This document shows positions 1 through 43,890 of a stretch of 43,890 nucleotides of DNA, piece after piece; position 1 is the stretch's first letter, and every line of letters begins with the position of its first letter. Source of the stretch: Parabacteroides faecalis. GTDB lineage: Bacteria > Bacteroidota > Bacteroidia > Bacteroidales > Tannerellaceae. The stretch lies in NCBI RefSeq assembly GCF_022809355.1, contig NZ_JAKZMM010000035.1:1-43890 (forward strand), read 5' to 3'. The position numbers and the translations under genes were made by a program. The notes below the pieces were generated by a model. The model was given only the letters and a program-made list of their open reading frames with translations, did not search any database and was not told where the DNA came from.

Positions 1-2
1 AT

Positions 3-110
3 GGTGGCTACATATTGATGTTGTGCTGTTGCTTTTTACTGAAAGCTGCTACTAACGACTCATAAATCTACCCTTAATCGTGTATTGGATGATAGTTGCG
101 GATTTTAGGT
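3..110. repeat. Left copy of a perfect 108-bp inverted repeat
   Basis: Every base from 3 to 110 is the reverse complement of 43783-43890, with no mismatch over 108 bp. Identity stops exactly at 110 (next base differs). The repeat interrupts the McrB-like frame: a TAG in that frame lies at 106-108 and the frame is open from 109. Read outward from the window, both copies begin with the same bases. That is expected if two copies of one multicopy element, for example an insertion sequence, flank this segment in opposite orientation and the sequence stops about 108 bp into each. An invertible-segment boundary or an assembly artefact is also possible. No transposase can be seen in so short a piece. 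Confidence 0.9.
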
Positions 111-1356
111 TCATGTTATAGACAATAAACTTGATGAATCTAGTTTAAATGTTGATGAGGTTTTTAAATCTTTGAATGATTTGTGTGAAGAGTATAAAAG
201 GCTCTTTGAAAAGAAGATAGGAACAGTATTTGATACTAACCCACATGAAGTAGTTGAGCAGATTACATTTAATATGGATACTCTTATTAAAAGTATTAAT
301 GAAACAGGGCTCTTTTATGAATATAAATTTATTCAGCGTTATGTTTGTTCATTGATGACAAAGCCTTTTGTTATATTAAGTGGATTAGCAGGTTCTGGTA
401 AAACACGGTTAGCATTGGCATTTGCTAGAGTTATGAGTGAGAATATTGATCAACAACTTTGTATTGTGCCAGTGGGTGCTGATTGGACAAATCGCGAACC
501 ACTTTTGGGCTATCCTAATGCTTTAAAACAGGGAGAATATATGTTACCGGAAAGTGGGGCTCTACAAATTATGATGCGAGCTTTAAGAAATCCACAAAAA
601 CCTTATTTCTTAGTGCTGGACGAGATGAATCTAAGTTATGTGGAACGATATTTTGCTGATTTCTTATCTGCATTGGAGAGCCATCAGGAGATTCCTCTTT
701 GGGAGAAACCTGAAGAATGTGACTCAGAGGTGCCTGCAAAGATAGCTTTGCCCAAAAATCTCTTTATTATTGGAACAATTAATGTGGATGAAACAACTTA
801 CATGTTCTCTCCTAAGGTTCTTGACCGTGCAAATGTTATAGAATTTAAAATTTCGGATGATGAGATGAATAGATTCTTAAAGATGGATATGAATGTAAAT
901 ATAGAAATAGCTAATGGATTGTGTGCAAATATGGGACAGGATTTTGTTGAGAAATCATCAGTTAAGAATCTAGAGAATAGTGAGTTAGCTCAGAAAACAC
1001 TTATTAGTTTCTTTAAAGTACTAAAGAAAGTAAATGCTGAATTTGGTTATCGTTCGGCAATTGAGATTTATCGTTTTATAGCTAATGCTAAAGCATGTGC
1101 AGAAGGTATGACTGAAGATGAGATACTTGATGCGGCCATCGTTCAGAAACTGTTACCTAAGCTTCATGGTAGTCGCAAAAAATTGGAGCCTGTATTGAAA
1201 GCTCTATGGGGATTGTGTATGCAAAATGCACATACTGCAGAGGCTATTATACGTGAAAATGTGCAATATGCCAAGTTCCCAGAATCAGCTGATAAGATTC
1301 AGCGTATGATGCAGACTGCTCTTGAAAATGGATTTACAAGTTTTGCTGAAGCATAA
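109..1356 (+). pseudogene. McrB-like AAA+ NTPase, 5'-truncated
   Basis: This is the motor subunit of an McrBC-type modification-dependent restriction system, cut at its 5' end. The frame is open from codon 109, directly after the repeat, to the stop at 1354-1356. No good ATG exists near the front, and the first possible start is TTG at 172. Visible motifs are Walker A GLAGSGKT (about residue 91 of the open frame), a conserved VGADWTNREPLLGY segment, Walker B FLVLDEMN, and a sensor-like IGTINVDETT followed by LDRANVIEF. These are the usual order in McrB-type AAA+ proteins. The N-terminal region, which in this family often carries the DNA-recognition domain, is missing. The DUF2357 partner starts 2 bp downstream. 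Family assignment is secure; whether an intact copy exists beyond the repeat is unknown. Confidence 0.85.
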
Positions 1357-1358
1357 AG

Positions 1359-3713
1359 ATGCGAGTAGAAAAATTAGAAATACCAATATCAGGCAACTTT
1401 GGAGATATTAAGTTGTGTATTTATCCGGCTTCAAACAACGCTGTATTGTTTGAGGAGGAGGATGCTGTGGATTATGGAGAATCTAGATGGCAGTTACAAG
1501 AGGGATGCACGTATGAGTATGAGATTTTAGCAGATAATGGACATATGTATCAATTCACACAAGAGAATGATATTATACATTTTTCTCATTCTCCACGGCA
1601 TTTGAATTCAGGCATGTTGAAGACGGGTATTTATGTAGGATCTCTTTCGCTTGTGATCAGAGATATAGAACTAGACTGTGAGGTTACTAATGTCAGTTTA
1701 GAAATCAAGTCTGTGAAAGCTGAATATCGTACTGACTATCGAAAAATGCTGGAGGATATCACAGCATATTATACGGACTTAGTATTAATGCAAGGAAGTC
1801 CAGTAACACAAAAATTGGAAATTGATAATAATACTTCACCGCAAACACTCTATCAGCGTTATGCTTTTGTTCGAAGTATTGTAGAAAGTTTGGCTTTTCA
1901 AGAAGCCATACATAAAATCATTACTAATCCTGTACGTAAATGGGAAGAAACAACGGTTGAACGTAACATTAGTAATGTAAAACGTTTGAGCCGAAGAAAT
2001 ATACATGAAATAATAACTTCTAGAGATCGTATACCTGTTCATAGCGGTTATGAATTAGGATTACCACTAGGGTTGAATTCTGTACCTCGTACTATGACAG
2101 TTACTTATAAACGTGATACTTTAGACAACCAAGAGAATAGGTTCGTGAAGTTTGTACTTCGTTCTTTTAGTTCTTTCTGTTCTGAGCTTCGTAGTAAGAA
2201 AAATGCTAATGACCGTTTGAAAACAGAAATTGACAAGACTATGGATGTGTTGAATGGACATTTGAACAACTTCTTTTTCAAGCAAATCTCTATGCCCTCT
2301 CAGTTAAATCTGAATAGTCCTGTGCTCCAACGCAAGGAAGGTTATAGAGAATTACTTCAAGCATGGCTGATGTTTGATCTTGCAGCTAAACTATCTTGGA
2401 AAGGCGGTGACAATGTTTATGAAGCAGGTAAGAGAAATGTGGCAGTTCTGTATGAATATTGGGTTTTCTTTAAACTATTGGAGGTTATAAGTCGTGTATT
2501 TGATATTAATCCAGTTAGTATAAATAAACTTGTTAAGACGGATGCAGACCAAATAAACCTAGAAATTCAGCAGGGAAAGATGATAATGATTGACGGATTG
2601 TATAATGCCGGAAATCGTAAATTTAATGTTAGGTTCTACTATAACCGTACATTTGCACATACATGTGAGAGTAAGGAAGTATATAAGTCTGGCTCGTGGA
2701 CAATGAATATGAGACCAGATTATACTTTGTCTATATGGCCGGGAGAAATAAGTATGGATCAAGCTGAGCGTGAGGATTTAATAGTTCATATTCATTTTGG
2801 TGCAAAGTATAGAGTTAATAAGGTAGATCTTGGATTGGATGACTCAACAAATGAAGAACAAATGTCAAAGGCTCTTCTTAATGAAAAGAATGAACAGGAA
2901 GAAGGTATATACAAACGAGCAGACCTTTTGAAAATGCATGCCTATAAGGATGCCATTCGTCGTACGAGTGGAGCTTATATCTTATATCCTGGTACTGTTC
3001 AGTGTAGATTGAAAGGCTTCCATGAAATTATACCTGGATTAGGAGCATTCTGCTTAACTCCTTCTAATTGTGATGAAGAACTTATCACATTACAGGTGTT
3101 CTTATTGAAAATTGTGGAGCATATGCTTGATCGAACAAGTCAACGTGAGAGAATATCTTATTATATAAACAATGTATATAATACTCCTTCGAAATTTGTT
3201 AATGAACAGTTGCCCGAACCAATAGGAGAGAATCGTGATTTTCTTCCTGATGAAACTTGGGTGGTGTTAGGGTATGTGAAGAATGAGAAACATTTGGAAT
3301 GGATTCGTAAGACAGGACTTTATAACTTTCGTACAGGAACACAAAATGGTTCTATACGATTGAACCGAAGTTTTGTTTCTAGTCGTTATATTCTCTTGCA
3401 TTCTCAAGGTAAAAGTATAGAGTTCATAAGACTTGCAGATGAAGGACCACGAGTTTTCAAGCGTTCTGATTTACTTCGCATGGGATATCCACCTTCTACT
3501 AATGAAGAAAATAAAAAGGATGACATTTATATTGTATATCGATTAGAACCCAAACAAACAGAGCCAGAATGGGCACAATACAAGTGGAACATAAGTGAAG
3601 TATCTAATGCGAAAGGAAATCAAATTTCCTTACCTAAAGCTGTAAGGCTTTCTGAGTTGATATTGAATGCAAGAAGTGGGCAAGTAGTAAACTTGCATGA
3701 GTCACAAATTTAA
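1359..3713 (+). CDS. DUF2357 / McrC-like PD-(D/E)XK nuclease-type protein
   Basis: Partner of the upstream McrB-like ATPase; the ATG lies 2 bp after its stop, so they are translationally coupled. The 784-aa protein has a beta-rich N-terminal domain typical of DUF2357 proteins. It then has the characteristic segment around RIPVHSGYELGLPLGLNS and YKRDTLDNQENRFVKFVL (residues about 225-270), and a C-terminal nuclease-like region. The PD half of the motif is seen in MRPDYTLSIW, and the second half is HFGAKYR about 30 residues later. In relatives I know, that position is usually acidic (DAKYR), so the first residue of the D/E-x-K triad appears to be Gly here. Known members of two-gene McrB/DUF2357 systems cut modified or foreign DNA. 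Activity of this copy is doubtful because of the Gly and the truncated partner. Confidence 0.75.
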   Translation: MRVEKLEIPISGNFGDIKLCIYPASNNAVLFEEEDAVDYGESRWQLQEGCTYEYEILADNGHMYQFTQENDIIHFSHSPRHLNSGMLKTGIYVGSLSLVIRDIELDCEVTNVSLEIKSVKAEYRTDYRKMLEDITAYYTDLVLMQGSPVTQKLEIDNNTSPQTLYQRYAFVRSIVESLAFQEAIHKIITNPVRKWEETTVERNISNVKRLSRRNIHEIITSRDRIPVHSGYELGLPLGLNSVPRTMTVTYKRDTLDNQENRFVKFVLRSFSSFCSELRSKKNANDRLKTEIDKTMDVLNGHLNNFFFKQISMPSQLNLNSPVLQRKEGYRELLQAWLMFDLAAKLSWKGGDNVYEAGKRNVAVLYEYWVFFKLLEVISRVFDINPVSINKLVKTDADQINLEIQQGKMIMIDGLYNAGNRKFNVRFYYNRTFAHTCESKEVYKSGSWTMNMRPDYTLSIWPGEISMDQAEREDLIVHIHFGAKYRVNKVDLGLDDSTNEEQMSKALLNEKNEQEEGIYKRADLLKMHAYKDAIRRTSGAYILYPGTVQCRLKGFHEIIPGLGAFCLTPSNCDEELITLQVFLLKIVEHMLDRTSQRERISYYINNVYNTPSKFVNEQLPEPIGENRDFLPDETWVVLGYVKNEKHLEWIRKTGLYNFRTGTQNGSIRLNRSFVSSRYILLHSQGKSIEFIRLADEGPRVFKRSDLLRMGYPPSTNEENKKDDIYIVYRLEPKQTEPEWAQYKWNISEVSNAKGNQISLPKAVRLSELILNARSGQVVNLHESQI

Positions 3714-4589
3714 TAAATAAGCAAATGGTGTATTCTTAATTTCACCAGTATGTGTAGCGACCTACTTCGGTACCATCATATTTAAACTCATATAAATGAC
3801 AAATATTGACAGTAGGCAACAAAAAAGGCGCTCGTAAGGAGCGCCATATACATTGTGTATTATTTCGATGCAGTTATTTAGAAAATCTCGACAAACATTG
3901 GTATTCAATAAGTTCAAAACTTGTTTGAAAAACTCAGATACACGTAAGATACAATATTACAGTGTTTAAAAATCTGATAATCAAAGTGTTAGAAATGCTT
4001 CGCAATTTCCGAAAGCCTTTGACTCTATACAAATGTATGAAAAAATGGTATATTTCCCAAACTTTTTCAATATTTTCTACAAGGTACAAAAAGTGGAGTA
4101 TTCGTGTAGTTGTGTAGTACATTAATATATCAAGATATAATCTATATACTTTTATTTTATTGCGATATATTATCTCATATTTAATATGCTTTATAATATA
4201 GTTCACTGTTTTGTGATTATTTTTTTTGAATTCTTGTACTAAATTTAATATTTCCGTATATTTTACATGAAACAATAGTAGGGGAGTAGTGATAAATATA
4301 CATATTGATAACATAATGAAAATTGGGATGATAAAATCTATTTATTTATTCAATATTGAATAATAATGATAAAAATAGGAATTCATGGATTATTTGGAAT
4401 ATAAATGTTACAATGGTTCTGTAAAATACAGCAAAAAAGATAATTGTCTTTGAGGTAAGGTGCAAAGAATGGATAAAAAGGTCTTAATTCTTATGAGGAA
4501 CTCACAACCGGACATCATGGCTTCGATACGCACAGCCTCGTCGATAATACCTTCTGCTGTTAATTTGGAGGTTCCCATAGACGTGCGGA
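3714..4589. other. AT-rich gene-poor region
   Basis: No convincing gene is visible. An open frame on the minus strand (3934-4314, 126 codons) consists almost wholly of AT-rich codons (Ile, Leu, Tyr, Lys) and matches no family I recognise. It is more likely chance. Near 3731-3810 the minus strand reads a short coding-like tail ending in YDGTEVGRYTYW before a TGA, which may be a gene remnant. A short minus-strand frame at 4408-4593 overlaps the end of the excisionase-like pseudogene and may be debris of the same decayed element. Confidence 0.5.
3827..3845 (-). terminator. Hairpin with T-run, minus strand
   Basis: GGCGCTC (3827-3833) and GAGCGCC (3839-3845) form a perfect 7-bp G+C-rich stem with a 5-nt loop. 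The plus strand has six A immediately before the stem, so on the minus strand the hairpin is followed by six T, the form of an intrinsic terminator. It would stop transcription coming from the right on the minus strand, where only decayed genes are seen. It could also limit antisense read-through into the McrBC-like operon. Confidence 0.55.
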
Positions 4590-4844
4590 TCAAAGGTTAT
4601 AACCACTTTTTGCTTTGCGCTTCGCTCTATGTGATATCTCAGTGCCTGTTCCTGAAGTGATATTGCTTGCGTCCAGACTCAATCCTTTACAGAAATTCAA
4701 CTTCGTTGAATAGGCTGGAATCAGTTCTTTACGCGCAAGCGTGTAAATAGTGGGTTTTGTCTTTCGTGTGATTTTACGGGCTTCGTCAATTTCAGCAAGG
4801 CGATGCTTGTCGGAAGAGGTCTGTGGTTGCAGTGTAGCCACCAT
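4590..4844 (-). pseudogene. Decayed excisionase-like helix-turn-helix gene
   Basis: The first 45 codons read like the DNA-binding domain of Bacteroidales excisionase-family proteins (DEARKITRKTKPTIYTLARK then ELIPAY). The expected next part, a short basic strand and an E-x-x-F/W-L helix, is found in the next frame (NEVEFL, then a stop, then RIESGRKQ). The usual C-terminal tail (TEI..RAKRKAKSGYNL) returns in the first frame. The gene therefore carries at least two compensating frameshifts and an internal stop in the alternative frame. No integrase is nearby. It is best read as a fossil of an integrated element. Confidence 0.5.
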
Positions 4845-4849
4845 TTGCT

Positions 4850-5073
4850 GGATTTATTGTCGCAGGTATTAACCCTCATGAGTTAAATCAAACTTCATAT
4901 TGTATATCAGCAAATCATATTAAAGAAATGTTTATGATTGAAATAGAAAACATCCCTTTGGAGAATTGGCTTAAGCCTTTAAAACCATATCAAAGAATAC
5001 TATAGAACAATTAGTCGCGAAATATGGCGAAGAAAAGATTGCTGAAGAGTACTACAGCAAAAATGGGAGTTAA
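4850..5073 (+). pseudogene. Coding-like remnant, product unknown
   Basis: A plus-strand frame reads INPHELNQTSYCISANHI and then ENIPLENWLKPL up to about 4982. After a one-base shift it continues as KTISKNTIEQL and AKYGEEKIAEEYY to a TAA at 5071-5073. The amino-acid composition is ordinary protein-like in both halves, unlike the surrounding low-complexity DNA, so this is probably the frameshifted 3' end of a lost gene. The SYCISANHI segment faintly recalls the end of trypsin-like peptidases, but this is not firm. Confidence 0.3.
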
Positions 5074-5183
5074 GGCCTATTGTGCGACACGTACACATTT
5101 CCATCTTTTCCCTTGAATGCAGCTTTCACAATAGGGAACTTCATTTGCTCTATGTCTCTCAGTTTTGCAGTTCTTGTCTTCAT
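5070..5183 (-). CDS. Small 37-aa basic protein, unknown
   Basis: An ATG at 5183 opens a 37-codon frame (MKTRTAKLRDIEQ... to ...VYVSHNRP) ending at TAA 5070-5072. It lies 34 bp downstream of the helicase stop on the same strand. Composition is protein-like, with a Lys/Arg-rich N-terminus and a hydrophobic core (MKFPIVKAAF). It abuts the debris to its left and overlaps the opposing remnant by 4 bp, so it may itself be the surviving start of a longer gene. No family is recognised. Confidence 0.4.
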   Translation of the reverse strand: MKTRTAKLRDIEQMKFPIVKAAFKGKDGNVYVSHNRP

Positions 5184-5217
5184 CTTTTTCTGGTTTTGTT
5201 TGGAAGAACCACCTGCT

Positions 5218-7281
5218 TTATGCTGCAGGCTGCTCTTCGTTGAATTCTTGCTTTTTGATTCTGCGAATCAAGTAAGCGATAGCCTTTGGTGCCTTCTCTC
5301 GGCAGACCTTCAGCTGAGCAAGGAACTCCTCCTCGGTAGCGTCTGAGTTGAAGAGATCCACCAACTCGCAGTTGTTGTCCGACTGCTTGTCAAGCTTTAG
5401 GTTGTGGCATTGCATCAAAGTGCGAAGGGCAAGGATGCCAAGGTCGTACTTTGGACGTGCCTCTACCAGTTTGCGCATCAAGTCAAGTCCTGGATCGCCA
5501 ATGTGCATCTCGTTAAGCATGGCAATCATGAAGAGCACCTTGGCGTCTGGTGTTGCCATCTCGAACACGTTCGCAAGCTGGCAGTTGGTCTCGTCAGCTT
5601 CTGTGTAGCGTTCGAGTTTTGCCAAGGCACGCGACTTGATGTACATGGCTTCTGCACATTGGTGTGTTGCCAGTACCTCGTTAGCGTACGCCAATGCTTC
5701 CTCGTACTTCTCTGCATAGAGGTAGAGCAACGAAGCAAGGAACTTCGGAGCCCAATGGCTTGCCTTTGTCAGACACTCTGGTACCGACTTTATCGAACCA
5801 TAGAGATGCTCGTCGCACACGAGTATGTCAAGGAAGCGTTTTGCTTGCTGCATGGCTTCTTTGATGTCACAGTTCTCAGCCTTCTTCGTTACGAGGAGCA
5901 GGTATTGACGTGCCGCTTCGTCGTAGTCGTTGTGCTGGAGTGCGCCATAGACAGCTTTTCCGCTCTCTATCTCGTTTCCAATCTGTTGCTCGTTGTTGTA
6001 CTCGCTTGCGTAAGTCAGCACCTCACGACTCGTATGAGCATACTGAGGTATGACGTTTTTTGAGAGGAATAAACCATCAAGTGTACGAACACGGCTCAAA
6101 GCTACGTAGAACTGTCCTGCTGCGAACATGCCACGGCTGAGGTCGAGCGAGAGTTTGTCGAAGGTCATGCCCTGACTCTTATGGACGGTGATTGCCCATG
6201 CAAGTTTCAGAGGGTACTGGGTGAATGTACCCATGAGTTCCTTCTTCATCTTGCGCTCCTCCTTGTTGTAGTCGTAGCAGTACGACTCCCATGAACAGCA
6301 TGGCACAACGTATGTCTCGCTGTTGTTGAGCGTAACGCTGATTTCGTCCTTAGTGAGTTTACTCACCTTGCCGAGTGTGCCGTTTGCCCAGCGCTTTTGC
6401 TGGTCGTTGCGAGTGAACATCACCTGAGCACCAACCTTAAGGCGAAGTTTCATGTCCACCGGGAACTTCTTTTCCTCGAACTTGCCGTCAATGGTTCCTT
6501 CATAGACGAACTCCTCCGACTCAATCTCCTCCAGTCGCTGAAGGTTGATTTTGTCTGCCGTCTTGTTGATGGAAGCCAGCGTGATGACAGCACCATCTTC
6601 TGCGGTCGGAATTTGAACGCGACCGTTGAGGTGCATGATGTTCTCTGGTGTTACCTTGTTCAGGCGCACGTTCTCCAGGATATGCAAGAAGTGTTCGTCA
6701 TCCTGACGGTACACCTTGCGGAACTCAATCTTCACGAGTCGCATGCGCTTGATGGCGTCTGACTTGTAGAAGAAGAAGTCGTCCGTTTGGTATAGATCCT
6801 TCAGCATATCCTTCTCAGGACCTTGCTTCACCACCGGTGGCAACTGGAACATGTCGCCTACGAAGATTATCTGCTTGCCGCCAAAAGGCATGTTGTTGCG
6901 CAGAGCCTTACGCATAGTGTAGTCGATAGCATCCATGATGTCGCATCTTACCATCGACACTTCATCGATGATGATCGTGTCTGCATGTAAAAGCGTCAGA
7001 ATCTTTGCCTCGTTCATCTTGCCGCATGTTCCTGGCGTACACACCTCCATTGGCAAGCCAAAGAAGGAGTGTATTGTGTCGCCACCGGCGAGGATGGCTG
7101 CCACACCTGTTGGGGCAAGGGTGATGAACTGCTTTCCAACCAACTTCTGTACGTTGTGAAGAAAGGTTGTCTTACCTGTTCCAGCACGACCTGTGAGGAA
7201 GAAGCTGGAGTTTGTGTTGGCAACAAGCTCGTATGCAAGCTGCTGCTCGTGGTTGTGTGGGTCTATCTGTGTGTTCTGCAT
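5218..7281 (-). CDS. Pif1-like superfamily 1B DNA helicase with C-terminal helical repeats
   Basis: This 687-aa protein has the ordered motifs of Pif1/RecD-type 5'-3' helicases: Walker A GRAGTGKT (31-38), motif Ia APTGVAA (56-62), Walker B IIDEVSM (104-110) and motif III GDMFQLPPV (142-150). The C-terminal motifs AWAITVHKSQGMTFD and GQFYVALSRVR follow near residues 360-400. After the helicase core (about residue 430) comes about 250 residues of helical, TPR-like sequence (for example AEAMYIKSRALAKLERYTEA), an accessory domain probably for protein contacts. It follows the unknown protein at 7285 by 3 bp and is probably the last large gene of the operon driven from the promoter at 8397. Neighbouring genes share its relatively high G+C content. 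The helicase call is secure; its substrate and role are not. Confidence 0.9.
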   Translation of the reverse strand: MQNTQIDPHNHEQQLAYELVANTNSSFFLTGRAGTGKTTFLHNVQKLVGKQFITLAPTGVAAILAGGDTIHSFFGLPMEVCTPGTCGKMNEAKILTLLHADTIIIDEVSMVRCDIMDAIDYTMRKALRNNMPFGGKQIIFVGDMFQLPPVVKQGPEKDMLKDLYQTDDFFFYKSDAIKRMRLVKIEFRKVYRQDDEHFLHILENVRLNKVTPENIMHLNGRVQIPTAEDGAVITLASINKTADKINLQRLEEIESEEFVYEGTIDGKFEEKKFPVDMKLRLKVGAQVMFTRNDQQKRWANGTLGKVSKLTKDEISVTLNNSETYVVPCCSWESYCYDYNKEERKMKKELMGTFTQYPLKLAWAITVHKSQGMTFDKLSLDLSRGMFAAGQFYVALSRVRTLDGLFLSKNVIPQYAHTSREVLTYASEYNNEQQIGNEIESGKAVYGALQHNDYDEAARQYLLLVTKKAENCDIKEAMQQAKRFLDILVCDEHLYGSIKSVPECLTKASHWAPKFLASLLYLYAEKYEEALAYANEVLATHQCAEAMYIKSRALAKLERYTEADETNCQLANVFEMATPDAKVLFMIAMLNEMHIGDPGLDLMRKLVEARPKYDLGILALRTLMQCHNLKLDKQSDNNCELVDLFNSDATEEEFLAQLKVCREKAPKAIAYLIRRIKKQEFNEEQPAA

Positions 7282-7284
7282 GTC

Positions 7285-7791
7285 CTACTTCTGTTCGATT
7301 TGTGGGAGGATTTGGGTGAGACGTGTGTTGTAGTCGTTGTCGAGGAAACTCTTGTAGCATCCATCGATGATCCCTTTCGCCTTCTCTTCGAGTTCTTCCT
7401 GTGGCATGCAGCTTCTCTGGGCTTTGAGTACTCCTTCAAAGAAGTTGCGCACCATGGTTTCTAATTCCTTTCGGATGAACTCCTCGTTGCGATGCACCTT
7501 GTCGTAGTCTCTCTTCTGAACAAGTTCAAGGCGTGTACCATTGAAGGCGTAAACCTCGATGCCGTCGATGTAGGTCCAGTTGTGGTAGAGTCCCACCTTC
7601 TCGACGACTACGATGCGGTCGCAGAATCTCACGCCCTTGTAGTAGCGGTTTCCGCTTGCACTCTCGTATTCCTCGCAGAGGAACATCTTCTGTCCTTCGT
7701 CCCATACAGGAATGTGAACTCGTTGGTTACCGAATGTCGGCAGGATGCTGTCGAACAGGTCTTTGTTGATTGCTTTTGTTAAGCTTGCCAT
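7285..7791 (-). CDS. Unknown protein, paralogue of 7853-8296
   Basis: A 168-aa protein without a recognised family. Its centre (residues about 45-92) reads SASGNRYYKGVRFCDRIVVV, then a YHNWTYIDGIEVYAFNG segment. This aligns with the same region of the next gene upstream: both have SA-GN-YY, R--DR--V, a G-x-YxF/WNG strand, and a helical C-terminus. The two are thus tandem paralogues. The start at 7791 is the first ATG of the frame, 61 bp after the previous stop and 3 bp before the helicase. No signal peptide or membrane span. Linkage to the helicase suggests a shared process. Confidence 0.7.
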   Translation of the reverse strand: MASLTKAINKDLFDSILPTFGNQRVHIPVWDEGQKMFLCEEYESASGNRYYKGVRFCDRIVVVEKVGLYHNWTYIDGIEVYAFNGTRLELVQKRDYDKVHRNEEFIRKELETMVRNFFEGVLKAQRSCMPQEELEEKAKGIIDGCYKSFLDNDYNTRLTQILPQIEQK

Positions 7792-7852
7792 GTCGTTTTG
7801 TTTTTCTTGGTTTGTGATTTTTGTTTGTTCTCTCTTTGATTGGGCATGATGG

Positions 7853-8296
7853 TTAGCCCAAGCACTTCTGATAAGTTGCCTCTATCATGTTTCGCGAGAA
7901 GTCAAGGAGCTGACTCTCTGCCACCATGCTGCCCATTGCCTTGGCTTGTCCCTTCAGGAAGTCCTTCAGCATGAGGATGCTCTCTTCCTTGGCACTTCGT
8001 TCGTTGAAACATCGCCAGTTGCATCCGCCCCAGAACTTCTGAGCAATGATGTTTGCCTTCTGTCCGTTCCATGCAAACAGTGTGATGCCGTTGAGGAAGG
8101 TGTGGGCGTAACCTTGTCCGATGTGGTAGTAAACTGCCAATCGGTCGGAGAGGCGGATTGCTCGGTAGTAGGTGTTGCCAGCTGCGCTGGTGTAACCGAG
8201 GGTGAGGTACACGTTCTTCTCTGCGTTGTAGGTGAGAGAACTACCCGAGAGGGCTGGGAGTGCCTTTGCGGCAATGAGTGCGAGTGATGTGTCCAT
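7853..8296 (-). CDS. Unknown protein, paralogue of 7285-7791
   Basis: A 147-aa protein, first gene after a well-formed promoter (-7 box at 8397-8404, palindrome at 8444-8470). Residues about 36-85 (SAAGNTYYRAIRLSDRLAV, then the LNGITLFAWNG strand) match the corresponding part of the downstream paralogue. The C-terminal third is helical with no recognised motif. The leader from the predicted transcription start to the ATG is about 95 nt. Probably co-transcribed with the paralogue and the Pif1-like helicase. Confidence 0.7.
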   Translation of the reverse strand: MDTSLALIAAKALPALSGSSLTYNAEKNVYLTLGYTSAAGNTYYRAIRLSDRLAVYYHIGQGYAHTFLNGITLFAWNGQKANIIAQKFWGGCNWRCFNERSAKEESILMLKDFLKGQAKAMGSMVAESQLLDFSRNMIEATYQKCLG

Positions 8297-8396
8297 CGTA
8301 CGTCTTGTTTTTGTTTAGCGGAATAGGCCGCCACCTCTGTTGTTTGTAATAATAAAATAATGTATAAACGAAACCAACTCTCTCGGAATTGTGATG

Positions 8397-8470
8397 CAAA
8401 GTTACTATGTTGATATAGGGCATGCAAGCTTTCTTACAAGAGTATTGGTTCCTTCCGTTTTGGAACCAAT
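8397..8470 (-). promoter_or_regulatory. Promoter and palindromic operator, copy 1
   Basis: On the minus strand the -7 box TAACTTTG occupies 8397-8404, and a perfect inverted repeat ATTGGTTCC-N9-GGAACCAAT occupies 8444-8470. Exactly 39 bases separate palindrome and box. No strong -33 TTTG is present, which fits activator-dependent transcription. Two further copies with identical geometry lie at 8929-9002 and 9216-9289. The WYL protein encoded at 9253-10398 is the obvious candidate ligand. Target: gene 7853-8296 and, by read-through, 7285-7791 and the helicase. Confidence 0.75.
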
Positions 8471-8489
8471 CACACTCATTTTTGAAAGT

Positions 8490-8903
8490 TCATGCAGCGT
8501 ATCTTTTCTTTCTGATATCCTTCATACACTTGCTTGTGCATGCAAGTGTGATGTGCATTGAGGTGAGATCTTCTGAACGACCATGCTTCTTGTGGCTTGC
8601 CTGTGCCTGACGTTTCTCTACGATGCGACGGAGAATTCTGTCCTGCACTTTTGAAGACTTCATCTTACTTTTGATGTTCAAGTTGAGAAGGATGCCGTCA
8701 AGTACCTCAATCTCAATCTTGTTTGTTGTCACATTGCAGAGTTCTTCGGTAGCTGCCTTGCGATAGCGATCAGATGTCTCAACACGTTCCCAACGCTTGT
8801 TGGTTCTTCTGTGAGCATCTGCCTCTGCCTTCCTCTGCTTCTTTGTCTGCTTTGCTGTTGCCTTGTTATTCATGGTTGCTTTGTTGTTTGGTGTCTGTTT
8901 CAT
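8490..8903 (-). CDS. Small highly basic protein, unknown
   Basis: A 137-aa Lys/Arg-rich protein: the N-terminal 45 residues are almost only K, R, N, T, Q and A. A more structured centre follows (ATEELCNVTTNKIEIEVLDG, then ILLNLNIKSKMKSSKVQDRI), and the C-terminus is again basic. Such composition suggests nucleic-acid binding, but no domain is recognised. The first ATG (8903) lies about 25 nt after the -7 box TAATTTTG (8929-8936), which supports this start; a second ATG ten codons later is possible. It has its own copy of the palindrome, so is coregulated with its neighbours. Confidence 0.65.
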   Translation of the reverse strand: MKQTPNNKATMNNKATAKQTKKQRKAEADAHRRTNKRWERVETSDRYRKAATEELCNVTTNKIEIEVLDGILLNLNIKSKMKSSKVQDRILRRIVEKRQAQASHKKHGRSEDLTSMHITLACTSKCMKDIRKKRYAA

Positions 8904-8928
8904 AGTCGTTCGTTTTTGATTTCGAGTG

Positions 8929-9002
8929 CAAAATTACTACTTGATTTCGGATTTGAATAATGTTTCTGTCTGAACAATAGTTCCTCTCATTTTGGAACCA
9001 TT
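8929..9002 (-). promoter_or_regulatory. Promoter and palindromic operator, copy 2
   Basis: The minus-strand -7 box TAATTTTG is at 8929-8936. The palindrome is at 8976-9002 (arms AATGGTTCC and GGAACTATT, one mismatch, 9-base spacer). The intervening distance is 39 bases, as in the other two copies. The spacer also keeps the AAA next to the TTCC arm that is distal to the promoter, so conservation is not limited to the symmetric bases. It drives the basic protein gene 8490-8903. Confidence 0.75.
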
Positions 9003-9016
9003 GTCTCTCTGATCAA

Positions 9017-9142
9017 CTACTTCTTTCCTGCGAAAAAAGCAGTAATGGCAGTACCGATTGCCGAGCAGATAGCTGCTGCGAGCAACCAACGATCTTTCTC
9101 TGTCATGGGCGTTTCTGTTTTTGGTGATTGCTGTGTTTCCAT
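9017..9142 (-). CDS. 41-aa single-span membrane peptide
   Basis: A short gene that conventional length cut-offs miss: ATG at 9142, TAG at 9017-9019. The polar N-terminus (METQQSPKTETPMTEKDR) precedes one hydrophobic segment (WLLAAAICSAIGTAITAFFA) and a GKK end, so a single membrane helix is predicted. A longer overlapping frame on the same strand (8937-9218) starts inside the leader hairpin and has poor composition, so I prefer this frame. It has its own promoter and palindrome (9216-9289) and a strong leader hairpin. Small membrane peptides in such settings can be toxins or membrane effectors, but no family is recognised. Confidence 0.65.
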   Translation of the reverse strand: METQQSPKTETPMTEKDRWLLAAAICSAIGTAITAFFAGKK

Positions 9143-9175
9143 TTGCGATCAGTTTTAGGTTTCCACCAACGAATT

Positions 9176-9216
9176 GCAGCGTCAACTTCGTGGTGGTTTT
9201 CGAAGTTTGACGCTGC
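9176..9216 (-). other. Leader hairpin of the 41-aa peptide mRNA
   Basis: Bases 9176-9190 and 9201-9216 are complementary over 15 pairs with a single bulged base and a 10-nt loop. The outer end touches the -7 box (9216-9223), so the structure lies at the very 5' end of the predicted transcript, about 35 nt ahead of the ATG at 9142. It is not followed by a T-run, so it is not a standard terminator. It may protect the mRNA or modulate translation. Confidence 0.6.
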
Positions 9217-9289
9217 AAAGGTAATAACTATTCTTGTGATAAAATCAAGAACTTATGATTCTAATGGTTCCTCTGTATTTGGAACCATT
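9216..9289 (-). promoter_or_regulatory. Promoter and palindromic operator, copy 3 (inside the WYL gene end)
   Basis: The minus-strand -7 box TACCTTTG is at 9216-9223 and a perfect palindrome AATGGTTCC-N9-GGAACCATT is at 9263-9289, again exactly 39 bases apart. This copy lies within the last codons of the WYL regulator gene, so the operator is embedded in coding sequence. It drives the 41-aa membrane peptide gene. Confidence 0.75.
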
Positions 9290-10398
9290 CGTTGAAGTTT
9301 CTCTCCAGGTTCAATGTAGTGCAAAGCCATGTCTTTCACTCTTTTCGCAAAGATCTTACGAATCTGTGGTGGTGACATAACTTCAAGTCCTGCACCCATC
9401 TGGAGCACGCGACCGATGAACTCGTTATTCGATTCTACATCAACAGAGAACTCAGCATACTCTCCATCTTCGTATAATCCGTAAGGCTTCACAACCTCGT
9501 ATGAATGATGCAGAGGCTTTGTGTCTATTAATTTAAATATATAATGTTCGTGTGCGCGTATAACGATGTGTTCTTTGTTTGGGAAATCTTTCATGTGACT
9601 CACGCCAACGATATCCTTGAAAAACTCATCATAAAAGTGATCTGGTGCAGAAACATACTCCACTTTACTTCTCTCACGAGGCTTCTCTTGTATGCGGTCA
9701 AGAGCAATGTTGTACCCGAATTCCGGTTCTCTACCTTCTGCATGACCGAATAAATGCCATCGTCCATTGTACTCTTTCAAGTAATGCGGATGAAATAGTA
9801 AGGTTATTTGTTCCTCGTCGTATGGCTTATATTCTATCTCCATCACCGTTTTGTTGGTAATAGCTTCATAGAGCTGAGGGAGATATTCTATATTGGTTAA
9901 TATTCGGTCAAGGCTTGAACTTATCACCTGCTCACCTTTCTGGCGCTTAGCCTTCATGTCGAGCAAGTCCTGACAATCATGGAAGAAATACTCCAGCCAC
10001 GATTTGGGGAAGAATCCAGCAGAGTCCTGGCAAAACTTCCAGTACTGACGAAGATTATTGATGACCTTGGCATTACGCATGTCTGCAAGTGGATCATCAT
10101 CCTTACCAACATAGCGGAATCGCTTATTGCGGTTGTTGCCTTCTTCCTCAAAGCACTCGCTAACGTCCTTTTCAAGCTTATCGGCTATAGCTTTCTTTAG
10201 TGTGCCAACCACCTTCTTCAACTCGCCATACCCATTGCAATTTGACAAATTAGCCGGCAGTTCTTTTATTGTCACACCAATATAATCAGCCATGATATCT
10301 GCATAACTAACCCATCGGTGACTCATAAGCCACCGATAGGTTATCAAAGCAAATTGTGCCTTATAGCTATCTCCGTCAAAGAGGTTCTTGCGTTGCAT
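9253..10398 (-). CDS. WYL-domain transcriptional regulator
   Basis: This 381-aa protein has an N-terminal winged-helix-like region (residues about 10-80, for example SYKAQFALITYRWL and a GELKKVVGTLKKAI segment). A central WYL domain contains IEYKPYDEEQ and YNGRWHLFGHAEGR (about 195-235), and a C-terminal extension includes GLEVMSPPQIRKIF. WYL regulators of defence loci (CapW/BrxR type) sense nucleic acid or nucleotide ligands. The ATG is 5 bp after the stop of the NTPase gene, so it may be the last gene of the XRE/NTPase operon while controlling the cassette downstream. Its 3' end contains operator copy 3. Confidence 0.85.
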   Translation of the reverse strand: MQRKNLFDGDSYKAQFALITYRWLMSHRWVSYADIMADYIGVTIKELPANLSNCNGYGELKKVVGTLKKAIADKLEKDVSECFEEEGNNRNKRFRYVGKDDDPLADMRNAKVINNLRQYWKFCQDSAGFFPKSWLEYFFHDCQDLLDMKAKRQKGEQVISSSLDRILTNIEYLPQLYEAITNKTVMEIEYKPYDEEQITLLFHPHYLKEYNGRWHLFGHAEGREPEFGYNIALDRIQEKPRERSKVEYVSAPDHFYDEFFKDIVGVSHMKDFPNKEHIVIRAHEHYIFKLIDTKPLHHSYEVVKPYGLYEDGEYAEFSVDVESNNEFIGRVLQMGAGLEVMSPPQIRKIFAKRVKDMALHYIEPGEKLQRMVPNTEEPLES

Positions 10399-10403
10399 AA
10401 CTA

Positions 10404-12227
10404 TTAATCATTTGCTGGTCTTACATTTATTGCAAAAGAGATAGGCTCTCCCGTTCTTGGATTCGTTGTTTCTGGCTTTAATTCAAACAAAACTTCCTCT
10501 CTTTCAGAATAGTCGTATTCTCGAGGAGAATTGTTTGGAGCAAATCCCATTTTATTGTCAATAATGTATGGTCGATGATTATCTACAAAAATTCTGTTTC
10601 TGTCACCATTAATTTTTCCTCTTAAAACAGAACTGCTGTCCGACTCAGTTGTAGAGGTTTTTGTATTAGTGCGAGAAGGAGAAGTTGAAGCTTGCATGCC
10701 ACATAATTCATCTCGACATAATTGTAGAACCTTAACTTGCATCTTCGCGAACTCATAATCATAAATCGGACGACTACCATTATTGACAATCATCAACAAA
10801 CGCTCCTCCGACATTGTCGAAGGAGCACATTCTCTATGATTATATAGATGCCTTAATGCACGAGTTAAATTTGCGAATTCGGACCATCTATCAGGAAGAT
10901 TGTTTCCGTTATTACTTCCTTCATAGTATAATTTATACAACGATCCCGAAAATGCATCCATTGAAGCTTCATCATAGCATCGCTTTCTTAAGATTCCAAA
11001 TTCGATTGGATCTTCATGTGAAGGAATAAATACCTCATGAACATTAATATACCGTTTATTTACGCCAACTCGCAATCTTTCTATTTGACCTACTAGCTCA
11101 TTTAGTTCTTCTTGCTCTATGGAATCAACATTCACAATTTCCTTGTCATGGCTACATGCACGCAAATAATCTTCCAAATACCCAATCGGCAAATAAAAGG
11201 TCGATTCAGAAATGCTATTCACAAGACCCTTAGACCTTAAACTTGTTATTCCGTCTGGTATAGTTTCTTCAAAATTCTTAGGTCCTTTTGAAAGTAAGAA
11301 CATTGTGGAACGTTCTACTTCAGATACAAACCTATTATTAATTATCTCACATAAATAATCTCGAATTACATCATATTCAGGCAGAGCAACCTTTCTATTG
11401 GTATACATATGAGAAGCTACAAACTTAGCATAATATGGAACACCTCCTGTCTTTTGAAACAAAGGAGACAATAAATCCAAATACTGTTGTCTTAAGAAAG
11501 TTTCTTCAATCAAAGAGCATTCATGTTGCCAAAGAGAGGTGAAGTCCTCCTTTGATATTGAAGTAATCGTCACATTCTCCAATCCGCAATTAAGTTCTGG
11601 AGAGCCTACACTCGTGCATATTGCACTCCATGTTGAGGTACCGGCAATCCAAAATTTCAGATTAGACTCTGGAGAAGTAGCAGCACCTCTTATTCTTGAA
11701 AAGTCAGACGGAGTATCAAATGCCTCTAAAAGTAGATAATCAATTTCATCAAGAAGCAACAACAAATATTTGTTGTTCTTTTCAAGGTTGTTTGCAAGTG
11801 TAAATAGCACTTGCTTTTGATATTCAGGATTCCATTCTTCCATTTGTACTCGCATGTCGAGTTCATCGCAAGAAATATCCAAAGAACATCTTCTAGATAT
11901 TTTTAGCTTCCCTTCTGGCAATAAATTATCCAAACACATTTTTGATGCAAGAAGCGAAGCCATAGATCTATATACAGCAGGAGTGTTTTTCTTAACTCCA
12001 CATTGAGTTTTTACATCAAAATACAAAGGGTAAGCCCCAATACTACCATTGTTAACCAAATATGTTTCCAAAGACTTCATTAAGCAAGTTTTACCAAAAC
12101 GTCTGGCGCCAATTATTCCTGCGTTTCCTTTTCTTTTGGCACATGAAATCAATGTCTCGATTTCTCTATTTCTACCAAACAAATCTTTTATAGAGGTAAT
12201 ATCAATACCTACAATGAAAGGTTCCAT
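10404..12227 (-). CDS. P-loop NTPase, partner of the 1594-aa protein
   Basis: I place the start at the ATG at 12227, 11 bp after the previous stop, rather than at upstream non-ATG codons overlapping that gene; this gives 607 aa. An N-terminal segment FIVGIDITSIKDLFGRNREI is followed by Walker A IGARRFGKT (about 38-46) and Walker B YLLLLLDEIDYLL (about 153-165). A KFWIAGTSTWSAI sensor-like strand and a lid-like helical region (GGVPYYAKFVASHM) come next, an arrangement typical of archaeal-type/STAND-related AAA ATPases. Residues about 350-520 are helical, and the last 90 are low-complexity then beta-like (RPYIIDNKMGFAPN). No nuclease motif is visible. Gene order suggests that it works with the larger NTPase. 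Confidence 0.7.
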   Translation of the reverse strand: MEPFIVGIDITSIKDLFGRNREIETLISCAKRKGNAGIIGARRFGKTCLMKSLETYLVNNGSIGAYPLYFDVKTQCGVKKNTPAVYRSMASLLASKMCLDNLLPEGKLKISRRCSLDISCDELDMRVQMEEWNPEYQKQVLFTLANNLEKNNKYLLLLLDEIDYLLLEAFDTPSDFSRIRGAATSPESNLKFWIAGTSTWSAICTSVGSPELNCGLENVTITSISKEDFTSLWQHECSLIEETFLRQQYLDLLSPLFQKTGGVPYYAKFVASHMYTNRKVALPEYDVIRDYLCEIINNRFVSEVERSTMFLLSKGPKNFEETIPDGITSLRSKGLVNSISESTFYLPIGYLEDYLRACSHDKEIVNVDSIEQEELNELVGQIERLRVGVNKRYINVHEVFIPSHEDPIEFGILRKRCYDEASMDAFSGSLYKLYYEGSNNGNNLPDRWSEFANLTRALRHLYNHRECAPSTMSEERLLMIVNNGSRPIYDYEFAKMQVKVLQLCRDELCGMQASTSPSRTNTKTSTTESDSSSVLRGKINGDRNRIFVDNHRPYIIDNKMGFAPNNSPREYDYSEREEVLFELKPETTNPRTGEPISFAINVRPAND

Positions 12228-12238
12228 ATTATTGATTG

Positions 12239-15200
12239 TTAAAGTGAAAATTCTAAATCTAAATCTCTGTGGTGAACATACCACCAACGTCTAAACAAGT
12301 CAACACTCAAACGATACACCTCTCTACCTTCATCGGTAAATGAGTAAAGTATCTTCTTATCTTTCAAACTAGCTAACGCTCTTGTCATACTAAGTCGTCT
12401 TTCTTCATTTACAGAATACTTATCCCATAAGCGTTTAAGTTCATCCATACTTATGCCGCGTTCAATTTGAGTACTTTCTCTATTAAGATAGGAAATAGAT
12501 GAAATCAATTGATGCTCGGCAATATTTTCCGGATCAATCTGATTATTATGGAAGTTTGTTTCATCCAAAGACTCCCAAGTATCTCTTTTACCAGGTTGTA
12601 CTTCACCAGTTAATACTCTAACCACATCATTAACCTCATTGAATCCTAAATGTCTATGTTTGCTAGCGACAGCATACTTACCACATGCTAAACATATCCA
12701 TTGAATCCAATATGGCACACAACCAGACAAAGCGCGGATATAAGCTTTTGCCCTTTCATCAAATATTATTTTAGGACATGCATCGATTAATTCATTTGCA
12801 TATTGCTCCTCAATTTGGTTAATAGGCATTGGCAAAGTATTATTCATTTGACCTGCAATATACTCTTTTTCCTTTGGAAGTTCCTTTATATCGTAGGTAC
12901 CAGAATAAACAAAGCAAGCTTTTCCTGCCAACGCCAAATTTCTTAATGTAGAAATAAATGTCGCATCTATTAAACCCTCCTTGAGCATAAGTCGAACAAA
13001 TGAGAACTCGTCTATTGTAACAAGCGGAATAACGTTGTTCTCGTTAAGGACATCGACCACCTTACAAAAATCAATTTGCGAAAGACTTTCTGCAGGAGGA
13101 AGACCATCTTTACCATAGGCAGCTTCAACTTTATCGGCCAATTCATCTGTTAACTTGTCATATATATTCGTTTCCAAAGCCCAAGTCCAAAATTGTGCAG
13201 AGGTCGAATTCTTGTATGGGAATTCGTTTAAATACCATTTGAAAGCTAAAATGTGTTTAGAAGAGTCTTCTTTTAATATCTGACCATCAATTCGATTTCT
13301 CAGATAATCCAAAATTGAAGACTTACCTGTGCGAGTTAATCCATAAAGTATGTAGGTCAAAGAACGATCCTTTGATAGATAGTGGTCAATCAATGTTTTC
13401 AATTCTTTTTCACGTCCCTTGAATATATGTTCTTCCGGAGTTTTTGATATGTTCCACGGGATATCTATTTCGTCCGATAATACGTCTTCGCTTTCAATTT
13501 CATATGTTGCCTCATATACTATTGGATTTAAATCTTTTCCTTGATATTTTGCAATCAAAAGAAACTTTACGTTAGCGGATTCCAAAGAAGAAAAATCTGA
13601 TGAAACAAAACTCTCACCACTACAGTCTCCTGAAGATAACTCTTCTTCATGTGAAACCTTATATTCTTTACCGTCAATTGTCGCAGTAACATAAAAAGAC
13701 TCTGCTGTTGAATCTCCATTATTTGTTACAACAATACTGATTACGCCATTGCCATGTTCATCTTTAGTAATGAATGCAGGTTCACTTGATATGTTCAACA
13801 TTGGCAATGTGCGAGCATCTCTCTCTTCTATTTGACGAGAGATTTCTTTTAACCAATTATTAATCAATATAGAGAAGAATGTGTTGCCGTAATAAGTAGT
13901 AGTGTCTGCAATCGATTTTTGTGTACCTAAAAGAGCTTGCTGAGCCCTAACTAATATACGAGTTCTTTCGTTTTCTTTACGTCCTGCGTATGGTTTTAAG
14001 ATTTCAATTACCTCTATCAAGGAATTAACAAAAATAATATCAGTATTCGTCATCAAATCCTTATATTCAAGAACTTTTCTCCACTTGTTGTCAAAGGAGC
14101 TAAGATCGAAAGAATAAAACTTCCATGATAAGCATATCTGAATAGCTTCGCTCAAGATATTTTTGCGCTCATTTCGATAAACGAACAAACTATGCATAAA
14201 ATTTTCCAAATCGCTATTTACATCGATTGTTGATTGATTTATCTGATTTAATGTATTGAAAGCTTGTTTTTTAAATCTTTCGCTATCTGAACATCTTCCA
14301 CGAAATGGACCAATACCACTTTTGTCGTTAATCAAAGAAATCCATACATCTTCTGCCGCAGAACCTACAACCAAATAAGTTCTTAAGAGAAGATTGAGAT
14401 TTTCTGAGCTATCTCCTTTAAGACATATTTCTTGAAGTTTTCCTAATGAAATAATTTCCCAATCTGATTCAGGAGTTTTGCTACCTTCAATCTGGGATGT
14501 AACAAATGATAATTGTAAGTATTTTAATAAAAGTTCTCTAAGATTATCTTTTTCTCCAAGAGTGTTGAAAATTTCCAGGGCTTCAACATAGTAGCTACAC
14601 GCACTATCACGAAGAGCTTGCAACTCAACAAGTTCTGCAGAGTTATTCCCAATAAGATTCGCAAATCTAGCATACATACCATGACCCTTCAGTCGAGCGT
14701 AATTAGCGACTGATATTTTGTACATTATTGTTGATGTCTGCTTTGAATTATAATAAGCTCCTGCAGCCTCTAAAAAAAGTTGAGCCTTACCCTCAAATGA
14801 TACCGACTGGTCATTACGTTTGTTTTGAGCTCTACCAAACAGTTGTTCGGCAGGAATTATTTCATTCGAAGGAAGCAATTCCTGCCGTTTAGCCTCTTGA
14901 CAAACATCCTCAAGAAGCATTTTGCTGATACTATCATTTGTGTCAACAGATCCATTAATAGGTGTGGATGTATCGCTTGAAGAATCTGAATTATTGATAT
15001 CATTGGAATCCATCCTTTGAATGGACTCTTTTAGCTTTGTGATAGCATTATTATTTGGTTTAACACTTTCTGCATATAATATTGCTTTTAATGCTTCTTC
15101 TCTATTATTACCTTTCTGATACAATCTTGCCATTGTTATATACAAATGGCCAATGCTATTTACATTAACGTTACTCTGTTGTTCAGTTAGAACAATAAGA

Positions 15201-17023
15201 TATGCAAGAGACTGCAGAGCTTCATTTGTATGATCCAATGCAATCTCTGTATTAACAATTCTATCAAGATAACTTCTTAAATACTTAGGAGTTGGACGAC
15301 TTGTATTAATAATTTGATATGATTGTCTCAAACACTCTTCTTTTTGACCATTACGAATCAAAGTATCTAACTCCTTTTCTAATTGTTTACATTTTGATTC
15401 GCTCAGGTTAGGCAATTTTTTATCAACGAAAGCCATTACTTCATCTGAAGATAATATTGAAGGCTTTGCTGTTATTTCAATATGCTCTGTTGATGAAACC
15501 GAAGAGTTGTTGAAAATATTCTTTTTCTTGCCAGGTATAGCATCTAAATCTATTTTACCTAATACTTTAAGTTGAGGCAATCCTGAGTCTTCCAACAATT
15601 GTTCAGTTTCTGTCTTGTATAACTGCTGTTTTGGTTGTTCCTTTTTTTGAAGTTCAACAGAAACGACCTGTTGTGTCCCTTCTTCGGATATCTCGTCAAT
15701 TTCTGAGAAGTTATCACATTCAATATCTAACTGTCCTAAGAAATTTTTTACTTTTTTCTTGAAATTTTTAATCTCAATAAATGCCTCTGGATTAGTTGTC
15801 ATTTCTTTTATAAAATATGTCAGAATAGACGATATCTGAGACTTTCTAGCTTGGGTGATATTACGACTATAAGAAACTGCCTTGCGGAAAAATCCTATTA
15901 ATCCTCCATATGACATTTCTACAATTGAGTTATAACATTTACCATTAGTACTAATGTTCCCACAGTAAACTCGTCTGCCAATTGTCCAGTCTTTCTTTTT
16001 GTATCCAACGATGCCCGGTTTTACGCATATAGCGGTTTCTCCACTATCCGTAATAATAGTCAAACCGATTTTTTCAACTTTTGTTATTGTTGCATTTGTA
16101 GAAATCAAAGTTTCTTTATCAATACTTGATAATTCAAAGATATGTAAGAAAAAAGTTTCTGCTTGTTGCGCAAATAACTCTGTAGATATTTCATTAGTAT
16201 CAATCAATTCGACACTATCAATAGCAGATGTGCGAACCTTAACCCATTTGTCATCTGATAGCCGCAATGTAATGAAACGATCATTTTGTGTTTCTAATTT
16301 ACCTAAGCTAACAGTGCCAGAGTAAGAAATTTTTAAAGAATAGCCTTCCTTTATTCCATCTAACAACTCATTACAAGCACATAAATCATTGCCACATTGT
16401 GGACAGATTTTTGCATGAACTGATATTTCCTTACCGCAATCAGGGCAAGGAAACAAATTTGGATTTACAGCATTCAAGCAATTATTATTACCATTTGAGT
16501 TATTTGTTGTCTGAATATCCATATCATTACTCAATTTATCACTATCAATATTTAATTGTTTTGCGTATAAGAAAATATTCTGAGCAATTCTTTGAAGTCT
16601 AATACCTGTCCATTGAATACGATCATTCTTTGAAGCAATATTTTTGATTAATTTAGTTTCCTGTACTTGATGGAAACTAAATATCACACCATATACCTCA
16701 AAATACATGCATCTCTGTTTGTCATCATAATACACAGAGGTATCCGTATAAAAACTTGGATTTTGAAGAATTAAATCTGTGATTTTACTTACTCTTGTTT
16801 TTATAAAACCATAGAACAATTGAGATTTATGTTTCGCAGTTTTAATAGCAGCATTTAGCAAATTCATTGCTGCCAAAAAATAGAACAACGAATCTGCGTC
16901 ACTTACACTTATTTTGTTAATCACTCCTATAGCGTCATCTACTACGGTTTCGTCTATAGGTTGGATTTCATCATCATCCAATTGGTTGTAAAGTCCAAAT
17001 ATATGTTCTGATATTGTACTCAT
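12239..17023 (-). CDS. Giant zinc-ribbon / helical-repeat / STAND-like NTPase
   Basis: The ATG at 17023, 5 bp after the XRE stop, is preferred to an upstream TTG; this gives 1594 aa. The order is a helical N-terminal domain; a Q/N-rich linker; a zinc ribbon CPDCGKEISVHAKICPQCG (about 190-210); and small beta domains (about 220-330). A long helical, TPR-like middle follows (for example EEALKAILYAESVKPNN), then a beta-sandwich-like segment near 1080-1170. The P-loop NTPase starts with HIFKGREKEL, then Walker A LYGLTRTGKSS (about 1225) and Walker B LVTIDEFSF (about 1335). A C-terminal winged-helix-like region ends in RRWWYVHHRDL. This sensor-repeats-plus-NTPase plan resembles STAND anti-phage receptors, although the order is reversed (NTPase at the C-terminus). 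Its exact family is not recognised. Confidence 0.7.
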   Translation of the reverse strand: MSTISEHIFGLYNQLDDDEIQPIDETVVDDAIGVINKISVSDADSLFYFLAAMNLLNAAIKTAKHKSQLFYGFIKTRVSKITDLILQNPSFYTDTSVYYDDKQRCMYFEVYGVIFSFHQVQETKLIKNIASKNDRIQWTGIRLQRIAQNIFLYAKQLNIDSDKLSNDMDIQTTNNSNGNNNCLNAVNPNLFPCPDCGKEISVHAKICPQCGNDLCACNELLDGIKEGYSLKISYSGTVSLGKLETQNDRFITLRLSDDKWVKVRTSAIDSVELIDTNEISTELFAQQAETFFLHIFELSSIDKETLISTNATITKVEKIGLTIITDSGETAICVKPGIVGYKKKDWTIGRRVYCGNISTNGKCYNSIVEMSYGGLIGFFRKAVSYSRNITQARKSQISSILTYFIKEMTTNPEAFIEIKNFKKKVKNFLGQLDIECDNFSEIDEISEEGTQQVVSVELQKKEQPKQQLYKTETEQLLEDSGLPQLKVLGKIDLDAIPGKKKNIFNNSSVSSTEHIEITAKPSILSSDEVMAFVDKKLPNLSESKCKQLEKELDTLIRNGQKEECLRQSYQIINTSRPTPKYLRSYLDRIVNTEIALDHTNEALQSLAYLIVLTEQQSNVNVNSIGHLYITMARLYQKGNNREEALKAILYAESVKPNNNAITKLKESIQRMDSNDINNSDSSSDTSTPINGSVDTNDSISKMLLEDVCQEAKRQELLPSNEIIPAEQLFGRAQNKRNDQSVSFEGKAQLFLEAAGAYYNSKQTSTIMYKISVANYARLKGHGMYARFANLIGNNSAELVELQALRDSACSYYVEALEIFNTLGEKDNLRELLLKYLQLSFVTSQIEGSKTPESDWEIISLGKLQEICLKGDSSENLNLLLRTYLVVGSAAEDVWISLINDKSGIGPFRGRCSDSERFKKQAFNTLNQINQSTIDVNSDLENFMHSLFVYRNERKNILSEAIQICLSWKFYSFDLSSFDNKWRKVLEYKDLMTNTDIIFVNSLIEVIEILKPYAGRKENERTRILVRAQQALLGTQKSIADTTTYYGNTFFSILINNWLKEISRQIEERDARTLPMLNISSEPAFITKDEHGNGVISIVVTNNGDSTAESFYVTATIDGKEYKVSHEEELSSGDCSGESFVSSDFSSLESANVKFLLIAKYQGKDLNPIVYEATYEIESEDVLSDEIDIPWNISKTPEEHIFKGREKELKTLIDHYLSKDRSLTYILYGLTRTGKSSILDYLRNRIDGQILKEDSSKHILAFKWYLNEFPYKNSTSAQFWTWALETNIYDKLTDELADKVEAAYGKDGLPPAESLSQIDFCKVVDVLNENNVIPLVTIDEFSFVRLMLKEGLIDATFISTLRNLALAGKACFVYSGTYDIKELPKEKEYIAGQMNNTLPMPINQIEEQYANELIDACPKIIFDERAKAYIRALSGCVPYWIQWICLACGKYAVASKHRHLGFNEVNDVVRVLTGEVQPGKRDTWESLDETNFHNNQIDPENIAEHQLISSISYLNRESTQIERGISMDELKRLWDKYSVNEERRLSMTRALASLKDKKILYSFTDEGREVYRLSVDLFRRWWYVHHRDLDLEFSL

Positions 17024-17028
17024 GCCAT

Positions 17029-17244
17029 TTACCAATTACTACGGTCTACTAAAAGTTCTCTAATATTCACTTTAAGCAGTTTCGAAATTTTGGCTAAGGT
17101 CTGCAAGTCTGGTTGTGAGGTATTCGTGCACCATTTGCTGACGGTAACAGGATCCTTGCCAAGTTGCTCAGCAAGCCACTTGTTTGTTTGACCTGCATCT
17201 GCGAGAACTGCTTTCAGTCGATTCAGTTTTTGGAAATTTTCCAT
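17029..17244 (-). CDS. Small XRE-family HTH regulator (operon head)
   Basis: A 71-aa protein that is essentially one helix-turn-helix domain (TNKWLAEQLGKDPVTVSKWC, then QPDLQTLAKISKLLKV). The frame extends to a GTG at 17268, but that codon overlaps the -7 box (17268-17275), so the ATG at 17244 is the real start. It is a close paralogue of the regulator at 28050-28259. Both read KWLA-QLG--P-TVSKWCTNT-QPDL-T-AKI--LL-V--RELL. It lies 5 bp before the giant NTPase gene and probably represses the operon. Confidence 0.85.
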   Translation of the reverse strand: MENFQKLNRLKAVLADAGQTNKWLAEQLGKDPVTVSKWCTNTSQPDLQTLAKISKLLKVNIRELLVDRSNW

Positions 17245-17267
17245 ATTTAATAAATTAGCGTTGAGCA

Positions 17268-17275
17268 CAAATTTA
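17268..17275 (-). promoter_or_regulatory. -7 box of the XRE/NTPase operon
   Basis: On the minus strand TAAATTTG matches TAnnTTTG and lies 23 bp ahead of the chosen ATG at 17244. The AT-rich segment upstream (to about 17310) has no clear -33 TTTG. It fixes the start of the regulator and would drive the XRE, both NTPases and possibly the WYL gene. Confidence 0.6.
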
Positions 17276-17368
17276 CTAAATTACATCTTAATTAAAGAAT
17301 AATATGCGGTTTTCTTCAACTTGGAGTGACACATTTGACTATTGTATGACTCCTTAGTTTATGTACAA

Positions 17369-18130
17369 TCATACTCCAATGAATTTTCCTGGATCAAACG
17401 AAAGATGTTCGTTCTGGAATACATATCCCAATTGATTGGTTACACATTTTGTATCTCCAATCCGTACATCAACATTATAATGTGAATGCCCATATATCCA
17501 GTATTCAATACCGCTATCTTTTATGTAGTTCTCCAATTCTACAGTGAAGGCTCCGTTTGCTTTGCTTCCTGCAAATTTAGGGTGTTGCATGCGGAAAGAA
17601 GGAACGTGATGCGTAACAACTATTTTATGTTTTGCCTTGCTGACAGCCACGGCTTTACGGATAAAGTCTATGCATTTTTCATTTTCTTTGTTGAACTCGC
17701 TAAAAGTCAAGACTTCTCCTTTGTATAGTATTCTTCTGAAATCAGATATCACACTTTCCGTAAAGTACGCTTCTTCTAAAGGAATATGCCCCCATAATGT
17801 AGAAATGAAGAAATCTATTTCGTCCAATTGTACAATTCCATTATAGTAACAATGTATATTTGGGCGTATCTCCAGACAGTATCCGTCTTCTAAAGTGGCG
17901 ATGTCATAATTTTTGTAGAACTCATGGTTTCCCATACAAACAATCACTTGCCGATAGTTAACCGATGCCCAGTTCCAGAACGGATGGCGGCTGTAATTCT
18001 CATCCCCGAGATAGCCGATATCACCAGCCAGGACTAAGATGTCACCAGTAACGGGTAGGGGATTATGTTTGATATAGCTGCCATTTTCGGCAAATTCAAG
18101 ATGTAGGTCTGATGCGTATTGAATTCTCAT
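17369..18130 (-). CDS. Calcineurin-like metallophosphoesterase
   Basis: A 253-aa protein with all metal-binding motifs of the family in order: SDLHLEF (D-x-H, near residue 7), LAGDIGYLG (GD, about 34), CMGNHEFYKN (GNHE, about 66), VTHHVPSF (about 172) and YGHSHYN (GHxH, about 215). No signal peptide, so cytosolic. The ATG is 8 bp after the nucleotidyltransferase stop, making it the third gene of an AbiE-like operon. Substrates in the family include phosphodiesters, nucleotides and phosphoproteins; nothing here decides among them. Presence in the operon suggests that it accompanies or counters the nucleotidyltransferase. Confidence 0.85.
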   Translation of the reverse strand: MRIQYASDLHLEFAENGSYIKHNPLPVTGDILVLAGDIGYLGDENYSRHPFWNWASVNYRQVIVCMGNHEFYKNYDIATLEDGYCLEIRPNIHCYYNGIVQLDEIDFFISTLWGHIPLEEAYFTESVISDFRRILYKGEVLTFSEFNKENEKCIDFIRKAVAVSKAKHKIVVTHHVPSFRMQHPKFAGSKANGAFTVELENYIKDSGIEYWIYGHSHYNVDVRIGDTKCVTNQLGYVFQNEHLSFDPGKFIGV

Positions 18131-18138
18131 GTTACATA

Positions 18139-18921
18139 TTATGGTTTGATTACAAAAAGTTCTGTAAGTTGATTCAGTAATTCTGACACAAATTCCTTAT
18201 CTTGTCCTAAAGATGCAGCTAAAGAATCCGACAATTCATCCCAATTTCTATGTATTGAATCAACAAAGTCATTGATACATCTGACGATTGATTCTGGTGC
18301 TTCAATTTGAGAATCTTCCATGATTACGATATTCTTCAGAACGTCTGAGCGATGTTTGCGTATATCCTTGCTGTTTACATGCTTCCCATTCTGTTTATCA
18401 GCAACGAGATTAAGATATGCTTTAGCTTTAAGGGCTATTAATGCGGCTGGGTCTGCATGGCGTATTCCGTCAGTCTGCTTGCTGTGTTCTATGGTGAAAT
18501 AATAAAAATCGTCATCCATTATAATGGCACTAAGGCTGGAAACATCATCACCGATAGGTAACGGTTCGACGACAACACCCTTGGGCTCTCCTAACACATC
18601 AGGATGTCGGGATAATAGTTCTATCATTTCGGGATAACCTGCCTTTCCGTCCATAAAACGATATAACTCATATTTCGGAGGTTCTCCTTCTTTATGTTTA
18701 CGCTTTTCCGGCCTATAACCGGCTTCACGTATAAATTTCCAGAACTGTTCACCAAATGCCTCGGTTATATTCTCTGCTATGACAATCATATCTATGTCAT
18801 GTGTGGCACGTGGTCTTACAGTAGTTCCTGTCATTGCTATGTCACACGCAGTTCCGCCGATTACTACATAGTTGTCTGAGAAGCCGGCAAATGCCTCTCG
18901 GAATTTTTCTAATCCTTCCAT
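18139..18921 (-). CDS. AbiEii-like nucleotidyltransferase toxin
   Basis: A 260-aa protein with a DNA polymerase beta-like nucleotidyltransferase signature: a Gly-Gly motif in VVIGGTACDIAM (22-23) and a catalytic D-x-D in RATHDIDMIV (42-44). A later segment, SALIMDDDFY-like and PAALIALKAKAYLNL (about 155-175), carries a KAKA helix as in AbiEii/minimal-NTase proteins. Its start overlaps the upstream gene by 13 bp, and that gene has a winged-helix domain as expected of the AbiEi antitoxin. Known AbiEii/MenT-type toxins transfer nucleotides to RNA targets. The target here is unknown. Confidence 0.75.
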   Translation of the reverse strand: MEGLEKFREAFAGFSDNYVVIGGTACDIAMTGTTVRPRATHDIDMIVIAENITEAFGEQFWKFIREAGYRPEKRKHKEGEPPKYELYRFMDGKAGYPEMIELLSRHPDVLGEPKGVVVEPLPIGDDVSSLSAIIMDDDFYYFTIEHSKQTDGIRHADPAALIALKAKAYLNLVADKQNGKHVNSKDIRKHRSDVLKNIVIMEDSQIEAPESIVRCINDFVDSIHRNWDELSDSLAASLGQDKEFVSELLNQLTELFVIKP

Positions 18922-19877
18922 TCTATATCATTGATCATTCGTTCTACTTCTTTTTCGATGCGTGGGTCATTATCCTTTGCCAATGTAATGGCGAGGGATA
19001 AACGGTCAACCCATTGTAAATTTTCATTGGCTAATCCTATAGCAGGATATTTCCATACTTCTATTATAATACTACCATCATAAGTATTGGGGTTTTCTAG
19101 GACTGCAGAATCCTTTAATGTACGATATTCCTTGTTTGTCAACATAAACATCTTTTCCGGATCCGGATTAAGCCATGTGTAATGTGCCAGGGCATTTATT
19201 CCACAAATAGGAAATTCCTGTTCTGAATGAAGAGCATCGCAATAGATTCGTTGTTCCACAGGAGATATAAAGAATTCTTTTGCATTCTTCCATAATTCAA
19301 TACCTCTTTTTTTGAAATGAATCTGCTTCGTTCTTTGACCGACAAGGACCTTTTCACATAGTCCCAGATCCTCCATGCAGGTTATGCCCAGTGTCGTGCT
19401 TTCATATGAATATGGAACTAACTTTGCTATTTCTTTGGCAGAAAGTCCTTCAAGACTTCTCTCTTGAAGATGATATAAGAGGATATATTGTGCAACCGGT
19501 GTGAGAGCAGAAGCTATTTTTCTGTCGCTGGTCTTTTCTAGGGCAATGAGCATCGGTAAATGTGCATATTTGTCAGACATGACAAAATACACTCCTTTGT
19601 CAGTCAATCTTTGCCTTTCGTATGTAGGTCCTGGTTTCAGAATAAATACAACTGGAACACCTAATAATGCCATAATCCTGTCGGAAGTAATTTCACATTC
19701 CTTTGGTGTTGGATTACCTTTCCTTGGCTCCAAAAATATCATGGATGTGTCCTGATAGATTCCTTCATAAAATGTGTATGACAATTTCTCACCGACTGAT
19801 AAGCCTTTCAGTCGGTGCTTGTCACAGGTATTTATCCGTATTTTTCTATGTAATATGTTTATTTCTTCCAAAGCCAT
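18909..19877 (-). CDS. AbiEi/MarR-like winged-helix antitoxin
   Basis: A 322-aa protein. After an N-terminal alpha/beta domain of about 130 residues comes a winged-helix region: AQYILLYHLQERSLEGLSAK, then EIAKLVPYSYESTTLGITCM and a KQIHFKKRG wing (about 148-210). A C-terminal domain follows, with EFPICGINALAHYTWLNPDP. This order and the overlap with the nucleotidyltransferase point to the antitoxin of a type IV AbiE-like system. Promoter features lie just upstream (-7 box 19911-19918 and an inverted repeat 19944-19966), consistent with autoregulation. Confidence 0.65.
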   Translation of the reverse strand: MALEEINILHRKIRINTCDKHRLKGLSVGEKLSYTFYEGIYQDTSMIFLEPRKGNPTPKECEITSDRIMALLGVPVVFILKPGPTYERQRLTDKGVYFVMSDKYAHLPMLIALEKTSDRKIASALTPVAQYILLYHLQERSLEGLSAKEIAKLVPYSYESTTLGITCMEDLGLCEKVLVGQRTKQIHFKKRGIELWKNAKEFFISPVEQRIYCDALHSEQEFPICGINALAHYTWLNPDPEKMFMLTNKEYRTLKDSAVLENPNTYDGSIIIEVWKYPAIGLANENLQWVDRLSLAITLAKDNDPRIEKEVERMINDIEWKD

Positions 19878-19910
19878 TATGCTCTATTTTAATGGTATAT
19901 TAAAACGTAG

Positions 19911-19966
19911 CAAAAATAATAAGAATATTTTATATTACAACTATATATCATATTAAAAATGATATA
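19911..19966 (-). promoter_or_regulatory. Promoter and inverted repeat of the AbiE-like operon
   Basis: On the minus strand TATTTTTG at 19911-19918 matches TAnnTTTG and lies 33 bp ahead of the antitoxin ATG. A perfect inverted repeat TATATCAT-N7-ATGATATA covers 19944-19966, just upstream. AbiEi antitoxins are known to repress their own promoters through inverted repeats, so this is a plausible operator. The AT-richness of the area lowers certainty. Confidence 0.5.
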
Positions 19967-20585
19967 ATAAGTTTGAATTAACCGTATGTTTAAATGTTAT
20001 ATGTATCGGGAATGGAATACTCATATCTGATAACCTTTTTTAGAGATAGTTGTTTATGAAATTCTATCTTTCTTCTGCTTTCTTTTTTATTTGCTGAAAC
20101 CTTTTATTCTACATCATCTGGTAGCGAACCAACCATAACTATACTATTATACTTTACTCCATCCTTTTGAGCTATTCCTATTAAATTCCTTCAGTAATAT
20201 TGTTCCATTCCAATGACCATATTAGGTCTTATGATGGTAATAATTCTTTACTATACTTATTTTACACATGAAAAATGCTATGTTTTATCATCGTTTTTAC
20301 GACTTCCTTAATGTGTAAGTCGCATTCTGCAAGTACTAGTAAACCTATTCCCTAGATTTTTTTAACTTTTCAGTCTGCCTCCCATACAAAAAACTTTTCA
20401 AGGCCTTAAGGCATATACAACATTGGTAAATCTAAACTTTAAACTTGCAATAAGCGAGAGTAGGACTGAAGTCTTCCTTTGACAGGTTGGCTATATCCTT
20501 TTTTCTCCTTGCTGAAAATATCACCGTAAGTATGTTTTTGGGTATTAGTATTTGAAGTAGAATTATTTTTTTTGATTAAAATATC
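19967..20585. other. Intergenic region with a coding-like remnant
   Basis: No intact gene. On the minus strand, 20104-20187 reads NLIGIAQKDGVKYNSIVMVG and then SLPDDVE before a TAA. This is protein-like and stands out from flanking frames broken by stops, so it is probably a gene fossil of unknown identity. The rest is AT-rich. It separates the leftward AbiE-like operon from the rightward HipBA operon. Confidence 0.4.
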
Positions 20586-20647
20586 TATCAATATATCATA
20601 AAATAAATATAAATACTTATATTTGTATATTATATGATAAGTTGATA
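20586..20647 (+). promoter_or_regulatory. hipB promoter with flanking inverted repeats
   Basis: TATCAATATATCATA (20586-20600) and TATGATAAGTTGATA (20633-20647) are inverted copies matching at 13 of 15 positions. They bracket a -7 box TATATTTG at 20618-20625. The second arm ends one base before the HipB start codon. HipB-type antitoxins bind palindromes around their own promoter, so these are good operator candidates. Confidence 0.55.
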
Positions 20648-20648
20648 T

Positions 20649-20969
20649 ATGGTAAAAACAACGATGGGTACAAAGCTGCCAAGAAAATTAGAGCAGAAGA
20701 TGCAGATAGTTGGTGAGCAGATCAAGCTGGCCAGACTACGCAGGAATCTCAGTGTCGCTCAGGTAGCCGAACGTGCCACCTGTTCGCCTCTCACAGTTTC
20801 ACGTATAGAAAAAGGTACACCTACTGTGGCAATTGGTATTTATCTAAGGGTGCTTTATGCACTTCAGCTGGATGATGATATTCTGCTGCTTGCAAAAGAA
20901 GATGTAATGGGAAAGGCCTTGCAGGATTTGAGTCTTAAGAAACGAGAAAGAGCATCCAAAAAAGAATAA
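20649..20969 (+). CDS. HipB-like XRE antitoxin
   Basis: A 106-aa protein with an XRE helix-turn-helix (GEQIKLARLRRNLSVAQVAE, then RATCSPLTVSRIEKGTPTV; residues about 24-62) and a charged C-terminal tail. It ends 3 bp before the HipA ATG. Antitoxin and autorepressor role follows from the gene pair. The start at 20649 is adjacent to the operator arm; ATG at residue 6 is an alternative. Confidence 0.8.
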   Translation: MVKTTMGTKLPRKLEQKMQIVGEQIKLARLRRNLSVAQVAERATCSPLTVSRIEKGTPTVAIGIYLRVLYALQLDDDILLLAKEDVMGKALQDLSLKKRERASKKE

Positions 20970-20972
20970 GTG

Positions 20973-22247
20973 ATGAAAAAACTTTATGTATTTGCCGATT
21001 TCGATTGGCTGAAAGAACCAAGGCTTGTTGGAGAGCTGAGTTACGAATCACTTCGTGGCTCAGACAGTTATGGATTCTGTTATAGTAATGAGTGGCTGAA
21101 GGACTATGGCAGTCTGTTCCTCGGTGATGATTTGAACAACTATCCTGATCAGCAGTACACGGCTCCTGATAAGGATATTTTCAGATGCTTTTCTGATGCT
21201 CTTCCAGACAGGTGGGGACGAACCTTGATAAACCGCAGGGAACAGATTATGGCAAAGGAAGAAAAGCGACCGGTGCGAAGGCTTTCTTCATTCGACTATC
21301 TTATCGGGATTGAGGACTTTTCTCGCATGGGGGCTTTTCGATTCAAGGAGTCTGTAAATGGAGATTATATCAATGCAAGCGAAATCATGCGCATACCACC
21401 ACTGACAGATATTCGTGAGTTGATTGCAGCTAGTTCCGAAATAGAGAAAAGTGAAGATGAGAACAGGTTACCTGAAATGCGTTGGATTGCTCAACTGGTA
21501 CAACCTGGTTCATCTCTTGGCGGAGCACGTCCAAAGGCAAGTGTAATTGACGAGAACAAGATTTTGTATATAGCAAAGTTCCCGTCCCGCAAAGATGATT
21601 ATGATGTGGGACTTTGGGAACATTTCTCACATCTGTTGGCAAAGAAGGCTGGTGTCAATGCTGCAGATACAAGAGTAATCTCTACTAGCGACAAATACCA
21701 TGCTTTGCTTTCTCGACGATTTGACAGAAGGGAAGACGGTAAGCGCATACATTTTGCTTCAGCCATGACTCTTTTGGGTTTGAATGATGGTGACAATGCT
21801 AATACCGGACATGGCTATCTGGATATTGTCGATTTCATACTTCAGAATTGTACTAATGTGGAGGATAATCTGCAAGAACTGTATCGCAGAGTTGCATTCA
21901 ATATTTGCATTGGTAATACGGATGACCATTTCCGTAATCACGGTTTCCTTCTGACAGCTAAGGGATGGACTTTGGCTCCGGCTTACGATATTAATCCAAC
22001 GCTGAATGAGTATCAGAGTCTGTTAATTAACAGCTATACCAATAAATCGGATTTGAATGAATTGCTGAATTCTTGTGAGGAATATATGTTACAGAAGCAT
22101 ATTGCTCGGCAAATCATTAGTGAAGTACTGAATACGGTTAAGTATTGGCAGTCATTGTCAAACCGATTAGGGATAATAAGAACTGAACAAAACGTGTTCT
22201 ATACAATTTTTGAACGACAAATAGGATTATATAATCCTAAGTCTTAA
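20973..22247 (+). CDS. hipA: HipA-like serine/threonine kinase toxin
   Basis: A 424-aa protein (ATG chosen over the GTG one codon earlier). Motifs of the HipA kinase fold are clear: N-terminal HipA_N segment with DALPDRWGRTLINRR, the Gly-rich GSSLGGARPKASV loop (about 184-196), and IAKFPSRKDDYDV with the ATP-binding Lys. The catalytic loop NICIGNTDDHFRNHGFLL (about 310-327) and the metal-binding PAYDINPT follow. HipA toxins phosphorylate translation factors such as glutamyl-tRNA synthetase in Proteobacteria; the target here is unknown. Paired with HipB, and 59 bp ahead of the DUF262 pair. Confidence 0.88.
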   Translation: MKKLYVFADFDWLKEPRLVGELSYESLRGSDSYGFCYSNEWLKDYGSLFLGDDLNNYPDQQYTAPDKDIFRCFSDALPDRWGRTLINRREQIMAKEEKRPVRRLSSFDYLIGIEDFSRMGAFRFKESVNGDYINASEIMRIPPLTDIRELIAASSEIEKSEDENRLPEMRWIAQLVQPGSSLGGARPKASVIDENKILYIAKFPSRKDDYDVGLWEHFSHLLAKKAGVNAADTRVISTSDKYHALLSRRFDRREDGKRIHFASAMTLLGLNDGDNANTGHGYLDIVDFILQNCTNVEDNLQELYRRVAFNICIGNTDDHFRNHGFLLTAKGWTLAPAYDINPTLNEYQSLLINSYTNKSDLNELLNSCEEYMLQKHIARQIISEVLNTVKYWQSLSNRLGIIRTEQNVFYTIFERQIGLYNPKS

Positions 22248-22306
22248 TATATAAATAAATTCGACATAAGATAAAATAAATAATCAACTATTAAAAACTA
22301 TATTAT

Positions 22307-24304
22307 ATGTCTCTTGTACCAAAACCGTTTCATGAATTGCTAAAAATGCATTTCATTATACCGCCGTATCAACGTGGATATCGTTGGGAATCACGTCAGG
22401 TAGAGGAACTTCTCGATGATTTGCTGGATTTTGTAAAATCTATGAAGTCAAAAAGAAACCGTAATAATGAAGGCCGTGAACCGTACTATTGTCTTCAGCC
22501 CATTGCAGTGGTAAGTCATCCGAAAAATGTAGATACTTATTTTGTTGTCGACGGTCAACAACGTCTTACAACTATATATATCCTTATGCATTATCTGTCG
22601 AAGAACAGTGATTATGAATACCCCGTATATGAGTTCTCTCTCCCTAGTAGGGATATTCAGAATGAATATCTGGCCAAACTTGAATTCATGGAGGATGATA
22701 AGAAATATATTGACAACATAGACAATTTCTATGTGAAGAAAGCGTATTCTACAATTGTAGAGTGGTTTTCTAGGGACGGGCATGACAGATATAAGGGAAA
22801 AATCCGGGATATCTTTGCTATGACTCCGGATGAGGACGAGGAACAAAACGATGTCCGAGTAATATGGTACGAAATCGGCAGCAAGGAAGCTCACAGAGCT
22901 TTCCGTGAACTGAACTATGGCAAAATTCCACTGACTTCGACGGAACTTGTCAAAGCTTTGCTGCTACAGGAAAGGAATACAAATTCTTCCGGGCATTACA
23001 GCAGGGGTGCATCATATCGCAGAGCGCTTGAATGGGACGCAATGGAGCATGCTTTACAGAACCCTTATTTATGGTCGATGCTGGCAGAAGCAAATGACGG
23101 AACATTGTCTCACATGGAACTTGTTCTGGATTTTGTGGCAGACAGACTGAACAATGAAATGACTGACGAGAATGGCAACAGGCCTGTGGAACGCAAGGAA
23201 TCCAAGAATTCCAGGGATGACTTCAATTATCAGGTAATCAATGAATATCTGAGGAGGAATGACAATAGCAGTGATACGGTAGAGGACGTATGGAAAAGAA
23301 TACAGATAATTTTCAATCTTGTATCGAACTGGTACTCTAACAGGCATTGGTATCATCTGATAGGGCTTTGCCGTATACTGCAAGTCGGAAAGCAACGGAA
23401 ACGCAGGGATTTCGTCGAGTATATCTATAAGATGTCTGTTGATGAAAACGGAACTCCTATAGACAGACCGCAGTTTACCGGCAGACTTGAAAAGGAGGTG
23501 GGCAGACTGGTCAGACTGGGTAAGGGTATTACTCTTGAAGGCCTCCGTTATGACGAAAACAACGATTCCATAATAAGAGTATTAAAACTGCTCAATGTAC
23601 AGGAAGCAATTAATGACAATACGGAGGAGAAGAGGTTTGCTTTTCATCTGTTTGAGATATTCAATGTGACATCGCTTGAACATATTCATCCGCAGAACAT
23701 TACATCCGACATCGGTTTCGAGGATTTCAGGATGTGGTTTGAAAGGAGAAGTGAGGATTTCAACAAACTTGATGATGCTGAATTGCGTGCCTTGCTCCAG
23801 AATGATATATCTAACAGTCCGGATTCTGATTCCATGGACATGGACTGGAGAATAGCAGAGAAGAAAAAGGAAGTAGAGAAGGCTATCAGTGTTTTGAAGT
23901 ATCTTACATCTGACAAAAAAATCTTTTCGGATGATTACAACCAGAACGAACTGGAACGAAATTCCACAATCCTTGACGGATTTTTCGGAGACCTGGCCGG
24001 AATAAAACCGGAAGATATGCATAGTATCAGGAATCTGGCCCTAGTTGACAAAGAAACAAATTCGGCCATGCAGAATTATCTGCTGGACAGAAAACGCTCC
24101 ATCCTTATGGGCCGTCATGACAGTTGTAACATTTCCAATCCGAAAAATCTAAAAGGAACTTATGCACTACCGGCAACACGTAAGGTGTTCTGTAAAGAGT
24201 ATTCAAGATGCTCGCCTGGTGATATGCGCTTATGGCGTCCGGAAGACAGGAACAACTATTTTAGAGTCATTAATGACGTATATGATTATTACACCTCAAA
24301 ATAA
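22307..24304 (+). CDS. DUF262/DUF1524 (GmrSD-like) protein
   Basis: A 665-aa protein. The N-terminal DUF262 domain, a ParB/Srx-like NTP-binding fold, shows IPPYQRGYRW (about 18-27) and FVVDGQQRLTTIYIL (about 81-95). The C-terminal part has the DUF1524 His-Me nuclease signature LEHIHPQN (about 456-463). Fused or paired DUF262/DUF1524 proteins (GmrSD, BrxU, SspE types) cut foreign or modified DNA in an NTP-dependent way. The next gene, also DUF262, begins 8 bp downstream. No separate promoter is obvious, so it may be read from the HipBA operon. Confidence 0.82.
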   Translation: MSLVPKPFHELLKMHFIIPPYQRGYRWESRQVEELLDDLLDFVKSMKSKRNRNNEGREPYYCLQPIAVVSHPKNVDTYFVVDGQQRLTTIYILMHYLSKNSDYEYPVYEFSLPSRDIQNEYLAKLEFMEDDKKYIDNIDNFYVKKAYSTIVEWFSRDGHDRYKGKIRDIFAMTPDEDEEQNDVRVIWYEIGSKEAHRAFRELNYGKIPLTSTELVKALLLQERNTNSSGHYSRGASYRRALEWDAMEHALQNPYLWSMLAEANDGTLSHMELVLDFVADRLNNEMTDENGNRPVERKESKNSRDDFNYQVINEYLRRNDNSSDTVEDVWKRIQIIFNLVSNWYSNRHWYHLIGLCRILQVGKQRKRRDFVEYIYKMSVDENGTPIDRPQFTGRLEKEVGRLVRLGKGITLEGLRYDENNDSIIRVLKLLNVQEAINDNTEEKRFAFHLFEIFNVTSLEHIHPQNITSDIGFEDFRMWFERRSEDFNKLDDAELRALLQNDISNSPDSDSMDMDWRIAEKKKEVEKAISVLKYLTSDKKIFSDDYNQNELERNSTILDGFFGDLAGIKPEDMHSIRNLALVDKETNSAMQNYLLDRKRSILMGRHDSCNISNPKNLKGTYALPATRKVFCKEYSRCSPGDMRLWRPEDRNNYFRVINDVYDYYTSK

Positions 24305-24312
24305 ACAAGAAT

Positions 24313-26736
24313 ATGCTCAACAAGAATACTGAAAAATACAATAAGTTCGCCGGCAGGAACGGTGTGGCTATCCCTATCATTCAACGTGACTATGTACAGG
24401 GGGCGGATGTGAACTTCGAGAAACGTGACAAGTTCATCAAGAAACTGTTTGATGCCCTGCTGAACCGTGAAACATGTGAACTGCATTTCATATATGGCTC
24501 TACGGATGTGACAAAACCGTCTGAACCGTATTTTCAGCCGGTGGACGGCCAGCAGAGGCTTACTACGCTTGCTCTTATAGGCTGGCTGCTGAACCAGAAG
24601 TGCGGCCTTAAATATTCAGGTTGCCTGAAGCCGCTTACATATACTTCACGTCCGTCAACAGAACAGTTCTGCAAACTTATGCGTGAATTCAAACTGCCGG
24701 AAAATCCTGGAACCACGATATCCGATTACATCAAGAATGTTCCCGGATGGTTTTCTGAATTCTGGAAACTGGATTCTTCGATAAATTCCATGCTTGAATT
24801 TCTTGACAAGGCTGATTCCCTACTTGGCTCTGAGAGATATAAAGACCATATAGAGGATATGGCGGAAACGTTCTTCAATGATTCTCCGTTTGAGTTTGAG
24901 AGCCTTGACATGGAGAACCTGGACCTGAATGATGACTTGTATGTCAAGATGAATGCCAGAGGTAAACTGCTTACACCATTCGAAAACTGGAAAGCGGAAT
25001 TCGAAGATTTTCTTGGTAAAAATTTCAAGGACGTAAAGTATCCGTTCAGGAATATTCCAGGGATACCGGATACGCCTACCTTGGAAGAATACTTTGAATA
25101 TTCAATAGAACATGACTGGTGTGATATACTCTGGCCGAGAGCGTACAAATGCTGGAATGCAAAAAGCGAGGAGGAAAAGAAGAAAATCCTGTATCCGTCC
25201 ATTGATGAATGGTTTATGAACCTGCTTGACTACGTGTCGCAGTTCCTTATGTTTGCCGCTATGCCGGATGCAGAGTCTGTTTACAAGAACAGCGGACTGA
25301 AAAACATGAGGGACCTTTATGCTCATGAAATAGACAGTTCAAGGATTGAAGTGTATAAGGAGGAGGAGAATGTGATAAAACTGTTCAGGATTCTTGATCT
25401 TCTTGTGGATATCTACAGGAGATGTGGGGATTTTGGTGCTTTCATGTCGCGTTATTTTATTGCAACTTCTTCTACCGCACGTCTGGATAAAGAGGTGGAG
25501 AGACATAAGGTCAACCTGTTTGACTGTAATATAGACCTTGTCTCAACCTGTTTGGAAACGGGGACTGATATGGATATTACATCCCAGATAGTTCTGTGGA
25601 GTTTCTTACAATGGATGCTTTCTCATCCGGAGGAACTGCTGCCGGATTCTGACATGGTCGCTTTTACAGATTACTTGCGTGTTATGACCGGTTGGGTAAG
25701 GGGTATGAGACAGCGTCTTACGAATGGATATCAGGTTGGAGCAAATGCCCGTTTGTCGGATTTCCATGAAGCAGACATTATTTCGAATAAACTTTCTGCT
25801 GCAGCCAATATGTTTGATGCTCTACTGGAAACAACGGAGAAATCGCTTGAAGATGAACGAGTTAAAGCCAGGTTGTATGGTACGCCAAATTTCGATATTA
25901 TCAGGGAATTGTCTACATGCCGTCCTCTTTATTATTCATTTGGGCTTCTGATGCCTTCCATTATAAGCTGCAGTGATACGGAAAGTTACATTAAAAGGTT
26001 CTATGAATTCTGGACTATAAGTGACACGAAAAGGGTCCAGAAACTTGTAAGCTGCGGTTTCAAAGGTATCAGACCATATGTGGACTGTTGGTTCTACGGT
26101 ATGACGGGAAGATGGGATTATATCTTCACTATAGGTAAAGATGACAGAGGGTTTGTCAATGTTATTGAAGCTTTTACGCATCTGATGAACGGTGATAGTC
26201 CTATATGTTATTCTTATGATACCATGGCTTATTATATGGTGAAATATAAGGACTTTGTAGAGGCAAATGGGGGTGGTGTGATGCGTCACTATTTCAGACA
26301 TGATGCAGGTAATGAATTTACTGTATGGACCATTAAATCCCCAAAAACGAAACCACGGCAGGGTACTAATACTGACCCATATGCCTACACTGTGCGTAAG
26401 CTCTATGAAGGTGAAGGAAGTAATGAATACGAACTCAGTGATTGGAGTGAGAATTCGGAACATGGAGCATTGTACATAAGGACTGAAGGTTCGGATTCTG
26501 ATGCCATGTATATGGAATGCTATCCCAAAGGTTGGGAGATTGGCATATGGGACAAAAGGCAGAAAGTTACGAGAAAGTTTGGAAATCGTTTTGAAACTAT
26601 TTCAAACGCTGAAGGAAATGCTGTTGGCTTTAGGGATACTGAAAATATCTTCAGCTTTGACGGTCTGGTGCTGCTTGATCTTCCCGGTAAGGACCGTATA
26701 CAGACTGCACTTTCTTTTTTAGAAGCTATATCATAA
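24313..26736 (+). CDS. Second DUF262-domain protein
   Basis: An 807-aa protein with a DUF262 core: VAIPIIQRDYVQG (about 18-30), FQPVDGQQRLTTLALI (about 75-90) and YVKMNARGKLLTPFENWKAE (about 212-231). The latter is the usual distal DUF262 motif. I see no His-Me nuclease motif like the one in the partner. The last 250 residues are beta-rich (for example SEHGALYIRTEG, MYMECYPKGWEIGIWD) and may bind DNA or another protein. Immediate linkage (8 bp) to the first DUF262 gene implies a two-component restriction system in which only one subunit carries a visible nuclease. Slightly richer in G+C than the flanking operons. Confidence 0.8.
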   Translation: MLNKNTEKYNKFAGRNGVAIPIIQRDYVQGADVNFEKRDKFIKKLFDALLNRETCELHFIYGSTDVTKPSEPYFQPVDGQQRLTTLALIGWLLNQKCGLKYSGCLKPLTYTSRPSTEQFCKLMREFKLPENPGTTISDYIKNVPGWFSEFWKLDSSINSMLEFLDKADSLLGSERYKDHIEDMAETFFNDSPFEFESLDMENLDLNDDLYVKMNARGKLLTPFENWKAEFEDFLGKNFKDVKYPFRNIPGIPDTPTLEEYFEYSIEHDWCDILWPRAYKCWNAKSEEEKKKILYPSIDEWFMNLLDYVSQFLMFAAMPDAESVYKNSGLKNMRDLYAHEIDSSRIEVYKEEENVIKLFRILDLLVDIYRRCGDFGAFMSRYFIATSSTARLDKEVERHKVNLFDCNIDLVSTCLETGTDMDITSQIVLWSFLQWMLSHPEELLPDSDMVAFTDYLRVMTGWVRGMRQRLTNGYQVGANARLSDFHEADIISNKLSAAANMFDALLETTEKSLEDERVKARLYGTPNFDIIRELSTCRPLYYSFGLLMPSIISCSDTESYIKRFYEFWTISDTKRVQKLVSCGFKGIRPYVDCWFYGMTGRWDYIFTIGKDDRGFVNVIEAFTHLMNGDSPICYSYDTMAYYMVKYKDFVEANGGGVMRHYFRHDAGNEFTVWTIKSPKTKPRQGTNTDPYAYTVRKLYEGEGSNEYELSDWSENSEHGALYIRTEGSDSDAMYMECYPKGWEIGIWDKRQKVTRKFGNRFETISNAEGNAVGFRDTENIFSFDGLVLLDLPGKDRIQTALSFLEAIS

Positions 26737-26760
26737 AAGATATGAGTTTTTAGAGAAAAT

Positions 26761-26833
26761 GATACTGTTTCAAAAGGTGTATAAAGTAAGCAAACAGATG
26801 TTGACTTTTCAAATATATTTTTGGAACAGTATC
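26761..26833. repeat. 73-bp element with inverted ends
   Basis: GATACTGTTTCAAAA (26761-26775) and TTTTGGAACAGTATC (26819-26833) are inverted copies with one mismatch in 15 positions, separated by 43 AT-rich bases. The ends resemble insertion-sequence termini, so this may be a tiny miniature element. A loose read-through terminator is less likely because the loop is long. Confidence 0.45.
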
Positions 26834-26919
26834 TAATCTCGTTTTATTAGAGTAAATAAGATATATCACTAGAAAATAAAAGACTCACCCTGAGCGCGCT
26901 GTTCTTTGTTGAATGAATG

Positions 26920-26991
26920 CTAAAGCTTCTGAAAAAGATAGGTCTTTGTACGAATAGATTTACCGTAGTTTTTATTTTGTTCTTTACTCAT
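26920..26991 (-). pseudogene. Truncated AbiEii-type toxin gene stub
   Basis: An ATG at 26989-26991 overlaps the antitoxin stop (ATGA). It opens MSKEQNKNYGKSIRTK, the typical N-terminus of AbiEii-family toxins found with this antitoxin type, but the frame stops after 23 codons at TAG 26920-26922. Beyond that there are only short protein-like fragments. The toxin has been lost by deletion or frameshift, leaving the antitoxin alone. Confidence 0.55.
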
Positions 26992-27551
26992 AGTTTGACT
27001 TGCAGATAGTTTTCAAGGATTGTGCCCACACGGAGTTGTCTGGCATAATCCAGTAGTTTACTTATATTTCGTTCCGGTCGTGTAAGATAGTTATCTATGA
27101 TTTCTGAGCAGACATCAATACCTATTTTATTTCTAAACTTAATGGCATCACTTACGCATCGCTCTATATCATAGATCCTGATATTGTAACCCTCCAAAAC
27201 CATATTGCTTACCCCAATTTCTAGTATAGAAGCGGTATAGTGGTGAAGTTCTATTGGGGGAAATGAAGGTGTTACTACTTTTCTATCTCTTTTTATGGCC
27301 ACATGATAGGCTTGTGGCATAGAAGTCGTAAGTTGGTGTATGCTCCATGCAGACCAGAGGCAAAGAATTCCACCTGGTATAATCGCTTCTATGTCAATCA
27401 TGCTGTTTGAAAGTTGGTCAATGTTGGCATACAGCCCTCGTCGAACCTGTATCAGTTCACCTTGGCGTACACTTTCCAACATTTTGTAATAAGCAGCACG
27501 CCCTTTTTCCTTCATGTCTGATGATGATATGTATGAATTAAGTTTCTTCAT
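26988..27551 (-). CDS. AbiEi-family antitoxin (orphan)
   Basis: A 187-aa protein with the layout of type IV AbiEi antitoxins. A short N-terminal winged-helix region comes first (ISSSDMKEKGRAAYYKMLES, then GELIQVRRGLYAN; about 8-44). An AbiEi C-terminal domain follows, with AIIPGGILCLWSAWSIH, then YDIERCVSDAIKFRNKIG (about 125-145) and KLLDYARQLRV. AbiEi binds its own promoter and neutralises the AbiEii nucleotidyltransferase. The cognate toxin gene here is only a stub. A near-perfect palindrome overlaps the promoter. It may survive as an anti-addiction module against related toxins or simply be relic. Confidence 0.75.
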   Translation of the reverse strand: MKKLNSYISSSDMKEKGRAAYYKMLESVRQGELIQVRRGLYANIDQLSNSMIDIEAIIPGGILCLWSAWSIHQLTTSMPQAYHVAIKRDRKVVTPSFPPIELHHYTASILEIGVSNMVLEGYNIRIYDIERCVSDAIKFRNKIGIDVCSEIIDNYLTRPERNISKLLDYARQLRVGTILENYLQVKL

Positions 27552-27567
27552 TAATTACTATTTAAAT

Positions 27568-27615
27568 CTGTACAAAGATACCACAAATATTTATAAGTGT
27601 GGTGTGTTTGTACAG
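27568..27615 (-). promoter_or_regulatory. Orphan antitoxin promoter inside an 18-bp-arm palindrome
   Basis: Arms 27568-27585 and 27598-27615 are inverted copies matching at 16 of 18 positions (outer CTGTACAAA/TTTGTACAG, inner ACCACA/TGTGGT, 12-base centre). The minus-strand -7 box TATCTTTG lies within the promoter-proximal arm at 27573-27580, 22 bp ahead of the ATG. A protein bound to this palindrome would block RNA polymerase, which fits the autorepression known for AbiEi. Confidence 0.7.
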
Positions 27616-28049
27616 AAAATATTTAGAGATCATAAATTTAACCTTATTATTTTGGTGATACATATATTCTCAGTTAAGAAAGGAATGAACATATTTTACT
27701 ATGACTCTATGACTTATGGCCATAAATAAACTAATCATATATTAACCCCATTTTCGATTTATGTCTTTCTTGCTCTATTGCCTAAAATACTGTAAGTAAT
27801 TTAGTGTAACGAGGTTGAAATGTAAAACGATTTAGTTCAACCAGCGAAATGTGTAAAGCCGAATAGTGAACTTGCATTTACTTTGTAAGACAGATTAGTT
27901 AATCACATTCAAATCTGACGACCATTTTTAAGAGAGCGTTATTTGCGTATAAAATGACATTCACAAAAATGGTGCTTAAATTTTGATTTGCGTTATATTA
28001 TTTCTTATTTTGCCCCAAAAACAATATTTTTGCAATAAAAACAAATAAT
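27616..28049 (+). promoter_or_regulatory. Intergenic region with promoter of the XRE-NurA-HerA operon
   Basis: About 430 bp without a gene. Near its right end TTTG (27982-27985) and TTATTTTG (28005-28012, one mismatch to TAnnTTTG) are 19 bases apart and 37 bp ahead of the XRE ATG, a reasonable Bacteroidetes promoter. An inverted repeat ACCATTTTT (27921-27929) / AAAAATGGT (27965-27973) lies upstream and could be a regulator site. The left part is AT-rich with nothing recognisable. Confidence 0.5.
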
Positions 28050-28259
28050 ATGGCGATAGACAATAATTTAAATAGACTTAAAGTAGTGCTCTGTGAAAAA
28101 AAGAGAACTAGTAAATGGTTGGCACAACAACTTGGTGTTAATCCGACAACAGTGTCTAAATGGTGTACTAATACGACTCAACCAGACTTGTATACTATCG
28201 CAAAAATTGCCGACTTGTTGCAGGTTGATAAAAGGGAATTGCTGCAATCTTCAAATTAA
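28050..28259 (+). CDS. Small XRE-family HTH regulator (operon head)
   Basis: A 69-aa single-domain regulator (TSKWLAQQLGVNPTTVSKWC, then QPDLYTIAKIADLLQV, then DKRELL). It is closely similar along its whole length to the regulator at 17029-17244, which heads the other large defence operon in the opposite direction. It starts the five-gene operon, with an 8-bp gap to the NurA-like gene. Likely repressor of the operon. Confidence 0.88.
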   Translation: MAIDNNLNRLKVVLCEKKRTSKWLAQQLGVNPTTVSKWCTNTTQPDLYTIAKIADLLQVDKRELLQSSN

Positions 28260-28267
28260 GAGAATTT

Positions 28268-29452
28268 ATGGGATTAGTAATAGACTATATCATTCAATCT
28301 TCCGATGGAGAAGTTAAAGCATATGATAGTCAAAAAAGATTCATTGATGAAACTGAAAATGATACTTTCGGTGAGTTTGATGATCATATTAATGAAGTGA
28401 CTATTAAAGATAAATCGTTATTATATGCAGAGGATAAGCCTTTTAAGGAAAGTCAGAAGAAGATTGACCCCGATTTAATTAGAAAAAAACACAATAAGAG
28501 CCTATTTAAATATTTTTTGGATGGGACAAGACAAGTTTATAAAGTTGGAGATATAGCTATTGATGGGGTCGTTTACCCTTTAGCTGTTGGACAGATTATT
28601 GTCGGTTATTGTGGTAGAGAAGGTAGGGATATAAAAATAGGTAAGGCCATTCGTAAACTTGTCTTGGCTGTACCAGTTCAGTATGATACAAAGGAACAAG
28701 GTCAAAACTTCTTTCGAAAGAAGTGTGAAGAAATAAATAAGAAGGTTCAGGAATCGTTGTTTTACCAAAAGTTCCACATGAAATTTTCGGATGTTATATC
28801 TTATGGCAATATTACGGATAAGCAAGTCGAGATGGGGAGAAATAAATATCTTAGACTGGCCATCTCAAAAATCCAAAACGAAATGCTGGATCAAGAACGA
28901 CTGCTTGTAGAAGAAATGGTTTTGAATGGGCTGGTGTCTAATGATGATGCTATGTTAATAAAGGATGGTTCAATTGAATATAAAGAGGATTTTACGAATC
29001 GCCCAGATAAGGAATTGGCAAGTGCCGTTTTCAATCAAAATTTTAGGGATGTAGTGGGTGTCTCAAAATTGTTTGATCCGGAATTATTGAGTAGAAACGA
29101 ACCTCATATCGGAACGATTATAGCTGAATTGAAACCTATGCATAGAACTAAAGCTTATCGATATATTCATGAAGGAAAAAGTTATTGTGTTTGGTATATT
29201 CGTTTACGAAATACAATAAACCGTTCTAACAGTTATTCTGATATCATAAAGGTTGAAATGTTTATGGTAGGAAACAAAGTAAAACAATCTGCTTTAATTG
29301 ACTCAATTTCAGCGCACCTTATAAATGAAGCATATCCTGTTTGTTACGGAAAAGATGCAAGATGGGCAAATCATTTATATCCAGTGTATGTAACTGAAGC
29401 CTTTTGCAAATCTAATTTCGTGGATGAAAAATTGATAATAAAAATTATATAA
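28268..29452 (+). CDS. NurA-like nuclease
   Basis: A 394-aa protein with the marks of the NurA 5'-3' nuclease fold (RNase H-like): motif I YFLDGTRQVYKVGD (about 82-95, Asp85 as the expected metal ligand) and VVGVSKLFDPELL (about 257-270). HIGTIIAELKP, the CVWYIRLRNT strand (about 316-325) and DIIKVEMFMV with its Glu near 339 follow. The C-terminal basic segment KDARWANHLYPVYVTEAF is also typical. NurA partners the HerA hexameric ATPase in archaeal end resection and in bacterial defence systems. A HerA gene begins 5 bp downstream, which supports the call. Confidence 0.75.
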   Translation: MGLVIDYIIQSSDGEVKAYDSQKRFIDETENDTFGEFDDHINEVTIKDKSLLYAEDKPFKESQKKIDPDLIRKKHNKSLFKYFLDGTRQVYKVGDIAIDGVVYPLAVGQIIVGYCGREGRDIKIGKAIRKLVLAVPVQYDTKEQGQNFFRKKCEEINKKVQESLFYQKFHMKFSDVISYGNITDKQVEMGRNKYLRLAISKIQNEMLDQERLLVEEMVLNGLVSNDDAMLIKDGSIEYKEDFTNRPDKELASAVFNQNFRDVVGVSKLFDPELLSRNEPHIGTIIAELKPMHRTKAYRYIHEGKSYCVWYIRLRNTINRSNSYSDIIKVEMFMVGNKVKQSALIDSISAHLINEAYPVCYGKDARWANHLYPVYVTEAFCKSNFVDEKLIIKII

Positions 29453-29457
29453 TAAAT

Positions 29458-31155
29458 ATGAGCAACAATAGTAAAATTATAGGAAAAGTCTCTGCAACGG
29501 AGAAAAATCCGTCAACGATTGACTATTTTTACTTTTGGATGGACTCTAATAATGATGATTTAAGTCCATTCGATGTTATTATGGTTGAAAATCCCAACAA
29601 CTCCGTGACCTACGCTATTGTTGAGGAAATCAATCATGTCACTGACTCATCTAGTCATTTCACTAGTTACATATCATCAGAATTTGGTTCTCTCGCAAAT
29701 GTTGAGTCTGAACAAGCTGGCAATACAAATAGACTTTCTTTTAGTTATGTAAAAGCAAAAGTAGTACATAATACAAAAAATACTTATACTCCTGTACTTC
29801 ATGATAGACCAGTTTGCCTGTGTACTCCAAAGGGAATAAGAGAAGCATTGGGCCTTGATGATGTAAAAAATCCATTAACCTGTGGTTACATGGAAATGTA
29901 TGGTAATAAAGTCAAGGTTGATATAAATGACAAATTCTTAATTGGTCCTGATGGTGCTCATTTGAATGTGTCTGGCATTTCTGGACTCGCTTGTAAGACT
30001 TCTTATACTATGTTTCTGTTGAACGCCTTGCAGCAAAAGTATAGGAAAGCATGGGAGGAATCTGAAGATGAAGATAATAAGTCTCAGAAAATTACATATT
30101 TAGTGTTTAATGTTAAGGGACGTGATTTGTTGACACTTGATATCCCTAACGAAAAACTAGATGAAACTCAAAAGAGAATCTATCGTGAAGAGTTAGGTTT
30201 AGAACCGGAGCCATTTAAGCAAGTTTACTATTATTATCCTCACGGTAAAAATGCTTCTCGGAATTATACGCAATCAAATGCAGATAAGGATGATATGGAC
30301 AGACAGTTTATTGAGAAAAATGCATGCCGGTATTTCTACAATTTTGAAAGTAGCAGAGACAAACTTCAATATTTGTTTGCAAATGAGCCTGATCCAACAG
30401 GAACTATAGATAGTATTATTAGCTACTTGATGGATTATGGTCATCCATTTGGTCCTTCTGTAACGACTTGGGAGGAATTCTTTAAGGCGTTAAATAGCGT
30501 AACTATTCCAGGAAGTACCACACTCCAAGGAACTAATATACAATTGGCTTCTTGGAAGAAATTTGCGCGAATAATGAGAAAATTTCAATCCGAAGATTTG
30601 TTCGTAGATAAAGGCCATGAGATTACAGATAGGAGTGACTTGGCTTCAGACTTGTTTGACAACATGAACCCAAACGATGTTAAAGTAATCGATATAGCCC
30701 AACTAGATCCATTTATGCAAGGTTTTGTGTTTGGAGATGTAATTCAGCAGGTGGTTGAACGTATGAGCGCAAAAGACAAGAATACACCTGACAAGATTGT
30801 TATTTTTGTAGACGAGTTGAATAAGTATGCTTCAACAGATGTTCCGAAATCTTCTCCTATTCTTAGACATCTATTAGATGTTGCTGAAAGAGGTAGGGCT
30901 TTAGGTATTATTTTGTTCTCAGTGGAGCAATTTAGAAGTGCTATCCATGAACGTGTAAAAGGTAATTGTGCTAACTCCGCTTATGGTAGAACAAACTTTG
31001 TTGAAGTCACTAAACCTGATTATCAATTCTTTGGCAATATTTATAAGAATATGATGACAAGATTAGCTCCTGGTGATTATATAATTAGTAACCCTGCATT
31101 ACGTTCATTAGTTAGTATAAAATTTCCATACCCAACTTTTAAATCAAACAATTAA
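29458..31155 (+). CDS. HerA-like hexameric ATPase
   Basis: A 565-aa protein with an N-terminal HAS-barrel-like domain (SATEKNPSTIDYFYFW and later strands, about 10-100). A HerA/FtsK-type P-loop domain follows: Walker A GISGLACKTSYTMFLL (about 171-186) and Walker B IVIFVDELNKYA (about 443-454). RGRALGIILFSVEQFRSAIH (about 480-500) and ANSAYGRTNFVE come near the arginine-finger region. The Walker A has Ala-Cys before Lys-Thr, a variation that I believe occurs in defence-type HerA proteins. HerA translocates DNA and feeds it to NurA. Its stop overlaps the next start (TAATG), indicating coupling to the GHKL protein. Confidence 0.82.
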   Translation: MSNNSKIIGKVSATEKNPSTIDYFYFWMDSNNDDLSPFDVIMVENPNNSVTYAIVEEINHVTDSSSHFTSYISSEFGSLANVESEQAGNTNRLSFSYVKAKVVHNTKNTYTPVLHDRPVCLCTPKGIREALGLDDVKNPLTCGYMEMYGNKVKVDINDKFLIGPDGAHLNVSGISGLACKTSYTMFLLNALQQKYRKAWEESEDEDNKSQKITYLVFNVKGRDLLTLDIPNEKLDETQKRIYREELGLEPEPFKQVYYYYPHGKNASRNYTQSNADKDDMDRQFIEKNACRYFYNFESSRDKLQYLFANEPDPTGTIDSIISYLMDYGHPFGPSVTTWEEFFKALNSVTIPGSTTLQGTNIQLASWKKFARIMRKFQSEDLFVDKGHEITDRSDLASDLFDNMNPNDVKVIDIAQLDPFMQGFVFGDVIQQVVERMSAKDKNTPDKIVIFVDELNKYASTDVPKSSPILRHLLDVAERGRALGIILFSVEQFRSAIHERVKGNCANSAYGRTNFVEVTKPDYQFFGNIYKNMMTRLAPGDYIISNPALRSLVSIKFPYPTFKSNN

Positions 31156-32861
31156 TGGAAGGATATAAAAGCAGAATCGGTAAGTCCCAAATGCGTCAGT
31201 ATATGGGCGAACTCTATGAGGATTGTATGGTCGTGTATCGAGAGTATATACAAAATGCTTGCGATGCAATTGAAGATGCTGTGGAAAAAGGACTTATTAC
31301 AGATAGAAAGAAAACGACAATTGTTGTAACGATTGATACGTTTAATCACAATATTATTATAGAAGACAAAGGTATCGGCATTTCTGTAGAAAATATCGGG
31401 CCTTATCTTGTTGATGTGGCTTCTTCAAAAAAAGTTAATAGAGCTGGACAATATGGCATAGGTAGGCTTAACGGTGCTAATTATTGCGATCAAATTCGAT
31501 ATGAAACCTCAACCTTTGGGGAACCCATTAAATCCACTCTTATATGGGATGTAAAAAAGGCTCGTGAAATATGTAACAATCCAGAACTAGATCCTACTAC
31601 TGAAGAAATAATAGATGATGTTACTACTCTCTGTCCACAAGAACAAGAAAAAGAGGAGGAACATTATTGTCGTGTAACCTTAGTTAATGTCAACAACACA
31701 GAGTTGATGGACGAAGATAAAGTTATTGAGTATATTCAGCAGATTGTTCCAGTGGATTATTGTACAGTGTTTAAAGACAACCTATTAAAGCCTGCATTAG
31801 AACGACCTGTAAATCATGGATTTATCGAAAAGTTTAAGAACTTATGGATATATAAGATTAGTGTAAACGATACACCAGTCGAGAAAAGATATTCATCCGA
31901 AGAGAAAGATTTTGAATTTGGAAGTATTAGATGTTTTTCTCTTAAGGATAATAAAACGCAAGAAGAATTTGCGTGGGGATGGTATGCAATGAATAAAGAA
32001 GCTAAGCAAATGAATGATTTGCCTATATCGTTTATTAGAGCTAGACATTGTAATTATCAGATAGGACCTAGTACTTTGTTGTCTGGTTTGTATCAAGCAG
32101 TTATAGACCAATCTTATTTCATTGGAGAAATGCACCTCGTTCATGAGCAGCTTAAGCCTACAGCATCTCGTGACGGAATCAATCAAAATGATACAAAGTT
32201 GATTTTCGAGAGGGAAGTCCGTAAATTCTTTAAGGAATTGAAGACTCTTTATAACAAAACAAGCAAGTTTAGAAGTGAAGTAGTTGATAAAATCGCAGAT
32301 GCTAGTATCCAACTTGTTAATTTAAGTCAACAATTGAAAAAAGAAAATGAAGCCTCTGAAATTAAGAATATTAAAAATAAGATACAAAAAGCAAAAGAGG
32401 ATAAAGCAAGGGCAATGTCTAAGATAAATGCATATGAAGATTTTTTCAATAGTAATGATTCTTGGAGTGTTGCAGAAGATGTTGTCAATAGTGTAAATTC
32501 TTCTACTATTAAAGCATTTAATAATAAAACTGAAATAATTAAGCAGAATTTACAGCTACCAGCCATAAAAATAGAGAATTTCAAAACAAAAGAAGAAACT
32601 TCAACACCAGATTCTGAAAAAAAGAATGGTAATAACAGTGAAGGAAATGGAGGTGATAGTATTTCAAATCCTCCATCTTCAAATCCGGATGATAAAATTA
32701 CTCCACCTTCACCACCCTCAGAACTTGATATTTATAAAGGACTGAGCCTTGTAGAAAGAAGGTTAATTAAAAAGTTTTATGCAGTAATTGACAAAGCATC
32801 AGAAATACCACCCAAAATTAAAGATCAATTGAAGAATAATTTAAGAAAGAAAATTCTGTAA
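31155..32861 (+). CDS. GHKL (Hsp90/MutL-type) ATPase
   Basis: A 568-aa protein with a complete Bergerat ATP-binding fold: N-box YREYIQNACDAIEDA (28-42; Glu30, Asn34, Asp37), G1 box EDKGIGI (70-76) and G2 box AGQYGIGRL (97-105). A middle domain with HEQLKPTASRDGINQND follows, as seen in Hsp90-like proteins of defence loci. A coiled coil (about 375-430, Lys/Glu-rich) and a Pro/Ser-rich linker precede a short C-terminal helix. No zinc or nuclease motif is seen. Such ATPases act as nucleotide-driven clamps. Overlapping start and stop codons on both sides (TAATG) tie it to HerA and to the radical SAM gene. Confidence 0.82.
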   Translation: MEGYKSRIGKSQMRQYMGELYEDCMVVYREYIQNACDAIEDAVEKGLITDRKKTTIVVTIDTFNHNIIIEDKGIGISVENIGPYLVDVASSKKVNRAGQYGIGRLNGANYCDQIRYETSTFGEPIKSTLIWDVKKAREICNNPELDPTTEEIIDDVTTLCPQEQEKEEEHYCRVTLVNVNNTELMDEDKVIEYIQQIVPVDYCTVFKDNLLKPALERPVNHGFIEKFKNLWIYKISVNDTPVEKRYSSEEKDFEFGSIRCFSLKDNKTQEEFAWGWYAMNKEAKQMNDLPISFIRARHCNYQIGPSTLLSGLYQAVIDQSYFIGEMHLVHEQLKPTASRDGINQNDTKLIFEREVRKFFKELKTLYNKTSKFRSEVVDKIADASIQLVNLSQQLKKENEASEIKNIKNKIQKAKEDKARAMSKINAYEDFFNSNDSWSVAEDVVNSVNSSTIKAFNNKTEIIKQNLQLPAIKIENFKTKEETSTPDSEKKNGNNSEGNGGDSISNPPSSNPDDKITPPSPPSELDIYKGLSLVERRLIKKFYAVIDKASEIPPKIKDQLKNNLRKKIL

Positions 32862-34852
32862 TGAGAATTAAAAGGAACATTCTACTTGTAGAACCGAATT
32901 ATAAGAATAAATTTCCTCCTATTGGTTTGATGAAGTTGTCTACTTACTTTAAATCTTTAGGTGACAATGTCGTTTTTTTTAAGGGCGACATTAAGGATTT
33001 TATTCTTGAACGAGCTGTAGAAAAGTGCATAGGAAAGTTAATTAGCATTGCTCCTAGAGATAATTGGAGAAGCAAACATGATGCAATTAAGAGCTATATT
33101 AAAACTCGTAAAGCTGTGTATCTTGAACGTTTGGAAATTGCCAATGATAGAGAAGATTATGTACTAATTTTAGATTGGCTCAATTATTTTAAAGATTATA
33201 TTTGGAAAAAGTACTATCTTAATAATGATGAAAAAGAATGGGACTGGATAGGTGTTACAACTTTATTCACGTTTTATTTTGACATAACAGTAAAGACTAT
33301 AAATCAGGTTAAAGAGTTGTTAAAACCTAATGGACAAATTATGGTTGGAGGAGTTTTGGCAACTTTGCAACCAGAAGAACTTGAAGATGCCACAAATATT
33401 AAACCATTCGTTGGTTTGCTTAATAAACCAGGTATCATTGATAATGACAATGAAATAATTATAGATACACTTCCATTAGATTATTCCATATTAGAAGAGA
33501 TTGATTACCGATATGATATGTCAAATGCGTATTATGGATCAATGACTAAAGGTTGTGTTAGACATTGCGCGTTCTGTGCAGTGCCTAAGATAGAGCCTGA
33601 GTATATGGATTATATACCTATGTCTGATAGGGTTGAACGTGTGAAAAATAAATTTGGAGAGCAAAAAGACTTGTTACTGATGGATAACAATGTTCTTGCT
33701 TCTGAAAGATTTAATGATATTATTGACGATATTATTAAGTGTGGATTTCAGCGAGGTGCAACTTATCAAGCTCCAAATCAATTAGAATTAGCTATATCAA
33801 ATCTGCAAAAAGGTATCAATGACAGAGCATACTTGCGCATGGCACAGCGAGAGTATTCAAACTTCCTTTCTTCTATTAAAGAAAAAGAGTTATCATATAA
33901 GATATATTCGATTTTGTACGATTTTGGTTTGCTTTCGTTGGGTACAAGTACAAAGGATAATGCAATAAAGGCTTACGAACTTATATCAAATGATTATGCC
34001 AAATTTTATAAGCGGTTAAGACCTAAGCAGCGTATTGTTGATTTTAATCAAGGGGTTGATGCTCGACTATTCACTGAAGAAAAGGCGGAGATGTTGTCTA
34101 AAATTGCTATTTCTCCATTACGAATTGCATTTGATTCTCTTTCAGTGAAGGATGATTATATACAGGCAATACGATGGAGTGCAAAATATGGAATCAAGAA
34201 CTTTTCAAACTATCTTCTCTATAATTTCACTGACAAACCATCTGATTTGTATGAACGACTAAAGATAAATGTTGAATTGTGTGATGAATTGGGTATTAAT
34301 GTATATTCTTTTCCTATGAAATATCATCCTTTATTGGGAGAGTATAGTCATGATCGAGACTACATAGGTAAACATTGGAATAGAAAATATATCCGTTCTA
34401 TTCAAGCCATTCTTAATTCGACGAAAGGAAGCATTGGTAGAGGACAATCATACTTTCAAAAGGCATTTGGTAGAGATATTCATGAATATTATACGTTACT
34501 TGAAATGCCGGATACCTATATTATTTACCGTTTCTTTTTTGAATGGCTTGAAAAAAAATCTCATCCGCTAAGTATGAAGCGATGGGTTGATGCTATGAAT
34601 TCTTTGTCAATACAAGAAAGAGACACTCTGTTGTCTATAATACACGATAAAAACTTTACTCAAACAAATAAGAGTGAAGATTATGGAGAACGTATCAATG
34701 ATGTGTTGAAATTTTATGTAAATTTACGTGACGAGATTTCAGATCCAAAAGGCTGTTTGTGGAAACTTAAAAAAGAATTTGATTCGTTGCCCAAAGATGA
34801 ATTAGATTATATAAAAGATTCATTTGTAGGTGTTTTAACAATATACAGATAG
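32861..34852 (+). CDS. Radical SAM protein with B12-binding-like N-terminus
   Basis: A 663-aa protein. The N-terminal ~200 residues resemble the cobalamin-binding-like domain of B12-dependent radical SAM enzymes (ILLVEPNYKNKFPPIGLMKL; a later GVTTLFTFYFDITVKTI; GQIMVGGVLATLQPEE), although the DxHxxG ligand motif is not evident. The [4Fe-4S] cluster motif is clear: KGCVRHCAFCAVPKI (about 231-245, Cys-x3-Cys-x2-Cys). A TIM-barrel-like region with FNQGVDARLFTEEKAEML and RIAFDSL follows, then a long helical tail. Its start overlaps the GHKL stop. A radical enzyme beside HerA and NurA could modify a nucleotide, DNA or protein; the substrate is unknown. Confidence 0.82.
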   Translation: MRIKRNILLVEPNYKNKFPPIGLMKLSTYFKSLGDNVVFFKGDIKDFILERAVEKCIGKLISIAPRDNWRSKHDAIKSYIKTRKAVYLERLEIANDREDYVLILDWLNYFKDYIWKKYYLNNDEKEWDWIGVTTLFTFYFDITVKTINQVKELLKPNGQIMVGGVLATLQPEELEDATNIKPFVGLLNKPGIIDNDNEIIIDTLPLDYSILEEIDYRYDMSNAYYGSMTKGCVRHCAFCAVPKIEPEYMDYIPMSDRVERVKNKFGEQKDLLLMDNNVLASERFNDIIDDIIKCGFQRGATYQAPNQLELAISNLQKGINDRAYLRMAQREYSNFLSSIKEKELSYKIYSILYDFGLLSLGTSTKDNAIKAYELISNDYAKFYKRLRPKQRIVDFNQGVDARLFTEEKAEMLSKIAISPLRIAFDSLSVKDDYIQAIRWSAKYGIKNFSNYLLYNFTDKPSDLYERLKINVELCDELGINVYSFPMKYHPLLGEYSHDRDYIGKHWNRKYIRSIQAILNSTKGSIGRGQSYFQKAFGRDIHEYYTLLEMPDTYIIYRFFFEWLEKKSHPLSMKRWVDAMNSLSIQERDTLLSIIHDKNFTQTNKSEDYGERINDVLKFYVNLRDEISDPKGCLWKLKKEFDSLPKDELDYIKDSFVGVLTIYR

Positions 34853-34873
34853 CCTATAAAGATTTTTATTTCA

Positions 34874-34919
34874 AAACAAGCTTTGACATTCGGTTTTATT
34901 CGTTTGTCAAAGCTTGTTT
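34874..34919 (+). terminator. Operon-end hairpin
   Basis: AAACAAGCTTTGACA (34874-34888) and TGTCAAAGCTTGTTT (34905-34919) form a perfect 15-bp stem with a 16-base loop. It begins 22 bp after the radical SAM stop and is followed by a T-rich stretch (CTATTTTATG). It very likely ends the five-gene operon. The palindrome may act in both directions, but the mobilization operon stops farther right, at 35103. Confidence 0.75.
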
Positions 34920-35102
34920 GCTATTTTATGTATTGTAAATCTTGGCCCATAGTAAGATGTGATTATGTAAAATATTACCGGTTAGTATTCATAGTTCTTT
35001 ATAATTCTTTTAGAAGAATAAATACATTATTTTAGTCTGTAAGACCATATGTTTAATGTTTTTTATTAGATGGTATAGCAAACTGAATATACTTGGTTAT
35101 TT

Positions 35103-35678
35103 TTATTTCTTTATTTTATCAGAACTTATATTCCTCATCACCATTTCATGCCTTTCCTTTAACTCATTATACCTTTGATTTAAATCCATGTAAAGAAAAT
35201 TTCCAAATATCCAAAATATACAAGTAATAATAATCAACATTATATAGAAAAATCTGTTATTGTTGGTACTACCTATATTATCTTTAGGTATCTTCTGTAT
35301 GTCATTTTCGATTCCGCTAATCCTTGCATTTATGGAATCTATCTTTTTATCGATTTGAATAATAGGGGAGAGTTTGGGCAATAACACATTATTAACCAGT
35401 TTTGTTTCCCTTTCAATTGCAAAATCAATAGTATTCTTACATCTTCTACTAACTTCATCGGCATAGTTTTCTCTACTGTTTATATGGGCATTTATAGTGT
35501 CGTTTACAGCATTTACAATCGTTTCCTTCAGCAATGAATTTAATTCTTGATTGTTCTCTGATTGCTGGGGCTGTTGAATATTCAAATTCTGAATATCTGT
35601 CCGTATGGCCTTTATTTCATCTTTAAGCTCATTATATATGGATAGGAGAGCGGCTCCTTCAATTTCTTTCTTGATCAT
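35103..35678 (-). CDS. Mobilization accessory membrane protein
   Basis: A 191-aa protein with coiled-coil-forming stretches before and after one strong transmembrane helix (FFYIMLIIITCIFWIFGNFL, about 145-165). Its ATG overlaps the relaxase stop (ATGA), and it is the last gene of the MobC-relaxase operon. Such accessory proteins are found beside relaxases of Bacteroidales mobilizable elements and may anchor the relaxosome to the coupling machinery. No enzymatic motif. Confidence 0.65.
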   Translation of the reverse strand: MIKKEIEGAALLSIYNELKDEIKAIRTDIQNLNIQQPQQSENNQELNSLLKETIVNAVNDTINAHINSRENYADEVSRRCKNTIDFAIERETKLVNNVLLPKLSPIIQIDKKIDSINARISGIENDIQKIPKDNIGSTNNNRFFYIMLIIITCIFWIFGNFLYMDLNQRYNELKERHEMVMRNISSDKIKK

Positions 35679-36676
35679 CTTCTTCTGCTTCTAATATGTT
35701 CACGATTTTTCCTTTTTCTTTCATCATCATCCAACTGGTTACTGTTTCCTCCACCACCTCCTGAAGATATTACCGCATTAGGCTGAAGGAGTAAATCTGC
35801 AACAGCATTTATGATAGAATTGCCAGTATGAGAGGTAACCTCATTTTCATATATTTCCTCATGTTCTGTAGATTTGACTGTATCCTTTTCTTGCTCCAGG
35901 ATTTTGTCTTGTTGGGTATTTCCAAAGCTGTTCGATGTATCCAGACTGTTCTCATATTTGTTTAGCATATTAGCTATTTTAAAATAACTCAGACTACGGT
36001 CTATTCTGGAACCGCTGAATGTATTTTCGCCACGTGAAAAGACTATACCACATGGCTTACTTTTGCTGTCTGTTCTTATGGTAAAATGAATTTTGTCTCT
36101 GCTCAGCTTCTTTTGAAACTCGCTCCAATTATTACTTTTTTCCAAAGCCTTGCGTATGGCAAACATCATTTCATACTTATGCTTGTCTTTGCCACGAAGC
36201 CTGTCATACTTGACATTCTCTTTACCCTTCGGCATATACAGGCCATATTTTATTGTCAGTTCCCTGCATACCCTGTTGTTTCTTATGCGGTCATTGCTGT
36301 CGCTTATGGTTTTCCCGTCATTGTCCACACGGTTTATCACAAGATGTATATGGGGATGTTCTCTGTCGTAATGTCTTACAACAATATATTGTGTTTTTTT
36401 GATATTCATCTTTTCCATATATTCCCTGGCAATCTTTACCATAAGGTCGTCAGTCAGTTTCTCCGAATCCTGCTTTGAAAAGCTCAATGATATATGATAG
36501 ACCGGAGTTCTGATTCTTGTATTTAAACCTGCCTGACAACTGAAACTTTCAGCTATATGCTGTTTGCTGTCTGAACGTACACCTTCGGTAGCAAGCAGCT
36601 TGGATTTATTGTTGCCTTTCATCGTATAATTTACAATCTTACCGAAGTCATTCCTTTTCATAATCTTTCCCATCAT
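35675..36676 (-). CDS. MOBP-type relaxase/mobilization nuclease
   Basis: A 333-aa relaxase. The HUH-like motif HPHIHLVINRV (107-117) and a preceding HYDREH segment give the histidine cluster that binds the metal. KIVNYTMKGNNKSKLL near the N-terminus and YHISLSFSKQD (60-70) are usual for this Bacteroidales relaxase family. Tyr17 and other tyrosines near the N-terminus are candidates for the nicking residue. The C-terminal third is charged and low in complexity, ending in an Arg-rich tail. Start and stop overlap the adjacent mob genes (ATGA), so the three are translationally coupled. It nicks oriT to start transfer in trans of a conjugative element. Confidence 0.87.
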   Translation of the reverse strand: MMGKIMKRNDFGKIVNYTMKGNNKSKLLATEGVRSDSKQHIAESFSCQAGLNTRIRTPVYHISLSFSKQDSEKLTDDLMVKIAREYMEKMNIKKTQYIVVRHYDREHPHIHLVINRVDNDGKTISDSNDRIRNNRVCRELTIKYGLYMPKGKENVKYDRLRGKDKHKYEMMFAIRKALEKSNNWSEFQKKLSRDKIHFTIRTDSKSKPCGIVFSRGENTFSGSRIDRSLSYFKIANMLNKYENSLDTSNSFGNTQQDKILEQEKDTVKSTEHEEIYENEVTSHTGNSIINAVADLLLQPNAVISSGGGGGNSNQLDDDERKRKNREHIRSRRR

Positions 36677-37038
36677 GCTTTTATCAGTTTAATGATTTTG
36701 TCTATTTCATCAGCCAGTTCTGATACGGATTCTGACACTGCAGCATATCCGAAAGTATTTGCGTTTTTTGCAAGCTGGTTTAGGTTGTTTGCCATGCCTG
36801 AAAGACTCCTTATCAGTTTTACATCTTCAGGTGTAAGACGTGCTGTTATATTTCCATTTATGGCCATATTTCTTATATACTCACCTAATGTAACACCGGC
36901 TGTCATGGCCTTACCGTTTATGATATGCCTCTCCAATACGGTACATTTGAATGATAATATCTCTGTACGTTTTTCCATTTTGTCCAGAGGAGGTCTGCCA
37001 CCGATAGCCTTATTTTTGTTGTTGCTTTTTTGTTCCAT
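36673..37038 (-). CDS. MobC-like relaxosome protein
   Basis: A 121-aa protein if started at the ATG at 37038 (MEQKSNNKNKAIGGRPPLDK). The frame extends to an ATG at 37119, but that codon lies within a palindrome and the extra 27 residues lack the usual composition. The GGRPP-type N-terminal segment, the ribbon-helix-helix-like middle (LSFKCTVLERHIINGKAMTA, GEYIRNMA) and the LNQLAKNANTFG segment are hallmarks of MobC accessory proteins. It binds near oriT and helps the relaxase. Its stop overlaps the relaxase start. Confidence 0.78.
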   Translation of the reverse strand: MEQKSNNKNKAIGGRPPLDKMEKRTEILSFKCTVLERHIINGKAMTAGVTLGEYIRNMAINGNITARLTPEDVKLIRSLSGMANNLNQLAKNANTFGYAAVSESVSELADEIDKIIKLIKA

Positions 37039-37103
37039 TTTGTTGATTATTTTTTTCGGTTTATAATTGATTCCTGTTGGGTACTTCTCGGATGGATTCA
37101 GAG

Positions 37104-37173
37104 GTTTTGGTATTACCAAAACATAAACTTGCCAACCGAAAAAACTACATTCCTTTTGTCATTCCGTTTTTTC
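37104..37173. other. oriT / mob operator candidate
   Basis: Just upstream of mobC are a perfect palindrome GTTTTGGTA-T-TACCAAAAC (37104-37122) and a second inverted repeat GAAAAAAC (37138-37145) / GTTTTTTC (37166-37173). Inverted repeats next to mobC are the usual site of oriT in Bacteroidales mobilizable elements. The nic site itself cannot be assigned from sequence alone. The first palindrome could equally be a MobC operator. Confidence 0.4.
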
Positions 37174-37204
37174 CAGAATATTGTTGGATATGGGAAACGG
37201 ACTT

Positions 37205-38260
37205 TTATTGAGTACCGAAACCTGACAGTTCCAGGTCGAAAGTCTCGATTAAAAGTTTTAGGGCAGGATTCTTTCTTGTCATGGATTGGAGAACGGCTTC
37301 ACCTGATTTTACCTTTATAAGATAGTCGGCAATGTCGTATCCGTTCACCCTTTCCACATCATTTGCATTTACTTCAAGATACTCGGAAATCTCAGTACGG
37401 ATGTTTCTTTTTCTCATCTGTATACACTTTTCTTTCCATTCCTGTGTCATTCCGATATCAGGGAACAGAACAATATTCCTGCCTTTTAGTACGTCAAAAT
37501 TCTGCTCGTTAAAGCATCCGTTTTTACCTCCCGTTGCAAGCCAGATATATTCCGGTATATAGAATGAAGCAATGATAGCGGTCTTTTCGCTTTCTACTAT
37601 GGCAACGGGTTTTCTGCTGTTGTATAAGAGATGTTCTCCAAAGTAGCATTGTTGTAAGTGGAATTCCGGTATATCAAGTTCTGTATGTACCCATGAAACA
37701 TGTGCATATGGTTCTTTTATACGTTTTCCTGTCTCTGCGTTGTACTGCATGATTTTCCCGGTTCTTATTTTTCCGGATATGTCTGTTTGCCAGAATACCG
37801 TAGCATTTTTCCATTTTCTGGCGGTACCTACATGGTAAGTCTTCATCAGATGCAGTGCTGACTCATACCCCAGATGGTTGACAAGATACAGAAACAGGTT
37901 ATTCTGTTCATAGCATTTCATTGTCTGCTGCATAATTTCATCTGGTATAAAAGATGTGTCGGTATGCCGGCGTACAGGAGGGAGTCTTGGATGACATACA
38001 ACAGGTTTCTTATCTTTTACAATAGGGAATGATTTATTGTACTCTTTACATTCCGGATGTTCATCAAAATACATTGCTGGTGTATAGTGATAACCACAAT
38101 TATTGATTCTGTTACATTTTCCTACATATTCGGGAAAAGAGATAGCCCCTTGGGTATCAATATAACGGGTGAACTCACGATGCTTTCCGCACGAGGGGCA
38201 GGTATACCTGTTTCTCTGGTGCCTGTTGTAAGGCTCCAATATAAATCTGAAGTTATCCAT
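37205..38260 (-). CDS. DUF6371-like zinc-finger/Toprim protein
   Basis: A 351-aa protein. The N-terminal zinc finger RYTCPSCGKHREF...GKCNRINNCGYH (about 18-57) resembles the CHC2 finger of primases. A Toprim-like domain follows, with PVAIVESEKTAIIASF (about 215-230, conserved Glu) and NIVLFPDIGMTQEW (about 262-275, Asp). This is the small replication/primase-related protein commonly sited between the primase-helicase and mob genes of Bacteroidales mobilizable elements. Function in element replication or mobilization is inferred from this position. Confidence 0.75.
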   Translation of the reverse strand: MDNFRFILEPYNRHQRNRYTCPSCGKHREFTRYIDTQGAISFPEYVGKCNRINNCGYHYTPAMYFDEHPECKEYNKSFPIVKDKKPVVCHPRLPPVRRHTDTSFIPDEIMQQTMKCYEQNNLFLYLVNHLGYESALHLMKTYHVGTARKWKNATVFWQTDISGKIRTGKIMQYNAETGKRIKEPYAHVSWVHTELDIPEFHLQQCYFGEHLLYNSRKPVAIVESEKTAIIASFYIPEYIWLATGGKNGCFNEQNFDVLKGRNIVLFPDIGMTQEWKEKCIQMRKRNIRTEISEYLEVNANDVERVNGYDIADYLIKVKSGEAVLQSMTRKNPALKLLIETFDLELSGFGTQ

Positions 38261-38280
38261 AATTTTCTGTTTTTAGTGAT

Positions 38281-38338
38281 TGACAAAGTGACAAAGTGAT
38301 AAAGTCAGCCGTTAGTTTGTCACTTTATCACTTTGTCA
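38281..38338. repeat. Octamer repeats forming a 17-bp inverted repeat
   Basis: TGACAAAG occurs at 38281 and 38289 and TGATAAAG at 38297, in tandem. The complementary order returns at 38322-38338, so TGACAAAGTGATAAAGT (38289-38305) and its inverse form a perfect 17-bp stem around a 16-base loop. It lies between the decayed primase (whose TGA is in the right arm) and the Toprim gene. It could be a transcription attenuator or a binding array for a replication protein. Confidence 0.7.
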
Positions 38339-38687
38339 TTGTGCTTTTTTATAATTCCCATATTCGTGATAAAGGTAAGTTCCCGTTGCCTTTTTCAGGA
38401 AGCGGTCATACGTGCTGGTACTCCAGTTCATGGAGACGGCTACCTCCAATCCTTCAGAACGTGTAAACTTATCCGGCAGCTTTTCCAACAGTTCTGTCTG
38501 CTTGGGAGTGAGCATCACACCTTCAATCATGGAGCATATCTGCAGGGCAGTATTTTTAAAATAGGATACCAGACGTATGGATTTCAGTACACTGTCAAGA
38601 TCGATGCAGTAATTGCAAGTTTTTGATTATCAAGTATTTGGAGCTCTAAAAGGTACAGAAGTCTAATTTTTTGTCATTTTTATCCAT
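38336..38687 (-). pseudogene. Internally deleted primase/helicase (DUF3987-like) gene
   Basis: The 3' part (38336-38626) reads LDSVLKSIRLVSYFKNTALQ, then LTPKQTELLEKLPDKFTRSE, and ends in a winged-helix-like tail. This is what the C-terminus of DUF3987-type primase-helicases of mobilizable elements looks like. The 5' part survives only as an ATG at 38687 followed by DKNDKKLDFCTF and a stop (38646-38648), placed behind a good -7 box. Most of the coding sequence, including all ATPase motifs, is absent. The element should therefore lack its own primase-helicase. Confidence 0.55.
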
Positions 38688-38740
38688 TATAACTTATTGA
38701 TTATCAACGAGTTATGTGCTGTTACATTCTTTTTGTAAGA

Positions 38741-38748
38741 CAAAGATA
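38741..38748 (-). promoter_or_regulatory. -7 box of the former primase operon
   Basis: On the minus strand TATCTTTG fits TAnnTTTG, 53 bp ahead of the surviving primase ATG. It could still transcribe the Toprim and mob genes through the deleted primase. The rest of 38690-39067 is AT-rich and shows no other feature. Confidence 0.5.
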
Positions 38749-39067
38749 ATTGTATTTTGTTGAATTTCAAAGTTTTCCAGCAAATAAGTTACAAGAACGA
38801 GGTATTTTTTACCCCTTTTTTAGTGATGTAGCATATTCATCAATGGTGTTCAATATTATGCAAATAGCAATACGTATTTTTGAGTTGTCCTTTAATCTTT
38901 GGAAGTGAGATAATATGAAGACTGATGTTAATTTGTATCGATTTTTTATATTAATGGATGGACTGATGTTTTGATTTAATGATTATATTGACTACGGGTA
39001 CAATAAATTCTATAAAAGAATATCAGTTTTTGATTTTTGCATAAATGATGTAAATATTGAAATCTAA

Positions 39068-39099
39068 TTTGCAAATATAGATATTTAGTTATATATTTG
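39068..39099 (+). promoter_or_regulatory. Promoter of the RloA/RloB operon
   Basis: TTTG (39068-39071) and TATATTTG (39092-39099) are 20 bases apart, an exact match to the Bacteroidetes -33/-7 consensus, and end 16 bp before the ATG of the ATPase gene. Confidence 0.7.
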
Positions 39100-39115
39100 T
39101 TGAAAAACAGATTAT

Positions 39116-40324
39116 ATGATAGCAGAAATTAGATTTAAGAATATGTTCTCATTCAGAGACGAGGCTATATTAAGTTTTGAAGCTGATAGAAGTAAGGATA
39201 TGGAGTCATATCATGTTGTCGAATTGGGGGGTGATGTGAGACTATTGAAAGTGGCTGTCATTTATGGAGCAAATGCTTCGGGTAAGAGTAATATTATTAA
39301 AGTTTGTGATTTTATCAAATCATTCATTACTTATACCCCACTTAATAAGGCAGAACAAATTCAAATAGTCCCGTTTCTCCTGAATAAAACAAGTTCGAGG
39401 CAGTTATCTGAATATTCGATTTCGTTCTACTTGAAGAATGAGGAAAAAGCAGTTCGTTATGTCTATTCTGTAGCTTTAGACAGGTGGCACGTAGCAAAGG
39501 AAAGTCTGATCTATTATCCAAGTCAACAGCCTGCTACTATATTTGAAAGAAATACTGAGAATAACGTATCAGTTATTAAATTTGGACAGAAGATTAAAAT
39601 GTCGCAATCTGTCAAAGAGGAAATAACATTGAAGTGTTTGCATAACATGTCAGTTTTTGCTGCTTATATGCAGGTAAATACACATATTGTAGAATTAGAG
39701 GCAGTTCTTCAGTATCTAACCAATCAGGTTATGCCGGCAATTGTGCCTGCATCATCTTTAAGTCGTTATGCCGAAGAATCAATCAAGAATGAGTCTGCAA
39801 AAGATTATATTTTGAGATATCTACAGGAAGCTGATTTCAATATTTCAAATATTACTTCCAAAGAACAGGAAACACATAAAGGTTCGATTAATTATACTAT
39901 GTATCAGCATAAAGTATCATCTGATGATGGTAACAATGATTATTATGAGTTCCCGGAACTGTTTGAATCGGACGGTACTATCCGTACGTTTGGCTTGGCC
40001 GCTCAAGTGCAAAAGATTCTTGAAAAAGATGCTTTTCTTGCAGTTGACGAGATTGAATCCTCTCTTCATCCGAAATTGATAGAATACATCATTGAACGTT
40101 TTCTAAAAGAATCAGAGCAAGCCCAGTTGTTGCTCACTACACATTATGATGGACTATTAGGAGAAGAAGATTTGCTTAGGAAAGATAATGTTTGGTTTAC
40201 TGAAAAGAATCCGGACGGATCAAGTGTGCTGTATCCTCTAACAGATTTCAAAGGATTGAATAGGATTAGTTCTCTCCAAAAGGCATATAAATTTGGTAAA
40301 TTCGGTGCAGTTCCTAATCTATAA
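39116..40324 (+). CDS. RloA/AbiLi-like AAA ATPase (ABC/SMC-type)
   Basis: A 402-aa protein: N-terminal RFKNMFSFRDEAILSF strand, Walker A YGANASGKSNI (50-60), and a helical insertion. Then come a signature-like region with YEFPELFESDGTIRTFGLAA and Walker B AFLAVDEIESSLHPKL (about 303-318). The H-loop LLLTTHYDGLL is present. This is the layout of RloA/AbiLi ATPases, which pair with RloB/AbiLii nucleases in phage exclusion. The partner follows 12 bp downstream. In related two-gene systems (AbiL, PARIS) the ATPase holds the effector until a phage trigger is sensed. Confidence 0.82.
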   Translation: MIAEIRFKNMFSFRDEAILSFEADRSKDMESYHVVELGGDVRLLKVAVIYGANASGKSNIIKVCDFIKSFITYTPLNKAEQIQIVPFLLNKTSSRQLSEYSISFYLKNEEKAVRYVYSVALDRWHVAKESLIYYPSQQPATIFERNTENNVSVIKFGQKIKMSQSVKEEITLKCLHNMSVFAAYMQVNTHIVELEAVLQYLTNQVMPAIVPASSLSRYAEESIKNESAKDYILRYLQEADFNISNITSKEQETHKGSINYTMYQHKVSSDDGNNDYYEFPELFESDGTIRTFGLAAQVQKILEKDAFLAVDEIESSLHPKLIEYIIERFLKESEQAQLLLTTHYDGLLGEEDLLRKDNVWFTEKNPDGSSVLYPLTDFKGLNRISSLQKAYKFGKFGAVPNL

Positions 40325-40336
40325 TCATGTACTTTT

Positions 40337-40915
40337 ATGAGAAAAGCAAGAAAAAATACAGCGACCAGACAGGTTATTCATATCGTTGGTGAGGGTTTGA
40401 CTGAATTATTTTATTTCAGTCATTTGAAAAAAATACTTGGTTATAGATATTCTATTTCTCCTCGTTTATTTGAAAACAATAGTATTGAGAAAATAGATAA
40501 GAAGATAAAGGAACTTCTAGATGAAGATGTCTTTGTAATATGTGTTTTTGATGCAGATGTTAGCAGGCGTTCTGATGCGGAAAATAAAAAAATGGTGTCG
40601 CTCAAAAAGAAATATGAAAATAATCCCAATGTGATTCTCTGTGATAGCTTACAGTCAATAGAATATTGGTTTTTACTACATTTTGAAGATACGTGTCGAC
40701 ATTTTCAAGATTCAGCAGCTACAGAAAGAGCATTAAAGCAATATCTGCCAACATACGATAAAACTCGAAAATACCTTGAGAAGGATAAATGGGTTAAAGA
40801 AATGCTTGCTGATTCAAAAATGGATAGGGCATGTGAACTAGCCGAAAAATATAAAGGTAGAGATTCTTATAGTGAGATTTATAAGGCGATTAAAAAAGTT
40901 AGTGAATCGTTGTAA
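40337..40915 (+). CDS. RloB/AbiLii-like Toprim-type effector
   Basis: A 192-aa protein matching the RloB family. HIVGEGLTELFYF (15-27) supplies the Toprim-like Glu, VFVICVFDADVSRR (about 67-80) the Asp-x-Asp, and SLQSIEYWFLLHFEDT (about 103-118) is the family's typical I-E-x-W-F-L-L-H-F block. Toprim-type nucleases in such pairs act as abortive-infection effectors, and tRNA cleavage is known for the related PARIS AriB. Full length, with no missing motif. Confidence 0.8.
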   Translation: MRKARKNTATRQVIHIVGEGLTELFYFSHLKKILGYRYSISPRLFENNSIEKIDKKIKELLDEDVFVICVFDADVSRRSDAENKKMVSLKKKYENNPNVILCDSLQSIEYWFLLHFEDTCRHFQDSAATERALKQYLPTYDKTRKYLEKDKWVKEMLADSKMDRACELAEKYKGRDSYSEIYKAIKKVSESL

Positions 40916-40928
40916 TAAATATGGATTG

Positions 40929-41792
40929 ATGAAAAAAAAAGATTTATATGCTGTTTGGGGAATCATAGTTAGTGGAATTACTATTGCATTTATTATTAAT
41001 TTGTTGTTAACATATGGTAATATTATCAAAACAAATCTTTCAAATGACTCGTGGTTAAATTTTTGGGGAAGTTATAGTAGTGGAATTTTTGCTGTTGTAG
41101 TAGGTTATCTTGCTATTATTTATAGTAATAGAAATAATGAGAAAGCTATTCTGCAACAGGAAAAGCTGTTAATTCGTCAACAAAATATTAAAAAGTTGGA
41201 TGAGTATAATAACTGTCTAAAAAATAATTTGGCTTTACTTAATGTAGTAGATGTTATGGGAATTACTGTTGGTATTGATCATCAGAATTTATCATTATCC
41301 AAATCGGCTATATGTCAAATGAAAGGTCGAATTTATACAACAGATTTACAGTATAGATATGTATTTGAAGTAGATGTACAACGCCAGAAAACAAATTTAG
41401 AAAAGGCTTATGAAGAATGCTGGATTAAAGCACGTATGGGACTATCTGATTTATTAGATCAAGAACTCTCTTTTATAGAACGTATTAATCAAAATAGATA
41501 TGATATTCAAATAAAAGAGAATAATATGCATCGAAAAAATATCTTATTGGATTTAAGTAAACAAACGCCAGACGTAGAAAAAAGAAAGTCACTTCAGCAA
41601 GAGATTCAGGAAGTAAACATTGAACTGGAACGATTAGATAGAAAAATTATTTCATACTATGATGATGTTGATAAGATGACCACTTCGATTAAAGATTTTT
41701 CTCTTGAATTGAATAATACTATAAAGGTCTTGTTTGATATATCTTTATTGCTTATTAAAGAGAAAGAGGCCCAATTTAAATTAGAAAAATAA
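40929..41792 (+). CDS. Two-TM coiled-coil protein, unknown
   Basis: The start is taken as the ATG at 40929; the frame extends upstream into rloB but would overlap it by 44 bp. This gives 287 aa with two transmembrane helices (WGIIVSGITIAFIINLLLTY, about 8-28; SGIFAVVVGYLAIIY, about 48-64). A cytosolic region of about 220 residues is mostly coiled coil (for example QEIQEVNIELERLDRKIISY). It lies 13 bp after RloB and 62 bp before AbiH. A two-TM plus coiled-coil plan suits a membrane-acting effector or sensor in this operon. No family name is recognised. Confidence 0.65.
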   Translation: MKKKDLYAVWGIIVSGITIAFIINLLLTYGNIIKTNLSNDSWLNFWGSYSSGIFAVVVGYLAIIYSNRNNEKAILQQEKLLIRQQNIKKLDEYNNCLKNNLALLNVVDVMGITVGIDHQNLSLSKSAICQMKGRIYTTDLQYRYVFEVDVQRQKTNLEKAYEECWIKARMGLSDLLDQELSFIERINQNRYDIQIKENNMHRKNILLDLSKQTPDVEKRKSLQQEIQEVNIELERLDRKIISYYDDVDKMTTSIKDFSLELNNTIKVLFDISLLLIKEKEAQFKLEK

Positions 41793-41854
41793 TAGGGTGG
41801 TATATATTTGCCCATGTTTTTGGATGTCTTATAAAAGCTATTACAAGGAATATA

Positions 41855-43138
41855 ATGAATAGGATTATACTTATAGGAAATGGTTTTGATTTAGCCCATG
41901 GGCTTTCTACCAAATACGAGGATTTTATAAATTGGTATTGGGAACAATGGGGACTTCGTTTACTTAGCAGTTCGAAAAAAGAAGAAGAGGATGGCCTTTG
42001 TTCTTTTAGACTTAAGGATGAAGTAGGACTTGCTGGTTGGTATTTAGTTTGGGCATGGCATTATCAAATTATTACGAAATCTCTCTCTCTGCGAGATATC
42101 GTAGATTTGGTTTGTAATGATGAACAGGTTTGTGAGTTTCATTGTCATAGTATTCTTTTTCAGCGTATATGTAAATCTATTGAGTCTAAGGGATGGGTAG
42201 ATATTGAAGTTGAATATTATGAGATATTAAAATCATGTGCTTTATATCCAGAAAACAATGAATGTACTTGTTCTGAGTTGAATAGACAGATGAATTTCTT
42301 AAAAATAAAACTTATAGAATATCTTAGTAGTTTAAACATAGATGAGGCAATAATCAATTATAAAATAAAAGAAATAATATATGCACCTTTTAATCCTGAT
42401 GATATTTCTATAAAAGAAATGATACATCTTGTTGATCATTTTAAATCGTGGATTAATAAGGGAGAGAAGGAGTGGGGATATCGTTTTTCACAATACAATC
42501 TCCTGAAAAATGATTTATTAATCAAGGATAATATTGAATTTTGCAATAAGTTCTCTGAAGATTCTTTTAATGGGGAAATCCAGGAATTTATTTTAAGAGG
42601 TCAATACCCTAAAGAAATATTATTACCAGACAATATAATGTTGTTGGACTTTAATTATACTCCAACATCTAAATTTTATTTAACTTCTAATATGGGTTTC
42701 TGTCACAATCAGATTCATGGTGCTCTTGATAGCACTGAAAGTGTCATATTTGGTTATGGTGATGAATTGGAAGATCATTATAATGAAATTGTAAAATTGA
42801 ATGATAATAAGTGTTTACAAAATATTAAATCTATAAAGTACTTGGAATCTAATAAATATCGTAAAATGTTATCATTTATAGAATCTTCCCCATTTCAAAT
42901 ATTAGTTATGGGACATTCTTGTGGAAACTCAGATCGGACTTTACTTAACACTTTGTTTGAACATAAAAATTGTGTATCAATAAAACCTTATTATTACCAA
43001 AAAGAAGATGGTTCCGATAATTATTTGGACATTATTCAAAACGTGTCAAGGAGTTTTACTGATATGAAACTTATGAGGGATCGTGTCGTTAATAAAACAT
43101 TTTGTGAACCGCTTCCGCAAAATAGGACTAACAATTAA
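41855..43138 (+). CDS. abiH: AbiH-family abortive infection protein
   Basis: A 427-aa protein with the AbiH N-terminal signature NRIILIGNGFDLAHGLSTKY (2-21), a nucleotide-binding-like Gly motif, and the DFINWYW continuation. The C-terminal FGYGDELEDHY and LVMGHSCGNSDRTLL (about 350-365) are also typical of AbiH. AbiH blocks phage in lactococci; the mechanism is not established. It is the last intact gene of the RloA-RloB-membrane protein-AbiH set. No terminator is evident in 43139-43385. Confidence 0.85.
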   Translation: MNRIILIGNGFDLAHGLSTKYEDFINWYWEQWGLRLLSSSKKEEEDGLCSFRLKDEVGLAGWYLVWAWHYQIITKSLSLRDIVDLVCNDEQVCEFHCHSILFQRICKSIESKGWVDIEVEYYEILKSCALYPENNECTCSELNRQMNFLKIKLIEYLSSLNIDEAIINYKIKEIIYAPFNPDDISIKEMIHLVDHFKSWINKGEKEWGYRFSQYNLLKNDLLIKDNIEFCNKFSEDSFNGEIQEFILRGQYPKEILLPDNIMLLDFNYTPTSKFYLTSNMGFCHNQIHGALDSTESVIFGYGDELEDHYNEIVKLNDNKCLQNIKSIKYLESNKYRKMLSFIESSPFQILVMGHSCGNSDRTLLNTLFEHKNCVSIKPYYYQKEDGSDNYLDIIQNVSRSFTDMKLMRDRVVNKTFCEPLPQNRTNN

Positions 43139-43385
43139 TATGTACTTAAATAAACAGTATTACGTATATTAAGCTTAATCGAATCTCGAAGTTGCTATGC
43201 AGTCTGACTATATCACGAGCATTATGGTGGCATTATAATGAATATATTTAAAAATGAGGTAGACTAATTTGGTATAGATAACTATCAGCTTTCATTATTT
43301 TTGTGCTTTGATTGATTTGTCTATGAAAGAAATGATATTAAAATATTGATTTTTTATGCAGTAAAATAAATATAAAATATTAGTC

Positions 43386-43841
43386 ATGCAATATAAATTG
43401 AATCATTTAAAATATCTATGTCTTCGCCTATTAAAGGCACCGGAGAGAAGTTTGGGAATGAAAATGCAACGTAATCTTCATCCGGATGTTTATTATTATT
43501 TTTATGATGGGATAACTGTGCAAGAAAATTATATTGATTTCCATTCTAGAATTCCCCAACAATTATACAATTTGGATGAACAAATCTCTTCACTTGAAAT
43601 AAATATCTGTGCTATTGTAGGTGAGAATGGTTCTGGTAAAAGTACAATTGTTGATTTTATATTGAGAATTTTAAACAATTTGTCCGTATGTATTTTAGGA
43701 GAATATTATCGCTCGCCTAGTGCTGAACATTTACATTTTATTGAAAATGTATATGCTGAACTTTATGTATTAGTCGAAGATTACCTAAAATCCGCAACTA
43801 TCATCCAATACACGATTAAGGGTAGATTTATGAGTCGTTAG
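43386..43841 (+). pseudogene. AAA ATPase, 3'-truncated by the terminal repeat
   Basis: The frame has 132 codons of its own, then crosses into the right terminal repeat at 43783 and ends at a stop inside it (43839-43841). The native part holds a Walker A NICAIVGENGSGKSTIVDFIL (about 76-96), characteristic of AAA ATPases of the ABC/SMC kind. The signature, Walker B and H-loop are missing. The last 19 residues are encoded by the repeat. Probably another defence ATPase, interrupted by the same repeat that cuts the McrB-like gene. Confidence 0.75.
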
Positions 43842-43890
43842 TAGCAGCTTTCAGTAAAAAGCAACAGCACAACATCAATATGTAGCCACC
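43783..43890. repeat. Right copy of the 108-bp inverted repeat
   Basis: Exact reverse complement of 3-110. It starts within a Tyr codon of the truncated ATPase and runs to the last base. No complete coding frame lies in it. See the left copy for interpretations. Confidence 0.9.

Follow-up and report, generated by a model that had tools for sequence, protein, structure and literature searches.

A conserved NurA-HerA-GHKL-radical SAM operon as a candidate mobile DNA-targeting system

Results

A NurA-family nuclease, a HerA-family translocase, a GHKL ATPase and a radical SAM (rSAM) enzyme are encoded together in an operon that appears to be a widespread and undescribed molecular machine: relatives of the rSAM enzyme occur in at least 539 genome stretches, and among the best 80 of these the whole unit is present in 64 of the 67 loci that could be judged. 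What is new is the gene architecture. The GHKL-rSAM core belongs to no system that we found described, the parts are members of known families and the function is predicted. The operon may represent a new bacterial way of marking and destroying invading DNA.

Layout of the operon

The operon lies in a Parabacteroides faecalis contig (NZ_JAKZMM010000035.1), and by the window we mean the whole stretch of this contig that was analysed (43,890 nt). Its predicted features are:

28050..28259, + strand, XRE/Cro-type HTH regulator, 69 aa (Pfam HTH_26 2.2e-9, HTH_3 6.2e-9)
28268..29452, + strand, NurA-family nuclease, 394 aa (profile match to DrNurA 7f6d_H 6e-14, TM1739 0.002)
29458..31155, + strand, HerA-family DNA translocase, 565 aa (profile match to DrHerA 7f6d 1.3e-136)
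31155..32861, + strand, GHKL (Hsp90/MORC-like) ATPase with long C-terminal helices, 568 aa (HATPase_c_3 2.7e-7)
32861..34852, + strand, rSAM enzyme with an N-terminal B12-binding-like Rossmann domain, 663 aa (Radical_SAM 9.5e-5, B12-binding 2e-5)
34874-34888 / 34905-34919, no strand assigned, perfect 15-nt inverted repeat with a 16-nt loop, 3' of the last gene, terminator-like

As an earlier note on this DNA had described, all genes lie on the same strand, with gaps of 8 and 5 nt followed by two TAATG overlaps. The same note had the operon end at a 15-bp hairpin; the perfect inverted repeat is there, but it is absent from the output of the terminator scan, and terminator-like is therefore the strongest wording that we use for it. 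The Pfam cut-offs were reached by the XRE and HATPase_c_3 matches, and the Radical_SAM and B12-binding matches on the rSAM protein were below theirs. The XRE product, which among PADLOC models matched RmrA (5e-7) over its HTH part only, is perhaps the regulator of the operon.

Four genes are conserved as a unit

The operon had been put forward as a five-gene unit, of which four genes, NurA-HerA-GHKL-rSAM, proved to be conserved together. The XRE gene did not, since only 6 of 64 relatives showed an XRE-like gene 5' of NurA, a figure that may be an undercount because the profile used was weak and built from two sequences; we thus reject a five-gene unit, and the XRE gene is an occasional accessory. 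Gene order was judged in the 67 loci where the contig extends at least 5.2 kb upstream of the rSAM gene, the other 13 being set aside for contig ends, and in the 64 loci NurA, HerA and GHKL preceded rSAM in that order on the same strand. The earlier note had staked its claim on the operon recurring elsewhere as a multi-gene unit, which it clearly does.

The unit is carried by Bacteroidota, Bacillota and several other phyla, where single phylum labels are weak because the contigs of metagenome-assembled genomes (MAGs) may be mis-binned. The full order is also found in records not marked as MAGs, namely those of Prevotella ruminicola KHT3, Dysgonomonas macrotermitis, Hymenobacter sp. YC55, Lachnoclostridium sp. 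An196, Faecalibacterium longum and, with the GHKL gene split, Parabacteroides chinchillae. Among 295 Bacteroidales genomes HerA was present in 8, rSAM in 11 and both in 7 (Fisher p 7e-11, kinship ignored). Occurrence was patchy among 395 Bacteroidota genomes, a sample sharing a few genomes with the first, where HerA was found in only 6, rSAM in 6 and both in 5 (Fisher p 5e-10, kinship again ignored). The four proteins co-evolve: their pairwise distances correlate at r 0.61-0.95, a level reached in 0 of 500 permutations. Conserved order, correlated distances and the co-occurrence of HerA with rSAM together rule out that these genes are chance neighbours.

NurA and HerA belong to the Deinococcus family and keep their active sites

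Neither NurA nor HerA had a Pfam match at E ≤ 0.1, and against NCBIfam both gave chance-level matches only (E 0.08 and 0.03), and their identity was assigned by profile comparison against solved structures. The HerA profile matched DrHerA over profile positions 3-559 of 560, and the NurA profile matched both DrNurA (7f6d chain H) and T. maritima TM1739 (E values listed above); by this comparison the two proteins are members of the Deinococcus DrHerA/DrNurA family.

The complete motif sets that the earlier note had reported are borne out by the relatives, in which the catalytic residues are near-universally kept, with the nuance that the HerA P-loop (GISGLACKTS, Lys180) differs from the classic GxxxxGK[ST]; DrHerA aligns with the same loop type. 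Lys180 and the Walker B pair Asp452-Glu453 were kept in 68 of 68 HerA relatives and Arg480 in 67. The NurA gene lies directly 5' of HerA and its product has an acidic active site, Asp85, Glu210 and Asp233 being invariant (67/67 relatives). According to PMC9960219, DrHerA activity requires Lys175 and Asp487/Glu488, and the operon's HerA, as a DrHerA relative, retains the residues given there as essential (Lys180 and Asp452-Glu453).

In the HerA tree, six SbcCD-type rows (plasmid or genome) are separated from the rSAM-linked group with support of 100/99, and the operon's HerA forms a group apart from the relatives beside SbcD-SbcC (Mre11-Rad50). Three of the six rows, on plasmids, have annotated SbcD and SbcC/SMC neighbours; of the others, one (L015) is accompanied by a large ORF and by a putative exonuclease, one (L225) looks alike by eye and one (L016) is unannotated. 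Neither GHKL nor rSAM was found in the neighbourhoods examined of this sister group, where the neighbours are mostly SbcD-SbcC, proteins that recognise DNA ends, and GHKL-rSAM occupies the place that SbcD-SbcC holds there. We suggest that the HerA-NurA engine can be fitted with either of two control heads, Mre11-Rad50 or GHKL-rSAM.

The GHKL ATPase and the rSAM enzyme

The GHKL protein has the boxes of the Bergerat fold with the catalytic Glu and Asn, and its ATP-site residues (Glu30, Asn34, Asp71 and Gly98/101/103) are kept in 70 of 70 relatives. Its structure model (pLDDT 86) gave Hsp90 and then MORC as top PDB folds. While sharing fold and ATP-binding boxes with the MORC/MutL/Hsp90 ATPases, it differs from them in being a dedicated operon partner of rSAM with its own C-terminal helical region.

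In the rSAM protein the cluster motif Cys232-x3-Cys236-x2-Cys239 is joined by the motifs DNNxxAS and DFNQGxDxR, and the three cysteines are present in 80, 80 and 79 of 80 relatives; in the one exception the residue is an X. The CxxxCxxC motif and the top PDB folds of its structure model (pLDDT 91; MgmA, TsrM, MtaB/MiaB, AprD4 and RimO) place it in the radical SAM superfamily. With the B12-domain enzymes MgmA, TsrM and AprD4 and with MiaB/RimO/MtaB it has in common a Rossmann domain and an rSAM barrel; it differs from them in the signature DFNQGxDxR, in two insertions and in a near-invariant C56 beside the cluster cysteines. The MiaB/RimO methylthiotransferases hold a second cluster by three N-terminal cysteines, whereas among our 45 aligned sequences C56, C232, C236 and C239 are the only invariant or near-invariant cysteines, leaving C56 alone outside the first cluster. 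The substrates of the best-matching folds are protein, small molecules or tRNA, and DNA for none of them; we give even chances to this enzyme acting on nucleic acid. The conserved active sites suggest that all parts of the operon are active.

GHKL-rSAM without NurA-HerA

On alphaproteobacterial plasmids GHKL-rSAM lacks HerA-NurA. It is accompanied there by a DndB/DGQHR protein and often by a PIN-like gene, which lay nearby in four of the five plasmid regions examined. The rSAM gene was found on 12 plasmid records (some near-duplicates). All of these also encode this DGQHR protein, which occurs on 13 records in total, and none of the 12 has HerA. By annotation, the five regions contain no Dnd or Dpd modification enzyme. 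Because NurA-HerA is missing from this branch, GHKL and rSAM may be the core of the system. This is also the only branch in which another nuclease-like gene has truly replaced NurA-HerA, extra genes elsewhere being mostly additional. We therefore rejected a scheme of several exchangeable nucleases, the HNH match in L020 being below cut-off and alongside NurA-HerA.

The likeness to Dnd/Dpd systems (DndB, DpdB) extends to a Kiritimatiellae operon (L103) that includes a DGQHR protein (TIGR03187 above cut-off; TIGR04172 1.1e-104, below its cut-off; DpdB 8e-14), although DGQHR was present in only two of the best 80 genome loci, this one and, more weakly, L098. P. faecalis differs from these systems in that neither its locus nor its genome has a DGQHR protein (0 matches to the DndB profile PF14072), and the chemistry would be rSAM-based. 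Other departures from the standard unit are G057, with a split GHKL gene and rSAM but NurA-HerA not adjoining, and Marinitoga camini virus 1, with NurA, HerA and rSAM and no recognised GHKL. The operon's rSAM enzyme carries the DFNQGxDxR signature and two insertions that are missing from the Marinitoga row and from the four alphaproteobacterial ones.

Comparison with known systems

The earlier note, which knew of no described system with these parts, had called for a check against defence models, and the outcome agrees with it. Against 5027 PADLOC models (PADLOC-DB 2023), NurA and rSAM had no match at E ≤ 1, GHKL matched Csm2 at best (0.06) and HerA matched only mad8 (1.6e-5, over 76 residues) and HerA (0.04), so that none of the four proteins has a convincing match there. 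Nor did PADLOC, Pfam and NCBIfam together give a convincing match to a named system, and in open-access PMC papers we found no description of NurA, HerA, GHKL and rSAM together.

The operon resembles D. radiodurans NurA-HerA (7f6d) and archaeal HerA-NurA/Mre11-Rad50 in its families, P-loop type, NurA-before-HerA order and catalytic residues. It differs from them in having GHKL and rSAM instead of Mre11-Rad50 (no Mre11 or Rad50 gene is in the operon), in its separate HerA group and in being rare and patchy. The Sir2-HerA and DUF4297-HerA antiphage systems, from which we take several of the PDB's HerA entries to derive, also couple a HerA ring ATPase with an effector enzyme. However, the PDB HerA entries found other than DrHerA match the operon's HerA only remotely, with E values between 1.7e-9 and 0.006 where DrHerA gives 1e-136, and Pfam and PADLOC searches found no Sir2 or DUF4297 partner among the operon's proteins.

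Genomic surroundings

The window is a defence island, with two GmrSD_N proteins, AbiEi, AbiLi/AbiLii and PDC-M26A. A relaxase-like gene adjoins the operon, copies also occur in viral-collection contigs, a restriction-type pair lies beside the L017 operon, and the surroundings are mobile. Known defence genes near the relatives' operons showed no clear enrichment over controls among the PADLOC matches listed: 130 neighbour proteins (of 499 eligible) matched 65 families, the 25 most-matched of which were listed with 3 members each, and 130 control proteins (of 196) gave at most 2 members per family. Defence is nevertheless the probable purpose of the operon.

Proposed mechanism and alternatives

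We propose, at odds that we would place a shade under even, that the operon encodes a mobile anti-invader system directed at DNA: GHKL-rSAM would mark DNA or license it, and DNA left without a licence would be destroyed by NurA-HerA. In the effector module NurA would digest the dsDNA that the HerA ring pumps into it, on the model of the DrHerA-NurA structure; pumping and digestion are what the family would lead one to expect. In the control module the GHKL protein would be an Hsp90/MORC-like ATP-gated clamp, by analogy with its own family, and rSAM its dedicated partner. With GHKL as the DNA-loading clamp, the rSAM enzyme would mark resident DNA or read the absence of the mark, and NurA-HerA, loaded on unmarked incoming DNA, would degrade it. 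A self mark had been the logic suggested by the earlier note, and the DGQHR/DndB association lends it some support, while the lack of a DndB homologue in the P. faecalis genome counts against it; that the mark would mean self we only infer. A fuller version seems doubtful to us, in which rSAM, guided by the MORC/Hsp90-like clamp (and by the DGQHR protein in some lineages), would place a radical-chemistry mark on resident DNA, unmarked DNA would be destroyed by a nuclease module (NurA-HerA in most, the PIN-like protein in the alphaproteobacterial branch), and the short rSAM relatives of tailed phages and of the host's own prophage-like region would be a counter-marking tool. If the rSAM enzyme acts on DNA, radical chemistry would enter restriction. 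Several observations count against the mechanism: HerA-NurA is known chiefly as a nuclease of DNA repair, none of the best rSAM folds acts on DNA, DGQHR is scarce among the genome loci, G057 has no NurA-HerA beside GHKL and rSAM, true replacement of NurA-HerA is seen in one branch only, and known defence genes showed no clear enrichment near the relatives among the PADLOC matches listed.

Alternatively, the operon could serve mobile elements in DNA repair or recombination, with NurA-HerA resecting ends for the replication, integration or recombination of the carrier, GHKL acting like MutL or Rad50, and rSAM repairing or altering a damaged base or end. The closest characterised relatives of HerA and NurA are indeed repair enzymes, the sister HerA genes adjoin SbcD and SbcC/SMC, and the Marinitoga virus does without a recognised GHKL. 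Yet the operon is without Mre11-Rad50, HerA is rare among the 395 Bacteroidota genomes, and defence genes surround the P. faecalis operon as the restriction-type pair flanks that of L017, and we regard a repair role as unlikely. It is distinctly improbable that rSAM makes a diffusible product, either an antiviral nucleotide like those of the viperins or a signal, to which NurA-HerA and the other partners respond as effectors. The viperins are antiviral rSAM enzymes, and the combination of a single rSAM-GHKL pair with several partners, some additional and some alternative, recalls signal-effector systems, but the DGQHR link suggests DNA, the enzyme is unlike viperins in its MgmA/TsrM/MiaB-type fold and its B12-like N-terminal domain, rSAM matched no PADLOC model, and the Pfam scan of the P. 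faecalis operon found no cyclase or known sensor domain. The best folds, MgmA (a protein glutamine methylase) for rSAM and Hsp90 for GHKL, would also suit a protein maturase and its chaperone, acting together to modify or assemble a protein partner, either HerA-NurA or another. However, GHKL-rSAM is present where NurA-HerA was not seen, so HerA or NurA cannot be the general substrate, and the SbcCD-type HerA group has neither GHKL nor rSAM in the neighbourhoods examined, which makes this account very improbable.

Short rSAM relatives in phages

Short relatives of the rSAM enzyme are carried by tailed phages and by a prophage-like region of P. faecalis itself, and action of the enzyme on DNA, if it occurs, would offer a possible reason for their abundance in phages. 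A ParB-rSAM link in phages, seen at 18 loci by single-linkage clustering, was dropped because a representative search placed ParB within 4 kb of rSAM in only 2 of 77 loci. An acyl-carrier-like gene lies beside the prophage-like rSAM gene and was seen at only two further loci, where its distance from rSAM is 3.3 and 8 kb.

Composition of the operon

The five rightward genes that the earlier note placed at 28050–34852 are present when the open reading frames are read, and the perfect 15-nt inverted repeat it described lies 3' of them. The XRE protein and the GHKL (Hsp90/MORC-like) ATPase were recognised by Pfam, and the radical SAM protein matched the Pfam Radical_SAM and B12-binding domains, both below cut-offs. 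For NurA and HerA, Pfam gave nothing at E ≤ 0.1, and the NCBIfam matches were at chance level. A profile of HerA relatives matched Deinococcus radiodurans HerA (7f6d) at E 1.3e-136 with the whole profile covered, the remaining HerA entries lying far behind (1.7e-9 and weaker), and the NurA profile matched Deinococcus NurA at 6e-14 (for this pair see PMC9960219, cited from an excerpt). The structural model of the GHKL protein (pLDDT 86) best matched Hsp90, then MORC2/3, and that of the radical SAM protein (pLDDT 91) matched MgmA, TsrM, MtaB, MiaB, AprD4 and RimO; the latter is predicted to be a Rossmann plus radical SAM-barrel enzyme of the B12-domain type.

NurA, HerA, GHKL and radical SAM form a conserved unit

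With a radical SAM alignment as query, at least 539 relatives were found in the genome collection and the best 80 were analysed; 13 loci with less than 5.2 kb upstream were set aside and 67 judged. In 64 of these 67, NurA, HerA and GHKL lie upstream of the radical SAM gene, on the same strand and in that order, with overlaps mostly of up to 8 nt or gaps within 28 nt (starts taken from the longest ORF). Their record titles name Bacteroidota, Bacillota, Lentisphaerota, Kiritimatiellae, Mucispirillum and Aminicenantes; a Desulfatibia locus (L105) has the full order too, but was among those set aside as short. The exceptions are an Altiarchaeales locus (L089) with GHKL, a 332-aa protein and radical SAM; L090, which lacks the partners and has a protein of 874 aa whose start looks receiver-like by eye; and L102, where 285- and 128-aa ORFs follow NurA-HerA at the place expected for GHKL. 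Because loci were picked by radical SAM similarity, broken radical SAM genes are under-represented among the 80.

Among 295 Bacteroidales genomes, 8 had HerA, one of them being that of the window. In six of the other loci (L017–L022) a radical SAM gene lies downstream of HerA on the same contig, with GHKL-type genes between, and the remaining one (L023) is truncated at a contig end. HerA and radical SAM were searched for independently within the same genomes, in two samples sharing a few genomes: both occurred in 7 of the 295 Bacteroidales, HerA only in 1 and radical SAM only in 4 (Fisher p 7e-11, kinship ignored), and among 395 Bacteroidota the counts were 5, 1 and 1 (p 5e-10, kinship ignored). 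The co-occurrence that the earlier note proposed to check is found among loci for the four proteins and among genomes for HerA and radical SAM. All four non-window Bacteroidota genomes carrying both keep the order NurA-HerA-GHKL-radical SAM, extra genes allowed. In the HerA-only genomes, HerA lies at a contig end (G274) or is, by eye, of the SbcCD type (G477); the radical SAM-only genomes comprise two with the gene at contig ends (G083, G183), one with a split GHKL and radical SAM without adjoining NurA-HerA (G057) and two with fragments (G294, G552).

Gene interruptions were also seen: in-frame stops in HerA and radical SAM (L020), a split GHKL (L021/L051, L241), a HerA interrupted by an inserted 428-aa ORF (L022), a split HerA (L087) and a radical SAM remnant (L242).

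Catalytic residues and co-evolution

After removal of ORFs under set lengths, NurA Asp85, Glu210 and Asp233 were kept in 67/67 relatives, HerA Lys180, Asp452 and Glu453 in 68/68 (Arg480 in 67/68), GHKL Glu30, Asn34, Asp71, Gly98, Gly101 and Gly103 in 70/70, and radical SAM Cys232 and Cys236 in 80/80 (Cys239 in 79/80, the remaining one being X). This near-invariance agrees with the earlier proposal that all parts can be active, and that all four are active enzymes is strongly supported. Pairwise distances of the four proteins correlate across 63 loci plus the window (r 0.61–0.95), with none of 500 permutations as high.

Alternative partners

In the HerA tree, HerAs of cyanobacterial, Chloroflexi and actinobacterial plasmids and of G477 form their own group (100/99); on the other side of the split lie the radical SAM-linked HerAs, Marinitoga camini virus 1 and two viral contigs. 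SbcD (Mre11-type) plus SbcC (Rad50-type) or SMC is annotated beside three of the six HerAs in the plasmid/G477 group; for a fourth (L015) the neighbours are a putative exonuclease and a large ORF, the G477 locus is similar by eye and L016 lacks annotation. GHKL-radical SAM therefore occupies the place that Mre11-Rad50 has in this sister group. In the cyanobacterial and Chloroflexi plasmids L013, L014 and L015, NurA-HerA is followed by SbcD-SbcC-type genes, and L013 has an ImmA/IrrE-type gene nearby.

GHKL-radical SAM was also found without HerA-NurA. Five alphaproteobacterial plasmid records have the order DGQHR (DndB/DpdB-type)-radical SAM-ATP-binding protein, the last being GHKL in 3/3 tested by BLAST; nearby, four of the five carry a PIN-like gene together with a second ATP-binding protein, four an annotated helicase and three a gene annotated as ParB. 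The 12 plasmid records with radical SAM all fall within the 13 carrying that DGQHR protein, and none of the 12 has HerA (found in 6 plasmid records overall). A Kiritimatiellae operon (L103) reads NurA-HerA-220 aa-DGQHR-GHKL-radical SAM, its DGQHR protein matching TIGR03187 over cut-off, TIGR04172 under cut-off (1.1e-104) and DpdB at 8e-14. In a radical SAM tree, built by a quick method and with long branches flagged, the forms with DGQHR/GHKL and with NurA-HerA group together at 100 SH-aLRT (64 rows), and all 11 short phage rows sampled fall outside.

Extra genes recur among the 80 loci: an AAA_15 ATPase with a 265–295-aa protein in 4, and a 330-aa family, mostly immediately 5' of radical SAM, in 7, both scattered across the tree. 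The 330-aa family had no Pfam match above cut-off and a weak NCBIfam PP_RS20740 family match (8e-5). A large protein with an RpoA-CTD-like domain, mostly downstream of radical SAM, occurs in 17 and is possibly an accessory of the system. In L020 the gene after HerA encodes an HNH-like protein whose Pfam match stays under the cut-off.

Examples of extra genes
L089 9006–10004, 330-aa family
L093 6291–7283, 330-aa family
L058 3697–6126, RpoA-CTD-like-domain protein, near radical SAM
L022 16183–18603, RpoA-CTD-like-domain protein, near radical SAM

Viral relatives

Short relatives of the operon's radical SAM protein are common in the viral collection. IMG/VR held at least 441 related stretches; among the best 80, three had NurA, HerA, GHKL and radical SAM, 13 GHKL and radical SAM, 61 radical SAM alone and three none by profile. 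A HerA-centred scan gave at least four viral loci, three with downstream GHKL and radical SAM, and missed L136. On C18, another contig of the window's genome, a 309-aa radical SAM protein among genes phage-like by eye shares the cluster motif, DNNxLAS and VDFNQGxDAR with that of the operon; its gene overlaps an 86-aa acyl-carrier-like gene (by eye; L243 5032–6200).

Setting and possible role

The window is a defence island.

Features around the operon
172–1353, PDC-M26A match (2e-54)
1359–3710, protein with 42% identity to a DUF2357 plus PD-(D/E)XK protein adjoining the operon in L017
20970–22247, HipA
22307–26736, tandem pair of GmrSD_N (DUF262) proteins, a short distance upstream of the operon
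26988–27551, AbiEi (1e-52)
39116–40912, AbiLi and AbiLii (1.5e-75, 6e-17)

A relaxase-like gene, 38% identical to a Pfam-recognised relaxase, lies directly downstream of the operon. Around the relatives, a PADLOC scan of 130 of 499 eligible neighbours found no clear excess of known defence genes over controls (130 of 196 proteins, from five genomes). The ten recurring neighbour families scanned were integrase, relaxase, RhuM-Fic, Fic, Schlafen AlbA_2, ORF6N, a DUF4143 ATPase, BT4734-like and two metabolic enzymes.

Mobility, patchiness and the island setting of the window suggest that the operon probably has an anti-invader role, a judgement we put no higher because nuclease replacement was seen in one branch only. 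That the radical SAM protein acts on nucleic acid, to which mainly the DGQHR link points, we regard as evenly balanced. A scheme in which it and GHKL would mark resident DNA, with NurA-HerA destroying DNA without the mark, seems doubtful. Because GmrS is said to resemble DGQHR (PMC4619093, in excerpt), the two GmrSD_N proteins might, speculatively, substitute for the DGQHR partner of other loci.

In the literature searched, no paper mentioned HerA and NurA together with radical SAM and either GHKL or defense, or radical SAM and GHKL with phage and defense system, and in the sole paper found for DGQHR with radical SAM the two have no connection. In the excerpt of PMC10853773, on Dnd and HerA/FtsK capture, 'radical SAM' concerns DndC; PMC7824862, PMC13092281, PMC10250203 and PMC3226654 are likewise cited from excerpts.

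Window 172–3713 forms a gene pair, the PDC-M26A match and the relative of the DUF2357/PD-(D/E)XK protein, and in L017 a MrcB_N-AAA plus DUF2357 pair lies next to the operon. At 39116–43138, behind the AbiLi/AbiLii-like pair, come an ORF of 306 aa and a protein that weakly matches AbiH over 28 residues.
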